Shown: positions 1 through 64,000 of the stretch, in pieces
How positions within the stretch are numbered: the first letter of the stretch is position 1
Layout of the letters: every line of letters starts with the position of its first letter
The notes under the pieces: generated by a model
The model's database searches: none
Seen by the model: the letters and a program-made list of their open reading frames with translations, nothing else
Told to the model about the DNA's origin: nothing
NCBI RefSeq assembly: GCF_900116295.1
Contig: NZ_FPAF01000008.1
Location: forward strand, 1-64,000
DNA: 64,000 nt
Source of the DNA: Bacillus sp. 103mf
GTDB taxonomy: Bacteria > Bacillota > Bacilli > Bacillales > Bacillaceae_G
Direction of reading: 5' to 3'
Translations under genes and position numbers: made by a program

Positions 1-216
1 TGATGGCACTTCTTTTAGAAAAGGATATCTCTTTTTATCGATTGTTTGTTGTTTTTGCATATCAGAGCGTGTATACGATTGTTTATTTTCTTTATATTTT
101 CTTTGTTTATCTAAAAGAGCAGAGTTATAAGTTTGACGACAATATTGTAACCAACGTTCTAACATTTCTTTTTGTTCTTGAGTTGGAAAAATTTCATACT
201 TTTGGCTGAGCAACAT
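1..216 (-). CDS. tnpB: TnpB RNA-guided nuclease, N-terminal part (runs off window)
   Basis: About 72 N-terminal residues of an IS605-family TnpB are visible, beginning MLLSQKYEIFPT and continuing through a WLQYCRQTYNSALLDK stretch. This aligns without gaps to the N-termini of the two complete TnpBs in this window but is clearly diverged (ERW for DRW, SYTRSDMQ for NYDRYDMQ), so it belongs to a different lineage. The start is chosen at the second ATG of ATGACAATG because a GGTAGGTG ribosome site lies at the right distance; the ATG six bases upstream is possible. The frame is open to the window edge, so integrity cannot be judged. Confidence 0.75.
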   Translation of the reverse strand, partial: MLLSQKYEIFPTQEQKEMLERWLQYCRQTYNSALLDKQRKYKENKQSYTRSDMQKQQTIDKKRYPFLKEVPS

Positions 217-264
217 TGTCATCACCTACCTCTTTTTTTGTTGTAGGGTTTCAGATTCCCATAC

Positions 265-292
265 ACAAAACAGAATATACGTTCTGTTTTGT
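265..292. promoter_or_regulatory. Perfect 11-bp inverted repeat, LexA-like core, upstream of tnpB
   Basis: ACAAAACAGAA and TTCTGTTTTGT flank a six-base centre. On the minus strand the core reads AGAACGTATATTCT, one mismatch from the core of the Bacillus LexA/DinR box (GAAC-N4-GTTC). It lies about 50 bp upstream of the tnpB start. It could be an operator or simply a hairpin in the tnpB leader. The same 14-base core recurs near 40604-40617. Confidence 0.4.
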
Positions 293-574
293 TTCTAGTA
301 CTAATATACATGATGTTACATAAAAAGGAAAGAGAAATTTCGTGCTATGCACGACCAACATTCATCCCCTCCCTACCACTTGGGCTATGCCCTGCACGTG
401 CTTGAGGAAGGGGACTTCTGTTGGAATTTTGTTAAAATAATGCTGCCCCAAAAGGTTATTATTACACAACTTTGGGGGGCAAGTTCTTTTATTCCTTCTC
501 GATACGTACAAAAAATTGTTGTCATTTTTCTTACAGTATGCACAGATAAATTATCTTTGCACATTCATTATTAT

Positions 575-982
575 TTAATGTGTAGAGATGAGTTGAATCT
601 TTTCAAAGAATGCTTGTAATCGTATAAATTCTTCTTCATTTCCACGTGTTGTAAAAATTTCTTGTTCCTGATGAAAAACAACAATAGCAGGAAACGTTTT
701 AAAAAGCGCAAATACATGCTTCGTTTCTTTTATTTTATTAATTTGATGAAAAGGTATTTGTAATGAAATAGGAAGCTTTCCAAATATTTCACCGTAAAAT
801 AATAACTGCTGTTCAGTATAAGCTAAAATACCTTTCACAGGAGTAGGATTTGCATTTGGTGTTCCTACTAAACCAGACATTCCATTTTGCATTTCGTAAT
901 AAGCTGAGGTCATTCCTTGGATATTTTCAGTTGAAGATATCCTCTCTTGAAATTCTTTCATTGCTTGTTCTTTTAGACCCAT
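575..982 (-). CDS. Small PH-like domain protein of unknown function
   Basis: A 135-residue soluble protein. The first ~55 residues are polar with a short helical start; residues ~50-130 alternate strands in the pattern of bacterial PH-like domains: a 'KGILAYTEQQLLFYGE' stretch, then 'IPFHQINKIKETK', then a C-terminal helix. This layout is typical of Firmicute PH/YokE-like proteins whose ligand is unknown. The ATG at 982 is preferred over a GTG nine bases upstream because GGAGTG is correctly spaced from it. It stands alone with a 110-bp gap to the next gene. Function not recognised beyond the fold guess. Confidence 0.55.
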   Translation of the reverse strand: MGLKEQAMKEFQERISSTENIQGMTSAYYEMQNGMSGLVGTPNANPTPVKGILAYTEQQLLFYGEIFGKLPISLQIPFHQINKIKETKHVFALFKTFPAIVVFHQEQEIFTTRGNEEEFIRLQAFFEKIQLISTH

Positions 983-1092
983 GTTTATCACTCCATTAAT
1001 AAAGATGTATAATAAATATTTTACTAGAAAAGAGAAACGAAATATGAATAAAAATGCTACTTATTAACTGAAGATTTTTATCCTACATATAT

Positions 1093-1563
1093 TTATCTAA
1101 AACATCCCTTCTTGTTCGAAAGCCAATCTTCCCATGCATCTTCATGTTGTTTCACAAAGAGTGGTGGGAATTGGTCAATTGGAAAATACTTAAGCTCTAA
1201 CGTTTCATTACCATCTGTTTTTAACGTTCCACCTACTGTCTTGCATTGAAAAAAAAACACAATCGTCTGCGCTTGATCTCCATTTGGGTATTCATCGTAA
1301 TATTTCGTATATACGCCAATTAAATGTTCAACTGTTACTTTTAATCCTGTTTCTTCATATACTTCACGAATGGCCGTTTCTTCAGCAGATTCACCAAGTT
1401 CCATCGCACCACCAGGAAACCCCCACGCATTTCTATCTCCTCGTTTTTGCAGAAGCACTTCGCCTTCTTCGTTACAAATAAGTCCACCTGCAAAATTAAG
1501 AAAGATTCGTTCAGACCCAACTTTCTCTCGAATAAAACGAATATAATCCAGCTTTTTAGTCAT
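1093..1563 (-). CDS. NUDIX hydrolase
   Basis: A 156-residue NUDIX protein. The complete Nudix box is visible: GG(5)E(7)REVYEETGL, starting at the GGAMELGE segment near residue 50. This is the metal-binding helix that hydrolyses nucleoside diphosphates linked to another moiety. The N-terminal 'KLDYIRFIREKVG' lead and the strand 'FLNFAGGLICNEEGEVLLQKRG' are typical of the ADP-ribose/generic housecleaning subgroup, but the substrate cannot be read from sequence. The start is placed at the second ATG of ATGTATATG because AGGGGG is six bases upstream. Monocistronic; it is one of three NUDIX genes in the first 10 kb. Confidence 0.9.
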   Translation of the reverse strand: MTKKLDYIRFIREKVGSERIFLNFAGGLICNEEGEVLLQKRGDRNAWGFPGGAMELGESAEETAIREVYEETGLKVTVEHLIGVYTKYYDEYPNGDQAQTIVFFFQCKTVGGTLKTDGNETLELKYFPIDQFPPLFVKQHEDAWEDWLSNKKGCFR

Positions 1564-1652
1564 ATACATCCCCCTATATTACTCCATACATTTTTCTAAA
1601 TCGTACCAAATAAACATGATATAATCATAATATACAGAAAGGACTGAATACA

Positions 1653-2018
1653 ATGTTAACATTACGAGATACAGTAAAAAATCTACTCCATGAAGATGAA
1701 ACGATCCTTTATCACACACAATGTTCTCTATCTTTATTTCTACATAAAGGACCATCTGTACCAGGAGTTATACTAACAACAAATAAAAGATTGTTGTTTA
1801 TATATAAAGAAAAAGATACCTCTAATCCTACACGATATGAAGAATACATTTACAAACATATTGAGGAAGTAAAAGAACACCCTTATTTTTTCAGCTTTCA
1901 CATCGCTATTTACTACAACAATGATTGGGTACAATTTCGAGATATCTATGATAAAAATGCAAGAAAGCAACTTTGTTCCATTATACAAAAGCAAGTTACA
2001 AGTAGCCCTATATCCTAA
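1653..2018 (+). CDS. Small PH-like domain protein of unknown function
   Basis: A 121-residue protein starting MLTLRDTVKNLLHEDETILY, with a short N-terminal helix followed by strands 'GVILTTNKRLLFIYKEK' and 'YEEYIYKHIEEVKEHPYF'. The phrase 'V.L(T)TNKRLLF' is the hallmark strand of bacterial PH-domain (bPH/YokE-type) proteins. The AAAGGACTG ribosome site fits the ATG. No signal peptide or membrane segment is visible. Role unknown; it resembles the minus-strand gene at 575-982 in fold class only. Confidence 0.6.
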   Translation: MLTLRDTVKNLLHEDETILYHTQCSLSLFLHKGPSVPGVILTTNKRLLFIYKEKDTSNPTRYEEYIYKHIEEVKEHPYFFSFHIAIYYNNDWVQFRDIYDKNARKQLCSIIQKQVTSSPIS

Positions 2019-2144
2019 GGCTACTTATTTATGTATCTCTTCACTAAAACATCTTCTACATTGTAGTATAACGAAAAATAGTTTTATTTTTTAGAAAATT
2101 TTGTTAAAATATTCAAAAAGATTGTACCGGAAAGGAAGAAACAA

Positions 2145-3074
2145 ATGATACATAAATTAAAAGAAAATATCTCTTCTGTTTTTGTCGGAAAAGAAAATGT
2201 GATTGATCTCCTCTTAGTTTCTTTATTAGCAGATGGACACGTCTTATTAGAGGATGTACCTGGAACAGGAAAAACATTGCTGGCAAAAACAATTGCGAAA
2301 AGTATTGGCGGGCAATTTTCGCGTGTACAGTTCACACCTGATGTATTACCGAGTGATGTAACAGGCATTGAATACTTTAATCCGAAAACAAGTGAATTTG
2401 AACTGCGCCTTGGTCCTGTTATGACAAATTTATTATTAGCAGATGAAATTAACCGTGCGATGCCACGTACACAATCGAGTTTATTAGAAGCAATGGAAGA
2501 AAGGCAAGTAACACTTGAAAAACAATCCACACTTCTTCCGAAACCATTTTTCGTAATCGCAACGCAAAATCCAATTGAATCACAAGGAACATTCCCTCTT
2601 CCAGATGCCCAGCTTGATCGCTTTTTAATGACCGTTTCGATTGGTTATCCTTCTCCAGAAGAAGAGCTACAAATGATGCGACGTTTTCGAAAGAACAAAC
2701 CGTTAGACGCGCTTCATCCGGTCATCACACTAGAAGATATAATCCAATTACAAAATAAAGTAAAAGATGTTCATGTATCGGAACCTTTGGAAGACTACAT
2801 CATTAAACTCGCTAACGCAACTCGTAATCATGATTTTATTGCAAATGGAATTAGTCCGCGCGGAACACTCGCTTTAGTGAGGGCAATTCAAGCTCTTGCC
2901 TTTTTACGTAATCGCGAATTTTGTACACCAGAAGACGTACAATTTCTACTTCCTTACATTTGGAAGCATCGTATTATTTTATCTATGGAAGGTGCTCTTC
3001 GTACGACAAAACAAGAGATTATAGAAGCAATTTTGAAAGAAGTTGATGTGCCGGTGGAGATTGAGCAAGCATGA
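2145..3074 (+). CDS. MoxR-family AAA+ ATPase
   Basis: A 309-residue AAA+ ATPase of the MoxR family, chaperone-like enzymes usually paired with DUF58 proteins. Walker A is EDVPGTGKTLLAK (about residues 36-48), Walker B is LLLADEINRA (~99-108), and sensor 1 is VIATQNPIE. The length matches the family. It is the first gene of a three-gene operon and its stop overlaps the DUF58 start by 4 bp (ATGA), implying translational coupling. Family knowledge suggests roles in metal insertion, protein maturation or envelope stress; nothing here identifies the client. Confidence 0.92.
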   Translation: MIHKLKENISSVFVGKENVIDLLLVSLLADGHVLLEDVPGTGKTLLAKTIAKSIGGQFSRVQFTPDVLPSDVTGIEYFNPKTSEFELRLGPVMTNLLLADEINRAMPRTQSSLLEAMEERQVTLEKQSTLLPKPFFVIATQNPIESQGTFPLPDAQLDRFLMTVSIGYPSPEEELQMMRRFRKNKPLDALHPVITLEDIIQLQNKVKDVHVSEPLEDYIIKLANATRNHDFIANGISPRGTLALVRAIQALAFLRNREFCTPEDVQFLLPYIWKHRIILSMEGALRTTKQEIIEAILKEVDVPVEIEQA

Positions 3075-4234
3075 ATGGTCAACGTCTCGTCTCCGTCCCA
3101 TTAGTATTTCAAAAACATATCGTTCAATTAACGATTCCAATTGCCCTGTTGTTCACATTTTACTTACCGCAATCACTTATCATATATCCATTTCTGTTTT
3201 ACTATATATTTTCTTTTTTTATTTATCGGTATGTGACTTACATAGAGAATCACTTTCAAATTATCAATAAGAAACAAACAACAAGGCTATTTCCTGAAGA
3301 AAACGGACAACTATCCGTTATGTTACAAAATGAAGCAAAATTACCGCTAGTGAATGGGAAATGTTTTTTTCATATAAATCCATCGCTCGTTATCCAACCA
3401 AGCAACAGTCTAGATCAAATATCAAAAACGCTCTTTTCTTTCCCATTTTCACAACGTGCTCACTCACAACAAATGTGGGATATAACTTTTAAAGCGACAA
3501 GACGAGGCGTTTTCCAAATTGAACAGTTTGAATGCATCATTGGTGATCCCTTTAACATCATTCAAGTTCATTTACCAATTATACATAAATTAAAAACAGA
3601 AATTATTGTCTATCCTACCCCGAAGCAAGTTGCAGGGCTACAAGAAATACAGCAACTAGTACTAGGCTCTTACAGAACAAATTTTTCTTTTTTTCATGAT
3701 GAAATGTCCATTGTCGGAGTAAAACAGTATGAAAGGGAATCATTTCGCTCCATCCATTGGAAGGCATCAGCGAAAATGCAAAGTTTACAAGCAAAGCAAT
3801 ATGAAGCAGTAAAAAATTACAGCTGGACAATTTGCATCTGCCTTGCCTCAGATCGAGGACTTGGATGGAAAGAAAACATAGAAGACTTGATTTCTTATGC
3901 AACATACATTTGTCAAATTGCAACAGAAAAGAAAATTCCCTTTGAATTATTTATTAGTATTTTAGTAGCAGATGGACCGCTGCACTTGACGTTGAATGAT
4001 GGTCCCACGCATTATGCAAAAGTATTGGAAGAACTTGCGCGTATTTCAGAAGATAGTACATTACTGCCGCGAGATGGTTTTCTGCATTATATGCTGCGAA
4101 AAAGAGCGAGGTCGTCTACACTATTTTTCCTTGGCGTCCCTAAGTACCATATCCCTCATACAATGCAGCCAACATATATTGTTCACGATGAAGGAGTGGT
4201 GGAACAACTTGAATACATGGCTACGGTACGTTAA
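3071..4234 (+). CDS. DUF58 domain protein
   Basis: A 387-residue protein with two hydrophobic segments near residues 17-55, then a soluble beta-rich region and a C-terminal DUF58/vWA-like domain. The signature DUF58 motif is present as 'ESFRSIHWKASAK' near residue 220 (R-x-I-x-W-x-x-x-A). Proteins of this family sit beside MoxR ATPases and are probably its membrane-linked partners. The start overlaps the moxR stop, and the 3' end overlaps the following gene by about 47 bp. Specific function unknown. Confidence 0.88.
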   Translation: MNGQRLVSVPLVFQKHIVQLTIPIALLFTFYLPQSLIIYPFLFYYIFSFFIYRYVTYIENHFQIINKKQTTRLFPEENGQLSVMLQNEAKLPLVNGKCFFHINPSLVIQPSNSLDQISKTLFSFPFSQRAHSQQMWDITFKATRRGVFQIEQFECIIGDPFNIIQVHLPIIHKLKTEIIVYPTPKQVAGLQEIQQLVLGSYRTNFSFFHDEMSIVGVKQYERESFRSIHWKASAKMQSLQAKQYEAVKNYSWTICICLASDRGLGWKENIEDLISYATYICQIATEKKIPFELFISILVADGPLHLTLNDGPTHYAKVLEELARISEDSTLLPRDGFLHYMLRKRARSSTLFFLGVPKYHIPHTMQPTYIVHDEGVVEQLEYMATVR

Positions 4235-5312
4235 TAATTTTATTCTTCTTCTCCTCCTTTCCTTATTAACTGAAAAAGGAGAAGTTGTACACATAGTTTT
4301 GTTTCTTCTAGTCAGTCATATTTGCTTGCTGCCTATTATGAAAATTAGTAAAAAGAAAAATAGATGGCTTACAGCACTATTTATTCTACAAGTCATTGTT
4401 TGCTATTCGTTGGCGTTATTTTCTTCTATAAGTTCCGTATTATTGCCGTTTTTCTTTTTTCTTGTGTACGCAAAAGATGATGTTTCACCCTTTCATAAAT
4501 TATTAGGAGCATTTCTATGGTCTTTTTGTTCCTTTCTCCTCCATATGCAGTTTCCATCCATATGGGAAATAGGATTACTTATTTTGTATACACTTCTAAC
4601 ATTGTGGATTACAAGTTTCAATCGAAACCAACAAATGTTGCGTTTGTTCTCAATTACAGCTATCGGAATTTTGGGTTTTTTATTCATCCCCATACTCTCT
4701 TACGTACGAACTGGTATCGCTTATGCTCTGCAATGGATTGCTTTAGGATTAGGATATATTCTAAACCCACTATTTCTATCAGCTGAACAGAAGCAGAAAG
4801 ATGATTCTTTGAATCTTAATTTAGGTCAGGGTAATTCGCCGCCTCCACCGGTTCCAGAAAAAGAATATGATCCATTCATTTTACAATCTATTACTATCCT
4901 TATCATAGTAGTTGCTGCCATATATGTGATTTGGAAACTATTTAAGCAACGTCATGAGATAAACTTTGGGCGTATGTCTTCCTATGAACCTATCGTTGTT
5001 GGTTCAGAACAAGAAAATATACAAAAGCGAAACCGAAAGTTACGACCACCAAACAATGCAATTCGCAAAGAAATTTTTAAACTTGAAAAAAAATTAAAAC
5101 CACCCTTAAATCGGCAGCGTGGTGAAACAGTGGAACAATGGATGGAAAGACTTGGCACTGAAGAAGACATATATATTCAGTCCAACATTATTATAGAAGC
5201 ATATAGTACTGCCAGGTATGGAGAGAAAGAAGATAACACCCTTCTTCAGCAATTCAAAACAGAAGCGCATACATTATATAACTACAAAAAGGTAGTTAAT
5301 AAGAAAAAATAA
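4188..5312 (+). CDS. DUF4129-type multi-pass membrane protein
   Basis: Third gene of the moxR operon, about 374 residues. The first ~190 residues form several strongly hydrophobic helices; a proline-rich linker ('NSPPPPVP') and one further transmembrane segment follow, ending in a cytoplasmic domain. The C-terminal 'IIIEAYSTARYGEKE' resembles the DUF4129 motif found at the end of transglutaminase-type partners of MoxR/DUF58; the transglutaminase domain itself is absent. ATG 4188 lies inside the DUF58 gene without a clear ribosome site. A TTG at 4209 with AAGGAG upstream is an alternative start. Confidence 0.75.
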   Translation: MKEWWNNLNTWLRYVNNFILLLLLSLLTEKGEVVHIVLFLLVSHICLLPIMKISKKKNRWLTALFILQVIVCYSLALFSSISSVLLPFFFFLVYAKDDVSPFHKLLGAFLWSFCSFLLHMQFPSIWEIGLLILYTLLTLWITSFNRNQQMLRLFSITAIGILGFLFIPILSYVRTGIAYALQWIALGLGYILNPLFLSAEQKQKDDSLNLNLGQGNSPPPPVPEKEYDPFILQSITILIIVVAAIYVIWKLFKQRHEINFGRMSSYEPIVVGSEQENIQKRNRKLRPPNNAIRKEIFKLEKKLKPPLNRQRGETVEQWMERLGTEEDIYIQSNIIIEAYSTARYGEKEDNTLLQQFKTEAHTLYNYKKVVNKKK

Positions 5313-5350
5313 TATAAAAAGCTTTCAAGACCTCCATGAAAGCAATGTAA

Positions 5351-5404
5351 AAAATAAAGGAGAGTATGCATTAGTCATTTACAACATGTGCTCTCCTTTA
5401 TTTT
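5351..5404. terminator. Intrinsic terminator after the moxR operon
   Basis: A perfect 14-bp stem, AAAATAAAGGAGAG pairing with CTCTCCTTTATTTT, separated by a 26-nt loop and ending in a T-rich stretch. It lies 38 bp after the DUF4129 stop. Confidence 0.75.
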
Positions 5405-5588
5405 ATTAAGTGAAAACTACCATCATTATTTTTTTGTTTATTGCTGTCTAAATTTAGAAATTAAGATTTAATCAAAACATGCTCTAATTTATTATCTTTC
5501 TCCTTCTAAAATAACAGCCACTAAAAAAAGAATGAATTTCCCTACAATTCCTCTTGCGTAATTCCTTCCTTGTAGTTAGAATGAATTA

Positions 5589-5607
5589 TAATTAGGTAAT
5601 CTAATTA
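5589..5607. promoter_or_regulatory. Putative MarR operator in the marR promoter
   Basis: The palindrome TAATTAG-GTAAT-CTAATTA has 7-bp perfect arms and lies 20 bp before the MarR start, next to the AAAGGAG site. A near-identical site (6383-6401) precedes the following MFS gene, which suggests both are bound by this regulator. Confidence 0.6.
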
Positions 5608-5627
5608 AAGGAGTAGACATAAAGAAA

Positions 5628-6176
5628 ATGCGTAAGAACGGAAAAGGAACATATTCAGATGATACCTTACCAAGATTGGGTATTCACCCTTATTTAGACC
5701 TTATTAATCACTCTGCATCATCAAGTACAAACCGTAATGATGCCTCTATGGGCTTAATCATGTTATGGTTAAGCGATAATATCTTAGATGTAATGGATCA
5801 AGAGTTAGCTCACTTCGGGATTACAGAAAGCAAACTTGATTTGCTAATCTTAATAACTCTGCATGATAACAAAGTGATAACGCCTTCAGCAATAGCTGAA
5901 CGTTTAGGAATTAGGCGGGCATCTGCAACTTCTATGATTGATTGGTTGGAAAAAAGAAACCTTGTTACACGAAAACCCAGCTCGTTTGATCGCAGAAAAA
6001 TCCATGTCAGTATTACCGAAGAAGGCCGTACATTTGTTGAAAAAGTATTGCCAACATATTGGTCCGTTTGTGCCTCTATTTTTGATGAATTAGATCCTAC
6101 TGAGCGCCAAGTATTTGAGAAAATCATCAAGAAATTAAATGAAAATATGCAAGTACGACTTGGAGTTGGGCGATAA
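5628..6176 (+). CDS. MarR-family transcriptional regulator
   Basis: A 182-residue winged-helix regulator. The HTH region spans about residues 70-125: 'VITPSAIAERLGIRRASATSMIDWLEKRNLVTRKPSSFDRRKIHVSIT' contains the recognition helix and the wing with the family's DRR motif (split here for length only). An N-terminal extension of ~35 residues is longer than usual. The start ATG is 14 nt from AAAGGAG, a slightly long spacing. It is followed by a bcr1-like repeat and then an MFS exporter whose promoter carries the same palindrome, so it probably represses itself and the exporter, released by an unknown ligand. Confidence 0.85.
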   Translation: MRKNGKGTYSDDTLPRLGIHPYLDLINHSASSSTNRNDASMGLIMLWLSDNILDVMDQELAHFGITESKLDLLILITLHDNKVITPSAIAERLGIRRASATSMIDWLEKRNLVTRKPSSFDRRKIHVSITEEGRTFVEKVLPTYWSVCASIFDELDPTERQVFEKIIKKLNENMQVRLGVGR

Positions 6177-6184
6177 AGTGAAAC

Positions 6185-6329
6185 TTTAATCAGTGGGGGT
6201 TTTCTTCATCCTCCACTGATTATTAGTTGAACCAATCGGGCTTTTACGGGCAGTTTATCTCCCACCTAGCTTCTTTGCTTTCGCCGAATTTTGAGGTGGG
6301 AGTATTACTGCCCGTTAATGCGGGATAAA
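6185..6329 (+). repeat. bcr1-like interspersed repeat, long form
   Basis: A 145-bp intergenic element beginning TTTAATCAGTGGGGG and ending CCCGTTAATGCGGGATAAA. It contains internal complementary segments (CAGTGG..CCACTG; CTCCCACCT..AGGTGGGAG; CGGGCAGT..ACTGCCCG), so the transcript would fold into several hairpins. Size and sequence resemble the B. cereus group bcr1 family. Two internally deleted ~68-bp copies occur at 17869-17937 and 34561-34628. The name is from memory of the family, not from a search. Confidence 0.65.
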
Positions 6330-6382
6330 TAACAATTAACAGCTACCTATTCAAAGTGATAGTAGCTCTTTTTCCAACTTTT

Positions 6383-6401
6383 TAATTAGGTTATCTAACT
6401 A
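6383..6401. promoter_or_regulatory. Putative MarR operator upstream of MFS gene
   Basis: TAATTAG-GTTAT-CTAACTA differs from the palindrome in the marR promoter at two positions and lies 39 bp before the MFS start. The shared site is the main evidence for a MarR-exporter regulatory pair. Confidence 0.6.
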
Positions 6402-6439
6402 TAAGTTAATATAATTAAAATAAAGGTGAAGGTGATTTT

Positions 6440-7642
6440 ATGATCGCGATCGATTTTGAAAAACAGCACAACTATAATCTTATGACACTCATATTATGCT
6501 GGACTGGAATGGTTGTTATGTCCAGTTTATATGTAAGTATCCCACTCATTACCATGTTTAGTGATAATTTTCATGTTTCTCTATCGCAAGCAGCTACAAC
6601 TTCTAGTATATTTTCAATAGGTTTTGCTAGTGGATGTTTTATTTACGGTGCGATTTCTGAAAAATATGGCCGCAAAAACGTTATATGCATTGGACTAATT
6701 TCTTTAAGTGTCATTTCATTACTGCTTGGAATGGTTCATTCTTTCTCATATATTGTTGTATTAAGAGGTCTACAAGGTTTAGCTGCTGCAACATTTTCAC
6801 CAGTAGCGTTAGCGTACACACTAGAAGTATTCCCTAACGAAAGAAAGGTTGGTGCTGTTGGTTTTATTAGTACAGGATTCCTCGTTGCCGGAATCGTCGG
6901 TCAAGTGTTTAGTGCTTACGTAAGCCAACAATTTCATTGGCAATTTGTTTTTTACTCCCTTTCTGCAGTTTATATTCTTACTGCATCAATAGTGTTCTGG
7001 TTACTACCAACAAGTATAAGTCATAATCAAAAGAAAAATATTTGGGAGCCAATGAAGCAACTCGGCATTGTCTTTACTAATAAAAATCTAATATTTAGTT
7101 ACGTAATAGCGTTTGTTCTACTCATGTCTTTCGTTAGTATGTACACCACCTTAGGACAATATTTAACTAATCTACCTTTCGAAATGAACAATCACGAACT
7201 TCTTTATATTCGTTCATTCGGGGTCCTAGGAATGATATTGTCTCCACTAGCAGGTAAATTAGCAAAACGTTTTAGCGTTCTGTTTGTACTTCAGTGGGCG
7301 CTACTTCTCTCCATTTTCGCCCTAGCTTCGATGGGCTTTCTTACAAACATATTCTTTTTAACAGTAATGAGTATAGTCTTTGTAAGTGGCATTGCACTCT
7401 CCGTACCTTCTTTAGTTTCTCTTGTTGGTCAATTAGGAGGTAAAGCTCGTAGTATTGCAATATCAATGTACACAGTCATTTTATTTGCTGGAACAAGTTT
7501 TGGTCCAATTATCTCTTTTACATTTATGAAAGCTTTCAGTTTCACTACGACGTTTATTCTATTTGCAGCCATACTCGGTCTAGGCTTACTTGCAGCTTGT
7601 CTCGTTAAGCATGAAAATTCATCAATAGTTGAAGTGAAATAA
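6440..7642 (+). CDS. MFS transporter (drug-efflux type)
   Basis: A 400-residue major facilitator with 12 predicted membrane helices. The MFS motif A variant 'GAISEKYGRKNVI' lies between helices 2 and 3 (~residues 72-84), and 'VLRGLQGLAAATFSPVALAYTLEVFP' fits helices 4-5 of the YnfM/YbcL-like proton-driven exporters. Ribosome site AAAGGTGAAGGTG precedes the ATG. It is preceded by the MarR gene and carries the same operator, so it is probably induced when MarR binds its ligand. Substrate unknown. Confidence 0.9.
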   Translation: MIAIDFEKQHNYNLMTLILCWTGMVVMSSLYVSIPLITMFSDNFHVSLSQAATTSSIFSIGFASGCFIYGAISEKYGRKNVICIGLISLSVISLLLGMVHSFSYIVVLRGLQGLAAATFSPVALAYTLEVFPNERKVGAVGFISTGFLVAGIVGQVFSAYVSQQFHWQFVFYSLSAVYILTASIVFWLLPTSISHNQKKNIWEPMKQLGIVFTNKNLIFSYVIAFVLLMSFVSMYTTLGQYLTNLPFEMNNHELLYIRSFGVLGMILSPLAGKLAKRFSVLFVLQWALLLSIFALASMGFLTNIFFLTVMSIVFVSGIALSVPSLVSLVGQLGGKARSIAISMYTVILFAGTSFGPIISFTFMKAFSFTTTFILFAAILGLGLLAACLVKHENSSIVEVK

Positions 7643-7688
7643 AGAGATTTCCGCTACTTTTAATATGTAATGATTCATTCCATCACAT

Positions 7689-7720
7689 AAAAAAGAGGAT
7701 ACCTTTATATCCTCTTTTTT
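7689..7720. terminator. Bidirectional intrinsic terminator
   Basis: AAAAAAGAGGATA pairs with TATCCTCTTTTTT across a 6-nt loop. It lies between the convergent MFS and NUDIX genes and has a T-run in both directions. Confidence 0.85.
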
Positions 7721-7741
7721 ATCATACATTTCCCTATTTCT

Positions 7742-8206
7742 TTACGTTGTCACAATATGTTCCACACACTCAGGTAAATGTTTGAGCTTTGTTGTTAAAA
7801 AAGCAGGTTGCGTATGAAAAAGATGTAACTCCTCTAGCGGAACCCACTGGAATTCAAACTCTCGACCACCATCTTCTCTTATAAAAGAACCCGTTTTTGG
7901 AATAACGCAATCTTCTAAATGAGTTTCATAGTAAAAACCAATTTCATGAAACTTATGATTATCATATGTAAAAAACTTCTCCACAATCCATATTAAACGT
8001 TTTACATTCGCATGCACTTCTAATTCTTCTTGAAGCTCTCTTTTCAAAGCAGACTCACTACTTTCCAGCATTTGAACTCGTCCGCCAGGTAGACACCAAA
8101 AAGTATCTCCCTTCCCGCGATGAAGAAGAACCTGTCCATTCTCTATACATACTGCCACTACGCGATAATTAAAACGTTTCCCATCCTCTGTAAAAACAAT
8201 ATCCAT
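7742..8206 (-). CDS. NUDIX hydrolase
   Basis: A 154-residue NUDIX protein. The Nudix box is at about residues 41-63 in 'GGRVQMLESSESALKRELQEELEV'; the catalytic RExxEE is intact but the canonical G of EExG is replaced by E, which is seen in some active homologues. The N-terminal 'FNYRVVAVCIENGQVLLHRGKGDTFWCLPGG' is typical. Substrate not readable. Convergent with the MFS gene, downstream of the azoreductase terminator. Confidence 0.88.
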   Translation of the reverse strand: MDIVFTEDGKRFNYRVVAVCIENGQVLLHRGKGDTFWCLPGGRVQMLESSESALKRELQEELEVHANVKRLIWIVEKFFTYDNHKFHEIGFYYETHLEDCVIPKTGSFIREDGGREFEFQWVPLEELHLFHTQPAFLTTKLKHLPECVEHIVTT

Positions 8207-8241
8207 CCCGATTCCTCCTCATATCTATCTGATCAATAAAA

Positions 8242-8276
8242 AACCCACAAATTCCATTATAAGAAATTTGTGGGTT
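8242..8276 (-). terminator. Intrinsic terminator of the azoreductase gene
   Basis: AACCCACAAATT pairs with AATTTGTGGGTT, followed on the minus strand by TTTTTTA. It begins 10 bp after the azoreductase stop codon. Confidence 0.85.
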
Positions 8277-8285
8277 CTTTCCTAA

Positions 8286-8927
8286 TTATTCCGCAAAATT
8301 TTTCGCAACTTCTCTCGCTTGTGCAATTGCTTTTTCTTTAATACTCTCTGCTTCATTCGGCATTTGATTCATACCTTCTACAAAAATAGATTGCACATCT
8401 GTAATTCCAACAAAACTCATAATGGCCCGAAGATAACGATCTCCAAATTCCATTTCTTTTGCTGGTCCTTCTGAGTATATACCACCGCGTGCTTGAATAT
8501 GAACGGTCTTTTTACCAGATAACAAACCAACAGGACCTTCTGCTGTATACTTGAATGTTTTTCCTGCAATACAAATTGTATCAATATACGCTTTCATAAG
8601 CGGTGGAAAACTAAAATTCCACATCGGTGTTACAAATACATATTTATCCGCTTCTACAAATTGATCTGTTAATTTATTAATTGCAGCGACCTTACTTTGT
8701 TCTTCAGCAGAAAGATTTTCAAACACTGTCCCTTGTTGTAGCTTTCCCCATCCACTAAATACATCCGCATCAATGTAAGGAATATTAGTTTTATATAAGT
8801 CAAGTTCAATAATTTCATCATTTGGAGCCTTGCTACGATACACTTCTAAAAAAGCTTGTCCAACTGAAAGTCCATATGATTGATCTGGTGTTTTTGGATT
8901 TGCAGTAATGTATAAAACTTTGTTCAA
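8286..8927 (-). CDS. azoR: FMN-dependent NADH-azoreductase
   Basis: A 213-residue flavodoxin-fold quinone/azo reductase (AzoR family), which uses FMN and NADH to reduce azo bonds and quinones by two electrons. Visible features are the FMN-phosphate loop start '[15 protein letters not shown]', the '[18 protein letters not shown]' flavin-contact motif (~residues 97-114), and '[22 protein letters not shown]' before the C-terminal helix. The length matches the family. Translation appears to start at TTG with AAAGGA upstream. Monocistronic. B. cereus genomes carry several azoR paralogues, so no number is assigned. Confidence 0.9.
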
Positions 8928-9001
8928 TTGTGATCTTTCCTTTCGAAATATAAATTCAACCCTCCTTATATTGCCTTTTATATTGATTTTTATTAAAAAT
9001 T

Positions 9002-9496
9002 TTATATCGTTTTGCTACTTACATCATTTATATACTTTACGAATAACACTCGACTTCCACCTTTTCCGTCATAGTTTGTATGTACAGACACTCCATCCAC
9101 TTCATCATCCCCTCTTTCAATTTCAAATCCGATCTCACGATGAAATTGAATAGACTTTTTGTTAGCTGGAGATGTTATTGCTTTTACAACATGACGGCCA
9201 TTCGATCGAACTGCATCAAAAAAGGAAGAATACAATGCCGATGCAATCCCTTGCCTTCTAAATTTCGGATTTACACCAATGAAATGAACATATGCCTCAT
9301 CCTCAAAAGTTTGCGAGAAAAAGCCACATATAAACCCTGCAATTTCATTGTCTTTTTCAATAATAAAACTAGTTTCTTGAAAATGAATAAAAAAGAGTTT
9401 TGGCAGCATATCTGCCATCTGTCTCCCGCCCCACCAGTCATTCATAACAGAATGAATTGTAGTATAATCCTCAGGTCTAATTTTCCTAACGTGCAT
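9002..9496 (-). CDS. GNAT-family N-acetyltransferase
   Basis: A 164-residue GCN5-related acetyltransferase. Motif A, which binds acetyl-CoA pyrophosphate, is '[20 protein letters not shown]' (about residues 73-92, R-R-Q-G-x-A). The preceding strand '[21 protein letters not shown]' and the C-terminal '[15 protein letters not shown]' complete the fold. AGAGGT sits 7 nt before the ATG. Substrate unknown; it lies alone between the azoreductase and a divergent NUDIX gene. Confidence 0.88.
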
Positions 9497-9632
9497 ATGT
9501 CATACCTCTCTTTTTCCATCAATGTTTATATTATTAGATATTAAAATACACATTCCTTTTTAACTTCCAAATTCATTTTTGCAGATTCATATGAGATAAT
9601 TAAATTAAAATAAATGAAATTAGGTGGAAAAT

Positions 9633-10085
9633 ATGTACAAAAAGCCTTCTTTTGGCGAGAAAAAGCAGCATATAGAATACACCTTACGTCCAAGTTCTTA
9701 TGCAATTATTTTTAATGAAGATACTAGTAAAATAGCCGTTATCCAAAATGGAGTAAGATACTTTTTACCTGGCGGTGGAATAGAAAATAGTGAAACAAAA
9801 GAAAGCTGCTTACATCGTGAACTATTAGAAGAATTAGGCTGGGAAATTGAAGTGCAGCACTATATTGGAAATGCTGAGCGTTACTTTTATGCTGAAAAAG
9901 AAGATACACATTATTTAAATGATGGTCATTTTTACATATGTAGCAAAATGCGAGATTACCATGTTCCTACAGAAGATAGCTACATTTTACATTGGGTATC
10001 TTCTTCTGAAGCACAGCAGTTGCTTGTTCACGATCATCAACAATGGGCTGTCAGGCAAGCAATGTTATTACACAAACAAAAATAA
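9633..10085 (+). CDS. NUDIX hydrolase
   Basis: A 150-residue NUDIX hydrolase with a canonical box 'GGGIENSETKESCLHRELLEELGW' (about residues 48-71). The lead 'LRPSSYAIIFNEDTSKIAVIQNGVRYFLPGG' is a normal NUDIX beta-sheet. ATG 9633 is chosen because AGGTGG lies five bases upstream; a GTG nine bases earlier lacks a ribosome site. Substrate not predictable. Confidence 0.88.
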   Translation: MYKKPSFGEKKQHIEYTLRPSSYAIIFNEDTSKIAVIQNGVRYFLPGGGIENSETKESCLHRELLEELGWEIEVQHYIGNAERYFYAEKEDTHYLNDGHFYICSKMRDYHVPTEDSYILHWVSSSEAQQLLVHDHQQWAVRQAMLLHKQK

Positions 10086-10139
10086 TTGCTTTTTCTGAGA
10101 ATGATCACCTTTTTATTCCACAAAAAATAACATTAATCT

Positions 10140-10466
10140 TTAATCACCATATTTAACCAATACTTTTATTGGTTTTATTTTTTCTTCACTCAGCTCTTGA
10201 AAACACTGAATTAATTCTCGATGTGTTATTTCATGTTCAAATAGCTGACTTATAAATCGAGTATGCTTCACATACTGTAAGAACCAGCTTGCATGTCTTT
10301 TATAATCTAATCCATCACTAGAACCAACTATACATAGTTCCTTTTCATAAAACTCTGGTGTTAAATAAAATTCTTCTTTTTTCCATTCAAGATGCTTTTT
10401 TCCGCATAGAACGAGGGAATGTTGTTCCATCTTTCCCCATTCTTTAATAACTATAACTGTCTTCAA
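10140..10466 (-). CDS. Hypothetical protein, 108 residues
   Basis: I do not recognise this protein. It is soluble, charged, starts with a beta strand (MKTVIVIKEWG) and ends with a helix-rich region ('HEITHRELIQCFQELSEEKIKPIKVLVKYGD'). The start is TTG with AAGGA about 11 nt upstream; an internal ATG (residue 13, after GGGG) is an alternative. It has no obvious operon partner and is followed by a decayed VOC fragment upstream on the same strand. Confidence 0.5.
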   Translation of the reverse strand: MKTVIVIKEWGKMEQHSLVLCGKKHLEWKKEEFYLTPEFYEKELCIVGSSDGLDYKRHASWFLQYVKHTRFISQLFEHEITHRELIQCFQELSEEKIKPIKVLVKYGD

Positions 10467-10487
10467 TTAACATAGTTCCTTTTTAAA

Positions 10488-10560
10488 TAAGTGCATACCA
10501 TTTCGCATATGATACAGCTCATATTCTCTTTGAAATCTACAGCAAATGAGACTTCACCCT
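10488..10560 (-). pseudogene. Decayed C-terminal fragment of a VOC-family gene
   Basis: This stretch aligns base by base with the 3' end of the VOC gene at 13312-14115: both contain GTRCATACCATT and TCATATTCTCT and encode a 'GEV.FAV.F' segment before a diverged, frameshifted end. The translated remnant reads EVSFAVDF, then departs. It is best explained as the tail of a lost paralogue. The rest of the 10467-10690 gap shows only AT-rich sequence and the exporter terminator. Confidence 0.5.
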
Positions 10561-10651
10561 ACTTAACTTCCATTATATTACTCTTCACTCATTTCTTTCA
10601 ATTCTAAAAATTGACACTTCTTTTATGACATTATATCTACATTCCGAACAC

Positions 10652-10686
10652 AAAAAATGACCACACCCTTACGATGCAGTCATTTC
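10652..10686 (-). terminator. Terminator of the EamA transporter gene
   Basis: AAATGAC and GTCATTT form the outer stem and the minus strand continues into TTTTTT. It lies just past the exporter stop codon. Confidence 0.6.
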
Positions 10687-10690
10687 CATA

Positions 10691-11602
10691 CTAACTTACC
10701 TTCTTTAAATTCAATACTGGCTTCTTCACTGTTCCTTTTTTCACAACATATAACCCAGCGAAAATTACAAATCCACCGAACAACTGCATAATGTTTACCT
10801 GTTCGCCAATCGTTACGGCCGCAAATATAACAGCAAATAACGGAACGAGATACATATAAACCATTACTTTCGTTGAACCAATTTTACTAATTCCAACGTA
10901 CCACATTGCAAGTCCAAAAATGGTCGCAAAAACAATAGAGTAACCTAATGATCCCCAGCTTAACATGTCAGTTGGCCATGTTAAAGAGTCGCCATTTATA
11001 AAGCAGTATAATACAAGTGGTACAATTCCTAACAAAGTCGACCAAGCTGTTACGCGCATTGCAGAATATTTCGTTATAAGCGGCTGAGCCAGAATCGGAT
11101 ACCAGCCCCATGCAATCGACGCGGCTAATCCAATTATATTTCCAATCCATGCGTATTCATATGCAGACTGGTTTGTATGCCCTGTTAATAACACAAGTGC
11201 TGCTCCGCTAAAAGAAAGCATAGATCCGATTTGTATTTTTAGGGAAAAGCGTTCCTGTTTATGTAATACCGCTAAAATCCCCGTAAAGATTGGTGACATT
11301 GCAATTAATAATGAAGCATTCGTCGCAGATGTATATTTTACTGAAAGCATAAATAGTGTTTGATATAAAGTTGTCCCTACAATACCAACCACCAAAAGTC
11401 TAAGCCAGTCTTTTCTCTCTATACGTAACGAGCGTTCCATAATAAAGGTAATAAGTAACAAAATTGGAGATGCCACTAAAAAACGCATACTATTAAATTG
11501 AACGGACGACATATATGCCACCCCATATTTTCCTATCGTATAGTTTGCTCCCCATACTAATGCAACTAACATCAGGAGCCCTTCCATTTGCCTTTGTTTC
11601 AT
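10691..11602 (-). CDS. EamA/DMT-family transporter
   Basis: A 303-residue drug/metabolite transporter with ten hydrophobic helices arranged as two EamA repeats (about residues 5-140 and 150-285). 'ALVWGANYTIGKYGVAYMS' starts repeat 1 and 'ASIAWGWYPILAQPLI' starts repeat 2. Members export amino acids, metabolites or drugs. The ATG at 11602 is preferred because AAGGAGAGG is correctly placed; an ATG 21 bases upstream would overlap that site. It is divergent from a MocR regulator, the usual sign that the regulator controls the transporter. Confidence 0.9.
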   Translation of the reverse strand: MKQRQMEGLLMLVALVWGANYTIGKYGVAYMSSVQFNSMRFLVASPILLLITFIMERSLRIERKDWLRLLVVGIVGTTLYQTLFMLSVKYTSATNASLLIAMSPIFTGILAVLHKQERFSLKIQIGSMLSFSGAALVLLTGHTNQSAYEYAWIGNIIGLAASIAWGWYPILAQPLITKYSAMRVTAWSTLLGIVPLVLYCFINGDSLTWPTDMLSWGSLGYSIVFATIFGLAMWYVGISKIGSTKVMVYMYLVPLFAVIFAAVTIGEQVNIMQLFGGFVIFAGLYVVKKGTVKKPVLNLKKVS

Positions 11603-11635
11603 CAAAACCTCTCCTTCCCTCATTTAGCATAGTAA

Positions 11636-11696
11636 AATTGGCCCAATGTAACACCATCCAATTGGCTGTTTTTTTACCCAGCCAATTTGCTATAAT
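11636..11696. promoter_or_regulatory. MocR operator/promoter region with repeated ATTGGC half-sites
   Basis: Between the divergent exporter and mocR genes lie ATTGG-C-CCAAT (11637-11647) and a second inverted pair AATTGGCTG (11660-11668) / CAGCCAATT (11679-11687). The second pair lies just upstream of a TATAAT -10 box at 11691-11696 for the mocR gene. Binding there would overlap the mocR promoter. The arrangement fits autoregulation plus control of the exporter. Confidence 0.55.
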
Positions 11697-11730
11697 GATG
11701 ATAATGAAGTAACAAGGAGAGACGTTACAA

Positions 11731-13176
11731 ATGAAATGGTCATTAGATACTGATAGTAAAATCCCAATCTATCAACAAGTTGTTGATTATATTGAAAGAC
11801 GTATTGTATATGGAGAGCTTCCACCCGGCAGTTTTCTTCCGTCAGAACGTAAGCTAGCAGAGCAGCTCAAGGTGAATCGAAGCACAATTACAACAGCCTA
11901 TAATGAACTACGTGCAATGGGAATTGTTGAAAGTACAACAGGAAAAGGAACGCGTGTAAGCACACATATGTGGGGCGTATCTCCGAAATTCACACCAAAT
12001 TGGAGGGGGTTTGTAGAGGGCGGGACATTTTTACCTAATTTACCACTCCTTCGCTACATTCGTGAGCAAGTGCAGCAAAATGACAATATCATTGATTTTG
12101 CAAACGGGGAGCTTGGATGCGATTTGTTCCCGCACCAGCAATTACAAGCGATTTTACGCGAACAACCGTTAACACAATCGTTAAGTTATGATCATCCTCA
12201 AGGCTATCTTCCTTTACGACAAGCTGTAGCTACATATATGAAGGAGCACTTACAAATTGATGCAACTGAACAATCGATTATGATTACTTCCGGTGCCCAG
12301 CAAGCACTGCATCTTATTGTGCAATGTTTATTAAATCCAGGTGATGCTGTAGCATTTGAAAGTCCATCGCATTGTTATTCGTTGCCTCTTTTTCAATCCG
12401 CAGGCATTCGAATTTTCCCATTACCTGTTGATGAACACGGGATTAATCCCGATGATGTAGAAGAGCTATATCGTAAGCATCGGATTAAAATGATTTTCTT
12501 AAATCCAAATTACCAAAATCCAACAGGAACGCTCCTACACCCGAAAAGAAGAGAAACTCTTTTATCTTTATGCGCAGATCTACGCATTGCGATTGTTGAA
12601 GATGATCCGTCAAGTTTATTAACATTAGAAAACAAAAAGCAAGCATGTTCAACCTTAAAATCCATTGATTCAAATGGAACGGTCATTTATGTCCATTCCC
12701 TATCCAAAATGATAGCACCAGGATTACGAATTGGTTGGCTCGTCGCTCCGCAGTCCGTTGTTGAGCGTTTATCAGATGCACGGCATCAAATGGAATTAGG
12801 CTTAAGCATATTTCCGCAATGGCTTATGCAGCAATTTTTTGAAACTGTTCCATTTGAAACACATTTACAACAGTTACGGTCTGAATTAGTACAAAAAAGA
12901 AATATATTAGCAGATGCGCTGCAACATTCACTTCAGAAAGAACTCTCATTTTCCTTGCCAACAGGAGGAATTTATATATGGGGGAAATTACAACAACCTA
13001 TCAATGAAAAACAGTTGATAATGCAAAGTCTAAAACAACAAGTTGCCTTTATGCCCGGCAGTATTTTCGGTGCAAAAGATGGATATATTCGTCTATCGTA
13101 TGGAAAAGTTGATGTAAGCCGCATTGCCGAAGGAGTCTCTCGTCTACAACAGGCGATTCATTTATCTCATATATAA
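11731..13176 (+). CDS. MocR-type GntR/aminotransferase regulator
   Basis: A 481-residue fusion regulator. Residues ~1-75 form a GntR winged helix ('GSFLPSERKLAEQLKVNRST' is the HTH core). Residues ~100-475 are a fold-type I PLP aminotransferase domain in which 'YVHSLSKMIAPGLRIGWL' carries the Schiff-base lysine of SLSK, and 'NPNYQNPTGTLL' and 'IVEDDP' are cofactor contacts. MocR proteins use PLP or an amino-acid adduct as effector. RBS AAGGAGAG precedes the ATG. The divergent EamA exporter is the likely target. GabR/PdxR-like roles cannot be excluded, but no gabT or pdxST is adjacent. Confidence 0.9.
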   Translation: MKWSLDTDSKIPIYQQVVDYIERRIVYGELPPGSFLPSERKLAEQLKVNRSTITTAYNELRAMGIVESTTGKGTRVSTHMWGVSPKFTPNWRGFVEGGTFLPNLPLLRYIREQVQQNDNIIDFANGELGCDLFPHQQLQAILREQPLTQSLSYDHPQGYLPLRQAVATYMKEHLQIDATEQSIMITSGAQQALHLIVQCLLNPGDAVAFESPSHCYSLPLFQSAGIRIFPLPVDEHGINPDDVEELYRKHRIKMIFLNPNYQNPTGTLLHPKRRETLLSLCADLRIAIVEDDPSSLLTLENKKQACSTLKSIDSNGTVIYVHSLSKMIAPGLRIGWLVAPQSVVERLSDARHQMELGLSIFPQWLMQQFFETVPFETHLQQLRSELVQKRNILADALQHSLQKELSFSLPTGGIYIWGKLQQPINEKQLIMQSLKQQVAFMPGSIFGAKDGYIRLSYGKVDVSRIAEGVSRLQQAIHLSHI

Positions 13177-13250
13177 ATGGTCAATCTATCTCCTTTTCCT
13201 TTTTTCAAACAGTATATAATACCGTGATTTTCCTATCTGAAAATAAACGA

Positions 13251-13291
13251 ATTACCTAGAAATACAGTAGGTATCTGTACTTCTAGGTAAT
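13251..13291. terminator. Hairpin between convergent genes, probable bidirectional terminator
   Basis: ATTACCTAGAA pairs with TTCTAGGTAAT and an inner TACAG/CTGTA extends the stem. T-rich tracts are weak, so termination efficiency is uncertain. Confidence 0.5.
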
Positions 13292-13311
13292 CTTCATTAC
13301 CTTAATTCCTG

Positions 13312-14115
13312 CTAAAATATGTACATACCATTCCATATATGACATACACTCATATTCTCTTCATTCCCTTCAAATTCTACTGCGAATGGTACCTCTCCGT
13401 TATTCGTTAATTGATTCTGAACGATCCCATTCCCAATCGGTTCACAAAATTGAATTGTTATTTTCCCAAGAGAAAAACTTTGAGATATCGCATTCCACTC
13501 CTTATTTATTTTGGGCGGATTCATTTCTATCTGCAGTAAATCTTTCCATCGTTTACTTGTTTCATTTACATTAGTAACAGCATAGAACACTGTTTTCATT
13601 CCAATTATGTGATTGTTATGAGGCGAGATTACTCCTTTTTTCTGTAAATCATCCCTTCTTTTTTCATCCGATTCACTCCACTCAATGAAAAATGGGAATC
13701 TAGGGCCGTCTCCTTCTTGTTCAATAAATAGCATTTTCCAGCTTAATAGAGTTCCATCATCCTGCATACGTTTCCCTTCCAATGGACCGTTTATATGAAA
13801 TCCCTTTGCTACCAGTCTCTCAGCAAGCTCTTCTATCTGTTCTGTACGCAGTGCAATTTGAAGCATTCCTTCTCCTATTTGTAACTTATGAATAGCTTGT
13901 TGAATAAGGGGATTCTCTGCTTCGATTGCAACCTCTTGATTTTGCACTGCTAAAAACTCAATGTATGCTAAATCAAAATAACATAGACTATTATGTGTCC
14001 CCCAATTCGTATGCTCTCCTCCTTGAACTACATGAAATCCATGTCGTTTCATTTGATTTATCACCTCAGCTGGAGAGCCTTGAACGCCTTGAACAAGATG
14101 ATCAAACTGTAACAT
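13312..14115 (-). CDS. VOC-superfamily (glyoxalase-like) protein
   Basis: A 267-residue protein starting 'MLQFDHLVQGVQGSPAEVINQMKRHGF', the beta-alpha-beta opening of glyoxalase-like VOC domains. Two modules seem present (about 1-120 and 140-267), the first with His6 as a possible metal ligand. No dioxygenase or glyoxalase signature is clear, so the reaction is unknown. The IS605-type element ends 60 bp upstream of the ATG on the same strand and probably displaced the native promoter region. Ribosome site AGGGTGGTGAGGAG is retained. A decayed fragment of a paralogue lies at 10488-10560. Confidence 0.8.
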   Translation of the reverse strand: MLQFDHLVQGVQGSPAEVINQMKRHGFHVVQGGEHTNWGTHNSLCYFDLAYIEFLAVQNQEVAIEAENPLIQQAIHKLQIGEGMLQIALRTEQIEELAERLVAKGFHINGPLEGKRMQDDGTLLSWKMLFIEQEGDGPRFPFFIEWSESDEKRRDDLQKKGVISPHNNHIIGMKTVFYAVTNVNETSKRWKDLLQIEMNPPKINKEWNAISQSFSLGKITIQFCEPIGNGIVQNQLTNNGEVPFAVEFEGNEENMSVCHIWNGMYIF

Positions 14116-14175
14116 CTCCTCACCACCCTTACTTTTATTCTTTTAGTGTATTATTTTTCAATTATTTCTTGCAAT

Positions 14176-14400
14176 GTGAATAACCCCTCCTTATACACCT
14201 TACGGCCTGATTGAAGAAGGGGCTTCCTGTTTCATAGACCGTTGCATAGTAGGGTGTCCCACTGTGTCTTACACAGTCTCCACAGGCGTAGATTATACTG
14301 TTCGGACATAACCTTGCCCTACAGTTTGTAGACTTTAGTTTGTGGCAAGCAATTCTTCTAATCCTTTTTGTAAGATGTTCCGGCTCGCGTTATAGTCTCT
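14176..14400 (-). ncRNA. Predicted omega-RNA (reRNA) of TnpB copy A
   Basis: In IS605-type elements the tnpB 3' end and right end form the scaffold of the guide RNA, with the guide copied from flanking DNA. Here the right end has nested hairpins (CTACAAACTGTAG; ACTGTGTAAGACACAGT; GAAGCCCC..GGGG) and closes TTATTCAC at 14176. The guide would then be ATTGCAAGAAATAATTGAAA, read on the minus strand from 14175 down. The 5' limit inside tnpB is a guess. Confidence 0.5.
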
Positions 14401-15453
14401 ATCCAATATCATTCCACACTTTGTACAAATGTGGGTACGAATAGAGAGCGACTTCTTCACACGATTCCCACAAACAGAACAGTCTTGCGAAGTATACTTT
14501 GGTTCTACTTTAATCAGTATACCGCCATTATTTTCACATTTGTAAGCAAGCATGTTTCGAAACATTCCCCATCCTGCATCAGAAATAGACTTCGATAACT
14601 TTCTGTTTTTAACCATGTTACGAATGTTCAAATTTTCTACAACGATAACAGAATACTCTTTCGCTAGATTGTAACTGAGTTTATGAAGAAAATCTCTGCG
14701 CTGGTTCGCTACTTTTTCATGTAGCTTGCGAACACGCTGGGCTTGTTTTATGAAGTTAGCAGAACCTTTTTTCTTCTTAGAAAGTTTCCGCCCTGCTTTC
14801 TGTAATTGTTTTTCTTTTTCACGAAGAAATCTAGGGTTTTCAAACTCTGAACCATTAGAAAGAACGGCATACTTATGTAATCCCACGTCAATTCCTATCG
14901 CACGATTGGTATCGATATCAGATGGTACCACTTGTCTTTCGACACTGAAAATAGCGTACCATCTTTTCCCTTGACGTTTGAGAATAAATTGCTTGATTGT
15001 TCCTTCGAGTGGTCTATGAAGTAAGATATCTATTTCTCCCAATTTCTTATTGTATAACTTATCGTGATCAGAAAAAGACATAGCATAGCGATGCTTTCCG
15101 TATGATTTGAATCCAAATTGCGGAAACGTCATACTATTGTAGTCTTTATACTTTTTCTGTTTTGGATACTTTGCATCTTTACGAAAAAAATGATCAAAGG
15201 CTTTTTTCAGACGTGAAAAAACTTCTTGCAAAGGCTGAGAAGGCATTTCTTTTAGAAAAGGATATGCCTTCTTGTCCAATGTAAGTTGTCTTTGCATATC
15301 ATAACGATCGTAATTTTCTTTGTTTTGCTTATATTTCCGTTCTTTGTCTAGTAAGGCAGAATTGTAGGTTTGACGACAATATTGTAACCAACGGTCTAAC
15401 ATTTCTTTTTGTGCTTCTGTTGGAAAAATTTCATATTTTTGATTCAACAACAT
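14335..15453 (-). CDS. tnpB: TnpB RNA-guided DNA endonuclease, copy A
   Basis: A 372-residue TnpB, the compact ancestor-type nuclease related to Cas12. All catalytic parts are visible: RuvC-I Asp in GIDVGLHKYA, RuvC-II Glu in IVVENLNIRNM, zinc ribbon CSVCG..CTKCG, and RuvC-III Asp in DRDYNASRNI near the C-terminus. The N-terminal helix-turn-helix region 'WLQYCRQTYNSALLDKERKY' is intact. The start is the second ATG after GGGAGGTGATGAC. The frame continues upstream into the tnpA tail because the tnpA stop has become TGG, but the Shine-Dalgarno favours the internal start. Expected role: cleave the empty donor site at TAM plus guide, favouring element retention. Confidence 0.9.
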   Translation of the reverse strand: MLLNQKYEIFPTEAQKEMLDRWLQYCRQTYNSALLDKERKYKQNKENYDRYDMQRQLTLDKKAYPFLKEMPSQPLQEVFSRLKKAFDHFFRKDAKYPKQKKYKDYNSMTFPQFGFKSYGKHRYAMSFSDHDKLYNKKLGEIDILLHRPLEGTIKQFILKRQGKRWYAIFSVERQVVPSDIDTNRAIGIDVGLHKYAVLSNGSEFENPRFLREKEKQLQKAGRKLSKKKKGSANFIKQAQRVRKLHEKVANQRRDFLHKLSYNLAKEYSVIVVENLNIRNMVKNRKLSKSISDAGWGMFRNMLAYKCENNGGILIKVEPKYTSQDCSVCGNRVKKSLSIRTHICTKCGMILDRDYNASRNILQKGLEELLATN

Positions 15454-15462
15454 TGTCATCAC

Positions 15463-15567
15463 CTCCCATTCGTTTTGTCCTTGTGTTTCGATGTATTGTT
15501 TTAGCATTTCTAATGGTGCACCGACCACAGCCAGCAAACAATAACTTTGAGACCAAAAGCCTTCTTT
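15463..15567 (-). pseudogene. tnpA: Residual C-terminus of IS200-type transposase tnpA
   Basis: The minus strand reads KEGFWSQSYC, then LLAVVGAPLEMLKQYIETQG, the characteristic C-terminal end of Y1 (HUH) transposases. A TAA stop lies in frame just upstream, and the catalytic HUH and Tyr regions are absent. This is a deletion remnant retained in front of tnpB. Confidence 0.7.
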
Positions 15568-15702
15568 ACATACATTCTGTCTGATTTAAGGAAATTCCTT
15601 TTTCATTCCTTTGGCTTACACCAACCAAAATTCATCCCCTCCCTACTCATTAGGCTTCGCTCTTCTCATTCCTTGAGGAAGGGGAATTCTTTTGGAAATA
15701 TG

Positions 15703-16105
15703 TTAAATTTTCTGAAAATCTGTTACTTCATGTTTGTTATAACGAAAAAAATAAAGCGAATTGAAAGACTAAAGAATCTTTTCCACTAGAAAGAGGAGCC
15801 TTTAATTTTAATACGATTCTTCCTGTAAATAAGAATTTCATCTCAAATAGCTTTGTCGAAAAATTTTTTTCTGAATTTTCCGTTAATTTTGAAGGGTTTT
15901 TTGAAACACAATGCGAAACCATTGTATAACCTTTTTTCAAGTAGGTTACCTATTACATACTTTTTAGGATCGGGATGAATTTTGAAAGCACTTTTCTTAA
16001 ATAGCCATTTTTTTCTATAAAAAAATCCTTGCAATATTTTCAGAAAATCATTACAATTGCCATATATTAAAAATCATAGTAATAGAAAAATCCTCATCAA
16101 TCCGA
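15703..16105. other. AT-rich intergenic stretch without a supportable gene
   Basis: About 400 bp between IS copy A and the lysine riboswitch. Two short overlapping minus-strand open frames exist but are Lys/Phe-rich, lack ribosome sites and look like chance reading of AT-rich DNA. The promoter for the riboswitch transcript should lie near 16050-16090. Confidence 0.5.
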
Positions 16106-16292
16106 TGAGGTAGAGGTTGCGGCTTTTATTAATAATCTAGACGAGACGCAGAGAACGTCAATAACTCTAGATAAAAGGAAAAGCTGCCGAAGTTTATACT
16201 TCTTCTCTGGAAGTATATGCTGGGGCTGTTTTCGAATAGGAACAGAACTGTCACGTTTACAAAATTACCGTGTAAACGTGGGGCGCTATCTT
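16106..16292 (+). promoter_or_regulatory. Lysine riboswitch (L box)
   Basis: The leader contains the L-box landmarks in order: GGTAGAGGTTGCGG (P1 and five-way junction), AAAGGAAAAGCTGCCGAAG, TGCTGGGGCTG, GAACAGAACTGTCACG, and the closing GCGCTATCTT that pairs with AGGTAG of P1. It is followed by a terminator at 16331 and then a permease gene. Lysine binding should favour termination, so the gene is expressed when lysine is scarce. Confidence 0.9.
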
Positions 16293-16330
16293 AACGGAAG
16301 GTATGATGGGGTGGCTATTTTTGAAATGCT

Positions 16331-16358
16331 CCGCTAAAGTCCTTTGGCGGTTTTTTTT
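16331..16358 (+). terminator. Riboswitch expression-platform terminator
   Basis: CCGCTAAA and TTTGGCGG form a stem with a GTCC loop, followed by eight Ts. It lies 46 bp upstream of the permease start and is the off-switch of the L box. Confidence 0.85.
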
Positions 16359-16403
16359 ATTCCCCCCGCTCCTTCCTATCTTACAAGAAAAGGAGTGTTG
16401 AAC

Positions 16404-17873
16404 ATGAACGGCGCAACTACTAACGTTACCTCTACAGCTACAAATCAATCTGCACAAACAACTAACGAACTTCGACGCGGATTAAAATCTCGTCACCTTA
16501 CAATGATTTCTCTCGGTGGTACAATCGGTACCGGACTATTTCTTGCTAGCGGTGGTGTCATTCATACAGCTGGCCCTGGTGGAGCTCTTGTAGCATACGC
16601 TGCAATTGGAATTATGGTTTATTTTTTAATGACAAGCTTAGCTGAATTAGCAGCGTACATGCCTGTTGCTGGATCTTTTAGCACATATGCGACAAAATTT
16701 GTTGATCCATCGCTTGGATTCGCATTAGGTTGGAATTACTGGTATAACTGGGCAATTACGATTGCTGCTGAACTTGCAGCCGTAACATTAATTATGAAGT
16801 TTTGGTTCCCAAATACGCCTTCCCTTCTTTGGAGTGGCATTTGCTTAGTCATTATGTTTCTTTTAAATTACTTATCTGTTAAAGGATTTGGTGAAGCTGA
16901 ATATTGGTTCGCACTTATTAAAGTAGTTACCGTTATTATCTTTTTAATTGTTGGATTTATGATGATTTTTGGTATTATGGGTGGCGAGCCTGTTGGATTT
17001 AAAAACTTTACTGTTGCAGACGCACCATTTAACGGTGGTATTATGGCAATCATCGGCGTTTTTATGGCTGCTGGTTTTTCATTTCAAGGAACTGAATTAT
17101 TAGGTGTAGCTGCTGGTGAAACTGCCGATCCAGAGCGTAGTATTCCAAAAGCAATTCGCTCAATCTTTTGGCGTATTCTATTATTTTACATCTTTGCAAT
17201 TCTTGTTATCGGTCTATTGATCCCTTATACAACTGATAGTCTTGCAGCAAGTGACGTAACAGTAAGTCCATTTACACTTATATTTGAAAAAGCAGGGGTT
17301 GCATTTGCTGCTTCTGTTATGAACGCTGTTATTTTAACTGCAGTTTTATCTGCCGGTAATTCAGGAATGTACGCATCAACTCGTATGCTTTGGGATTTAG
17401 CAAGACAAGGAAAAGCACCGAAATTTTTAGGGAAATTAAATAGTCGCGGTGTACCTGTTAACGCGTTAATCGCAACTTCAGTAGTTGGTTGTGTCGCTTT
17501 CCTAGCTTCCTTATTTGGCGACGGTGTAGTATATATTTGGTTATTAAATGCATCTGGAATGTCTGGATTTATTGCATGGGTCGGAATCGCTATTAGTCAT
17601 TATCGTTTCCGAAAAGCATATACTGCACAAGGAAAAGATTTAAATGATTTACCGTATAAAGCAAAATGGTTCCCATTTGGTCCAATTTTTGCATTTGCAC
17701 TTTGTGTCATTGTCATTTTAGGACAAAATTACGGAGCGTTTATGGGCGAGTCTATCGATTGGAACGGTGTACTTGTTTCCTATATCGGCCTACCTCTCTT
17801 CCTTGCGCTGTGGTTAGGATATAAATTTATAAAGAAAACAAAAGTAATTCCTCTTGATAAAGTAGAACTTTAA
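16404..17873 (+). CDS. lysP: Lysine-type amino acid permease (APC family)
   Basis: A 489-residue amino acid-polyamine-organocation transporter with ~12 membrane helices. The TM1 signature 'RHLTMISLGGTIGTGLFLASG' (~residues 30-50, first 20 shown elsewhere) and 'FSFQGTELLGVAAGETADPERSIPKA' in TM6-loop are typical of LysP/YvsH-like permeases. The lysine riboswitch in its leader is the strongest evidence for lysine as substrate. Start ATG 16404 follows AAAAGGAG; frames starting earlier lie inside the terminator. The stop codon TAA is the first bases of a short bcr1-like repeat. Confidence 0.88.
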   Translation: MNGATTNVTSTATNQSAQTTNELRRGLKSRHLTMISLGGTIGTGLFLASGGVIHTAGPGGALVAYAAIGIMVYFLMTSLAELAAYMPVAGSFSTYATKFVDPSLGFALGWNYWYNWAITIAAELAAVTLIMKFWFPNTPSLLWSGICLVIMFLLNYLSVKGFGEAEYWFALIKVVTVIIFLIVGFMMIFGIMGGEPVGFKNFTVADAPFNGGIMAIIGVFMAAGFSFQGTELLGVAAGETADPERSIPKAIRSIFWRILLFYIFAILVIGLLIPYTTDSLAASDVTVSPFTLIFEKAGVAFAASVMNAVILTAVLSAGNSGMYASTRMLWDLARQGKAPKFLGKLNSRGVPVNALIATSVVGCVAFLASLFGDGVVYIWLLNASGMSGFIAWVGIAISHYRFRKAYTAQGKDLNDLPYKAKWFPFGPIFAFALCVIVILGQNYGAFMGESIDWNGVLVSYIGLPLFLALWLGYKFIKKTKVIPLDKVEL

Positions 17874-17937
17874 TCCGGTGGAGATTCTTCATCCCCTGCT
17901 GATTATCGGCTCCTACTATCTGTTAATAAGTGATAAA
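17869..17937 (+). repeat. bcr1-like repeat, short form
   Basis: Starts TTTAATCCGGTGGAGATTC and ends CTGTTAATAAGTGATAAA, matching both ends of the 145-bp element at 6185-6329 with the middle missing. Its first bases supply the lysP stop codon. Confidence 0.55.
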
Positions 17938-17974
17938 GGTTAGCCAACACAATGGTGTTGGCTAACCTTTTTTT
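17935..17974 (+). terminator. Intrinsic terminator of lysP
   Basis: A 16-bp perfect stem, AAAGGTTAGCCAACAC / GTGTTGGCTAACCTTT, with an AATG loop and a following T-run. Confidence 0.92.
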
Positions 17975-18031
17975 ATCTGAACGAATCCTTGTTCAAAGGT
18001 TATAGTATCGATAGACCTTCTATCTATCAAA

Positions 18032-18493
18032 TTATTTCCAATAATCTTTCATTAAATCGATAGACCAATTTGCTTGTCTAATTTCATTCTTTGGAAGAAA
18101 CTCCTTCATTACAGGTTTAATATCAATGATAGGTGTTCCATCTATTGCATCTAATCCTTTCACCACTAATTTCTTGCCAGTATGCTCTATTAATTCAACT
18201 GTAGTTACACCCAATTTATTCGGTCTATTTTTTCCTCTCTGTGAAAAAATTCCGACTTTCGGAAAGTTAAGATTATTTCTCGGATGCCTTGCTTCATACT
18301 GAATTTTATCATCAGATACTTTGTCAAAGTAAAAAATTATTTCTAAGTGTGAAAAATCTTCTATTCCTTGTAATGCAGATTCATTTAATTCATCAGTTAG
18401 TTCGACTTCTGACACAACACTACCCCAATTATCATCTTTCATTTCTTTACGAGAATTATGAACGTATGCAACTGGATTCATTATAATTTCCAT
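18032..18493 (-). CDS. trmO: TrmO-type tRNA N6-methyltransferase (UPF0066/YaeB)
   Basis: A 153-residue protein of the TrmO/TsaA fold, which methylates N6-threonylcarbamoyladenosine 37 of Thr tRNA using SAM. Family landmarks are visible: 'PVAYVHNSR' at the start, 'IEDFSHLEIIFYFDK' (~residues 43-57), 'ARHPRNN' and 'GIFSQRGKNRPNKLGVTTVELI' (the RxxxRPNxLG motif, ~90-105), and 'LDAIDGTPIIDIKPV' (~115-129). The protein is shorter than E. coli TrmO, as is usual in Firmicutes. GGAGGGG precedes the ATG. Monocistronic. Confidence 0.85.
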   Translation of the reverse strand: MEIIMNPVAYVHNSRKEMKDDNWGSVVSEVELTDELNESALQGIEDFSHLEIIFYFDKVSDDKIQYEARHPRNNLNFPKVGIFSQRGKNRPNKLGVTTVELIEHTGKKLVVKGLDAIDGTPIIDIKPVMKEFLPKNEIRQANWSIDLMKDYWK

Positions 18494-18774
18494 ATAAACC
18501 CCTCCAAAAATTTCTTTTTTTTAATTATATAAGACATTTAACTATAAAAAAATTTTTTCTTTTTTAATTAGTTTAATAAGTTTTACTAATAATCCACTAA
18601 AATAAGTGCTTACTAGAAAATCCTTTCCATCAATAAGTCGCATCATCTTACCAAAGAGGATATACTTATTAAACTCAAATCATCTTCCTTACATAATTTC
18701 TGTTGTCATAAGTTATTTTAATTTTTTACTTAAAACAATGCTTCTTATATAGATTATTGAATTTCAAAACACAG

Positions 18775-18813
18775 CACAAACAACGCATGAAAAAACGAAA
18801 TGCGTTGTTTGTG
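18775..18813 (-). terminator. Terminator of the P-loop kinase gene
   Basis: CACAAACAACGCAT and ATGCGTTGTTTGTG form a 14-bp stem. It immediately follows the kinase stop. The remaining 18494-18774 gap is AT-rich with nothing recognisable. Confidence 0.75.
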
Positions 18814-18818
18814 TTATT

Positions 18819-19412
18819 TTATCCTTTTAGAACCAAATCTGCATTTTTGTCAGGAGCTTCTGTGTTTACATAAAACTCTTCAGCTTTCCAATATCTATTC
18901 TCAAATTTTGTAATGTTCTTTTGTGTATCTTCACTTTCACGAAGAAATCTCTTACTTCTCGGACAATCTAGATATACAACATAATCATAGAAGCTTCTCC
19001 ACTCTTTCCGCTGCAGAAAAACACCTTCTACTATAATAACAGAGGGATTAGAAAGTTGAACTTCCTGCTGACTATGTGTATTAGATTCATCATCATAAAC
19101 AGGAAGAATAAGATGGTTAGCGGATTTCAGTTTACCGAAAAAATTGCGACTTAACCAATCCGTATCCCATTGTAAGTTGTAATACTCATACCATTCCTCA
19201 TTCCCAGTATTGTAACGTTTTTCACGCTCTACAATATAATCATCTATGTGAAAGACATGAAACGAGATCTTCTTTTCTTTCATTTTATGACTAAGTTTTT
19301 TCACGAGTGTTGTTTTACCAGAACGGCTTAAGCCATCTATTCCTAAAATAAACCGACTGCCCACGCTGATATTCTCAATTATTTTCAGTAATGTTTTTTC
19401 ATTCTCCCCCAT
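18819..19412 (-). CDS. Uridine kinase-like P-loop NTPase
   Basis: A 197-residue P-loop protein. Walker A is 'GIDGLSRSGKTTLVKKL' (~residues 24-40); 'FHIDDYIVEREKRYNTGNEEW' is the substrate-loop segment with the DD pair seen in uridine kinase-like proteins; 'SVIIVEGVFLQRKEW' is the Walker B/lid region. It resembles the YfbR/uridine kinase-related NMP-kinase group found singly in Bacillus genomes. The phosphate acceptor is unknown. Monocistronic. Confidence 0.75.
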   Translation of the reverse strand: MGENEKTLLKIIENISVGSRFILGIDGLSRSGKTTLVKKLSHKMKEKKISFHVFHIDDYIVEREKRYNTGNEEWYEYYNLQWDTDWLSRNFFGKLKSANHLILPVYDDESNTHSQQEVQLSNPSVIIVEGVFLQRKEWRSFYDYVVYLDCPRSKRFLRESEDTQKNITKFENRYWKAEEFYVNTEAPDKNADLVLKG

Positions 19413-19519
19413 ACTACTCTCCCCTTTGAAACAAATCTCTTTTTTAGTAGCTACAATGAAATTTTAACGAGATTCAAACATATAAGCTATATGCCTTAAC
19501 AATTTTAGTTTCCGTACAA

Positions 19520-20269
19520 TTACTCTGTCCTATCTTTACCTGCTAAAATTCCATTTATAAATTCACCAATTGTTTCATGAAACGCATAATCAAAATATTG
19601 CTCTTGTCCTGTTTGTTCATTATTAACAAGTATTGTTGTTGCTCCTATTTCTCGTTTTGCTATTTGCGGAAAGGATGCCACAGGCTGTACTTTCAATGAC
19701 GTTCCCATCACAAGTAATACATCCGTTTCATACAACCTTTCAACTGCCATTTGAAATTGCGGCAATGTATCTCCGTATAACACAACATCAGGATTCAAAA
19801 TGAAATTACACTTTTCACAGCGCGGTACTTCATGTTCAATCATATATTGTAAGTTATATTTTGCACGGCACTTCGGACAATGAGCAGATTGAAGCGTACC
19901 ATGTAAGTCAATGACATGTGTACTCCCGCTCAATTGATGAAGTCCATCAATATTTTGTGTTAACACTACAATATCTTTTCCCGTCTGCTCTAACTGCGCA
20001 AGAAACGTATGTCCTTTATTTGGTTTATATTGATGGAATGTATCAATTTGAAAAATTGCTTTATAATGTTTCCAAAATTCTTTCGGATTTCGGTTATAAT
20101 ATCCTCTTGATAAATACATTTCTACATTTGCATCTGCGTACAAACCGTTTGCTGATCGAAAGTCTGGAATTCCACTCTCTGTACTTGCACCTGCTCCGGT
20201 TAACACTGTAATCTTCTTAGCATTGTTAATAATAGAACACGCTTCTCCATAATGCTGCACAACATTCAC
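19520..20269 (-). CDS. Sir2-family NAD-dependent protein deacylase
   Basis: A 249-residue sirtuin. Motifs in order: 'GAGASTESGIPDFRS' (NAD loop, ~residues 25-39), 'TQNIDGLHQLSG' (~105-116), catalytic His in 'VIDLHGT', zinc cysteines CPKC..CEKC, then 'GTSLKVQPVASFP'. It removes acyl groups from lysine while consuming NAD, in the cytosol. The start is a GTG overlapping AGAGG; a second GTG nine bases downstream (20260) has better spacing and may be the true start. A second sirtuin, SrtN, exists in Bacillus, so no symbol is given. Confidence 0.92.
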   Translation of the reverse strand: MNVVQHYGEACSIINNAKKITVLTGAGASTESGIPDFRSANGLYADANVEMYLSRGYYNRNPKEFWKHYKAIFQIDTFHQYKPNKGHTFLAQLEQTGKDIVVLTQNIDGLHQLSGSTHVIDLHGTLQSAHCPKCRAKYNLQYMIEHEVPRCEKCNFILNPDVVLYGDTLPQFQMAVERLYETDVLLVMGTSLKVQPVASFPQIAKREIGATTILVNNEQTGQEQYFDYAFHETIGEFINGILAGKDRTE

Positions 20270-20396
20270 CTCTATGTATCATTCTTCTTTCATTATAACA
20301 GGCATACGCAATAACTTGGAAATTTTTCCTTAATAAGTTATCCCGTCTACTATATAAATATCAATTGCACATTCGTTTGTTCTAATGAAAATAAAA

Positions 20397-20433
20397 GAAG
20401 GAATCAAAACAGCAAATGAGTTTTGATTCCTTC
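20397..20433 (-). terminator. Terminator of signal peptidase gene
   Basis: GAAGGAATCAAAAC pairs perfectly with GTTTTGATTCCTTC. The minus strand continues TTTTATTTTC. Confidence 0.85.
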
Positions 20434-20445
20434 TTTCAAAAATTA

Positions 20446-20988
20446 TTATAACGCTCTAGCGTGCTGTAATGGCCAAAATACTGCCGAACCTTTTCCTACA
20501 ATTTGCTTTTCAGAAACAAAACCAAATCGTCGGCTATCCTTAGATACTTGACGATTATCCCCTAGTACAAATACAGAACCTTTCGGAACAGTTTTCTCGC
20601 CAGTTAGTCCTTCTAACGTAAAATCAGGAGTTAACATCTCTCCAGATAATTGCTTTTTAAATTCATCTAAATACGGCTCATCCATTGCTTTACCATTTAC
20701 ATATAAAATATCATGTTTGTACTCTATTGTATCTCCTGGTAACCCAATTACTCGTTTTACTAAGTCATGCCCTTCATTTCCGTGAAAAACAATAATCTCA
20801 AAACGATCTAACCCTTGTAGGCTAAATCCTATCTTATTTACAACCATTCTCTCATTATTCTCTAAAGTTGGCATCATCGATTCACCTTGGACAAGCGATG
20901 GTGTAAATAAAAATGCTCGACAAACAAATGCAATAATTAAAGCTAAAGCAATACTTTTAACCCATGACATAATCTCACTTTTTTTCAT
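20446..20988 (-). CDS. sipS: Type I signal peptidase
   Basis: A 180-residue membrane protease that removes signal peptides from exported proteins. One N-terminal membrane helix (SIALALIIAFVCRAFLF) is followed by the catalytic Ser in 'GESMMPTL' (~residue 37), the catalytic Lys in 'LVKRVIGLPGD' (~76-86), and the conserved 'VLGDNRQVSKDSRRFG' box (~141-156). Length and layout match Bacillus SipS/T/U/W-prokaryotic-type enzymes; which paralogue is unclear. AAAGGAG precedes the ATG. Monocistronic. Confidence 0.9.
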   Translation of the reverse strand: MKKSEIMSWVKSIALALIIAFVCRAFLFTPSLVQGESMMPTLENNERMVVNKIGFSLQGLDRFEIIVFHGNEGHDLVKRVIGLPGDTIEYKHDILYVNGKAMDEPYLDEFKKQLSGEMLTPDFTLEGLTGEKTVPKGSVFVLGDNRQVSKDSRRFGFVSEKQIVGKGSAVFWPLQHARAL

Positions 20989-21002
20989 ATATTCACTATC
21001 TC

Positions 21003-21195
21003 CTTTAATAACTATATGTATATAAGTTTAAAAAACGACATAAACCCCTTTCTTTTTTTACGGGAGGACGAGAGCAACTGGCCGTGCATAGAAGCGATCA
21101 GGGCCTTTTCCTGCAACATACGAGGTTTTCAAACAAAGAGAGCAAGCAAGTGCAGGTCATGATGTATCCTGCATAGTAGCGACTTATATGTCTAA
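21003..21195 (-). repeat. ~150-bp interspersed repeat, copy 1 (inverted relative to the others)
   Basis: Read on the minus strand it contains AAGTCGCTACTATGCA, GCAGGAAAAGGCCCTGATCG, CTTCTATGCACGGCCAG and TGCTCTCGTCC, then a run-out of AAAGGGGTTTATGTCGTTTT. The same order recurs at 25578, 30967 and 37668 on the plus strand. The repeat is locally richer in G+C than its surroundings and always intergenic. Confidence 0.75.
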
Positions 21196-21209
21196 ACATT
21201 AAAATGAAC

Positions 21210-21887
21210 TTATATAGTCATTTTTGCGATTTCTCGTACAGTTTGAACAACAACTTTACCAAAGCACGATTTTTCTTCTCTCACCGCTGTACCAACGTGA
21301 GCTTGTGTAATCCCTGTCTTATGTAGTAATTGTTGTACATTCTCTTTCGTCACACCACTACCAACGATCATTTCTATTTGCCCTTCACTTGCCTCGTGCA
21401 TATGGCGTAAGACCGAAATGTTATCTTCTATTTTTCCTTGTCCGCCAGATGTTAAAATATGCGTGACCTCTTTAAACTTCCGCAATATTTTAACGGCTTT
21501 CACTAAATCTTCCATTTCATCAATTGCACGATGAAACGTCACATTCATTCCCTCTACTACTTCTAATAATTTTGCTAAATTTTCTTCATCAATTTCATTC
21601 TCTTCATTTAAAACACCTAATACAACACCAGTTGCACCAAGCTCTTTTGCCACTCGAATATCTTCTCTCATTAATCCTATTTCTTCATTAGAATATATGA
21701 AAGACTTGGCATGCGGACGAATCATTACATGCACTGGAATAGAAACAGCAGTTATCACATTTTTTATTAACGCATAGCTTGGTGTAAGACCACCTTCTGT
21801 AAATGCTGTAATCAATTCTATCCGTTTCCCACCGCCACGTTCAATCCGTTTGGCATCTTCTAAACATGTTGCGATGACTTCTAGCAT
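21210..21887 (-). CDS. cutC: CutC family protein
   Basis: A 225-residue TIM-barrel protein of the CutC family, originally linked to copper homeostasis in E. coli; the biochemical role is uncertain. Recognisable segments are 'MLEVIATCLEDAKRIERGGGKRIEL' at the N-terminus, 'VHVMIRPHAKSF' (~residues 51-62), 'GATGVVLGVLN', 'VTFHRAIDEM' and 'ILTSGGQGKIEDN'. The length fits shorter Firmicute members. AAAAGGAG precedes the ATG. It stands 60 bp upstream of repeat copy 1. Confidence 0.92.
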   Translation of the reverse strand: MLEVIATCLEDAKRIERGGGKRIELITAFTEGGLTPSYALIKNVITAVSIPVHVMIRPHAKSFIYSNEEIGLMREDIRVAKELGATGVVLGVLNEENEIDEENLAKLLEVVEGMNVTFHRAIDEMEDLVKAVKILRKFKEVTHILTSGGQGKIEDNISVLRHMHEASEGQIEMIVGSGVTKENVQQLLHKTGITQAHVGTAVREEKSCFGKVVVQTVREIAKMTI

Positions 21888-21947
21888 TTATTAACTCCTT
21901 TTCGTACATTTTCTATTTTAATTATATACGAAAAGAAAGAATTGTAC

Positions 21948-23102
21948 CTATTTTTTAACATCAAAATCTTGCAAAGCATGCTGTGCTAGTAGCGAAATTG
22001 TCACATCATCCATTGGAGGATTATGAAGTCCAGCGCGTACATGTAAGTAATAACGGTGTAATGGATTTTTTTCAGATAAGCTCCTTGCTCCGACGATACG
22101 CATCGCCTTATCAACAATAGAAATCGCTGCGTTTGTCACAACATACTTCACCGCAGCCATCTCTGCTTGCAAACTCTGTATTTGTTCTTCTTCATATCGC
22201 TTTGCAACGCTATATAAAAAAGAACGAGCTTGCATGATTTCTAATTCTATTTCTCCTATTAATCTTTGCACATTTGGTAGCATCGCTATTGGTGCTTTCA
22301 AGCTATTTGGTTGATACGTTGCTGCAAACTGTAGAGCATACTGGCGTGCAGCTAGGGCAATTCCAAGATAACAAGCCGGAATGTGCAGAAGCCATCCTCT
22401 TCTCTTTTCTATACTACGCGGAGAAATTTTCTCAACAAAATATTTATATGGAACTGCTACTTGTTCTAAAATTAAATCATGACTTGCTGTACCACGCATA
22501 GCTACACTATCCCACGTTTCTTCAATGGAGACACCTTCTGTAGTACGCGGAACAAGAAATTCTCCTATTTCTTCCGTTCCTTCTATAGATGCGGAAACAA
22601 GAAAATAATCTAATACCGGTGCCATCGTTGTAAATGTTTTTCTGCCTGAAATAATCCACATATCTCCATTTTTCACTGCTGTTGTCTCTGGCTTTCCTCC
22701 TCTTGTCGGACTTCCCGTATTTCGTTCTGTTGCTGCTCGGTTTACAAGCGCTCCGTCCTTCACCTTCTCACAAAGCCAAGAAAACATTTCCTTATCCCAT
22801 AAACGATTTTCAGAAAGCTCATATATAATTCCAAGGTGCCATCCCATACATAATGCCGTTGCACCATCGCCCTGTGCAATATACTCTTGAAATAGTAAAA
22901 AATCATATAAGGACATTCCTAAACCGCCTTCGTCCTTTGGAACTGTCCATGATGTATACTCAATTTCTTTTAAATCTTCTATATTTTCAAAAGGAAATGA
23001 ATACAATTTATCCAACTGCTGTTCTCTCTTTGAAAATAGAGTGATATATGGTTGTAATTCACTAAGTCGCTCTTGTTGCTCTTTCGTTCTTACAAAATCC
23101 AT
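21948..23102 (-). CDS. Acyl-CoA dehydrogenase-family flavoprotein
   Basis: A 384-residue member of the acyl-CoA dehydrogenase superfamily. It has an N-terminal helical domain (~1-105), a middle beta domain with 'MWIISGRKTFTTMAPVLDYFLVSA' (~146-169), and a C-terminal four-helix domain with 'KAMRIVGARSLSEKNPLHRYYLHVRAG'. The usual catalytic Glu is not obvious, and the sequence resembles the monooxygenase/DszC-like or uncharacterised branch as much as fatty-acid dehydrogenases. Substrate unknown. IS copy B ends 28 bp upstream of its ATG on the same strand, leaving only the ribosome site (AAAGGG) of the original leader. Confidence 0.82.
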   Translation of the reverse strand: MDFVRTKEQQERLSELQPYITLFSKREQQLDKLYSFPFENIEDLKEIEYTSWTVPKDEGGLGMSLYDFLLFQEYIAQGDGATALCMGWHLGIIYELSENRLWDKEMFSWLCEKVKDGALVNRAATERNTGSPTRGGKPETTAVKNGDMWIISGRKTFTTMAPVLDYFLVSASIEGTEEIGEFLVPRTTEGVSIEETWDSVAMRGTASHDLILEQVAVPYKYFVEKISPRSIEKRRGWLLHIPACYLGIALAARQYALQFAATYQPNSLKAPIAMLPNVQRLIGEIELEIMQARSFLYSVAKRYEEEQIQSLQAEMAAVKYVVTNAAISIVDKAMRIVGARSLSEKNPLHRYYLHVRAGLHNPPMDDVTISLLAQHALQDFDVKK

Positions 23103-23130
23103 TTCATCAGCCCTTTACACATTCTTTTTC

Positions 23131-23360
23131 GTGAATAACCCCTCCTTATCCACCTTATGGCCTGATTGAAGAAGGGGCTTCCTGTTTCTCATAGACCATT
23201 GCGTAGTGGGGGGACCCACTGCGTCTTACACAGTCTCCACAGGCGTAGATTATACTGTTCGGACATAACCTTGCCCTACAGTTTGTAGACTTTAGTTTGT
23301 GATAAGCAATTCTTCTAATCCTTTTTGTAAGATGTTCCGGCTCGCATTATAGTCTCTATC
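23131..23360 (-). ncRNA. Predicted omega-RNA (reRNA) of TnpB copy B
   Basis: Same scaffold as copy A with scattered substitutions that mostly keep the hairpins (for example ACTGCGTCTTACACAGT). The guide, copied from the flank, would be GAAAAAGAATGTGTAAAGGG, read on the minus strand from 23130 down. The 5' limit is a guess. Confidence 0.5.
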
Positions 23361-24410
23361 TAACACTGTTCCACACTTTATACATATGTGAGTACGAATA
23401 GAGAGAGACTTTTTCACACGATTCCCACAAACAGAACAGTCTTGTGAAGTATATTTTGGTTCTACTTTGATGAGTACACCGCCATGACTTTCACATTTGT
23501 AAGCAAGCATGTTTCGAAACATTCCCCACCCTGCATCAGAAATAGATTTCGATAATTTTCTATTTCTAACCATGTTACGAATGTTCAGATTTTCTACAGC
23601 GATAACGGAATACTCTTTCGCAAGATTGTAACTGAGTTTATGAAGAAAATCTCTGCGCTGATTCACTACTTTTTCATGTAGCTTGCGAACACGCTCAGCC
23701 TGTTTTGTGAAGTTAGCGGAACCTTTTTTCTTCTTAGAAAGTTTCCGCCCTGCTTTCTGTAATTGTTTTTCTTTTTCACGGAGAAATCTAGGGTTTTCAA
23801 ACTCTGAACCATTAGAAAGAGCGGCATACTTATGTAATCCCACGTCAATTCCTATCGCACGATTGGTATCGATATCAGATGGTACCACTTGTCTTTCGAC
23901 ACAGAAAATAGCGTACCATCTTTTCCCTTGACGTTTGAGAATCAGTTGCTTGATTGTTCCTTTGAGTGGTCTGTGGATTAGGATATCTATTTCTCCCAAT
24001 TTTTTATTGTATAACTTACCGTGATCAGAAAAAGACATCGCATAACGATGCTTTCCGTTTCTTTTGAATCCAAATTGCGGAAACGTCATACTATTGTAGT
24101 CGTTATACTTTTTCTGTTTTGGATACTTTGCATCTTTACGAAAAAAATGATCAAAGGCTTTTTTCAGACGTGAAAAAACTTCTTGCAAAGGCTGAGAAGG
24201 CATTTCTTTTAGGAAAGGATATGCCTTCTTGTCCAATGTAAGTTGTCTTTGCATATCATAACGATCGTAATTTTCTTTGTTTTGCTGATATTTCCGTTCT
24301 TTGTCTAGCAAGGCAGAATTGTAGGTTTGACGACAATATTGCAACCAACGATCTAATATTTCTTTTTGTGCTTCTGTTGGAAAGATTTCATATTTTTGAT
24401 TCAACAACAT
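23292..24410 (-). CDS. tnpB: TnpB RNA-guided DNA endonuclease, copy B
   Basis: A 372-residue TnpB nearly identical to copy A, differing at scattered residues (RYQQNK for RYKQNK, FKRNGKH for FKSYGKH, CTVLDRD-region for CGMILDRD). Catalytic positions are intact: GIDVGLH, AVENLNIRNM, CSVCG..CIKCG and DRDYNASRNI. The start is the ATG eight bases after AGGAGG; the upstream GTG would lie within the ribosome site. Being intact in two copies argues that the nuclease is maintained or that both insertions are recent. Confidence 0.9.
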   Translation of the reverse strand: MLLNQKYEIFPTEAQKEILDRWLQYCRQTYNSALLDKERKYQQNKENYDRYDMQRQLTLDKKAYPFLKEMPSQPLQEVFSRLKKAFDHFFRKDAKYPKQKKYNDYNSMTFPQFGFKRNGKHRYAMSFSDHGKLYNKKLGEIDILIHRPLKGTIKQLILKRQGKRWYAIFCVERQVVPSDIDTNRAIGIDVGLHKYAALSNGSEFENPRFLREKEKQLQKAGRKLSKKKKGSANFTKQAERVRKLHEKVVNQRRDFLHKLSYNLAKEYSVIAVENLNIRNMVRNRKLSKSISDAGWGMFRNMLAYKCESHGGVLIKVEPKYTSQDCSVCGNRVKKSLSIRTHICIKCGTVLDRDYNASRNILQKGLEELLITN

Positions 24411-24427
24411 TGTCATCACCTCCTATT

Positions 24428-24525
24428 CGTTTTGTCCTTGTGTTTCGATGTATTGTTTTAGAATTTCTAATGGTGTACCGCCCACGGTCTATAAACAATA
24501 ACTTTGAGACTAAAAGCATTCTTTA
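24428..24525 (-). pseudogene. tnpA: Residual C-terminus of tnpA in copy B
   Basis: The minus strand reads TVGGTPLEILKQYIETQGQ then NE and a TAG stop directly before the tnpB ribosome site, and further upstream SQSYCL interrupted by TAG codons. It is the same deletion remnant as in copy A but with its original stop retained and more nonsense changes. Confidence 0.7.
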
Positions 24526-24729
24526 CATACATTCTATCTGATTTGAGGAAATTCCTTTTTCATTCCTTTGGCTTACGCCAACCAAAATTCATTCCCTCCC
24601 TACTCATTAGGCTTCGCTCTTCTCATTCCTTGAGGAAGGGGAATTCTTTTGGAAATATGTTAAACATATTAATCTACACCACAATTGTTGCACTATTCCG
24701 ACAGAAAAACAATGCTTTAAACAAAAAAA

Positions 24730-24753
24730 GATTTCCTAATAGATTAGGAAATC
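24730..24753 (-). terminator. Terminator of the YdcF-like gene
   Basis: GATTTCCTAAT/ATTAGGAAATC stem followed on the minus strand by TTTTTTT. Confidence 0.8.
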
Positions 24754-24757
24754 TCAC

Positions 24758-25387
24758 TTATCCATCCCCCTTCACAAACCGGACAGGTAAGGATGCAACA
24801 TAACCAATATAAGAACACAATTCTTTAAAAAAGAACGGTAACTCTGTGTCTAGACTACGGTAAGCAGACGTTGGTGTTGGTGAAGAATATGCATTCATAC
24901 CGAGATGCTTAGCGATTCGCATCGCTCGTTTCATATGAAGCGGATCGCTTACAATTGTATACGTTTGTAAGCCATGTTCTTGTCCAATCTGCAGAGCATT
25001 TTTCAAATTTTCTTCTGTAAAGCGCGATTCCGTTTCAATTAAAATGTCTTCATCTCTCACACCATGCTTTAATGCATATATTTTTGACGTACGCGCCTCT
25101 TCTAATTCTGCTTCAAATTTCGTACCACCTGTAAAAATAATTTTTTTAACACTTCCATTTTGATAGAGAGAAATGGCATGATTAATTCTCTCGCGAAGTA
25201 CTGGTGACGGTTTCCCATTCCAAGAAGCAGCCCCTAACACAATTGCCGCATCTGTATCAACTTGATCTGTCTTAGAACGATAATGCCAAATATCATACGC
25301 CGCATAGCTCACAAATACAATAATAGAACCAAGTATGAATAAGAGTGCCTGCACCAACCTGATTTTAATACTTCTTTTTTTCTTCAT
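24758..25387 (-). CDS. YdcF/SanA-family (DUF218) membrane protein
   Basis: A 209-residue protein with one N-terminal membrane segment ('RLVQALLFILGSIIVFVSYAAY') followed by an extracytoplasmic DUF218 domain: 'DAAIVLGAASWNGKPSPVLRERI', 'GSVKKIIFTGGT', 'LIETESRFTEENLKNALQI', 'IVSDPLHMKRAMRIAKHLG'. Members (SanA, ElyC, YdcF) are linked to envelope integrity; the reaction is unknown. The ATG at 25387 is preferred because GGGGG lies nine bases upstream; earlier ATGs lack a site. It lies directly downstream of IS copy B's left end, convergent with nothing. Confidence 0.85.
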   Translation of the reverse strand: MKKKRSIKIRLVQALLFILGSIIVFVSYAAYDIWHYRSKTDQVDTDAAIVLGAASWNGKPSPVLRERINHAISLYQNGSVKKIIFTGGTKFEAELEEARTSKIYALKHGVRDEDILIETESRFTEENLKNALQIGQEHGLQTYTIVSDPLHMKRAMRIAKHLGMNAYSSPTPTSAYRSLDTELPFFFKELCSYIGYVASLPVRFVKGDG

Positions 25388-25577
25388 AAACTGATAGCCC
25401 CCGTATTTCATACATACTTTATACAAAAATTCATTTAATTGAATAATTGGTTAATTTGTTATTTGAATTCATTTGAAAGAAGGTAGTTTCCTTATTAGCA
25501 GTTCTATAAAAGAGGTTGAAATAAAAAAGAGATTTTTATATTTCACACTGATATATATTCATTTCATTTTTTCGCCA

Positions 25578-25725
25578 TCTAAGTTGCTGCTATACAAAAC
25601 ATAACATGACCGCTACTCGCACGTGGCAGGAAAAGGCCCTGACCGCTTCTATGCACAGCCAGCTGCTCTCGTCTCCCCTAAAAGGAAAGAGGCTTTTATG
25701 TCGTTCTTTTAACTTATATATAAGT
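25578..25725 (+). repeat. ~150-bp interspersed repeat, copy 2
   Basis: Contains GCTGCTATACAAAACATAAC, GTGGCAGGAAAAGGCCCTGA, CCGCTTCTATGCACAGCCAG and TGCTCTCGTC, then an A/G run and ATGTCGTTCTTTTAACTTAT. It fills the middle of the 500-bp gene-free interval 25388-25890; the rest of that interval is AT-rich without a supportable gene. Confidence 0.75.
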
Positions 25726-25845
25726 AGTCTATTTACAGTAACAATTTATATTTCTCTCAAATTCTTAACCTCTATATTGTAGCGAATTTTTCTGCAGAAT
25801 GGAATCATGAAACAAAAGTATATAAAATACGTAATCGTTTTGTAA

Positions 25846-25879
25846 GAAAAAATGCCCCCTAACATGCTAGGAGACATTT
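25846..25879 (-). terminator. Terminator of the GNAT gene cluster
   Basis: On the minus strand AAATGTCTCCTA pairs with TTAGGGGGCATTT (with G-U pairs) and runs into TTTTTT. Confidence 0.6.
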
Positions 25880-25890
25880 CTGTTAAACTA

Positions 25891-26388
25891 TTATTTTAAA
25901 ATCCAATATTTCATATACTCTTCCTGTAGCACACAACAAAAACCAGATTTTTCTAAAACCCTTGCAGAAGCAATATTACTTGTTAGACATTCCGCTTTAA
26001 TCGTCGTCACATTTTGTTGATTTAATAACCACTGCACAAGGCCTTTTACCATCTCTGTAGCATATCCTTTTCCTTGATAATCCGGGACAATACTATAGCC
26101 TATTTCAACAATCCCATTTACATCTGGACCACCTTTGCAGCCCATATCACCAATAATTGTATGATCCTCTTTATGAATAATAAGACCACTCCACCTACTA
26201 CTTTCCGGTTTTTCTTGTAGCTGCTCTGCTTTCCACGGTAAAATTTCCGCATAATCAGGCATAGGCCATTGCTTAGAAATTTTATAAGGAATTATTTTCG
26301 AAAGCTCCTCATTTCCTTTTATAGTAGCCTCTACTAATTCTAATGTGAAAGAAATCATTTTTAAACGCTCTGTTTCTATATACGGCAA
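25891..26388 (-). CDS. GNAT-family N-acetyltransferase
   Basis: A 165-residue acetyltransferase of the RimJ/RimL-like group: it opens 'YIETERLKMISFTLELVEA', has motif A 'YSIVPDYQGKGYATEMVKGL' (~residues 93-112) and ends 'SARVLEKSGFCCV'. Translation starts at TTG with GGGGG six bases upstream. It lies 12 bp downstream of another GNAT gene, so the two are probably co-transcribed. Substrate unknown. Confidence 0.88.
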   Translation of the reverse strand: MPYIETERLKMISFTLELVEATIKGNEELSKIIPYKISKQWPMPDYAEILPWKAEQLQEKPESSRWSGLIIHKEDHTIIGDMGCKGGPDVNGIVEIGYSIVPDYQGKGYATEMVKGLVQWLLNQQNVTTIKAECLTSNIASARVLEKSGFCCVLQEEYMKYWILK

Positions 26389-26400
26389 CTTTATCCCCCT

Positions 26401-26979
26401 CTACCTATAACACATTAATTTATTTTCTAATCGTTCTTTTACACTTGGCCAATCTGATGAGATAATACTATAAACAACTGCATCCCTCACATATCCATTT
26501 GGAAGTAGCCGTTCATTTCGCATTACTCCCTCTTTTACTGCCCCTAGCCTTTCGATTGCTCGCTGAGACCTTTCATTGCGAGCATCTGTTTTAATTTGTA
26601 CACGCAACATTCCTAGCTCTTCAAATGCATAGCGAAGCGTCATATATTTGCACTCTGTATTTACACTTGTACGTTGAACACTTGGACTGTACCAAGTATG
26701 TCCAAGCTCGGTTGTTTTGCAATCATTTGATATGTTGTATAGCCGCGTCGTTCCTACAACCTCATTTGTCGTTTGATCAATTACAGTAAATGGAATGTCA
26801 ACTCCCCTTTTATACTTTTCTATTGACTCTTCAACTAATCTTTCCATATCTTCTAAGCAATCCATTTTCGCTATTAAATATGTCCAAATATCTGGGTGTT
26901 TTTCAATAATGGCATACAATGGTCCTACATCATTTATAGATAATAATTGCAATTTTGCTCGATTATATATAAATTCCAT
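26401..26979 (-). CDS. GNAT-family N-acetyltransferase (RimJ/RimL-like)
   Basis: A 192-residue acetyltransferase. 'VVGTTRLYNISNDCKTTELGHTWYSPSVQRTSVNTECKYMTLRYAFEELG' spans the acetyl-CoA core; 'TDARNERSQRAIERLGAVKEG' is the conserved C-terminal helix of this group, whose members acetylate protein N-termini or small molecules. ATG 26979 is chosen because GGGG lies nine bases upstream; the ATG at 27003 has no site. It is first in a two-gene unit with the GNAT gene downstream. Confidence 0.87.
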   Translation of the reverse strand: MEFIYNRAKLQLLSINDVGPLYAIIEKHPDIWTYLIAKMDCLEDMERLVEESIEKYKRGVDIPFTVIDQTTNEVVGTTRLYNISNDCKTTELGHTWYSPSVQRTSVNTECKYMTLRYAFEELGMLRVQIKTDARNERSQRAIERLGAVKEGVMRNERLLPNGYVRDAVVYSIISSDWPSVKERLENKLMCYR

Positions 26980-27088
26980 AAAACAGTCCCCTTTTCTTTC
27001 CATCTCTATTATATAATAATATTAATTGTATAAATTTTCAAAAACATCAAGCTAGAAATACTTATAGGGGGTCATGTATTTTGAAACG

Positions 27089-27904
27089 CTATTTTAGCGG
27101 GATAAATGTAAAACTATAGTCTGTTACTTCCTTGAAACCAAGTTTTTCGTACAAACTTCTAGCTGATATATTATTAGAAGATGTTTGTAAAATAGGGATT
27201 TTACCACAATTCAAGCAATCCAAAATCATATGAGACAATAATATTTTTCCACATTTTTGCCCACGAAATTTTTCTTCAACATAAAATGTTGTGAATTCAA
27301 TGTAATTCTTTGTATAACTTCCATATCTCCCCATTCCGATTGGCACATTGTCATGCATAACAAAAAAAATCCCTTTCTCAATATCATTGCTTATTTTTTC
27401 TTTATTGATCAAACGCTGCAACTGTTCTTCATTACTCGGCTGAAAAAAGTGAATGAAAAATTTATGAATGAACGATATGTCATATTCATTATGAATTGCT
27501 TTTCTAACTATTGAAACATCTGTATCCTTGGTAAGCTTCTGACTATATACATAATGAATATCTCTACTAATGTCTTTCTTTATCCCTAAATACTTGAAAA
27601 TACTTTCTACATATTCACTCTTTCCAGCAAGAAGTATAGAGTTTCTTTTCAAACACTCAATCTGTTTTGCGATAACTTCAAGTTTGTTTTTTCCTTTTAC
27701 CCAAAATGTAGTAAAATATGTATTCCCTTCATCTTTTATATACAAAATGCTAGTTATTTCATTGTCATCCTTCTCCACATACCATTCTCCAAGTTGTTCA
27801 TTTTCCAAACCTTGAATCGCTAATGTTTGAAACATCTCTTCTGTGTATAAACAACATCGTATTTCTTCTTTACAACTTTCATCTATTTCTGTTAACAATT
27901 CCAT
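27089..27904 (-). CDS. GNAT-family N-acetyltransferase, two-part
   Basis: A 271-residue protein. The C-terminal ~110 residues are a GNAT domain with 'YVEEKFRGQKCGKILLSHMIL' as motif A and 'SSNNISARSLYEKLGFKEV' at the end. The N-terminal ~150 residues look like a degenerate acetyltransferase half ('YVEKDDNEITSILYIKDEGN'), as in tandem GNAT proteins. GAGGTG six bases before ATG 27904 fixes the start; the frame continues upstream without a ribosome site. Function unknown. Confidence 0.8.
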   Translation of the reverse strand: MELLTEIDESCKEEIRCCLYTEEMFQTLAIQGLENEQLGEWYVEKDDNEITSILYIKDEGNTYFTTFWVKGKNKLEVIAKQIECLKRNSILLAGKSEYVESIFKYLGIKKDISRDIHYVYSQKLTKDTDVSIVRKAIHNEYDISFIHKFFIHFFQPSNEEQLQRLINKEKISNDIEKGIFFVMHDNVPIGMGRYGSYTKNYIEFTTFYVEEKFRGQKCGKILLSHMILDCLNCGKIPILQTSSNNISARSLYEKLGFKEVTDYSFTFIPLK

Positions 27905-27973
27905 TTCTTTCACCTCATTACATTTATTCGACAGATTCGAAATCATACCTTCACTACCTATTTTCAAACAAAA

Positions 27974-28001
27974 TAACCCCAGACACTTTTGTCTGAGGTT
28001 A
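27974..28001 (-). terminator. Hairpin after the DUF1292 gene
   Basis: TAACC-C-CAGAC and GTCTG-A-GGTTA form an 11-bp stem with one mismatch; a short T-run follows on the minus strand. Confidence 0.5.
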
Positions 28002-28070
28002 CCTTTGATTAATTTCCTATATACAACAACAGAGGACAGATGTGCATCCGCCTCTTGTGTCCAATCAATA

Positions 28071-28340
28071 TTATTCTTGCTCATCCATAATTTTCTCAAA
28101 TGCAGCAGATACTTTTTCAAATTCCTCGTCACTCTCAATGTATGAGAATTCACTATCCTCTTCTACTTTTAAAAAGAAGATATCAATGTCTTCCTCTGTT
28201 TCCGTTTGAATATCTTCTACAAAGGCAACAGCAATGTATTCTGCTCCTTCGACATTCATCGTTCCGAGCACTTCAACTTCCTGCTCCTCATTACTCTCAT
28301 CGCTAAGGGTAAAAATTTCGCCTACTTCAATTTCCGACAT
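28071..28340 (-). CDS. DUF1292 domain protein
   Basis: An 89-residue, strongly acidic protein (many Asp/Glu) of the DUF1292 family, small cytosolic Firmicute proteins of unknown role: 'GEIFTLSDESNEEQEVEVLGTMNVEGAEYIAVAFVEDI' followed by 'DIFFLKVEEDSEF'. ATG 28340 has the best spacing from AGGAGG; an ATG six bases upstream is nearly equal. Monocistronic. YrzB is the best known relative in B. subtilis, and it too is uncharacterised. Confidence 0.85.
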   Translation of the reverse strand: MSEIEVGEIFTLSDESNEEQEVEVLGTMNVEGAEYIAVAFVEDIQTETEEDIDIFFLKVEEDSEFSYIESDEEFEKVSAAFEKIMDEQE

Positions 28341-28486
28341 ATTCATTCTCCTCCTGTTATACTCTAAAAAATAGAACGTTCAAATCGTATACTTACTAGT
28401 ATATCTTTCCATAAAAAATCCAATTAATGCGCAAAGAACAACAATTTCTTGCTGCTTCAGCGTAAAAATCCATTTTGAAGAAAACT

Positions 28487-30769
28487 CTATATTTTTATAT
28501 CTAAAAACCCTTTTAGTACTCCAATTGTTTGCGGAGCTTGTAGTCTTGCTGTTATATATGGAAATTCTGGACTACCATCAAAGATCATCTGAGATGTTAA
28601 CGGGGCACCTACCCACATGATATCGTCATCGATAATAACAAATGGCATCACTTTATTTTGACGATGTACTTGTACGTTTTTTATCGGAACTTGACCTTCT
28701 GTATAGATCATTACCGACGCTTCTGCACGCGCTAATACTTGCCATACTCTTTTATCTATACGACTTGAATTAGGAATAGATACAATGATTTTCTTTTTCG
28801 CTGAGATCATATCTTTTAATAATACTTTCGTTTCTTCTTTGCTTGTTTGTACAAACCACCGCAATCTTTTCGTAATCTTCCGCTCTAAAATCGCCCTCAA
28901 TGTTGTACGATCATACACATCTCCTTGCCTTTGTATATGAGACGTTAAATGAGATAAAGCTTGTTTTCGCGAAAGATTTCGCCTCATATATTGACAATCT
29001 GATAGTTGAATAAATTTCCCTCTCGCCCTCGTAACTGCAACGTTAACGAGACGGTGGTTTTTTTGATCAAAAAAGAGCACACCCGGTCGTTCTTGCGGAT
29101 AGCTATCAACTGTATCGAACAAAATCATATCACGCTCAGATCCTTGAAATTTATGAACGGTTGCCGCTAGTACCGGCGCATTTTTGAACTTTGTTTTTTG
29201 AAGAAATTCCCTTATGCACGTTGATAAAAAGCGCGACTGAGCACGGTATGGTGTTACAATACCAATTGACGGTATTCCATCCATTAAGCCAATTAGCGTA
29301 AGCTGCATCGCTATTAATCCAGAAAAAATATTATAACGTGAACTTGATGCTACGTCTTTTAATGAATAAGCGCCCATATTACTTGTATCTAGTAAAACCG
29401 CTGCTTCTTTCATGAAGGGCTGTAAAATCGCTATTTTATCTCGCTCTATAACAGAAGGATGATCGAACACTTCGTTTTTATAAATAAATTCGTTCGTAAA
29501 GCTTGAAATATGTGGATGCATACGCCGCTGCTCTTGCAGCATGTATAAATTCGGATGCTTTTTACGTTCATTTACCACTTCTACTATTCCCGCATGATAA
29601 AACATATCTTCTTTTAACCACTTATTCACAAGCTCATGATTTGATAAAGCAATTGGCGGTAATTGTAGAAAGTCCCCGCACACAACAATACGCTTTCCTA
29701 AAGAAGCTGCTAAGGCAATTTGCGGAACATATGCCATACTTACTTCATCGACAACCACAAGATCAAACGTTCTTTCGTAAACAAGCGAATCGATTGCACA
29801 TTTCGATAATGTTGCCCCAATTACTTTTGCATTTTCAATATACTCTTTTTCAACTTCTTTCACTTTTGCTTTTTGCTTGCGAAGATCTCCTTCTATTTCC
29901 TGCATTTTTCTCTTTTCAGCAGAAGTCGCTTTATAAGAAAGAATTTTTTGCCTTAATTCTTGTCTTAATTCTTCTAAATAGAGCCTCTCTTCTTCCCATT
30001 CTTCATTTGTTGATTCAACTAATCGCGTAGTTAATAACGTTTCATGATTGCGAATTTGTTCATTTTGACTAAAACCATACCGAATCACATCTCCCGGTAT
30101 CCACTTCTCTTTTTTCTCAATTTGCTTTGTTACTTCGCCCATTAATACATCAACCGCTGCATTACTATGTGCTAATACAAGAACGGATTTTCCACTTTGA
30201 TAATGAGTTGCAATAATGCGCGATAAATTGTATGATTTTCCGGTTCCCGGCGGTCCCCAGACGTACGTTGTTGCATTGTAAAAAGCGCGGTATGCAAGTT
30301 CATTTTTCACTGTTTTCATTTTCACAATATGTTTTGGTTCACTAGTTCCTTGTAATAACCGTTTCACACGCTGACGCTTTTGTTTATCTTTCCTTACTTC
30401 CTTTAAACGTTCTTGCAATTGTTCTAACAGCTGCCACGGCTCACTATATAACACCGCTTCCTGTATATGTTGCTGCATATAACAATTAAGTTTGACTTCA
30501 ATGTCCAATCCTTGAACAGATAGTACTTCCCCTGTCGCTTCCTCACCGTCAAATTCAATTCGAATCGGTGTTCCGTCTGGTAAACTCACCTCAGAAATAA
30601 GCTGAAATACATAGACACTACTTTCATAGTCCGTATATAAAAATCTTCCATTTATAATGGATAATTTGCTTCCACCAACTGTCTTCCAATGTTTAATTTC
30701 ATATGTTAACGCTTCATGCCACTCTTTCATCGTTTCTGTTAATGAAGGAGTTTGCGCAGATGTAATCAT
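28487..30769 (-). CDS. Superfamily 1 DNA/RNA helicase (Dna2/SMUBP2-like)
   Basis: A 760-residue ATPase with UPF1-like helicase motifs: Walker A 'VWGPPGTGKSYNLSRII' (~residues 181-197), motif II 'DLVVVDEVSMAY' (DEVS rather than DEAS), motif III 'VVCGDFLQLPPIA', 'EQRRMHPHISSF', motif V 'TVHKFQGSERDMILFDTV' and motif VI 'VAVTRARGKFIQLSD'. Two coiled-coil-like charged stretches (~240-320) interrupt the motor. The last ~130 residues form a separate domain with a PLD-like look. ATG 30769 follows GGAG; the ATG at 30799 does not. It could act in repair or RNA remodelling; partner genes are not evident. Confidence 0.85.
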   Translation of the reverse strand: MITSAQTPSLTETMKEWHEALTYEIKHWKTVGGSKLSIINGRFLYTDYESSVYVFQLISEVSLPDGTPIRIEFDGEEATGEVLSVQGLDIEVKLNCYMQQHIQEAVLYSEPWQLLEQLQERLKEVRKDKQKRQRVKRLLQGTSEPKHIVKMKTVKNELAYRAFYNATTYVWGPPGTGKSYNLSRIIATHYQSGKSVLVLAHSNAAVDVLMGEVTKQIEKKEKWIPGDVIRYGFSQNEQIRNHETLLTTRLVESTNEEWEEERLYLEELRQELRQKILSYKATSAEKRKMQEIEGDLRKQKAKVKEVEKEYIENAKVIGATLSKCAIDSLVYERTFDLVVVDEVSMAYVPQIALAASLGKRIVVCGDFLQLPPIALSNHELVNKWLKEDMFYHAGIVEVVNERKKHPNLYMLQEQRRMHPHISSFTNEFIYKNEVFDHPSVIERDKIAILQPFMKEAAVLLDTSNMGAYSLKDVASSSRYNIFSGLIAMQLTLIGLMDGIPSIGIVTPYRAQSRFLSTCIREFLQKTKFKNAPVLAATVHKFQGSERDMILFDTVDSYPQERPGVLFFDQKNHRLVNVAVTRARGKFIQLSDCQYMRRNLSRKQALSHLTSHIQRQGDVYDRTTLRAILERKITKRLRWFVQTSKEETKVLLKDMISAKKKIIVSIPNSSRIDKRVWQVLARAEASVMIYTEGQVPIKNVQVHRQNKVMPFVIIDDDIMWVGAPLTSQMIFDGSPEFPYITARLQAPQTIGVLKGFLDIKI

Positions 30770-30890
30770 GTTTAAGTCTCCTTCCTCTACTGCAAACATA
30801 CTTTTTCACTATACCATACATCTATAGCTTGATTAAAAGTGAAATGCTTCCTGACGGGAAGTATATTGCGTTTTTTGAAATAGAATATAA

Positions 30891-30920
30891 AAAACCGCAG
30901 CAAAATTTTACTGCGGTTTT
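30891..30920. terminator. Intrinsic terminator hairpin
   Basis: AAAACCGCAG / CTGCGGTTTT stem with a 10-nt loop and T-runs on both strands. It could end the hssS transcript on the minus strand, reading through repeat copy 3. Confidence 0.7.
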
Positions 30921-30966
30921 TCGTTTTATCACTCCTTTTTGTACAAGCTTTCTATTAAATTTTTTA

Positions 30967-31139
30967 ACATCTAAGTCGCTGCTATACAAAATAAAACATA
31001 ATTTGCACTTGCTTTCTCCCTTTGTTTTAAACCTCGCATGTGGCAGGAAAAGGCCCTGACCGCTTCTATGCACAGCCAGATGCTCTCGTCCCCCTAAAAA
31101 GAGATGGGTTTTTATGACATTTCCAACTCGTATATACTT
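30967..31139 (+). repeat. ~150-bp interspersed repeat, copy 3
   Basis: Contains TAAGTCGCTGCTATACAAAA, GTGGCAGGAAAAGGCCCTGA, CCGCTTCTATGCACAGCCAG and ATGCTCTCGTCCCCC. It directly abuts the 3' end of the sensor kinase gene. It has an extra CACTTGCTTTCTCCCTTTG segment that copy 4 shares and copy 2 lacks. Confidence 0.75.
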
Positions 31140-32530
31140 TAAACATTACTAGTTATTTTCGGAAGATAAATTGTAAACGTAGTGCCTTCGCCTTTTACAC
31201 TGTGTACAGTAATACTTCCTTCATGAAGATCAATAATTTTTTTCACAATCGAAAGCCCCAGTCCACTGCCTTCGATTGTTCTATTTCGCGCCTCATCCAC
31301 TTTGTAGAATCGGTCAAAAATCTTGTCAATCTCATCTTCGCTCATACCGAGCCCTGTGTCAGAAATCGCGAGATACAATTCCGTTTCTTTCTCTTCTCCA
31401 TAAAATGAAATGGTCCCGCCACTTTCTGTGAATTTAATACTATTCGTCAGTAAATTTGTCCACACTTGATGGAGCAAATTTTCATCTCCGTGCACTTGTA
31501 TACTTGGAACATCTAATTCAATTGCGACATCTTTCTCACGCCATTGCCACTCTAACATAAAAATAACATCTCTTATTTGCTTCCCAACATCAAATGTTTT
31601 CTTATCTAAAACCCTCTCTTCTTTATCAAGAGATGCAAGCGTTAATAATTGTTTACACAAAGTAGACATACGTCTACTTTCTGATTCAATTATTTTCAAA
31701 TAACGCTTACGCTCCGGTTCACTCATTTCATTTGTTTGTAACGTCTTCGAAAACCCTTGAATTGATGAAAGTGGAGATTGAAATTCATGAGAAACGTTGG
31801 AAACAAACTCTTGTCGCATCCGATCTAAATCCTTTAGGCTTTTTGCCATTTTCCGAAAGCTGACAGCCAGTGTTCCGATTTCATCTTTTCGATATTCTGG
31901 CAGAGCTACTTCATACTCTCCATTTGCAATTTTTTTAGTTGCACTTGTAAAAAGCTGAATAGGACGTACAATAAACCGTGCTGCAATTGCAATACAAATA
32001 ATACTTAATCCGACCATTAAACATAATAATACAGCAAAGAAAATACGCATTTCACCAAATTGCTGCTGAATATCTGGGCGAATAAAGAGAGCATATTGCT
32101 TTCCATCATGTTGAATTGGAATCCCAATACTATTTAAGAGTTCATTATCAAAAAAACCTGTTATAAATAACCTTGTAGGATACGTCGAAATACCGTTGTA
32201 TGTATGACCCTTTAATACACTCTCTATCGTTTCGTCACTCACGTTAATTTTTCGAAATGCATTTCCATATCGTTTTCCTTGTTTTTGATCATCTACCACA
32301 TAAATTTCAAAACCAAGATTAGAAATAGATTGCAAATACTCTTCTCGATTTTGTTCATCGGACTGCTCATATAAATGTTTTACTTCTTGTGCGTATTTTA
32401 AAATCTTTTCACTGTTATATGGTTTTAAATAAAGATGATAATACACATTTGATAATAAAAACCCAATCGTACTACTAACTAACATAATGACAATCGAAAT
32501 GATAACAAATCGTGAATATAATGATCTCAT
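31139..32530 (-). CDS. hssS: HssS-like sensor histidine kinase
   Basis: A 463-residue kinase. Two membrane helices (~8-30 and ~163-187) flank an extracytoplasmic sensor; then HAMP (~188-240), HisKA with phospho-His in 'SNVSHEFQSPLSSIQGF' (the usual KTP replaced by QSP), and HATPase with 'LLTNSIKFTESGG', 'ISDTGLGM' and 'GSGLGLSIVKKI'. The sensor phrases 'NVYYHLYLKPYNS', 'FITGFFDN' and 'ALFIRPDIQQQFGEMRIFFAVLL' closely match staphylococcal HssS, the heme-stress sensor. It lies 2 bp after the regulator gene. The HrtAB efflux genes that HssRS controls are not adjacent. Confidence 0.75.
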   Translation of the reverse strand: MRSLYSRFVIISIVIMLVSSTIGFLLSNVYYHLYLKPYNSEKILKYAQEVKHLYEQSDEQNREEYLQSISNLGFEIYVVDDQKQGKRYGNAFRKINVSDETIESVLKGHTYNGISTYPTRLFITGFFDNELLNSIGIPIQHDGKQYALFIRPDIQQQFGEMRIFFAVLLCLMVGLSIICIAIAARFIVRPIQLFTSATKKIANGEYEVALPEYRKDEIGTLAVSFRKMAKSLKDLDRMRQEFVSNVSHEFQSPLSSIQGFSKTLQTNEMSEPERKRYLKIIESESRRMSTLCKQLLTLASLDKEERVLDKKTFDVGKQIRDVIFMLEWQWREKDVAIELDVPSIQVHGDENLLHQVWTNLLTNSIKFTESGGTISFYGEEKETELYLAISDTGLGMSEDEIDKIFDRFYKVDEARNRTIEGSGLGLSIVKKIIDLHEGSITVHSVKGEGTTFTIYLPKITSNV

Positions 32531-32531
32531 T

Positions 32532-33203
32532 TTATTTCAACTCCAATTTATATCCAAGACCACGCACCGTCTTAATTTGAAAATCATCTGTTCGTTTCGA
32601 AAAACGATCACGTAATCGCTTAATATGGACATCTACAGTGCGCTCATCTCCTGAAAAATCAACTCCCCACACAAGTTCAATTAATTCTTCACGAGAAAAA
32701 ATCCGCCCTGGGTAACTCGCTAGCTGTGATAACAACTCAAATTCTTTTAACGGTAACAAAATGGTTTGTTCCTGGCAACGTACTTCATAGCTTTTTCGAT
32801 CGATTGTCGTTCCATGCAATTGAATGACATCTGCACTTAGCATTTGATAACGGCGTAATAATGCTTTCATTCGAAATAATACTTCAGCAGGTTCAAATGG
32901 CTTTACAATATAATCATCTGTCCCGACGGAAAAGCCCTTCTCCTTATCTACTAACTGATCTTTTGCTGTTAACATAATAACTGGTATATCATGATATTTT
33001 CTAATTTCTTCACAAAGTGTGTAACCATCTACATGCGGCATCATGATGTCAACAATTGCTAAATGAATCGTTTCTTTCTCTAATATAGACTGTGCTGCTT
33101 TTCCATCTTCAGCTTCCCACACTGTATATCCTTCTTTTTGGAGGTGATAACGAAGGAGCTCTCTTATATGTAAATCATCATCAGCTAACAAAATATGTAT
33201 CAT
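32532..33203 (-). CDS. hssR: HssR-like response regulator (OmpR family)
   Basis: A 223-residue response regulator. Receiver domain: acidic pocket 'LLADDD', phospho-Asp in 'AIVDIMMPHVDGY' (~residue 51), 'VIMLTA', and Lys in 'DYIVKPFEP'. The C-terminal winged helix includes 'RIFSREELIELVWGVDFSGDERTVDVHIKRLRDRF', close to HssR. In heme excess HssR would activate a heme exporter. The ATG at 33203 is preferred over TTG 33212, which touches the ribosome site. First gene of the pair. Confidence 0.78.
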   Translation of the reverse strand: MIHILLADDDLHIRELLRYHLQKEGYTVWEAEDGKAAQSILEKETIHLAIVDIMMPHVDGYTLCEEIRKYHDIPVIMLTAKDQLVDKEKGFSVGTDDYIVKPFEPAEVLFRMKALLRRYQMLSADVIQLHGTTIDRKSYEVRCQEQTILLPLKEFELLSQLASYPGRIFSREELIELVWGVDFSGDERTVDVHIKRLRDRFSKRTDDFQIKTVRGLGYKLELK

Positions 33204-33299
33204 ATATATCAAACCCTTTCCTTCAGTCAGTACGACTATACATTATAAGATAGGTACATAATATGCAAGAAAAAAAGAGAAAGCAATTTGCTCCCTCTT

Positions 33300-34547
33300 C
33301 TATTCCAACGAATGAATAAATAAACCGCTGCGAAGTTTTGGTTCAAACCATGTTGATTTTGGTGGCATTACTTCCCCTGCATCTGCAATAGCTAATAAAT
33401 CTTCCATTGTTGTTGGATACATTGAAAAAGCAACGGCCCAGCCTTCCTCATCAACCATTCTCTCTAACGCTTTCAGTCCTCGTATTCCTCCAACAAAATC
33501 AATTCTGTCATTTGTACCTGGATCATCAATTTGTAAAATGGTATGCAATAATTGATCTTGTAAAATTGATACATCTAATCTATTTACGACATCCTTTTCA
33601 TCAACCCTATCTTCTTTTACAGTCAATTTATACCATACTTTATTCAAATACATTCCAAACGTATGACGCTCTGTCGGTTTAAAAGGTGCTACTTCTGCTT
33701 TTTCTACATAAAAAGCTTGAGATATCGCTTGTAAAAATTGTGCTTCTGATAACCCATTTATATCTTTTACAATGCGATTGTAATCCCAAATTGATAATTC
33801 CTCTTTCGGAAAAAGTACAGATAAAAAGTAATTAAACTCTTCTTCACCTGTATAGTCTGCATGCGCTTCGCGGCGCATCATTCCAACTTTCACAGCCGAT
33901 GCAGAGCGATGATGGCCATCAGCAATATATAAAGAAGGTATGTCCTCAAACAATTCGATTAATGTAGCGATAACTCTTTCTTCATGAATAATCCACGCTT
34001 TATGTCCAATTGTATCATCTGCTGTAAAGTCATAAACAGGGCTATGCGTTATTTTCCAATTCGCGATTACATTTACAATTTCATTGTTCCCGCGATATGT
34101 TACAAAAATAGGCCCTGTATGAGCATTACAGACATCAACATGACGGATACGATCTTTTTCTTTTTCAGCTCTTGTCCGCTCATGTTTCTTAATTGTGTCG
34201 TTTATATATTCATCAATTGATGTACAAACAACAAGTCCAGTTTGAGAACGACCATCCATCGTAAGTTCATAAATGTAAAAACATGGTCGGTCTTCTTGTA
34301 TAAGCACACTCTCTTCGATCAAATATTGTAAATTTCCCTTCGCTTTCTCATATACCGCATTATCGTATAGAGAAACAGATGGATCTAAGTCAATTTCTGC
34401 CTTGTCAATATGCAAAAACGAATACGGATTATCTTTCGCAATTTCTCTTGCTTCCGTACTATTGAGTACATCATATGGAAGAGCAGCTACTTCTTTTGCA
34501 CGCTCTTGTATAGGACGAATTGCCCGAAATGGTTTAATTGTTGCCAC
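33300..34547 (-). CDS. DUF1015 family protein
   Basis: A 415-residue DUF1015 (HTH-like, 'IKPFRAIRPIQERAKEVAALPYDVLNS') protein. Conserved segments are 'PYSFLHIDKAEIDL', 'GHKAWIIHEE', 'SLYIADGHHRSASAVKVG' and 'VGGIRGLKALERMV'. The family is widespread, often beside serA/serC as here, but its biochemistry is not known. Translation starts at GTG with AAGGAGG nine bases upstream. It is the last gene of the serC-serA-DUF1015 operon, separated from serA by a short bcr1-like repeat. Confidence 0.88.
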   Translation of the reverse strand: MATIKPFRAIRPIQERAKEVAALPYDVLNSTEAREIAKDNPYSFLHIDKAEIDLDPSVSLYDNAVYEKAKGNLQYLIEESVLIQEDRPCFYIYELTMDGRSQTGLVVCTSIDEYINDTIKKHERTRAEKEKDRIRHVDVCNAHTGPIFVTYRGNNEIVNVIANWKITHSPVYDFTADDTIGHKAWIIHEERVIATLIELFEDIPSLYIADGHHRSASAVKVGMMRREAHADYTGEEEFNYFLSVLFPKEELSIWDYNRIVKDINGLSEAQFLQAISQAFYVEKAEVAPFKPTERHTFGMYLNKVWYKLTVKEDRVDEKDVVNRLDVSILQDQLLHTILQIDDPGTNDRIDFVGGIRGLKALERMVDEEGWAVAFSMYPTTMEDLLAIADAGEVMPPKSTWFEPKLRSGLFIHSLE

Positions 34548-34560
34548 TGAAATCTCCTCC

Positions 34561-34628
34561 TTATCTATATTAACGGGTAGTAAGCTCGATTCCCATCAAC
34601 AGGGGATGAATTCCCTACTGATGGAAAA
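34561..34628 (-). repeat. bcr1-like repeat, short form, inside the ser operon
   Basis: On the minus strand it begins CATCAGTAGGGAATTCATCC and ends CTACCCGTTAATATAGATAA, matching the two ends of the 145-bp element at 6185-6329 with the middle removed. It occupies almost all of the serA-DUF1015 gap. Confidence 0.5.
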
Positions 34629-34634
34629 TTCACT

Positions 34635-35807
34635 TTATACAATCATTCGTACTGCTACGACACCTGAAATGTCTCTAATATTTTCCACAACATCTTCTTT
34701 AATAATATCATCTATGCCATTATCAATATCAATTATTGTATATGCAAAAGAGCCCTTACTACGGTTAATCATATCTGCAATATTAATATGATGCTCTGCC
34801 AAGCATGCCGTAATTTGTCCAACCATGTTTGGAATATTTTGATGCGCAATTGTAATTCGGTTCTTGCCGATATACGGCAATTCTACATTTGGATAATTAA
34901 CTGAATTGCGGATATTACCCGTTTCTAAAAAGCTTCGCAATTGCCGGGCAGCCATAACCGCACAATTTTCCTCTGATTCGTATGTAGATGCCCCAAGATG
35001 CGGCGTTGCAATCACATTTTTCATTTGCAACACACGCTCGTTTGGAAAATCTGTTATATAATGCTTCACAACCCCCATATGAAGCGCTCGTTCTAATGCA
35101 TCTTCGTCAACAAGCTCTCCACGAGAAAAATTTAAAACACGAACTCCTTTTTTCATCACTTGAAATGCATGTTCATTTATAAGACCTCGCGTTTGTTCTA
35201 CTAATGGAACATGCAAGGTAATATAATCGCACGTTGCAAAAACTTCTTCTAAACTAAACGCTCGCTGCACTTGTCTAGATAATCGCCAAGCTGTTTCAAC
35301 AGAAACATATGGATCATAACCAACGACGTCCATTCCTAATGATAAGGCATCATTTGCAACAAGAGCACCAATTGCACCTAGTCCAATAATCCCAAGACGT
35401 TTCGAGGAAATCTCTGAACCAACATATTGCTTTTTCCCTTTCTCGACAAGTTGCGGCACTTCTTCACCTTGCAACTCTTTTGTCCATACAATACCGTCTA
35501 CAACATTACGAGATGACATAATTAAACTTGCAAGTACAAGTTCTTTTACAGCATTTGCATTAGCCCCTGGTGTATTAAAAACAACAATCCCTTTCTCTGT
35601 ACACCGTTCCACTGGTATATTATTTACACCTGCCCCCGCTCTTGCAATTGCTTTTAAATCACTTGAAAACTCCTCGTGATGCAATGAGTAGCTTCGTAAT
35701 AAAATACCATCAGGATTCTTGGTTGTTTCTCCTATTCTATATCTCTCTTTTGAAAACGCAGCAATTCCTTTTTCAGCAATTTGATTCAACGTTTGAATAT
35801 GAAACAT
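34635..35807 (-). CDS. serA: D-3-phosphoglycerate dehydrogenase
   Basis: A 390-residue NAD-dependent dehydrogenase that oxidises 3-phosphoglycerate, the first step of serine synthesis. Visible: N-terminal substrate lobe, 'VERCTEKGIVVFNTPGANANAVKELV' (~65-90), Rossmann loop 'LGIIGLGAIGALVANDALSLGMDVVGYDP' (~139-167), catalytic 'NFSRGELVDEDAL' (R) and 'TPHLGASTYESEENCA' (His), and a C-terminal ACT-like domain (~320-390). The length is the short-type SerA found in B. cereus, lacking the ASB domain. It follows serC by 12 bp. Confidence 0.93.
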   Translation of the reverse strand: MFHIQTLNQIAEKGIAAFSKERYRIGETTKNPDGILLRSYSLHHEEFSSDLKAIARAGAGVNNIPVERCTEKGIVVFNTPGANANAVKELVLASLIMSSRNVVDGIVWTKELQGEEVPQLVEKGKKQYVGSEISSKRLGIIGLGAIGALVANDALSLGMDVVGYDPYVSVETAWRLSRQVQRAFSLEEVFATCDYITLHVPLVEQTRGLINEHAFQVMKKGVRVLNFSRGELVDEDALERALHMGVVKHYITDFPNERVLQMKNVIATPHLGASTYESEENCAVMAARQLRSFLETGNIRNSVNYPNVELPYIGKNRITIAHQNIPNMVGQITACLAEHHINIADMINRSKGSFAYTIIDIDNGIDDIIKEDVVENIRDISGVVAVRMIV

Positions 35808-35819
35808 TTTCTCATCCCC

Positions 35820-36902
35820 TTATTTGTACTTCTTTTCAAATGCATACATGAAATTCACAAGCGTTTGTACGCCTTCCACTGGCATTGCGTTATAAATACT
35901 AGCACGCATGCCGCCAACTGAGCGATGCCCTTTTAATTCTTCAAGACCATGCTTTTTCGCTTCTTGAAGAAACAATGCATTTCGTTCATTAGAAGACGTT
36001 GTAAATGGAATATTCATTAAAGATCGATATGTAGTATGTACTGGTGAAGTGAACACGCTTGATTCATCTAAAAAGTTGTATAGAATTGCTGCTTTTTTGT
36101 AATTTCTTTTTTCAATTTCCTGCACGCCTCCTTGCTCTTTCAGCCACTGTAAAACTAGCTTTGTTACATAAATACTGAAAGCTGGTGGCGTATTATAAAG
36201 TGAATTATGTTTACTGTAAGTTTCATAGTTTAACATAACCGGGCAAGAAGAATGCGCAGCACCAATTAAATCTTTACGAACGATGACAATCGTTAACCCT
36301 GCAGGTCCTAAATTTTTCTGTGCTCCAGCATAAATAAGACCGAACTTTGCTACATCATACTTTTCAGATAAAATATTTGAGGACATATCAGCAACAAGTG
36401 GGATTTCTCCTGTCTCGGGAATGTTTACATAACGTGTACCTTCAATTGTATTATTCGTTGTAATATGCATATAATCTATTTCTTGAGAGAGAAGTGTACG
36501 ATTTATTTCTGGAATAGATGTAAATCGGTCATTCTCAGAAGATGCAGCAACTGAAACCGTTCCGATTTTTTCTGCTTCTTGAATTGCTTTCTTTGACCAG
36601 GAACCTGTATGTACATATGCGGCTTGTTTATATCGGTGCATTAAATTTAGTGGAATCATGGAGAATTGTAAAGATGCGCCTCCTTGTATAAAAAGTACTT
36701 CATAATTTTCAGGGATATTCATTAATTCGCACAGTAGACTTTTCGTTTCGTCTATAATATCCTGAAAAGTTGTAGATCTGTGACTCATTTCCATTATAGA
36801 CATGCCTGTTTCCTGATAGTTCAATAATTCTTTTTGTACTTGCCCTAAAACAGGAATAGGAAGTGTAGATGGCCCCGCTGAAAAATTGTATACTCGATGC
36901 AT
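35820..36902 (-). CDS. serC: Phosphoserine aminotransferase
   Basis: A 360-residue PLP enzyme converting 3-phosphohydroxypyruvate to phosphoserine. The start 'YNFSAGPSTLPIPVLGQVQKELLNY' is diagnostic, 'YVHTGSWSKKAIQEAEK' and the lysine loop 'YAGAQKNLGPAGLTIVIVRKDL' (PLP Lys of AQKN, ~residue 195) are clear, and 'HRSVGGMRASIYNAMPVEGV' closes the fold. GAGGGG precedes the ATG. First gene of the serC-serA-DUF1015 operon. A phosphoserine phosphatase (serB) is not in the window. Confidence 0.95.
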   Translation of the reverse strand: MHRVYNFSAGPSTLPIPVLGQVQKELLNYQETGMSIMEMSHRSTTFQDIIDETKSLLCELMNIPENYEVLFIQGGASLQFSMIPLNLMHRYKQAAYVHTGSWSKKAIQEAEKIGTVSVAASSENDRFTSIPEINRTLLSQEIDYMHITTNNTIEGTRYVNIPETGEIPLVADMSSNILSEKYDVAKFGLIYAGAQKNLGPAGLTIVIVRKDLIGAAHSSCPVMLNYETYSKHNSLYNTPPAFSIYVTKLVLQWLKEQGGVQEIEKRNYKKAAILYNFLDESSVFTSPVHTTYRSLMNIPFTTSSNERNALFLQEAKKHGLEELKGHRSVGGMRASIYNAMPVEGVQTLVNFMYAFEKKYK

Positions 36903-37067
36903 CTTATTCCCCTCTTTCTTTTATATTTATAAATTTTAAAACTTTCTGAATTATAACTCATATAAAATACTCGGTCAAATTGTTTTCTCCATTTTATTCT
37001 AAGAAGCATTGGAACCGTTCTCATGAGCAGTTTTTATGAAGCTCTTTCCTTTCGTATTAATACAAAA

Positions 37068-37095
37068 AAGTGTTAAGCACGTCTGCTTAACACTT
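37068..37095 (-). terminator. Terminator of the DUF378 gene
   Basis: AAGTGTTAAGCA/TGCTTAACACTT stem with a CGTC loop and T-run on the minus strand. The interval 36903-37067 upstream of serC shows only its leader. Confidence 0.85.
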
Positions 37096-37116
37096 AAAAT
37101 AATAATTGTATAATTG

Positions 37117-37308
37117 CTAACTACTTGCAAAAAAACGGTCGTAAATTTGATATAGTGCAGAAAGACCAATAAGCCAATAAACGGTATCAACAAGTGCCGG
37201 TACAGAACCAAAAAGTTTTTCCACTAGATTAAAATCTAGCGCAACAAATAACCAGTTTAAACCGCCAATAATCACCAGAATTGCTGTAAGGTACGACAAA
37301 AATTTCAT
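37117..37308 (-). CDS. DUF378 family small membrane protein
   Basis: A 63-residue protein with two membrane helices, 'LTAILVIIGGLNWLFVALDF' and 'LVDTVYWLIGLSALYQIYD'; 'GGLNWLFVA' is the family hallmark. YuzA of B. subtilis is the closest named relative. Function unknown. AGGGGGC seven bases before ATG 37308 gives the start; a longer frame upstream with a lysine/asparagine run is not supported. Confidence 0.85.
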   Translation of the reverse strand: MKFLSYLTAILVIIGGLNWLFVALDFNLVEKLFGSVPALVDTVYWLIGLSALYQIYDRFFASS

Positions 37309-37439
37309 TATGATTGCCCCCTTGGTGAAAAATGGTGAAAGGCCTTTCGCTATATTATATGCATGGAATCCTTGAATTTTCCCATTTTTATTTTTATTTT
37401 TATTTTTTCTCTTTAAAAAAGTATTCATACCTTCTTCGT

Positions 37440-37665
37440 ATGAAATGAACACTCCCGCCACTTATCTCCTTCGAATCTTAAAGTGGGTGGGCTTGCCAAC
37501 TTTCCGATAAAAAACCATGCAAACTATATATCCATTTTCATTTTTCGACATCTTTGTCTAGCTCTGCCTTCTAGGCCCTCATGTCTAAGAACCTTAGGTA
37601 AAAAACACCTTCTGTGCGAAAGAACCTTAGCCAGCAGGCCTAAACAGTCGGCTGCGCTTTTCTTT
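37440..37665 (-). other. Possible IS605-type right-end/omega-RNA scar
   Basis: On the minus strand the stretch ends AAGCCCACCCACTTTAAG .. ATAAGTGGCGGGAGTGTTCAT, which has the architecture of the IS605 right ends in this window (GAAGCCCC .. GGAGGGGTTATTCAC): a stem closed by CCC/GGG and a TTCA-type terminus. Upstream sequence is GC-richer than its surroundings and carries paired CTAAGGTTCTT segments. No coding sequence remains. It may be a solo scaffold left by a deletion. Homology is not demonstrated. Confidence 0.3.
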
Positions 37666-37667
37666 AT

Positions 37668-37822
37668 AAGTCGCTGCTATGCAGAATACAACATGACCGC
37701 TACTTGCTTTCTCCTTTTGTTTTAAACATTGCATGTGGCAAGCAATGGCCCTGATCGTTTCTATGCGCGGCTAGATGCTCTCGTCCCCCCTTAAAAAGAA
37801 AGGGGTTTTATCTTGTATATAT
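37668..37822 (+). repeat. ~150-bp interspersed repeat, copy 4
   Basis: Contains AAGTCGCTGCTATGCAGAAT, ATGTGGCAAGCAATGGCCCT, TTTCTATGCGCGGCTAGATG and CTCTCGTCCCCCC, then AAAGGGGTTTTAT. It is the most diverged plus-strand copy and is fused to the RE-like scar on its left. Confidence 0.7.
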
Positions 37823-37833
37823 AGCGTTGCATA

Positions 37834-38040
37834 TTATACCGTTTTTATCTTTCCTTCAAATATTATTTTTCGTCCACAGGGTTCTACAACCGTTTTTCCA
37901 TCTCTTTTCACTTCATGAAAAATAGGCTCTTCCATGCGGCGGGACGGTGCATACCCTTCCTTTTCCATTCTTTCGAGGCACTGTGCAATTGTTTCATCTG
38001 GTAATACTTCAAATTTCTTCTTTTTTAATTGCTTTGTCAT
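37834..38040 (-). CDS. NETI-motif family small protein
   Basis: A 68-residue basic protein: 'KKKKFEVLPDETIAQCLERMEKEGYAPSRRMEEPIFHE'. It matches the NETI-motif family of short Bacillus proteins, here with DETI in place of NETI. Function unknown. It begins 4 bp after the stop of the MFS gene and has only a weak AGGT site, so it is probably translated from the same transcript. Confidence 0.72.
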   Translation of the reverse strand: MTKQLKKKKFEVLPDETIAQCLERMEKEGYAPSRRMEEPIFHEVKRDGKTVVEPCGRKIIFEGKIKTV

Positions 38041-38044
38041 TGTT

Positions 38045-39220
38045 TTACCTACTTTCTACTTTCCTTATCATTGCTTGACTTTTCATATATGTCACGTAAA
38101 CAATCGATATTACTGCCATAATGATCATAACGGCAAAGAAAAAGCTTGTATACTGTATTTTTTCTATAAATATTCCACCTAATACAGGACCAGTAATACT
38201 TCCGATACTAAAAGCAATTCCGCACAAAATATTTCCTGCTGGTAATAAATGCTTAGATAATAAATCTGTCATATAACCGAGTCCAAGTGAAAAACATGAT
38301 CCAATAACCATACCAGCAAATAACATACATATAAATACAAGCCCATAATATTCATCGAATATAGCTGCTAATAGAAAAATCACTGTACTGACGCTAAATG
38401 CCCATGTTAAAATACGCTCTCTTCCAAGACGATCACTAAGTATACCAAGTGGTATTTGCGTAACAATTCCACCAATCGAAAACGCTGGCAATAAAAATGA
38501 AATTTGTTCAACTGACCAACCTTTCCTCATCGCATATACAGGTAAATTGCTATTAAGCATCCCTTCTAATACACCGTAAGCTAACGGTGCCAGTAACGCA
38601 ATCCATCCGATTATCCACACTTGCGTATAGCGCTGCAAAGATGATTCACTTTCTTGATTCGCTTCTCCTTGATCAGGAAATGCGTTTTGCGTTGGAATTA
38701 ACAATAACCAACCTATTAAGCAAAGGACAGTTGATACAATAAATGGTGTTGCAATACCGTATTTTACTGTACTCGCTAAATAAGGTCCCATTGCAAAACC
38801 AATACTGAAAAATGCTCCATATATAGAAACTTGTTTTCCTACCTTGTGCGGACTAGCAGTTGTAGTAATCCACGTTTGTGTTCCAACATGAAGCATATGA
38901 TCCCCTACCCCAACTAAAAAACGAAGAACAAACCATACCCAAAAAGAAAATGTTTGCGTAAATACAAATAATGCTCCAATAACAATGAATCCTCCAATTA
39001 CAATAAGAGGTTTCATTCCAAACTTTTGCATCGGTTTCTCAAGCCAAGGTGAAATAACAAGAATACCAATATATAATGCCGTTGCATGAATGCCATTAAA
39101 GCTTGAACTAATTCCCTCCTTCTCAAAAATCATTGCGATTGCTGGTAACAGCATGCCTTGTGAAAGTCCAGAAATCGCAACAATTCCAACCATAATCCAA
39201 AACGTATACCTTTTTCCCAT
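38045..39220 (-). CDS. MFS transporter
   Basis: A 391-residue major facilitator with 12 helices. Motif A-like loops are diverged: 'LEKPMQKFGMKPLIVIGG' between helices 2-3 and 'GILSDRLGRERILTWAF' between helices 8-9. It resembles YfkF/YttB-type Bacillus exporters. AGGGAG lies nine bases before the ATG. It forms a two-gene unit with the NETI protein. Substrate unknown. Confidence 0.88.
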   Translation of the reverse strand: MGKRYTFWIMVGIVAISGLSQGMLLPAIAMIFEKEGISSSFNGIHATALYIGILVISPWLEKPMQKFGMKPLIVIGGFIVIGALFVFTQTFSFWVWFVLRFLVGVGDHMLHVGTQTWITTTASPHKVGKQVSIYGAFFSIGFAMGPYLASTVKYGIATPFIVSTVLCLIGWLLLIPTQNAFPDQGEANQESESSLQRYTQVWIIGWIALLAPLAYGVLEGMLNSNLPVYAMRKGWSVEQISFLLPAFSIGGIVTQIPLGILSDRLGRERILTWAFSVSTVIFLLAAIFDEYYGLVFICMLFAGMVIGSCFSLGLGYMTDLLSKHLLPAGNILCGIAFSIGSITGPVLGGIFIEKIQYTSFFFAVMIIMAVISIVYVTYMKSQAMIRKVESR

Positions 39221-39304
39221 TTTATTACGCTCCCTCTACAAACTCACATCCTTTATTATAGCTGGTTAATCCATAAATCGTATACTTTCAATTTCCACAA
39301 AAAT

Positions 39305-39332
39305 AAAGCTAGAAGTTCAGACTTCTAGCTTT
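39305..39332. terminator. Intrinsic terminator hairpin
   Basis: AAAGCTAGAAGT/ACTTCTAGCTTT stem with TCAG loop. It directly follows the stop of a probable pseudogene on the minus strand. Confidence 0.7.
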
Positions 39333-39562
39333 CATCCTTCCCCTGTTTGAGCTTTTACATATGGCTGCACAACTACACCTTGTACTGGATGCAAATAAGA
39401 ATAGGTCATATAATATTTTGTCCCACACACTAGAAGGAATGTTTAAAAATACAATTGTTGAATATACGTATACAAAACTTTATAACTAATTGATTGAGAA
39501 ACCGTTACTTCTGGAATCAATATCTGTACGAAAGTAGCTGGTTCTGTATAAAAAATCTCCAT
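39332..39562 (-). pseudogene. Possible decayed gene (77 codons with one internal stop)
   Basis: On the minus strand one frame runs from ATG at 39562 ('MEIFYTEPATFVQILIPEV') to a TAA at codon 40, then continues open ('YYMTYSYLHPVQGVVVQPYV') to TGA directly before a strong terminator. The terminator and ordered C-terminus suggest a former gene. I do not recognise the family. It lies in the 400-bp gap 39221-39626, where nothing else is seen. It could also be chance. Confidence 0.3.
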
Positions 39563-39626
39563 AATCTTTCTCTTTTTCAAAACGCCCCTATTACACGTTT
39601 CTTATTTACAGTAGGAAACAACGCAG

Positions 39627-40523
39627 CTACTCTTTCAAAAATTCGGTTACTTCATTGATAAATACTTCTAAACAATCGATAAATGGAGAATGCCCACAAT
39701 TTTCTAACACGACCAATTTCGCATTTGGCAAATGCTTTGCCAACTCTTCACCAACTACTTTAGGCACCACATAATCACGATTACCTTGAAGAACTAATGT
39801 TGGCACTTGAATACGATTCATATCCCCGTTCCCGGCTACAACTCCGTTATGCTCATCGGATATATTAAATGTTACAAGTCCATAATTTACATCAACAAAA
39901 TTGCGCTGCGTCAACATATCATTAAGATATTTTTCATAGCGATCTGGGCTAGGTTGATGATGCGTATAAATAAGTAAATTCCAGATATTACGATAATACT
40001 GCTTATCCTTTTGTTTTAAAGCTTCGACAACTGGTGCAATTTGAACAGGATCTTTAGCTATTTCTTCTTTTGTTTTTAAAAGATTAGATACAATCGGTTG
40101 ACCATTTATGTCCTTCTTAAAAATTGGATATCCTTTCACCCCTACTGATTCTACCAATATAAGTTTATTCACATTCATCGGATAAGCTGCTGCAAACTGC
40201 ATAGCAACTCCTCCCCCCATTGACCATCCGACCAATGAAAAATTTTTTAATTGCAGTTCATCCACGAACAACTTCACATCTTCTGCAAATTCATTCAATG
40301 AATCAATCGGATGATGATAAGTCGAAAATCCAAAACCACGTAAATCAAGGGCATAAATATGATAAGAATCTTGCAGTTGTTCTATAACTAAATCCCAATG
40401 CTGTGAAGATGTCATATTTCCGTGAATAAGCACCAATATTTCTGTTCCATTTCCCGCTTCTTGATAAGCAATTGTTTCTCCATTTGATAATGCTACCGAT
40501 TTCATAATGGCAGGTTTCATCAT
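39627..40523 (-). CDS. Alpha/beta hydrolase
   Basis: A 298-residue alpha/beta-hydrolase. Oxyanion-hole segment 'LVLIHGNMTSS' (~residues 30-40), nucleophile elbow 'LVGWSMGGGVA' with Ser (~103), acid in 'LQGNRDYVVP' (Asp ~258) and His in 'ENCGHSPFIDCLEVF' (~283) form the triad. Substrate (ester, lactone or other) is not readable. GAGGGGG precedes the first of two adjacent ATGs. A LexA-like 14-base core (AGAATATACGTTCT) lies about 80 bp upstream, shared with the tnpB leader at the window start. Confidence 0.9.
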   Translation of the reverse strand: MMKPAIMKSVALSNGETIAYQEAGNGTEILVLIHGNMTSSQHWDLVIEQLQDSYHIYALDLRGFGFSTYHHPIDSLNEFAEDVKLFVDELQLKNFSLVGWSMGGGVAMQFAAAYPMNVNKLILVESVGVKGYPIFKKDINGQPIVSNLLKTKEEIAKDPVQIAPVVEALKQKDKQYYRNIWNLLIYTHHQPSPDRYEKYLNDMLTQRNFVDVNYGLVTFNISDEHNGVVAGNGDMNRIQVPTLVLQGNRDYVVPKVVGEELAKHLPNAKLVVLENCGHSPFIDCLEVFINEVTEFLKE

Positions 40524-40680
40524 TCTGTTTCCCCCTCAAAATTATCAATAACACACATTCCAAAAGACAGAAAATTCTAACTCAATAATAACACACAGAA
40601 TATACGTTCTCAATCTGAATTAACTTATTTTTACATAAGCATAACAATGGACTACTAGACAATTCAGAAAAAAACAGATA

Positions 40681-40698
40681 TAGTTAGCTAGGTAACTA
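40681..40698. promoter_or_regulatory. Putative MarR operator
   Basis: TAGTTA-GCTAGG-TAACTA has 6-bp perfect arms and lies 18 bp upstream of the MarR start, overlapping the expected promoter region. It likely mediates autorepression and control of the co-transcribed MFS gene. Confidence 0.5.
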
Positions 40699-40716
40699 AT
40701 TAGAAAGGGCAAAAAT

Positions 40717-41133
40717 ATGGACGAAAAACAACACTTTTTTCACACTGTCAGCCAAACCGCTCGGAAATTTTCCAAGAGATTCAATGAACGTGTTTCCCCA
40801 ACTGGTTTATACAGTGCGCAGTGGGCTGTAATCTTCAGACTAAATCAAACTGGATCTTGCACGCAAACAGAATTATGTCAATACTTAAACGTTGAGTCAC
40901 CAACAATGACTCGTACTTTAAAGCGTATGGAATTAATGGGATGGATTGCTCGAACAGAGGGAACAGATCGACGCGAGAAGCTCATTTCTTTATCAGAAAC
41001 AGCAATCGCAATGATACCGAATTGGCAAGAAGAAGTAGACTCATTTGAGAAAAAGACATTGCAAGATATTAGCGAGGAAGAGCTTCGCCTTGCTTTTCAC
41101 GTACTACAAAAAGTAATTCGTAATCTTGATTAA
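40717..41133 (+). CDS. MarR-family transcriptional regulator
   Basis: A 138-residue MarR protein with the winged helix at about residues 35-100: 'CTQTELCQYLNVESPTMTRTLKRMELMGWIARTEG' and the wing motif 'TDRREKLISLS'. GAAAGGGC precedes the ATG. It is 11 bp upstream of an MFS exporter and almost certainly co-transcribed with it, giving a regulator-exporter unit distinct from the 5.6-7.6 kb pair. Confidence 0.9.
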   Translation: MDEKQHFFHTVSQTARKFSKRFNERVSPTGLYSAQWAVIFRLNQTGSCTQTELCQYLNVESPTMTRTLKRMELMGWIARTEGTDRREKLISLSETAIAMIPNWQEEVDSFEKKTLQDISEEELRLAFHVLQKVIRNLD

Positions 41134-41144
41134 AAATTGGAGGG

Positions 41145-42350
41145 ATGACTATGGAAAGTCAAAGGCTTTGGACGAAAGACTTCATTGGAACATGTTTGAG
41201 TAGTCTATTTCTCTTTTTAACATTTTATATGCTGATCACAACCTTGCCTGTATATGTTATTGACGGATTAAAAGGAAAACCTGAAGAAATGGGTCTTGTC
41301 GCAACAGTGTTTCTTATTTCCTCTGTAATCTGCCGACCATTTACAGGTAAATGGCTTGATGATTTAGGAAGGAAGAAAATTTTATTCATCTCCCTTTCGT
41401 TATTTTTAGCTGCAACAGTAATGTACTTCGGTACGCAAAGCTTATTTTTACTGCTTGCTCTTCGCTTCTTTCATGGTATCGGATTTGGAATGGCAACAAC
41501 AGCTACTGGTACAATCGTAACAGATGTAGCACCGCCCCACAGGCGCGGTGAAGCACTTGGTTATTATGGAGTGTTTATGAGCTTACCGATGGTTATCGGT
41601 CCTTTTTTAGGTTTAACAATTATTTCTAAATTCTCATTTACAGGTTTATTTATCATTTGTTCTATATTTTCTATACTTGCTTTTCTATGTGGACTATTAG
41701 TAAATATCCCTAACGAAAAAACAACTGTCAACAGCGAAAAGAAACGTATGCAATGGAAAGATTTAATTGAGCCTTCCACAATTCCAATTGCTCTCACAGG
41801 TTGCGTACTTTCCTTTTCCTATAGCGGTATTCTTTCATTTATTCCCGTTTATGCAAAAGAGCTTGGTATGGCTGATATTGCAAGTTATTTCTTTGTTGTA
41901 TACGCAGTTGTAGTTGTTATTTCCAGACCATTTTCAGGAAAAATATTCGATCGGTTCGGAGAAAATGTTCTCATTTATCCATCTATTATTATCTTTATGA
42001 TTGGAATGTTTGTTTTAAGCCAAGCACAAACGTCATTTTGGTTACTTGCTGCTGGCGTACTTATTGGCTTTGGATATGGAACTCTAATTCCAAGCTTCCA
42101 AACAATTGCAGTTAGTGTCGCACCAAATCACAGGCGCGGATCTGCAACAGCCACTTATTTCTCATTCTTCGATACAGGGATCGGTATTGGCTCTTTCGTA
42201 CTAGGAATTATCGCAGCACATTCGAGTTATCATCATATGTATTTTATTTCTTCGATTATCGTTGCATTTACATTACTGATTTACTATTTTCTTCATGGAC
42301 GTAAACAAAAGTTCCAAAAGCAAACAACACAAGAAAAATTATCTGCTTAA
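41145..42350 (+). CDS. MFS transporter (multidrug-efflux type)
   Basis: A 401-residue major facilitator with 12 helices. Motif A is canonical, 'RPFTGKWLDDLGRKKILF' (~residues 65-82), and repeated as 'RPFSGKIFDRFGENVLIY' in the second half; motif C-like 'GVFMSLPMVIGPFLG' in helix 5 marks drug/H+ antiporters. GGAGGG is upstream of the ATG. Regulated by the preceding MarR gene. Confidence 0.92.
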   Translation: MTMESQRLWTKDFIGTCLSSLFLFLTFYMLITTLPVYVIDGLKGKPEEMGLVATVFLISSVICRPFTGKWLDDLGRKKILFISLSLFLAATVMYFGTQSLFLLLALRFFHGIGFGMATTATGTIVTDVAPPHRRGEALGYYGVFMSLPMVIGPFLGLTIISKFSFTGLFIICSIFSILAFLCGLLVNIPNEKTTVNSEKKRMQWKDLIEPSTIPIALTGCVLSFSYSGILSFIPVYAKELGMADIASYFFVVYAVVVVISRPFSGKIFDRFGENVLIYPSIIIFMIGMFVLSQAQTSFWLLAAGVLIGFGYGTLIPSFQTIAVSVAPNHRRGSATATYFSFFDTGIGIGSFVLGIIAAHSSYHHMYFISSIIVAFTLLIYYFLHGRKQKFQKQTTQEKLSA

Positions 42351-42360
42351 TACTATAAGA

Positions 42361-42393
42361 GAGAGTAAACTTCTACGTTTACTCTCCTTTTTT
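42361..42393 (+). terminator. Intrinsic terminator of the marR-MFS unit
   Basis: GAGAGTAAAC/GTTTACTCTC stem followed by CTTTTTTT. Confidence 0.9.
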
Positions 42394-42443
42394 TGCTTCT
42401 TTATAAGCTTATCTCTTATAATAAAATGAGAAGGAGGCTTATT

Positions 42444-43706
42444 ATGAGATTTAAAAAATCCTCGCTTATTTTAAGCATTTTAATTTTTGTATGTATATTG
42501 ACTGGTATGGGATTTACATTATTCAATCCAAATAAAAGTTTTTCTTCAAGACAAACAGCAACGAAAAACAACTGGTTACAAGATCCGTATCTTCGCTGGT
42601 CATATTCACATATGCGCGAATTTACTTTAACAAAGATTGTCGCTAAAAATCCAAATTATATATCATCAATCCGGGCTAATTTGCAAAATCTAGATAATCT
42701 ACAAATTACAGATGAAAATGACCATAATACAACGGTTCAACAACTATTAGAAAAACACAAAACAGATGCTTTCATTGTTTTGCATGATGGAAAGCTTGTG
42801 TACGAACGGTACTTTCATGGATATAAAGAAAGCGAACCACACGGTATGGCATCGGTAGCAAAAGTATTTACAGGGTTGCTCGTTAATACCCTCATTGAAG
42901 AAGGAAAGCTACAACCTAACGCAACTGCAGAAACTTATGTAAAAGAATTAAAAGGAACATCATTTGGAATAGCAACAATTCAACAACTATTAGATATGCA
43001 AGTTTCAGTAGAATATCCAACTCACGGTTTCAAACAAGCTGGATTAGAAAATCAAGATGCACAATTATATTTAGCAAGCAACCTTCTTCCTCGCAGTAAA
43101 AACTATGATGGACCGGTAACAATTTATGACATGTTGCTAGAAGCAAATGAAACCGCTGCTCCAGGAGAAACATTTTCATATAATAATGGTTCTGCTGAAA
43201 CACTGGCATGGATTATTCGTACTGTAACAGGAAAATCACTCGCAGATCTAATAAGTGAACGTATTTGGTCGCCCATTGGCGCAGAAGAAAATGCTTATTA
43301 CGTTGTTGACGAAACAGGAGTGGAACAGGCAAGTGCAGGATTAAATACCACCGCTCGAGACATGGCAAGATTCGGGAAGATGATTATAGACAATGGAGTA
43401 TATGACGGGAAACAAATTATTTCTTCTTCTATTATTGAAGAAATTAAGCATATACAAAAATACGAACTCCCAGTTGGTGATGGTGAGGGATACTCTTACC
43501 ATAATCAATGGTGGATCTCCCATAACGAGCACGGAGCATTCGAAGTATTTGGCAGTTATGGACAAAGATTATATATCGATCCAACTGCACATATGGTTAT
43601 CGTTCATTTTTCTTCCAATGCTAATCATAATGGAGAAATACACTCCGCATATGGAAATATGTATTTACAAATCGCGAAGCACTTACAGAAAGAGCCCTCT
43701 AATTAA
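42444..43706 (+). CDS. Serine hydrolase of the beta-lactamase/PBP4* class
   Basis: A 420-residue exported enzyme. An N-terminal signal/anchor (KSSLILSILIFVCILTGMGF) precedes a class C beta-lactamase-like domain: nucleophile in 'MASVAKVFTG' (Ser137, Lys140), 'YNNGSAE' as the YxN motif (~residues 247-249) and a C-terminal strand with 'HYNQWWIS..GYGQRLYIDP'-type sequence replacing KTG. Such proteins are peptidases or esterases; resistance is not implied. AAGGAGG seven bases before ATG 42444 fixes the start. Monocistronic. Confidence 0.87.
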   Translation: MRFKKSSLILSILIFVCILTGMGFTLFNPNKSFSSRQTATKNNWLQDPYLRWSYSHMREFTLTKIVAKNPNYISSIRANLQNLDNLQITDENDHNTTVQQLLEKHKTDAFIVLHDGKLVYERYFHGYKESEPHGMASVAKVFTGLLVNTLIEEGKLQPNATAETYVKELKGTSFGIATIQQLLDMQVSVEYPTHGFKQAGLENQDAQLYLASNLLPRSKNYDGPVTIYDMLLEANETAAPGETFSYNNGSAETLAWIIRTVTGKSLADLISERIWSPIGAEENAYYVVDETGVEQASAGLNTTARDMARFGKMIIDNGVYDGKQIISSSIIEEIKHIQKYELPVGDGEGYSYHNQWWISHNEHGAFEVFGSYGQRLYIDPTAHMVIVHFSSNANHNGEIHSAYGNMYLQIAKHLQKEPSN

Positions 43707-43734
43707 GTTGAAATTTTCGAAGTTTTTGTTACGA

Positions 43735-43760
43735 AAAGAGCTGTCTCATGACAGCTCTTT
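43735..43760. terminator. Bidirectional terminator containing a stop codon
   Basis: AAAGAGCTGTC/GACAGCTCTTT with a TCAT loop. The TGA of the minus-strand gene 43746-44114 lies in the loop, so the hairpin also encodes the last residues of that protein. Confidence 0.85.
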
Positions 43761-44114
43761 CTCTATAATTGAAATTACATATTTCCATTGTTCTTCTGAA
43801 AAACATAACGGTTTTAACTGAAATACCATTGAACAGATCTCTTCTATATAATGAACATTTTCCTGTAAAAATTCCCATCGGAGCAACTTAGGTATATGCA
43901 AATCTGCAACTTGTTCACTTTGTTCTACTAAAATGTCTACCTCTCTCTTACAAATACCTCTTATAAGATACTCTTCTCGCACTGCTTGTTTGACTTTAGA
44001 AAATTGCTTGCTATTCTCCTTTATACCAAATAAACACTCAAGATAAGAACAAAACAAATCATCATCTCTTTTACATACATTCGCAATTTTGTAAATCAGT
44101 TCCCCATTTTTCAT
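43746..44114 (-). CDS. Hypothetical protein, 122 residues
   Basis: I do not recognise this protein. It is soluble, helix-rich and moderately acidic ('KRDDDLFCSYLECLFGIKENSKQFSKVKQAVREEYLIRG') with five cysteines. Its ATG overlaps the TGA of a truncated flavodoxin-like gene (ATGA), so it may be translated by coupling; AAAGGC is a weak site. Its stop lies in a terminator loop. It may be a B. cereus group-specific protein. Confidence 0.55.
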   Translation of the reverse strand: MKNGELIYKIANVCKRDDDLFCSYLECLFGIKENSKQFSKVKQAVREEYLIRGICKREVDILVEQSEQVADLHIPKLLRWEFLQENVHYIEEICSMVFQLKPLCFSEEQWKYVISIIEKELS

Positions 44115-44248
44115 AATCTTATTGCCTTTTTATATATCTTTTGCAGCCATTTCTCTCTTTTTTCTCGTTTACTATTTTTCACTTGTTTCAAAATTGCACC
44201 GTTGAAGCTATAAGACTTTGGATGTGCATATACAATTAATATGTTCAT
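44111..44248 (-). pseudogene. Truncated flavodoxin-like NAD(P)H-quinone oxidoreductase N-terminus
   Basis: A 45-codon frame begins 'MNILIVYAHPKSYSFNGAIL', the exact style of YwrO/KefF-type NAD(P)H dehydrogenase N-termini (FMN loop AHPxSxSFN), then continues into an unrelated basic tail and stops. A good ribosome site (AAAGGAAGG) remains. The parent domain would need ~170 more residues, so this is a remnant, now acting at most as a leader for the downstream gene. Confidence 0.65.
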
Positions 44249-44557
44249 TGTAAACAACACCTTCCTTTAATTCCCTTTTGACTTTTTCTATACTCACATG
44301 CTATTCTAATACATGTCGAAGGGCAAGCCCCTTTTACAAAGCGACAGACACCTATTCGGCGATGGTGTCTTTTTTATTTGCTAGCCGAGAACGCCCATTT
44401 TTCGGGGCACATTTAATTTTTGAACACTACACACTCAGCACCATTTCCTTTTAAAAAGACTGCATAGCACAGTCTTTTTAACTACATAACACTTATCAAA
44501 TAAAATTAATTTTCAAACAAATATTACTATAAAAAAGGGAGAATAACTCCCTCTATA
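44249..44557. other. Gene-free interval with hairpins
   Basis: About 310 bp holding AGACACC/GGTGTCT plus TTTTT at 44346-44375 and AAAAAGACTG/CAGTCTTTTT at 44453-44479, both terminator-like, and the terminator of the SAM-riboswitch gene at 44530-44552. No coding sequence supported. Confidence 0.6.
44530..44552 (-). terminator. Terminator of the SAM-riboswitch-controlled gene
   Basis: AGGGAG-AATAA-CTCCCT with six Ts following on the minus strand. Confidence 0.75.
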
Positions 44558-44809
44558 TTATTTTACCGTGTAGTAAATACCTTTATCATCTATATATTTG
44601 TATGGCTCTGCTAAAGTAATTTTCCCATCCAGCTTTAACTCATCTAGCAGTCGTAGTAAATAAAATTGCTGCAGCATCTTCTTCGCAAATTTCCCTTTAT
44701 GTTCAGTAGCGATATGTTGTTGAATATCCAATAATGTAATCGGCTCTTCCTTTTCTTCCATATATTTATAAATTGCATTACGTAGTGTAATATATTTTTC
44801 AAGCGTCAT
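44558..44809 (-). CDS. Small winged-helix-like protein under SAM-I riboswitch control
   Basis: An 83-residue soluble protein, not recognised as a named family. It begins MTLEKYITLRNAIYKYMEE; the pattern of three helices ('ITLLDIQQHIATEH', 'AKKMLQQFYLLRLLDELKLDG') then two short strands ('KITLAEPYKYI', 'GIYYTVK') is winged-helix-like. ATG 44809 follows GGAGTAGGTGG; a longer frame reaches into the leader without a site. It is the only gene downstream of a complete S box, so its expression should rise when SAM is low. A role in methionine, cysteine or SAM physiology is inferred from that control alone. Confidence 0.65.
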   Translation of the reverse strand: MTLEKYITLRNAIYKYMEEKEEPITLLDIQQHIATEHKGKFAKKMLQQFYLLRLLDELKLDGKITLAEPYKYIDDKGIYYTVK

Positions 44810-44867
44810 AGTCCACCTACTCCTTTCTTCTCGTTGCCCATCTTTCATTATCGGTTTTTTTACAATA

Positions 44868-45006
44868 AAAAAACCTCTTCGATAAGAAGAAGTGGATCAT
44901 CTCTCTTCCTTCTTATCTTTCAGAACAAAACTGTTCTGCTGGAATTAGCACCTGCATCGCGGTTGCTGGGTTTCATCGGGCCAGTCCCTCCACCTCTCTG
45001 GATAAG
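44868..45006 (-). promoter_or_regulatory. SAM-I riboswitch (S box) with terminator
   Basis: On the minus strand: CTTATCCAGAGAGGTGGAGG, GACTGGCCCGATGAAACC, CAGCAACC, GGTGCTAATTCC and a closing GATAAG, the full S-box consensus. The terminator CCACTTC..GAAGAGGTTTTTTT follows. The terminator loop CTTCTTATC is fully complementary to the P1 3' strand GATAAGAAG, giving a clear antiterminator. SAM binding holds P1 and terminates transcription. Confidence 0.95.
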
Positions 45007-45027
45007 AAAATATTCACTTTATCTCTT

Positions 45028-45056
45028 ACTATAATGAGTGTAATTCAAAAAGTCAA
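45028..45056 (-). promoter_or_regulatory. Sigma-A promoter for the SAM-riboswitch transcript
   Basis: On the minus strand TTGACT (45056-45051), a 17-bp spacer, and TATAGT (45033-45028), placed 22 bp before the first riboswitch helix. Confidence 0.75.
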
Positions 45057-45157
45057 TTCTTATAAGAATAATCAGGATTTATTTTTTAGATTACTATGAT
45101 ATTTTATTTCGTTTTGCTCATACTACAAATGTATACGACCAAAGGAGGTGTGCACTC

Positions 45158-45349
45158 ATGCAAAAAAATGCACGCGGTCACGTTCAAGATTCTTGTCAAG
45201 CTTTACACGAAGCAAAGAACTGTTTACAAAACGCCTTACAAACAGTAGAGAAATCAGATAATCGTCAACGGATTGAACAATCTTTGCAAGCTGTTCAACA
45301 TGCACTGCAACAATGTGATAGTACAGCGGAAGTTTTGGCTCAGGAATAA
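45158..45349 (+). CDS. Hypothetical small helical protein, 63 residues
   Basis: A short, Gln/Ala/His-rich protein, almost entirely helical ('SCQALHEAKNCLQNALQTVE', 'QSLQAVQHALQQCDSTAEVL'), with three cysteines. A near-perfect ribosome site (AAAGGAGGTG) and a terminator just after it support a real gene. A CATACTACA block ~40 bp upstream could be part of a sporulation-sigma promoter, but this is weak. It resembles small Bacillus cell-surface or spore proteins only in composition. Confidence 0.65.
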   Translation: MQKNARGHVQDSCQALHEAKNCLQNALQTVEKSDNRQRIEQSLQAVQHALQQCDSTAEVLAQE

Positions 45350-45361
45350 AAAATCTACAAC

Positions 45362-45397
45362 AAAAAAGTAAGCACGTATGAATCATGCTTACTTTTT
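45362..45397. terminator. Intrinsic terminator, convergent genes
   Basis: AAAAAGTAAGCA/TGCTTACTTTTT with an 11-nt loop. Confidence 0.85.
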
Positions 45398-45414
45398 AAC
45401 TCATGAACTTACTA

Positions 45415-46141
45415 TCAGCCCTTTAATTGAAATAATACTGTAGTAGCAATGAAAAAATAAACTGAATTGACGATTTCCCACACACCACCTTTTAAAATAG
45501 TTACCTTTTTACCATACAACACAATCGCACGAATGCAACTTGGAATAAACGCAATGACAAACCAAGGAGACACAATGAACGTACCAACTACAAGTGATAC
45601 ATGGTATCCCCATGAAATCCACCGATATGTTGGATTTTTCTTTTCTCGAATCATCGTTTTCACATAGAACGTACTTCCCATAAAGTATAAAAATGAAACA
45701 AGTGCGATCAGCCATGCTGTTTCATCAATTGTTTTCATTGTGAAATAATAACTGATCATGCCACCAATACAAAAAACGATAATAGCACTAACGTCATTCA
45801 GTAATGCTCGTTCATTCTTTTGACGATCAAAATACATGTTAATAAAAAATAATGGAATCATATATATTGCAAAAAAAAAGAATTCTCCACTCGTATGTAA
45901 GGGGAATTACACCAAACAAAATAGCAAGACTAAAATATATGAGCGCCCAGTGTAAATAGCGCTTTTGCCGCTTTTGTTTCATATACATTAGAAAGGGATA
46001 TGTTGCTAAATAGACAAATAACCATGCTAAAAAAAGTGGTATGTGTTGCCATGTCGCTTTGCCAATGAAAGCACTCAGCAAAAACGGAATCAGAAGCATC
46101 GCCCATGCACCATGCTGTTTTGGAATCACCGGCTTTATCAT
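45415..46141 (-). pseudogene. ywiC: YwiC-like membrane protein gene, frameshifted
   Basis: Two overlapping frames together encode one ~240-residue YwiC-family protein. The first starts 'MIKPVIPKQHGAWAMLLIPFL' (the PKQHGAWAML motif is the family signature) and runs to 'YEWRILFF'; the second resumes as 'AIYMIPLFFINMYFDRQKNE' and continues to 'ATTVLFQLKG'. The break lies at a run of nine A (45871-45879; T on the coding strand); eight would restore one frame. About seven membrane helices result. Function of YwiC is unknown. The shift may be a real mutation, slippage-based switching or a sequencing error. Confidence 0.85.
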
Positions 46142-46280
46142 ATAGACACCTCAACTTTGAAAATCATTCTCAATGTTTATTATATATAATTTCATTCTTC
46201 GACTTTTGATGAAAATGTGTCTATAATTGAACCATTGCAGTGTAACAAACTGTAATATTTTTACATTTTGAAAAAGTTTT

Positions 46281-46745
46281 TTAAACCCTTTTATTCTCTA
46301 TCTCCTTCTCCCATTCACTTAAATAAGGTACATACCCAAGGTCGTTTGGTTCATCAAATAATAGAGAAATGAATTCTAGCTTATTCCCATCACAATCGAG
46401 AAAATATACACTTGCTGCCGGCATCCAACTTTGGACAATAGGCTCTTCATTCCCTTTTCCTTGGCTTCCAATTACCTCTAATCCCCTTTCTTCTAGCCAA
46501 ATTTTAGAGCACTTTAAAAACTCTAAGTCTACTCCAAAAGCAAAATGTTTAAGCTGAATAGAAGCATCTTTTGGCTTTTCCCATAACCCTAGCATTTGGT
46601 ATCTATCCTCTCCTATCCAAAAAAAGGCTACTTTCCTTTCAAGTGATTTTCTTGCTAGCTTTAATCCTAGTTTATGTTGGTAAAAATCAATTGCCCTTTC
46701 TAAATCCCTTACCTGTAAATGTGTTTCATATATATTCCTTATCAT
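46281..46745 (-). CDS. VOC-family (glyoxalase/bleomycin-resistance-like) protein
   Basis: A 154-residue single-repeat VOC protein: 'IYETHLQVRDLERAIDFYQHKLGLKLARK' at the start, 'IQLKHFAFGVDLEFLK' in the middle and 'SVYFLDCDGNKLEFISL' at the end, giving the usual metal-ligand pattern H..H..E. It could act as a dioxygenase, isomerase or antibiotic-binding protein; it is not clearly FosB. ATG 46745 has AGGGG nine bases upstream; two earlier ATGs do not. Monocistronic. Confidence 0.88.
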   Translation of the reverse strand: MIRNIYETHLQVRDLERAIDFYQHKLGLKLARKSLERKVAFFWIGEDRYQMLGLWEKPKDASIQLKHFAFGVDLEFLKCSKIWLEERGLEVIGSQGKGNEEPIVQSWMPAASVYFLDCDGNKLEFISLLFDEPNDLGYVPYLSEWEKEIENKRV

Positions 46746-46944
46746 GTTTTTCATCCCCTTTTTGGTAATAATGCGGTACAATACAACAATGATTAGGGAG
46801 ATTTTTCCCTCTGTACTAATTCATTTCACCTTATCACTATCAGTATATAAAAATATAATCTTTCCAACATCCCTATGTAGTATCTACTTTTATCTATCAA
46901 CGTCATACCATAGTATGAAAGATTGTAAGTTTCTAAATAAAAAA

Positions 46945-46977
46945 GACACTCCTTATATAAGATAAGAAGTGTCTCCA
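46945..46977 (-). terminator. Terminator of the ECF/DUF4430 operon
   Basis: GACACT-C-CTTA and TAAG-A-AGTGTC form a bulged stem, followed on the minus strand by TTTTTTA. The remaining 46746-47067 interval shows nothing else. Confidence 0.7.
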
Positions 46978-47067
46978 AAGGCAAACGAATATGTAAGTCG
47001 CGATCCTACTGTATATATTTATGCCCTCCAAGAAAAATTTATTCATTATTTACGTAATGGTATTTCC

Positions 47068-47754
47068 TTAATCTAAAATACCATACTTCCTCTTAAAGCG
47101 TGTCAATATTTTAAGCCAAGATGTACTAAACATCCAAAGAAACAGGACATTGGAAAGTGCATGGGCAAGATCAAAGTAAAAGCTTGTAATGTATGCTTTT
47201 ATAAAAGTATCCCATGTTAATTCCTTCAAAAAGCCAATAAGGAACCATACATTCATAATCCAGTTAAAAGCAAATCCTGCGATAAAGCCAAAGAGAACTC
47301 TACCCCATAATGTTTTCATCATCCACGTATGCCGCAATAGTCCTGCAAAAAAACCCATCATACCCCAGCAAAACATTTGCCATGGCGTCCAAGGTCCTTG
47401 TCCTAAAAATAGATTAGAAACAAGTGCAGCTGTTGCACCGATAAGAAAACCTGTCTCACTGCCAAATGCAATTGCTGATACGATAATGACAAACGACGTT
47501 GGTTGTACACTTGGAATGATGGAAAACGGAACACGGCTAATCGCAGCAATTGCCGCTAGGACAGCTACAAGTACAATTTCACGTGAAACAAACGCTTTTT
47601 TCTCAAAACGTGCATAAAATGGCAGCATAATCACAATTAAAAAGAATAGACTGCACCATATATAGTATTGATCCGTCACAAAAGACGTAAATAAAAGTGT
47701 ACCGATCAATACGAACAAAACGGCTAAAACGATACAAGCATATCTTTTGGACAC
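47068..47754 (-). CDS. ECF transporter S component (substrate-binding), CbrT-like
   Basis: A 228-residue, six-helix membrane protein. 'SRVPFSIIPSVQPTSFVIIVSAIAFGSETGFLIGATAALVSNLFLGQGPWTPWQMFCWG' carries the S-component features, including the GQGPWTPWQM loop that I associate with the cobalamin-type CbrT group. It gives substrate specificity to an ECF module. It overlaps the ATPase gene by 31 bp and starts at GTG by coupling. Substrate is inferred, not shown. Confidence 0.8.
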   Translation of the reverse strand: MSKRYACIVLAVLFVLIGTLLFTSFVTDQYYIWCSLFFLIVIMLPFYARFEKKAFVSREIVLVAVLAAIAAISRVPFSIIPSVQPTSFVIIVSAIAFGSETGFLIGATAALVSNLFLGQGPWTPWQMFCWGMMGFFAGLLRHTWMMKTLWGRVLFGFIAGFAFNWIMNVWFLIGFLKELTWDTFIKAYITSFYFDLAHALSNVLFLWMFSTSWLKILTRFKRKYGILD

Positions 47755-49382
47755 GCCTCAAACACATCCTCCCACGTTAAAGCATACGGCAATTGTTTAC
47801 GAATAAACCGATTAATAGACGTTGTATAAAAAAAGTTCTCACTAAAAAAGCGCGCCGGTGTTTCTTCCATGATAATTTTCCCATCAAATAACATAATACA
47901 GTTATCCACATATTTTGCTGCGAATTCAATATCATGCGTCGCCATAACAATTGTCGTTCCTTCTCTTTGTAGTTGTTGAAACAACTTGCCCAGTTCTTCT
48001 TTCTTCCCTGGATCTAGTCCCTTTGTCGGTTCATCTAATACTAAGAGATTTGGCTTTGATAATAATACTGTACAAAGAGCAATCAATTGCTGTTCCCCGC
48101 CGCTGCAATCATGCGGATGGCGATTGCGAATAGGAAAGATTGAAAACTTCCGAAGCATTTCTTCTACTTTTTCATTTGCTTCCCTTTTATATAGTTCTTC
48201 TGCACGGCTAAGCAACTCGTCCCAAACGGTATCATGCGTAAAATGATAGTAAGGATACTGCGATACATAACCAATTTTTTTAAAGCGTTCTTTCGCTTCT
48301 ACCTTATGAATAGGCTTTCCTTCCCAAACTACTTTTCCTCTGCGACATTTTTGCACTCCTGCTAGAAGCGTTAATAGCGTTGATTTTCCAGTGCCATTTT
48401 TTCCAACAAGCGCTGTCCATTGTCCTTGTTTAACATCCAACGTCAAATCCTGTAAAATGAACGGTCCATTCTTTTCATATTGAAATGAAACATGTTTTGC
48501 TTGTAGTATTACATCCCTTTTTTCTATATGTTGTAATGGTATGTCACACCGAAACTCATTTAAAATAGGACGAATTTGTTTCTGTGCATCACGAACGGTA
48601 AACGGAACATGTTCAGCCTTCCACTCTAAAAACAACCGTGGAATTTGCGGAATATATGGGCGGAATGCTTCTACTTTCCACATTTCTGGTATCACTTCAT
48701 TTGGTTTTCCATCATACACAACGGCTCCTTCATCCATAAAAACAATTCGATCGGCAAGAGGAACTACTTCGTCTAAACGATGTTCACTCATAATAATTGT
48801 AATTCCTAATTCTTCATGAATTCGTTTCAATAGTCCTAAAAAATCTTTTGCTGCAATTGGATCTAACTGTGCTGTCGGTTCATCTAACAACAACAATTTA
48901 GGTTGTAAAACAAGTACAGCAGCTAAATTTACAAGCTGCTTTTGCCCTCCAGATAACGTATGTACAGATTGATGCAACATATCTTGAAATCCTAAAAAAC
49001 TAATTAATTCAGCAATTCTTTTTTGAATGACAGTTGTTTCATAGCCGATGTTCTCTAATGAAAATGCAAGTTCTTGAATTACCGTATCCATCACAAGCTG
49101 ATTCTCTGGATTTTGAAATACCATACCGATTTCCTGAGCCGATAATAAGTCTGGTATTGCTTCTAAGGATGCTCCATCATAATATATGTTGCCCTCTCTC
49201 ATACCAATTGGGAGAAGTTCTTTTTTGAAATGTTTTAATAGCGTCGTCTTACCGCAACCAGAACGGCCTGCTAGTACAACAAATTCTCCATGGGAAATAG
49301 ATAAAGATACATTACATAAAGCAGCAGACTCCTCGTCTGTATATGTAAATGACAACTCTTTTATTTCTGCATGCGCCACCAT
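47724..49382 (-). CDS. ECF transporter ATPase, fused A-A' subunits
   Basis: A 552-residue protein with two ABC ATPase domains joined head to tail (about 1-265 and 280-552), replacing the usual separate EcfA1 and EcfA2. Domain 1: Walker A GRSGCGKTT, signature LSGGQKQ, Walker B LLLLDEPTAQLDP. Domain 2: Walker A GKNGTGKST, signature CSGGEQQ, Walker B LLVLDEPTKGLDP. Hence both sites look competent. The start is ATG 49382, five bases after GGGAG. It overlaps the EcfT gene by 22 bp and the S gene by 31 bp: a tight operon. Confidence 0.92.
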   Translation of the reverse strand: MVAHAEIKELSFTYTDEESAALCNVSLSISHGEFVVLAGRSGCGKTTLLKHFKKELLPIGMREGNIYYDGASLEAIPDLLSAQEIGMVFQNPENQLVMDTVIQELAFSLENIGYETTVIQKRIAELISFLGFQDMLHQSVHTLSGGQKQLVNLAAVLVLQPKLLLLDEPTAQLDPIAAKDFLGLLKRIHEELGITIIMSEHRLDEVVPLADRIVFMDEGAVVYDGKPNEVIPEMWKVEAFRPYIPQIPRLFLEWKAEHVPFTVRDAQKQIRPILNEFRCDIPLQHIEKRDVILQAKHVSFQYEKNGPFILQDLTLDVKQGQWTALVGKNGTGKSTLLTLLAGVQKCRRGKVVWEGKPIHKVEAKERFKKIGYVSQYPYYHFTHDTVWDELLSRAEELYKREANEKVEEMLRKFSIFPIRNRHPHDCSGGEQQLIALCTVLLSKPNLLVLDEPTKGLDPGKKEELGKLFQQLQREGTTIVMATHDIEFAAKYVDNCIMLFDGKIIMEETPARFFSENFFYTTSINRFIRKQLPYALTWEDVFEACPKDMLVSF

Positions 49383-50239
49383 AACCACTCCCTTCCTTCT
49401 ATTAGAATTGGTAGACTTATATACATCAGAAATGGAATCAATACAAATACATCATTTTTCTCTAAAAAGAACGATTCTACTTTTGGATAGATTGTTAAAA
49501 TACCATATCCCTTACTTACACCGAACAGACAACATACAAATAAGATTACGAACAAACTAAGGATTAACCAATCTCTATGTTCCATACGATACCGAATATA
49601 TGTACTTCGTTTTGTCACTCCGAATCCACGCGCTTGCATAGAATCAGCCGTTTGAAGTGCTTCTTCTAATGAACAAACTAATAATACTTGTAAAAGCTTC
49701 ATACCATTCCGTGCCCTTTCTTTCAAGGAACCCGCATCCACTTGAACTCCCTTTGTTCTTTGTACAAGTGTAATATGAGTAAGGCGCCTCATAAATAAAG
49801 GTACAAAGCGTACTGTAATCATCGTGAGCAATGCTGCTTTTGGTGAAATACGAGAAAATAAATATAAAAACTTATGACTCGAAATCATTTCATTATAAGA
49901 GGTGAATGTAAACATAATGACAACCAACGATAACGCCATTGTGCATCCATATGTTACAGCTTCTAATGTAATTGGATTATAACCAATATAAAATAAAATC
50001 GTACTGCCTCGATGCGTTAATAACGGATTGGCTATTGTAATAATAAAAGCGAAAAAAAGTGAACTAGGTAACATTTTTCTCAATTTTTCTCCATTACCTT
50101 GCGTAATATTTAATATAAGGATCATACAAATTGCACCAATTAAAAAAACAGGGTGAAGACATACCATACATAGTATAATCACCCCTGCATAATACAGAAA
50201 ATTAACGAATGGATGCATAGAAGAAAATGCTAGTTTCAT
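49361..50239 (-). CDS. ecfT: ECF transporter T component
   Basis: A 292-residue membrane protein of the CbiQ/EcfT family. Membrane helices flank a cytoplasmic segment with the ATPase-coupling motifs: 'SLEEALQTADSMQARGFG' (A-R-G) and the preceding 'RMTHITLVQRTKGVQVDAGSLKERARNG' region. It links the S component to the ATPases. Lies 6 bp downstream of the DUF4430 lipoprotein gene. Confidence 0.9.
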   Translation of the reverse strand: MKLAFSSMHPFVNFLYYAGVIILCMVCLHPVFLIGAICMILILNITQGNGEKLRKMLPSSLFFAFIITIANPLLTHRGSTILFYIGYNPITLEAVTYGCTMALSLVVIMFTFTSYNEMISSHKFLYLFSRISPKAALLTMITVRFVPLFMRRLTHITLVQRTKGVQVDAGSLKERARNGMKLLQVLLVCSLEEALQTADSMQARGFGVTKRSTYIRYRMEHRDWLILSLFVILFVCCLFGVSKGYGILTIYPKVESFFLEKNDVFVLIPFLMYISLPILIEGREWLWWRMQK

Positions 50240-50245
50240 AACTCT

Positions 50246-51010
50246 TTACCGATCTTCTTTCCTATAATCTAACGAATAAAACCATTCAATTTTATCTCCT
50301 TGTTTCACTTTATAGCTACCCGCACCTTTATTAACAGCAACACCATTCACACGATACATCCAGCCACTCCCGGCACCTTTAGCTTTCTCGTATAAATTAT
50401 TAATCCCTTGAACATATACACTGCTTCCTGAACCTGTATATTCCATTTGAATTCCTTTTTTCTTCAATGTCCGTCCTAACACTTTAAACACAGTATCTCC
50501 GTCTTGAAGTTCTACTTCTGTATCTCCTAAAATTGTACCTTGATCATCCCGTACAGATAACGTAACTATCTTTTTCTCTGGTTCTGGTTTCGGCTCCGGT
50601 TTTGGTTCTGGTGAAGGCACTGGATTTACTTGTGTCTGCTGTACATTTTCCTGTTTCGGTGTTTCTTTCGGTTCATTTACAACTTTGGATTGTTCTTTTT
50701 GATTTTGGGATGGTTCTGCCGTTTTCGTTTTTGACTGATTTTCTTCTATCGATTTTGGTTCTGCCGTTTTTTCATCTTTTCGTTTCTCTTCTTGTTTCTG
50801 TTCTTCTGTCGGCTTTTGTTCTTGCTTACTATCTTCTTGTTTATGCTCTTCCTGTTTATTCCCTTCTTGCTTCTTCTCATCTTTTTTCTCTGTTTGTTTT
50901 GTAGTTGTATCGGTTTTCACCTCATTTTGACTACATCCAGCAATAAAGCTAAATGAGAAAACTAACAAGACAAGCCATTTCATCATTTTCATCTTTCTCA
51001 CACCTTTCAT
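50246..51010 (-). CDS. DUF4430 domain lipoprotein
   Basis: A 254-residue lipoprotein. Signal 'MKWLVLLVFSFSFIAGC' has a lipobox (FIAGC, ~residue 26). A long Lys/Glu/Gln-rich low-complexity linker (~30-155) follows, then a DUF4430 domain: 'DGDTVFKVLGRTLKKKGIQMEYTGSGSSVYVQGINNLYEKAKGAGSGWMYRVNGVAVNKGAGSYKVKQGDKIEWFYSLD' (~170-250). DUF4430 is the C-terminal beta domain of transcobalamin/intrinsic factor. It is therefore likely the membrane-side binding protein for the ECF transporter, reaching across the wall with its linker. Confidence 0.88.
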   Translation of the reverse strand: MKGVRKMKMMKWLVLLVFSFSFIAGCSQNEVKTDTTTKQTEKKDEKKQEGNKQEEHKQEDSKQEQKPTEEQKQEEKRKDEKTAEPKSIEENQSKTKTAEPSQNQKEQSKVVNEPKETPKQENVQQTQVNPVPSPEPKPEPKPEPEKKIVTLSVRDDQGTILGDTEVELQDGDTVFKVLGRTLKKKGIQMEYTGSGSSVYVQGINNLYEKAKGAGSGWMYRVNGVAVNKGAGSYKVKQGDKIEWFYSLDYRKEDR

Positions 51011-51046
51011 AACAAAATTAGGAGCAAATATTTGCTCCTAATTTTG

Positions 51047-52690
51047 TCAAGCCGCTTTTCTTCTCCATAATACATATGCACTGGTCATACATAATACGCC
51101 TAGTGCAGTTGACGTAGCAATGTCTCTGCCTGACATACCTGTCTCTGGTAAGTAGCGATTCTCTACTTTCGTATCTTTTTGTACAGATTGGTTTTCATCG
51201 TTTGAAGCAGAAGGTTCATTTGTTTGCTTTTGCAGTTCTTCTACTTTAGGCTGCTCATTTGTTGGTTGCTTTGACTCGTCAGTTGGTTTATTTCCTTCAT
51301 TTGTTGACGTTTTTGTCCAATCATAAACAGAGCCTTTCCCCGTTAAAAAGTTCTTATATTGCACAAGCGCTAACATCGCTTGCTCCGTTGCCATGCCATT
51401 TTCTTCCGTATCAACTGGCAACCATTTAAAACCACCATTTTCCAGTTGGTAAGATAGTAGATTTTGGACCGCATTATAATTATTTTTCGTAAATGCAGCA
51501 CTTGTTGGATCGATACCAGCTGCCGCAAGCCCAAGTACCGCCTGCGCTACACTGTTGGAATTTTCTCCACTACCAGATAAAAATCCACCTTTATCTGTTT
51601 GTGTACGAACTAAATATTGCTTTGCTTTTTCTAACGATTGCTTTACTTCTGCTTGTTCTTGATATGGTGCTAATGCGACAAGAGCCATCCCTGTTATATC
51701 AACATCACCTGGTTCCTCTAAATTACCCATGTACGCCCAGCTACCGTCTGTATGTTGTAATTTTAAAATAGCTTTAATTAAGGCATCACGGTTCCATTTT
51801 GCATTCGCTGGCACTTCATATTTTTTTGTATCTAACGCAATTAAACTATAAATGTAATCTGTAATAGATTCTGTTTTTTCAAAGTTATACAGCTTTGAAA
51901 TTAAGTTATTACTTGCAATATTTGTTGGATCTCCTTCTACTGCTGTAACCGCTAAAATAGTACGTGCTAATTCCGTAGAAGAAAATTTATTTTCTTTTTC
52001 TGCAACACGTTCTCCTAACGATTGTAAATAACTAGACTTTACATCTCGAGCAACTTCTTGGCCTGATTGAGTAAGTCCTATCATTACCCAGTCACCCTCA
52101 ATACCATCTTGCATCATCTTTTGAGCAGTTTTTGCAATCGCTTCATCAACTTTCTTTGTTACATCAACCTTTGTAGGTTCTTGTGGTTTTGGTGCATCTG
52201 GCTTATCTGTATTTGGTTTTTCCGTATCCGGTTGTTTCTTACATGTACCAAGTTTATCTAACACTTGCTGCAAAGTTTCTTGACTCATATTGTTCCAATC
52301 AACAACATAGCGATACGCTACAACATCTCCAGCCTTTAATTTATAGCTATCTGCTCCAACCATTGGTGACTGATTATTCACCTCATATGTCCACCCGCTT
52401 GTTGCACCAGCCATTAATCCATCAATACCTTTAATATATGGACCGTATTTTGTATTTTCTGCTGTTACTTTATTACCCATTTCTTTTTGGAGCAAACTAT
52501 AGGCTGTCTCTCCATCTTGAATTGCAACTTCTTTTGGACATAGCATCATTCCTTTTTGCGAATCTCCAACAATTGCTAACGTTGCTGTATTTCCTTCAGC
52601 AAACGTAATATGTACAGTATTTGCAAAAGATAAAACAACCAATGCAACTGTCATAAATGACGTTAATAACCACTTTTTCATGTTCGTCAT
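51047..52690 (-). CDS. LPXTG surface protein with DUF4430 and terpenoid-cyclase-like alpha/alpha domain
   Basis: A 547-residue sortase substrate. After a signal peptide (to ~residue 31) comes a DUF4430 domain (~40-130, 'DGETAYSLLQKEMG..SGWTYEVNNQSPMVGADSYKLKAGDVVAYRYVV'), then a linker, then an alpha6/alpha6-type domain of prenyltransferase-like repeats (~180-450, 'ALIKAILKLQHTDGSWAYMG', 'QTDKGGFLSGSGENSNSVAQAVLGLA', 'YQLENGGFKWL'), a Thr/Glu-rich wall-spanning region, and a C-terminal LPETG, hydrophobic segment and RRKAA tail. This alpha/alpha plus DUF4430 pair is the same architecture as intrinsic factor and transcobalamin. It is first in the operon. Confidence 0.88.
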   Translation of the reverse strand: MTNMKKWLLTSFMTVALVVLSFANTVHITFAEGNTATLAIVGDSQKGMMLCPKEVAIQDGETAYSLLQKEMGNKVTAENTKYGPYIKGIDGLMAGATSGWTYEVNNQSPMVGADSYKLKAGDVVAYRYVVDWNNMSQETLQQVLDKLGTCKKQPDTEKPNTDKPDAPKPQEPTKVDVTKKVDEAIAKTAQKMMQDGIEGDWVMIGLTQSGQEVARDVKSSYLQSLGERVAEKENKFSSTELARTILAVTAVEGDPTNIASNNLISKLYNFEKTESITDYIYSLIALDTKKYEVPANAKWNRDALIKAILKLQHTDGSWAYMGNLEEPGDVDITGMALVALAPYQEQAEVKQSLEKAKQYLVRTQTDKGGFLSGSGENSNSVAQAVLGLAAAGIDPTSAAFTKNNYNAVQNLLSYQLENGGFKWLPVDTEENGMATEQAMLALVQYKNFLTGKGSVYDWTKTSTNEGNKPTDESKQPTNEQPKVEELQKQTNEPSASNDENQSVQKDTKVENRYLPETGMSGRDIATSTALGVLCMTSAYVLWRRKAA

Positions 52691-52723
52691 ACTGATGAAT
52701 CCTCCCCTCTACTAAAAATCACA

Positions 52724-52797
52724 TAAAAAATACCCACAATGGGTGCGTATAAACACACGGAGAAACGAATATTCAATGAATGCATATTTGTTTCTCC
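52724..52797 (-). promoter_or_regulatory. Structured leader with attenuator upstream of the surface-protein operon
   Basis: Minus-strand leader: a 14-bp stem GGAGAAACAAATAT / ATATTCGTTTCTCC (52759-52797), then CGCACCCATTGTGGGT followed by ATTTTTT (52724-52745), a terminator-like hairpin 35 bp before the first start codon. No canonical cobalamin riboswitch consensus was seen. The arrangement suggests transcription attenuation by an unknown signal, or an upstream transcript ending here. Confidence 0.5.
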
Positions 52798-52967
52798 CTT
52801 TATGTAGGAAACAACAACTTTTTACACCATAAAATATTGCGCTCTTACAAATCCATAATGTTACAAAATTCTGTACTATTTTACTATTTATATATTTTTT
52901 TGTCTATCATTTCTCATATTTCCGTCTTAAGAAGAATAGTATTTTCATTCCCTTACTTTTTATATCA

Positions 52968-53453
52968 TCACTCATGATGAATTTCTTTTTCACATACAAT
53001 TACACCATCTTCGTCAACATAAACATAATTTCCTGGAATCCAAGAAACTCCGCCAAAAGACACCGGAATATTTGCTTCGCCCTTCCCTTCTTTCACACTT
53101 CGCTTTGGCATCGTCGCAATTGCTAAAATACCGAGTTCTATTTTCTGAAGCTCCGCGTAATCACGAACACATCCATAGATAATGATGCCAGCTAAATTCC
53201 GTTCTCTTGCTATGTTTGCTAAGTTATCACCGAGTAATGCGCAATTTGTTGAACCCTCTCCATCTACAACTAATACCGTTCCCTCTGGCACCATCTCTAG
53301 CGCCCTTTTTACGAGTACGTTATCATCTTTAACTTTCACCGTCGCGATTTTTCCGTGAAACTGCTTTTTCTTTCCATACGATTGAAATAATGGTTTACAT
53401 ACTTGCACTTCCATTTCATTTGCATCATAAAGATCAGTCGTTTTCCACATCAT
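52968..53453 (-). CDS. rraA: RraA-family protein
   Basis: A 161-residue protein of the RraA/aldolase-like family. Conserved: '[23 protein letters not shown]', '[23 protein letters not shown]', '[14 protein letters not shown]', '[16 protein letters not shown]'. In E. coli RraA inhibits RNase E; in other bacteria homologues are 4-hydroxy-4-methyl-2-oxoglutarate aldolases. Bacillus lacks RNase E, so an aldolase or decarboxylase role is as likely. Two ATGs follow GAGGG. Stands between the ECF operon and ybaK. Confidence 0.88.
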
Positions 53454-53571
53454 TTTCCCTCTTTCCTTTTCACGATTTATGTTACATATTCTTGTCCATT
53501 CCTATTTTCCCTGTCTTAATTTGCGAAATTTTGTATACTAAAAAGAAGAAATAAAAAAGGAAGTGTGGAAA

Positions 53572-54045
53572 ATGAGTAGTAAAACAAATGCTTGTCGTTT
53601 ATTAGATAAGCACAAAATCACATATACAGTTCACGAATATGAATGGGATGAGGAGAACTTAGATGCGAAACATGTCGCTGAGAAAGTTCATTTACAATTA
53701 GAACAAGTCTTTAAAACACTCGTCCTTCGCGGCGATAAAACTGGGGTAATTATGGCTTGTATCCCTTCGCATAAAGAGCTTAATTTAAAAGCGCTAGCAT
53801 CTGCAAGTAAAAATAAAAAAGTTGAAATGGTTCCAATGAAAGAAATACTCGGATTAACAGGATACATACGCGGTGGTGTTTCACCACTTGGTGTGAAGAA
53901 AAATTATCCACTCTTTATTGACGAATCTGCTGCAAATTTAAATCCAATTAGCATTAGTGCTGGAAAAAGAGGATTACAAATTTTTATGAACGGCGCTGAC
54001 CTAATTAAAGGTAGTAATGCAACACCTGCTTCCATTACTTTATAA
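53572..54045 (+). CDS. ybaK: Cys-tRNA(Pro) deacylase, YbaK/EbsC type
   Basis: A 157-residue trans-editing factor that hydrolyses mis-charged Cys-tRNA(Pro). Visible: 'NACRLLDKHKITYTVHEYEWDEE', 'VFKTLVLRGDKTGVIMACIPSHKELNLKALAS' with the conserved K residue, 'LTGYIRGGVSPLGVKKNYP' (GGVSPxG motif, ~residues 99-110). ATG 53572 is chosen because GGAAGTG lies upstream; a GTG nine bases earlier is inside the site. Faces the NRPS convergently across a strong terminator. Confidence 0.92.
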   Translation: MSSKTNACRLLDKHKITYTVHEYEWDEENLDAKHVAEKVHLQLEQVFKTLVLRGDKTGVIMACIPSHKELNLKALASASKNKKVEMVPMKEILGLTGYIRGGVSPLGVKKNYPLFIDESAANLNPISISAGKRGLQIFMNGADLIKGSNATPASITL

Positions 54046-54080
54046 CAAAACCTGTCTCAACAGATGAGACAGGTTTTGTT
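54044..54080. terminator. Bidirectional intrinsic terminator
   Basis: AACAAAACCTGTCTCA/TGAGACAGGTTTTGTT, a 16-bp perfect stem with ACAGA loop, between ybaK and the NRPS 3' end. Confidence 0.92.
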
Positions 54081-54152
54081 TATTTAATTTAAAGTGTGAT
54101 CGGTATGAAAAAGGAAAATTTGTGTTCATAAAGTTGTATCTTTCTAGACACT

Positions 54153-57100
54153 CTACTTTGTGGTTAACGAAAGGTACGCTCCCTCTATCCCTTCTAATTC
54201 ATTTACGAGATATTTGGATATCTTTTCCACAGCCGGGGAGAAGACGATCTCCTCGTGCGACCCAGGCACCGAATACTTATTCACTTTCCCCCGTAACCAC
54301 GGCTTCCAATCCGTGAACAACTCTCTGCCTTCTTCGGCACTGAAGTAGATGACGTCCCCAAAATATGGCGTTAAAACATGCTCTGCCATTAAATTTAGAC
54401 ACTTCCTGTGAGCATTGATAATTTGCTTCAAATTCGTAAGATCTGCATCAAACGGGAGCACTCCTTCCAAAATTAATTGCTCAACAAGCATGTCCTGTTG
54501 ATGAACGAGCTCTTCTTCCTGATCCACTAGCTCTAAATGGATGAAATGCTCCAATATATAAGATAGCATTTTATCCTCTGTCTTGTAATCCTTTTCTGAA
54601 GGCACCTTAGTATCCATTAGTACCAACACCTCAACTTCTTCTCCCTGGTTCCGTAGTATAGTTGCGATTTCATAGGCGATGGCACCGCCCAGAGACCATC
54701 CTCCCAGACGATACGGCCCCTCTGGCTGAACTCGCTTCATTTCCTCGATGTAGAGTTGAACTACTTCCAACAAAGTCAACCCGTCCATTCCTTCTTTCTC
54801 TACGAGAGGATTCTGTAAACCATAAAATGAGCAGTGATCCTTGAGTAGCCTTGCTAGCTGAATGTAACAGAATACATTACCCATAAACGGATGAACACAG
54901 AAGAAAGGCCTTTTCTCTGATTCTTGTAATGGAATCAGAACCGATAACGATTTTTCCATACCATGATTGTCACGGATGAGACAAGCGATCCCTTCCACTG
55001 TCGGGTTCTCAATCAGTGCGGACACCTTAATCTCTTTTCCAAATTTCTCTCTGACCTTTGAAATCAATTTGATTACTAGGAGAGAGTGCCCCCCTCTATC
55101 GAAGAAATCATCGTTTACATGGACATCTTCTATCTGTAGCACATCCTGCCAGATTGTAATCAGCTGATACTCGATTTCATCCCGTGGGACGATTGGTGTA
55201 GAAAAGGTACTTTCTCTTTGAACCGTTAAGCTGTTCAGTGCCTTTCGATCAACCTTCCCATTTGTTGTAAGCGGAATCGCTTCTACCTCAATAAAGTGTG
55301 CAGGAACCATATAATTCGGTACTTGTCTCTTGAGATGTTCACGCCATTCATGCATACTTCCTTCACCCACCACATAGGCAACCAATCTCTGATCTCCTGG
55401 TTGGTCCTCTCTTATCAAGACTACTGCTTCTTTCACCGATGGATGACTTTCTAATTTCGCTTCAATCTCTCCAAGCTCAATCCGGAAGCCTCGAATTTTC
55501 ACTTGATTATCGATTCTTCCCAGATAATCCAAATGGCCATCAGCTAAATAGCGGACTAGATCTCCCGTCCGGTATAACCGTTCCCCTTCATTAAATGGAT
55601 GAGGAATAAAACGTTCGGACGTTAACTCTGGACGATTCAAGTATCCTCTCGCTAAGCCTGCCCCGCCAATATAAAGTTCACCCGTTACACCAATTGGAAC
55701 AGGTAGCAAATTCCCATCCAATACATAGGCTTGAACGTTCGGCAACGGACGACCAATGGTTACTCTTTTACTGTCTTTTTTGATACGATAGCATGTCGCA
55801 TCAACAGTACATTCTGTAGGACCATACACGTTATAAAAATGGATCTTGTCAGCCTTTACTAATTGTTCCCACAGTGACGGCACAATTGCTTCGCCACCGA
55901 CCAGTACCTTGCTTGGAACATGAACACTATCGTTTGTTTCTAACAACCCCTCATCTATGAGTAATTGGAGTAGTGAAGGTGTTATATCGAACATTTCCAA
56001 CTTATTCTCCCGAATATAAGATACAAACTGTTGAGGATCACTGCGAACTTCGTTTGAAATAATATACAAACTAGAACCATACAAAAGCATTTGTAATTGT
56101 TTAACGGATGAATCAAAGGCGATTGAGGCATTTAGACCAACACGCATGTTAACAGGTGTCCGATGTAAAAAAACCTCTTTTTGTAAACCATAGGATAAAT
56201 TTAATACCGAATGATGCTGCACCAAAACCCCTTTTGGATTCCCGGTCGAACCTGAAGTGTAGATAACATACGCCAAGTTTTCTCCTGTCACTTTACATAT
56301 TGGTGAAAGGGTGTTTTCTTGCGAAATCATTGCTTGATCCCGATCCAAACAAACTGTTTCAACTTCTTCAGGTATCCAACCTTGTGATACTTCATTCGTA
56401 ACCAATATTTGAATTCCTGTGTCCTCCAGAATATATCGTAGGTGACTTTCTGGATACGATGGATCCAACGGAACATAGGCTGATCCAGCTTTCAAGATTC
56501 CCATGAGACCGACAATCATCTCAACTGAACGTTGGGAACAAAGCCCGACCAATGACTCCGTCCCAACTCCACATTTCTGAAGATAATGGGCCAATTGGTT
56601 TGCCTTCTCATTCAGCTCTCGATACGTCAACTGCTGATTTTCATCCACTACTGCCACCGCATCAGGTGTACGATCCACTTGATCTTCAAACAGTTTGTGG
56701 ATCACACTCTCACGTGGATACGCTGCTCCATTATCATTCCATTCTTCCAGTAGTTGTTTCTGTTCTATTTCCGTAACATACACCAGCTCCGACAGAGTTT
56801 GATCAACGTTCTCGATCATTTGCTTTAACACCTGGCTTAAATGACCCAGCATCCTTTCAATGGTGAGGCCATTAAATTTGCTACGATCATACTTCAACTT
56901 TAACAACAACTGGCTTTCTGGAACAACTGTCAATCCTAATGGATAATGAGTTTGCTCTACTCCTTCCAAGTCACCAATTTCTAGATTTCCTGAAGACTCC
57001 TCTTTCACTGGGTAATTTTCAAACACATACAAACTATGGAACAGCGGAGTTCCTCTAGGAACTTCACTCCATCCTTGAATCTCCGTCAAAGAAGCATATT

Positions 57101-60100
57101 CATATTGTCTTCTTTCTATCTCTTCCTCTTGTATCTTCTGCAACCAATCCATTACTTTTATATCATCTATCAACTGAATTCGCGTCGGTGATGTGGTAAT
57201 AAAAGGACCTACAATGTTTTCAACATCAATAATCTCCGTAGGGCGTCCTGAGCTAGTTACACCATAGACAATGTCATCTTCTCCGCTATACCGGCTCATG
57301 AGATACGCCCACGCACCTTGAATTACCGTATTCAAAGTGAGCCTATTGCGCTTCGCCCAGTTTTGTAACGCTTGGGTTTGCTCTTCTGATAAATAAGTTA
57401 CCTTCTCTGTGTAACCTTTTTCTTGCTCCTTACTTTCTAAGCCAAGCAGGGTTGGCGCTGTAAAGCCTCTGAGTTTCTCTCTCCAGAATTTTTCCGCTTG
57501 CTCCTGATCCTGCTCTTTCAGCCACTGAATATACTTCTTGTATGGCGGTGACTTAGGTAAATCCACAGCCTCTCCTTTCATCCTCTTCTGGTACACTGTA
57601 AGCAATTCGTTAAATACCAGTGGCAGGCTCCATCCATCCAACAAAATATGGTGATGCGTCCAAACAATCCGATATTCTTCCTCCGCTTCTTGAATGACAG
57701 TCACCCGCATCAATGGCGCTTCATCAAAAAGAAAGGCTTGTTTTCGATCCGATGCCAAAAAGGCTTTTCGTTTCTCTTCTTTTTCCTCATCAGACAACGT
57801 ACGCCAATCCACTTCATTCAGCTTAAATGGGATATGTTCATACACCACTTGTAAGGGCTCTTCAATCTCATCCCACACAAATGCTGAACGAAAGATCTCA
57901 TGCCGCTGAATCACCGATTTCCACGCCTGCTCAAATGTAAGGATATCCAATTTCCCTCTAAGCAGGAAATTTAATTGCACCATATACGGCGCTGCATGTT
58001 CATCCCCTTGATCATGCAGCGTATGAAAGAGCATGCCTTCCTGCAAAGGTGATAGTGGATACAGGTCGGTAATCGGTTGATTCTTTCCACGATTCATCTT
58101 AGATAGTACTTTGTTTAAATCTGCTTGGGTGAGATTTGCCATCGCAAAATCCGAAATGGTCAGCGCAGATTCTCCATCCGAAGAGTAAATCAATCTACTC
58201 AGTTGATGGAGCATATTCTCTGCAACACTTTGAATGGTTGACTTCGCAAACTGTCCAACATTGTACACCCAAGTGAACTGAAGTTTTCCATCGGTTACAA
58301 TTCCGATTATATCGATTAAATGTGATCGCTTGGAACCAGGAGCATGGTCTAAGCGCGTAAATCCGGTCTCCGGAACAACCATCGCATCGTCAGAGAACAT
58401 TTGGTCAAATTGTCCAAGATAGTTAAAACTAATGGACGGTGTAGGCTGAGACTCCAACCGCTCATGCATCGCTGGATTCAAGTACCGCAAAATCCCATAG
58501 TCAACGCCCTTATTAGGAATTTGGCGCACTTGTTCTTTGACTGCTTTTAATGCTGCAATTGGCGTGTTGGCATCTGTAATATTTAAGTGAACAGGATAAA
58601 TACTTGTAAACCATCCCACGGTTCTCGATAGGTCAATGTCTTCAATAATCTCTTCTCGACCATGACCCTCCAGATCCACGGTCAGCGTCGATTGACCTGT
58701 CCATGCTGCCGTAGCCTGTACCAATGCTGCCAATAGTACTTCATTGATTTGGACACGATGGGTGCTTGAAATCTCTTGCAATAACGCACAGGTCTCTTTC
58801 TCATCCAGCACCACGGTAATCTCCTCAGTTGCTGTGTTTGTTGGATCTTCGAGGGTGGCATCCACTGGTAGCATAGCCACTTCTTGTTCGAACTGCCGCT
58901 CCCAGTAATCACACACTTCTTGCGCAATCCCAGCTTCAGCGTAATGATGCAATTTCTCCGACCACGCTTTAAAGGATGTGCTCTTCATAGGTAATTGGAT
59001 CTTCTGATCCTGGCTCGCTTGATTATACGCCGTTTGTAGATCCTCCAATAAAATCCGCCAAGAGACACCATCCACTACTAAGTGATGAATCACCCAGAAT
59101 AATCGACCGGCTCTTTTCTCACCTTCATCAAAATACACCATTCTCATTAGCGGTCCTGCGTGTAAGTGTAAGCTTGCTTGTGCAGCGTCAATCTCCGTTT
59201 GAATCACTTGATGCCATTCTGTTTGCGGCACTTCGTCTAATGAAATCACGGTCAGTGTCGATTGTTCTTCGATCCCTTCGTTCCGCTGTTTCCAAGCTCC
59301 ATCCGGTAAACCTTCATATCTTAAACGCAAAGCATCATGATGGATTAGAAGGGTACGCACAGCTTTTTCCAGTAATATTATATCCAATCGCTCTTTTGTT
59401 CTAAAAAACATGGATTGATTCCAATGGTGTGGGTTAGGATGATCTTGTGCAAAAAACCATTGCTGGATTGGTGTAAGGATCAGTTCTCCAGTTACAACTC
59501 CCTGCTCTGCTTGTACACCCTGTTCTTCCTTGACTACTTGCGCCAACTCGGCAATCGTTTGGTGTTCAAACATTTGCTTTGGTGTCAAATGCAAACCTGC
59601 TTGCTTCGCACGAGAGACAATCTGAATGCTGAGAATCGAGTCTCCACCAATTTCAAAGAAGTTATCATGGATTCCCACCTTTTTAATCCCTAATACTTGC
59701 TTCCAAATGATAGCCAGTGTTTCTTCTTTACCATTCCGGGGTGCCACACATTCACTTTCGATTTTCTTCTCCTCCGGTACAGGCAAGGCCTCACGATCAA
59801 CTTTACCGTTAGCAGTTAGTGGAATAGCTTCCATCATCACAAATCCGGAAGGAACCATATGGCTTGGTAGTTCCGCCTTGAGATAATCTCTCCACTCACC
59901 TACATTCCCATCACCCACGACATATGCCACCAATCGCTTATCACCCGGCTGATCTTCTCGAACAATTACAACAGCCTCTTTTACGGATGCATGTGCGTTT
60001 AAAGCAGATTCAATTTCCCCGAGCTCAATTCGGAAACCACGGATTTTCACCTGGTGATCAATCCGCAAAAAACAAACCAGATTTCCATCCGGCAAGTATC

Positions 60101-63100
60101 TCGCTAAGTCTCCTGTCCGATATAATCGCGCTCCCGGGTCACTACTAAATGGATGAGAAATGAAACGTTCTGCAGTCAATTCGGGTCTGTTTAAATACCC
60201 ACGTGCGAGTCCCGCTCCACCAATATATAGTTCACCAGCTACGCCAATAGGCACAGGCTGTTGACAATTGTCTAGCACATACACTTCTAAATCTGGAATC
60301 CGCTTTCCGATATTACTTCTTGAAGAATGCTTTACATCATCTTGAGTAATTGGATAATACGTAACATGAACGGTAGTTTCGGTAATTCCATACATATTGA
60401 TTAGCTGCGGGTTCTGCTCTCCATACCTTTGAAACCATGGTAGCAAGCTGGTAGGATCGAGTGCTTCCCCACCAAATATGACATAGCGCAAATGCAAGTT
60501 TTTATTCTCATCTTCTTGTTCACACACTTGTATCAATTGTCGAAATGCGGATGGTGTCTGATTAAGAACCGTAACCTTTTCCTTTACTAACAGTTGATAG
60601 AAATCCTTGGGCGATCGACTGATCCAGTAAGGAACAACAACCAATCTTCCGCCATAGAGTAATGCTCCCCAAATTTCCCATACTGAGAAATCAAATGCAT
60701 AAGAATGGAAAAGCGTCCAAGTATCTTTTTCATCAAACTGATACCAACATTCCGTTGATTTAAATAAACGAATCACATTGTGATGCTCTACCATAACTCC
60801 CTTCGGATTCCCTGTTGATCCCGAAGTATAGATTACATAAGCCAAGTTTTCTCCTGTCACTTCACATATTGGTGAAAGGGTGCTTTCTCGCGAGATCATC
60901 GCTTGATCCCGATCCAAACAAACTGCTTCGATTCCTTCCGGTATCCAACCTATTAATGCTTCGTTCGTGACCAATACTTGAATCCCTGTGTCCTCCAGAA
61001 TATATCGTAGGCGGCTTTCTGGATACGATGGATCCAATGGAACATAAGCTGCCCCAGCTTTCAAGATCCCCATGAGACCGACAATCATCTCAACTGAACG
61101 CTGGAAGCAGAGACCGACCAATGACTCGGCCCCAATCCCACATTTCTGGAGATAATGGGCCAATTGGTTTGCTTTCTCATTCAGCTCTCGGTACGTCAAC
61201 TGCTGATTTTCATCCACCACCGCCACCGTGTCAGGTGCACGATTCACTTGATCTTCAAACAGTTTATGGATCACACTCTCACCTGGATACGCTACAGCAT
61301 TATCATTCCACTCTTCCAGTAATTGCTTCTCTAATTCCGAAAGCATCGTCAACTTCGTCAGTGATTTATCGGGATGTTCCACGATTTCCTTCAACCAGTT
61401 TTCAAAATGCTCAGCCATACGTCTGATCGTTACAATATCAAATAAATCATTCTTATAGTTAAAACAAAGGAATAAACCCTCTTCCACCTCTGCGGCGCTT
61501 AAACTCAAATCAAACTTGGCGATCGAAGCATGACTTTCCATCGCTTCTAAACTTCTTCCATGAAGCTCTGGAAGCTCTTGTTGCGTGTTTTGCAAGGTAA
61601 ACATGGTTTGGAAGATCGGAGAATGACTTGTACTTCGCTCGGGTTGTATGACATCTACAATCTTTTCAAACGGAACATCTTGGTATTCATACGCCTTCAA
61701 TGCTTTTGTCCGTACTTGAGACAACAACTCTTGGAATGTCGGTGCGCCACTCAGATCAGCCCGATAAACCAACGTGTTGACGAAGAAACCAATCAACCCT
61801 TCAATCTCGCGATAATTCCGGTTTGCAATCGGGCTTCCGACAAGAATATCCGATTGTCCTGTATAACGAGCGAGGAAGCTTTGATACGATGCCAGTAAAG
61901 TCATGAAGAGCGTCGACTCTTCTTGACGACTAAGTTCGTTCAGTTTGTCGCGTAACGAGCGTGATAACAACACAGTGTGTGTTGATCCACGATGGGTTTG
62001 CACCGCAGGACGAGGACGATCCATCGGCAACATTAAGACTGGTAACTCGCCAGATAGCTCTTCCTTCCAATATGCAAGTTGCTGATCAAGTACTTCTTCT
62101 TTCATCCATTCCCTTTGCCATTGGGCAAAGTCGGCATATTGAACCGGTAATGGTGCGAGTTCTGCTGGTTTTCCACCAACCGCTTCTTCATAGAATGCCA
62201 TCCATTCTTGGAGCAAGATTTCCATCGACCAGCCATCCGAGATAATATGATGCATGGTACAAAGAAGAACCCATTCTTCTTCTGCGATTCGTACGATTTG
62301 CCCACGGATCAACGGACCTTGTCCTAAGTCAAATGGCGCTTCGGCTTCGTTTTGGATCCATTTTTCCATTACGCTTTCTCGCTCTTCGGAAGAAAGCGTA
62401 GTTAGATCTATTTGGGGAAGGAATCGGAAAGCATACGGTTGAATCTGCTGCACAGGATGACCATCCATTTCATGGAACACCGTTCGCAAAGATTCATGAC
62501 GCTCTATCAGCTGATTCCATCCCGTCTCCAATGCTTCGGGTACCCAATTCCCTGTAAGACGGCATACCATCGGTATATTATAAAGTGCGCTATTAGGCGT
62601 GAATTGGTCGATGAACCACAGGCGCTGTTGGGCATAAGAGAGCGAAATGGCTTCTCCCCGTTCCATCGGCATAAGCGGTGGAATCTCTCGTTTTTTGTCT
62701 CCTTTACGCAATTGATCCAGTCGCTTCGCCAACGCCTCTACTGTTGAATGCTCAAACAGTTCACGTACTAGCAGTTCGATTTGTAATGCCTCTTTTAACC
62801 GAGATACAACTTGGGTAGCGAGCAACGAGTGGCCACCTCGATCGAAGAAGGAATCCTGGACACCAATATTTTCTATGCCTAGCACTTGACTCCATACCGA
62901 TGCGACGAGCTCTTCCATCGGAGTTCGTGGGTATACAGTATTTTCAGTAGATGGTTCATCAGGTACAGGCAATGCTTTTAAGTCGAGTTTTCCATTCGGT
63001 GTGAGTGGTAAAAATGCCATCTCGACAAAGTGTGCCGGAACCATGTAATTCGGTAAATGTGTTTGCAGATGCTCCCGCCATTCATGAACACTTCCTTCAC

Positions 63101-64000
63101 CAACTACATAAGCTACCAATCGTTTGTCTCCTGGATGATCCTCTCTTACCAGTACAACAGCTTCTTTTACAGACAAATGCGCCTGCAAAGTTGCTTCAAC
63201 TTCTCCCAGTTCAATCCGGAAACCACGAATTTTTACTTGGTCATCCGTACGACCATTGAACTGGAGATCACCGTCAGGAAGATAACTTGCTTTGTCCCCA
63301 GTACAATAGAGACGTTTCCCTGACTCAAACGGATGCGGAATAAATTTTTCCTCTGTGAGTTCCGGACGATTGACATAGCCACGAGCAAGGCTCTTTCCTC
63401 CGATATAGAGATCTCCAATCACACCCACTGGCACCGGCTGAAGGTGAGGATCTAATACATATACTTCTGTATTCGCAATCGGTCGACCAATCGACGGAGT
63501 ACCTGTTGTCATTCCTACAGGCACGTAACAATCAGTGGTAACGACGGTATTTTCCGATGGACCATACTGATTAATCACCGCAAAAGGGATTTGTTCAGAT
63601 GGATACTGTGTTAACTGATCTCCTCCCGTAATGATAAAACGGAGATCCGTCTTCTCTGGCCAAGATAATTTCAAGAGTCTTTCCAGAATAGGTGTAGGGG
63701 CAAAGCTAGCCGTGATCCGTGAATCAATGAGCCAATCTCGTAGAGCCTCTGGATTGATTCGCAACTCTTCTGTCGACAAGTATAGTGCTGCACCAGCAGT
63801 GAGATAAGGCCAAATCTCTTGAACGGCTGAGTCAAAGGCAATCCCCGCAATTTGAGTCGCACGATCCTGTTCTGTAATTTGGTATACCGCTTGATGCCAA
63901 TAGACCATATTCATCAATGAACGATATTCGACCATGACACCCTTTGGCTTTCCTGTGGAACCAGAGGTGTAAACGATATAAGCTAAGTGCTCCGGTTTCA
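54153..64000 (-). CDS. Nonribosomal peptide synthetase, terminal subunit (5' end beyond window)
   Basis: About 3280 residues are visible; the frame is open through 64000, so the apparent first Met is internal. Domains by approximate position: partial A1 (64000-62950), PCP1 (Ser codon ~62827), C (62680-61330, HHIISDG), A2 (61310-59790), PCP2 (Ser ~59639, GGDS), epimerase (59500-58150, HHLVVDG, EGHGRE), D-type C (58080-56760, HHHILLDG), A3 (56740-55230), PCP3 (Ser ~55084), thioesterase (54950-54153, GWSLGG Ser ~54694, His ~54257). Codes read by eye: A1 DSQFIGQVV (no known match, nearest Leu), A2 DFWNIGMVH (Thr), A3 DSKDLGVVD (near Glu). The gene is richer in G+C than its flanks. It ends with a TE, so it completes a peptide whose earlier modules lie upstream, off-window. 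The product is unknown; its tail should be X-D-allo-Thr-Glu. Confidence 0.95.
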   Translation of the reverse strand, partial: KPEHLAYIVYTSGSTGKPKGVMVEYRSLMNMVYWHQAVYQITEQDRATQIAGIAFDSAVQEIWPYLTAGAALYLSTEELRINPEALRDWLIDSRITASFAPTPILERLLKLSWPEKTDLRFIITGGDQLTQYPSEQIPFAVINQYGPSENTVVTTDCYVPVGMTTGTPSIGRPIANTEVYVLDPHLQPVPVGVIGDLYIGGKSLARGYVNRPELTEEKFIPHPFESGKRLYCTGDKASYLPDGDLQFNGRTDDQVKIRGFRIELGEVEATLQAHLSVKEAVVLVREDHPGDKRLVAYVVGEGSVHEWREHLQTHLPNYMVPAHFVEMAFLPLTPNGKLDLKALPVPDEPSTENTVYPRTPMEELVASVWSQVLGIENIGVQDSFFDRGGHSLLATQVVSRLKEALQIELLVRELFEHSTVEALAKRLDQLRKGDKKREIPPLMPMERGEAISLSYAQQRLWFIDQFTPNSALYNIPMVCRLTGNWVPEALETGWNQLIERHESLRTVFHEMDGHPVQQIQPYAFRFLPQIDLTTLSSEERESVMEKWIQNEAEAPFDLGQGPLIRGQIVRIAEEEWVLLCTMHHIISDGWSMEILLQEWMAFYEEAVGGKPAELAPLPVQYADFAQWQREWMKEEVLDQQLAYWKEELSGELPVLMLPMDRPRPAVQTHRGSTHTVLLSRSLRDKLNELSRQEESTLFMTLLASYQSFLARYTGQSDILVGSPIANRNYREIEGLIGFFVNTLVYRADLSGAPTFQELLSQVRTKALKAYEYQDVPFEKIVDVIQPERSTSHSPIFQTMFTLQNTQQELPELHGRSLEAMESHASIAKFDLSLSAAEVEEGLFLCFNYKNDLFDIVTIRRMAEHFENWLKEIVEHPDKSLTKLTMLSELEKQLLEEWNDNAVAYPGESVIHKLFEDQVNRAPDTVAVVDENQQLTYRELNEKANQLAHYLQKCGIGAESLVGLCFQRSVEMIVGLMGILKAGAAYVPLDPSYPESRLRYILEDTGIQVLVTNEALIGWIPEGIEAVCLDRDQAMISRESTLSPICEVTGENLAYVIYTSGSTGNPKGVMVEHHNVIRLFKSTECWYQFDEKDTWTLFHSYAFDFSVWEIWGALLYGGRLVVVPYWISRSPKDFYQLLVKEKVTVLNQTPSAFRQLIQVCEQEDENKNLHLRYVIFGGEALDPTSLLPWFQRYGEQNPQLINMYGITETTVHVTYYPITQDDVKHSSRSNIGKRIPDLEVYVLDNCQQPVPIGVAGELYIGGAGLARGYLNRPELTAERFISHPFSSDPGARLYRTGDLARYLPDGNLVCFLRIDHQVKIRGFRIELGEIESALNAHASVKEAVVIVREDQPGDKRLVAYVVGDGNVGEWRDYLKAELPSHMVPSGFVMMEAIPLTANGKVDREALPVPEEKKIESECVAPRNGKEETLAIIWKQVLGIKKVGIHDNFFEIGGDSILSIQIVSRAKQAGLHLTPKQMFEHQTIAELAQVVKEEQGVQAEQGVVTGELILTPIQQWFFAQDHPNPHHWNQSMFFRTKERLDIILLEKAVRTLLIHHDALRLRYEGLPDGAWKQRNEGIEEQSTLTVISLDEVPQTEWHQVIQTEIDAAQASLHLHAGPLMRMVYFDEGEKRAGRLFWVIHHLVVDGVSWRILLEDLQTAYNQASQDQKIQLPMKSTSFKAWSEKLHHYAEAGIAQEVCDYWERQFEQEVAMLPVDATLEDPTNTATEEITVVLDEKETCALLQEISSTHRVQINEVLLAALVQATAAWTGQSTLTVDLEGHGREEIIEDIDLSRTVGWFTSIYPVHLNITDANTPIAALKAVKEQVRQIPNKGVDYGILRYLNPAMHERLESQPTPSISFNYLGQFDQMFSDDAMVVPETGFTRLDHAPGSKRSHLIDIIGIVTDGKLQFTWVYNVGQFAKSTIQSVAENMLHQLSRLIYSSDGESALTISDFAMANLTQADLNKVLSKMNRGKNQPITDLYPLSPLQEGMLFHTLHDQGDEHAAPYMVQLNFLLRGKLDILTFEQAWKSVIQRHEIFRSAFVWDEIEEPLQVVYEHIPFKLNEVDWRTLSDEEKEEKRKAFLASDRKQAFLFDEAPLMRVTVIQEAEEEYRIVWTHHHILLDGWSLPLVFNELLTVYQKRMKGEAVDLPKSPPYKKYIQWLKEQDQEQAEKFWREKLRGFTAPTLLGLESKEQEKGYTEKVTYLSEEQTQALQNWAKRNRLTLNTVIQGAWAYLMSRYSGEDDIVYGVTSSGRPTEIIDVENIVGPFITTSPTRIQLIDDIKVMDWLQKIQEEEIERRQYEYASLTEIQGWSEVPRGTPLFHSLYVFENYPVKEESSGNLEIGDLEGVEQTHYPLGLTVVPESQLLLKLKYDRSKFNGLTIERMLGHLSQVLKQMIENVDQTLSELVYVTEIEQKQLLEEWNDNGAAYPRESVIHKLFEDQVDRTPDAVAVVDENQQLTYRELNEKANQLAHYLQKCGVGTESLVGLCSQRSVEMIVGLMGILKAGSAYVPLDPSYPESHLRYILEDTGIQILVTNEVSQGWIPEEVETVCLDRDQAMISQENTLSPICKVTGENLAYVIYTSGSTGNPKGVLVQHHSVLNLSYGLQKEVFLHRTPVNMRVGLNASIAFDSSVKQLQMLLYGSSLYIISNEVRSDPQQFVSYIRENKLEMFDITPSLLQLLIDEGLLETNDSVHVPSKVLVGGEAIVPSLWEQLVKADKIHFYNVYGPTECTVDATCYRIKKDSKRVTIGRPLPNVQAYVLDGNLLPVPIGVTGELYIGGAGLARGYLNRPELTSERFIPHPFNEGERLYRTGDLVRYLADGHLDYLGRIDNQVKIRGFRIELGEIEAKLESHPSVKEAVVLIREDQPGDQRLVAYVVGEGSMHEWREHLKRQVPNYMVPAHFIEVEAIPLTTNGKVDRKALNSLTVQRESTFSTPIVPRDEIEYQLITIWQDVLQIEDVHVNDDFFDRGGHSLLVIKLISKVREKFGKEIKVSALIENPTVEGIACLIRDNHGMEKSLSVLIPLQESEKRPFFCVHPFMGNVFCYIQLARLLKDHCSFYGLQNPLVEKEGMDGLTLLEVVQLYIEEMKRVQPEGPYRLGGWSLGGAIAYEIATILRNQGEEVEVLVLMDTKVPSEKDYKTEDKMLSYILEHFIHLELVDQEEELVHQQDMLVEQLILEGVLPFDADLTNLKQIINAHRKCLNLMAEHVLTPYFGDVIYFSAEEGRELFTDWKPWLRGKVNKYSVPGSHEEIVFSPAVEKISKYLVNELEGIEGAYLSLTTK
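56270..56745 (-). repeat. NRPS A3 N-terminal subdomain, near-duplicate of A2
   Basis: The segment encoding the first half of A3 is almost base-for-base identical to 60840-61320 in A2 (for example both carry GCCAAGTTTTCTCCTGTCAC and TTGATCCCGATCCAAACAAA). Identity covers the linker after the C domain through the A3 core (AYVIYTSGSTGNPKG), then stops where specificity residues begin. It points to recent duplication or gene conversion. Confidence 0.8.
60840..61320 (-). repeat. NRPS A2 N-terminal subdomain, partner of the 56270-56745 duplicate
   Basis: Partner copy of the duplicated first half of the adenylation domain. Encoded residues from VIHKLFEDQV to TSGSTGNPKG differ at only a few positions between A2 and A3, whereas the specificity-determining portion differs completely. 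Confidence 0.8.

Follow-up and report, generated by a model that had tools for sequence, protein, structure and literature searches.

A Bacillus operon that links a CbrT-like ECF transporter to two DUF4430 proteins is a probable system for corrinoid capture and import

Results

Organization of the operon

The window, a 64-kb stretch of DNA from Bacillus sp. 103mf, contains five tightly packed ORFs on the minus strand at 47068-52690, placed and oriented as in the first-pass annotation. That annotation described an operon for an S component, a fused A-A' ATPase, a T component, a DUF4430 lipoprotein and an LPXTG protein, and the ORFs and the Pfam and NCBIfam domains agree with it. The gene junctions are overlaps of 31 and 28 nt and gaps of 6 and 36 nt.

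The surface protein (51047..52690, minus strand), the predicted first catcher of corrinoids, was analyzed with Pfam, AlphaFold and Foldseek. It has a signal peptide and, as read in the sequence, a C-terminus composed of the LPETG anchor, a hydrophobic stretch and RRK. A DUF4430 domain (approximately residues 60-128, 2.2e-14 in Pfam) is followed by an alpha6/alpha6-type barrel (approximately residues 177-450), which Pfam recognizes as a Prenyltrans alpha/alpha toroid (4.5e-7) and for which the AlphaFold model has 12 helices, so that the proposed combination of DUF4430 with an alpha/alpha-barrel holds. The second extracellular protein (50246..51010, minus strand) is a predicted membrane-tethered corrinoid carrier. 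Its lipobox IAGC and long charged linker are visible in the sequence, and Pfam places DUF4430 at residues 171-245 (1.3e-21), in line with the annotated lipoprotein.

The remaining minus-strand genes encode the transmembrane component EcfT (49361..50239; CbiQ PF02361, 2.1e-10), a fused EcfA-EcfA' ATPase with two ABC_tran stretches (47724..49388; PF00005, 1.4e-65) that exceeds the NCBIfam cut-offs of both TIGR04520 and TIGR04521, and a CbrT-like S component (47068..47754), identified through its match to 6fnp. With S, T and both ATPase domains supplied by one operon, this is an ECF transporter with its own module. Downstream of the S gene, a terminator-like hairpin of 15 pairs (46942..46976, minus strand) likely marks the end of the operon. 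Folding and a terminator search indicate a hairpin in the leader (52691..52860, minus strand), together with a weak terminator-like stem at 52732-52744.

Conservation of the gene set

A search through reference genomes gave 595 confirmed loci, of which the best 80 were taken as related loci. The S component is present in all 80, and in 67 of them the barrel protein, the DUF4430 lipoprotein, the T component and the ATPase lie on the same strand as S; the arrangement in the window is therefore not due to chance. Nine loci have no barrel gene, with L013, L023 and L062 among them beginning at the edge of a contig; L066 is missing a separate lipoprotein, and contig ends truncate L045, L051 and L077. 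Among the 68 loci having the barrel protein, 28 show an LPXTG-like tail, and three scanned proteins from Paenibacillus/Sporosarcina carry SLH domains instead. Among genome relatives of the surface protein, the one in G128 scores best (44% identity). The closest protein relatives of the window proteins bear cereus-group names, which assigns the window to that group.

The S component is related to CbrT

Pfam assigns the S component of the window to ECF_trnsprt PF12822 (1.1e-12) and to PF07155 (3.8e-12). By itself it matches CbrT of the ECF-CbrT complex (6fnp) with an E value of 7.4e-15 and 29% identity over 149 residues. Solved S-component structures exist for riboflavin, thiamine, biotin and folate; nevertheless, when a profile of 21 members was searched against the PDB to E 1, 6fnp (6.9e-22) was accompanied by a single other match, 4hzu (0.042). 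This relates the protein to CbrT more closely than to the other solved S components. Clustering with a different vitamin family, named beforehand as grounds for giving up the corrinoid reading, was not found in this PDB profile search.

In the reverse search, CbrT as query gave a match in all 30 operon genomes searched. For 28 genomes the position was compared: the operon S component was the only match in 25 and ranked second, behind a shorter CbrT, in the other three. The single match in G128 is the operon S component, and of the two in G042 one lies in a second operon (L103) and one approximately 3.4 kb from a surface-protein gene.

The DUF4430 domain resembles the beta domain of animal B12 binders

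A DUF4430 profile of 40 members had haptocorrin (4kki, 2.4e-4) as its best PDB match, followed by 3u7z of Ruminococcus gnavus (0.0018) and the transcobalamin-2 beta domain (0.024). Kinship with the animal B12 binders also appears in structure (TMt 0.76 to the transcobalamin beta domain). Two DUF4430 residues, a Tyr that is nearly invariant and a Trp that is fully so, align to Y362 and W377 of human transcobalamin, in numbering obtained by chain offset. In the surface protein, W100 aligns with the W377 region, and the motif GPY (G83-P84-Y85, 52436-52444) is shared with transcobalamin and haptocorrin. In holo-TC the cobalamin phosphate is bound by the backbone of L358 (PMC5599065), the residue four positions ahead of the aligned Tyr.

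The barrel and the two-domain fold

Cobalamin_bind (PF01122) scores 19.7 bits on the surface protein and 21.8 bits on the barrel alone, against a cut-off of 25, and matches two of 45 barrels at 0.001. In Foldseek, transcobalamin ranks second for the surface protein. For a relative in which the alpha domain precedes the beta domain, the first 15 Foldseek matches are all transcobalamin, haptocorrin or intrinsic factor (2.9e-10 to 1.2e-8), and the next family follows at 1.2e-4. The likeness to intrinsic factor proposed in the first-pass annotation thus stands for the two domain types and for the rank of transcobalamin, but not for the domain order: beta precedes alpha in the window protein, the reverse of the animal arrangement, and the alpha-then-beta order is found in some relatives, such as L057.

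Cobalamin riboswitches at related operons

RF00174 is present in the genomes of all 80 related loci (10 + 30 + 40). With a profile built from five RF00174 copies of these genomes, 55 of the 80 loci were found to have a riboswitch ahead of the first gene of the operon, its position ranging from 68 nt inside the called start to 711 nt before it; the copies at L005 and L018 are confirmed by Infernal. A further 18 loci had their 5' end cut in the stretch analyzed, and here a same-strand riboswitch lies 135-1596 nt past the edge, confirmed by sequence in 18 of 18, with two in tandem at L044 and L054. The total is 73 of the 80 related loci. The other seven (L013, L023, L033, L045, L051, L062, L077) lie at contig edges, and no riboswitch occurs in the 341 nt upstream at L013. 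Ten genomes (G027, G038, G039, G062, G064, G076, G093, G128, G229, G339) have a single RF00174, the candidates in G064 and G076 having been scored in part; it sits at the operon in nine of them, and in the tenth (L051/G076) the locus is cut.

A minimal DUF4430-CbrT module and signs of a need for B12

CbrT relatives occur in 37 plasmid records. In three of the four records examined, a DUF4430 gene lies directly before the S gene; three of the four also encode a B12-dependent ribonucleotide reductase and a cobalamin adenosyltransferase, and in two plasmids the adjoining DUF4430 and CbrT genes are found together with nrdJ and cobalamin adenosyltransferase. At L099 the DUF4430 gene is approximately 4 kb from S, on the opposite strand. 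In three Bacillaceae genomes (L100, L101, L102) a riboswitch-DUF4430-CbrT cassette is present in addition to the operon, and overall the small DUF4430-CbrT pair is seen in lactobacilli, an enterococcus and three Bacillaceae. Through this repeated adjacency on plasmids and in Bacillaceae, the pairing of a DUF4430 lipoprotein with CbrT emerges as a recurrent core.

Among 43 genomes with the operon or a relative (40 of the 80, plus G128, G229 and G339), the MetH B12 domain was detected in 30 (marginally in one) and CbiC, for corrin-ring synthesis, in nine, which fits consumers of B12 more than makers.

Discussion

A model for corrinoid capture and import

The match of the S component to CbrT, the riboswitches at 73 of 80 related loci, the DUF4430-haptocorrin match and a relative's fold match over both domains together point to a corrinoid ligand, and strongly support the import of corrinoids that had been suggested for this operon. 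We consider it probable, at roughly 0.8, that the operon captures corrinoids, the vitamin B12 family, outside the cell and imports them via the CbrT-like ECF transporter. In such a system, the wall-anchored protein would bind the corrinoid in the manner of intrinsic factor and transcobalamin, clamped between its beta (DUF4430) domain and its alpha/alpha barrel. The membrane DUF4430 lipoprotein would take the corrinoid over, or bind it directly, and the CbrT-like S component would accept it, with the T component and the fused A-A' ATPase powering import. The order from wall protein to lipoprotein to S component is what we infer from the gene products, and corrinoid binding by each protein and the hand-over between them are likewise predicted. 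In the animal proteins, the alpha and beta domains can each bind cobalamin in isolation, and the beta domain is the first to be bound (PMC11107200). On this ground, a DUF4430 lipoprotein by itself could plausibly act as a carrier.

The window copy differs from its relatives in its leader. No RF00174 was detected at the window operon at the gathering score, over the leader to E 10, or with the five-member profile; by the presence of an upstream RF00174, this copy, the one examined, thus falls outside a cobalamin-riboswitch regulon. The leader of 170 nt folds better than most of its shuffles (z -1.99, with 7 of 200 doing as well). It is conceivable, though we judge it unlikely, that the operon was re-purposed or re-wired in this Bacillus group, so that the same machine is under other regulation and perhaps serves another corrinoid or a precursor. 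The lack of a riboswitch where relatives carry one, and the different leader with its hairpin and terminator-like stem, would agree with such a change; against it, the window proteins retain the residues at the invariant S-alignment columns as well as the DUF4430 Tyr and Trp, and the leader comes from one cereus-group copy. The window copy has probably kept its corrinoid ligand despite the absence of the riboswitch.

It is also improbable, in our assessment, that the ECF module and the lipoprotein import corrinoids while the wall protein's barrel has another role, such as that of a glycan-binding domain or an enzyme. Terpene cyclases and sugar enzymes match the window barrel at least as well as transcobalamin does, and six loci (L007, L009, L010, L011, L015, L017) have the riboswitch and the lipoprotein with no barrel gene detected. 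However, the cyclase motif DxDD was found at the invariant Asp in 0 of 45 barrels, and for the alpha-then-beta relative the alignments of more than 400 columns, among the 50 matches listed, are the 15 to animal B12 binders. A ligand other than a corrinoid, such as riboflavin, folate or heme, is very improbable: the window S component does exceed the cut-off of the riboflavin-named PF07155 (47 vs 26.7 bits), where CbrT matched PF12822 only (1e-5), and at E 0.01 a riboflavin model matches 17 and a folate model 16 of the 21 S members, but the scores, where given, lie at 17-21 bits, well under the cut-offs of 99 and 60, CbrT itself shows the weak folate match, the S profile reached 6fnp and 4hzu alone in the PDB, and the relatives are placed behind cobalamin riboswitches.

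Returning to corrinoid capture and import, a wider reading is offered only tentatively, at somewhat less than even odds: the surface protein would be an extant relative of the bacterial protein that gave rise to intrinsic factor, the ECF transporter would be fed by the wall protein and then the lipoprotein, the DUF4430-CbrT pair would form the core, and riboswitch control would have been replaced by another leader-based control in this Bacillus group. If the proposed capture and hand-over are true, the Gram-positive cell wall would catch B12 with the same two-domain clamp as the animal gut and blood and pass it to an ECF transporter, with a bearing on competition for B12 and on the proposal, made in 2007, that animals acquired the clamp from Gram-positive bacteria. 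As the proteins are soluble or tethered, binding and transfer are directly measurable.

Relation to earlier work and known systems

The idea itself was already in print in 2007. From genome comparisons, Burroughs et al. predicted B12 scavenging for this protein clade and its operons, with a Bacillus example in which the toroid is C-terminal to an SLBB domain; they described Gram-positive anchors and operons that hold a further SLBB protein along with genes for CbiO and CbiQ, noted that key B12 synthesis enzymes are usually missing and proposed a transfer to animals from Gram-positive bacteria (PMC1796856). The window operon shows the gene set described in the available text of that paper: an anchored SLBB-toroid protein, a second SLBB protein, and CbiO- and CbiQ-like genes. 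That text names no S component, CbrT, riboswitch or experiment, and our literature searches retrieved no experimental test of the predicted B12 role. In a proteomics study, one of the listed proteins bears the name of an additional lipoprotein component of a putative cobalamin ECF transporter (PMC9963975), and CbrT-CbrU-CbrV have been named on a plasmid (PMC6722938). The present analysis adds the CbrT identity, the riboswitch survey, the minimal DUF4430-CbrT module, the two-domain fold match and the lack of a detectable B12 riboswitch at the window's operon.

In the usual account, ECF transporters do without extracellular binding proteins, the textbook case being the S component alone. Among the closely related systems, ECF-CbrT of Lactobacillus delbrueckii has an S component of the same family, and binding and import of cobalamin were demonstrated for it by experiment (PMC5997447). 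In contrast to ECF-CbrT, the window operon joins S, T and the fused A-A' ATPase with two extracellular proteins, and its S component has an extra N-terminal stretch compared with CbrT.

BtuG of Bacteroides offers a likeness in function, as surface capture of B12 there feeds a B12 importer, but the protein families differ and that importer is in the outer membrane. Intrinsic factor, transcobalamin and haptocorrin share with the window protein an alpha/alpha barrel and a DUF4430-type beta domain; unlike them, the window protein has beta before alpha and a wall anchor, and, to our knowledge, its system works without the receptor endocytosis on which the animal proteins rely.

Operon variants and leader sequences

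Among the loci related to the window operon, six (L007, L009, L010, L011, L015, and L017), mostly from Paenibacillus, contain a riboswitch and the genes for the DUF4430 lipoprotein, the T component, the fused A-A' ATPase and the S component, and no gene for the barrel-containing surface protein was detected in them. These loci represent a natural form of the operon without the predicted wall catcher.

The cobalamin riboswitch of the relatives was not detected in the leader of the window operon (52691-52860, minus strand). A hairpin (GGGAGAAAC...GTTTCTCC) is present in this leader together with a short terminator-like stem, and they possibly form an attenuator of another kind. Three tandem cobalamin riboswitches (608-789, 1041-1222, and 1459-1640 of locus L103) are located upstream of a second operon copy in one genome, G042.

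Other features of the window

A minus-strand ORF of 3260 residues (54153-63935) appears to encode a non-ribosomal peptide synthetase of several modules that ends in a thioesterase-like region. Two overlapping minus-strand ORFs (45415-46141) may be a single YwiC gene split by a frame change, as the match of the ORF at 45415-45861 to the YwiC-like profile is confined to the C-terminal end of that profile. A lysine riboswitch (16103-16296, plus strand) precedes an amino-acid permease gene (16344-17873), and a SAM riboswitch (44910-45008, minus strand) precedes a short ORF (44558-44848).

Plasmid-borne gene sets

Gene sets were also observed on plasmids of two lactobacilli and an enterococcus (L096, L097, and L099), comprising a CbrT-like S component, a DUF4430 protein, a B12-dependent ribonucleotide reductase and a cobalamin adenosyltransferase.
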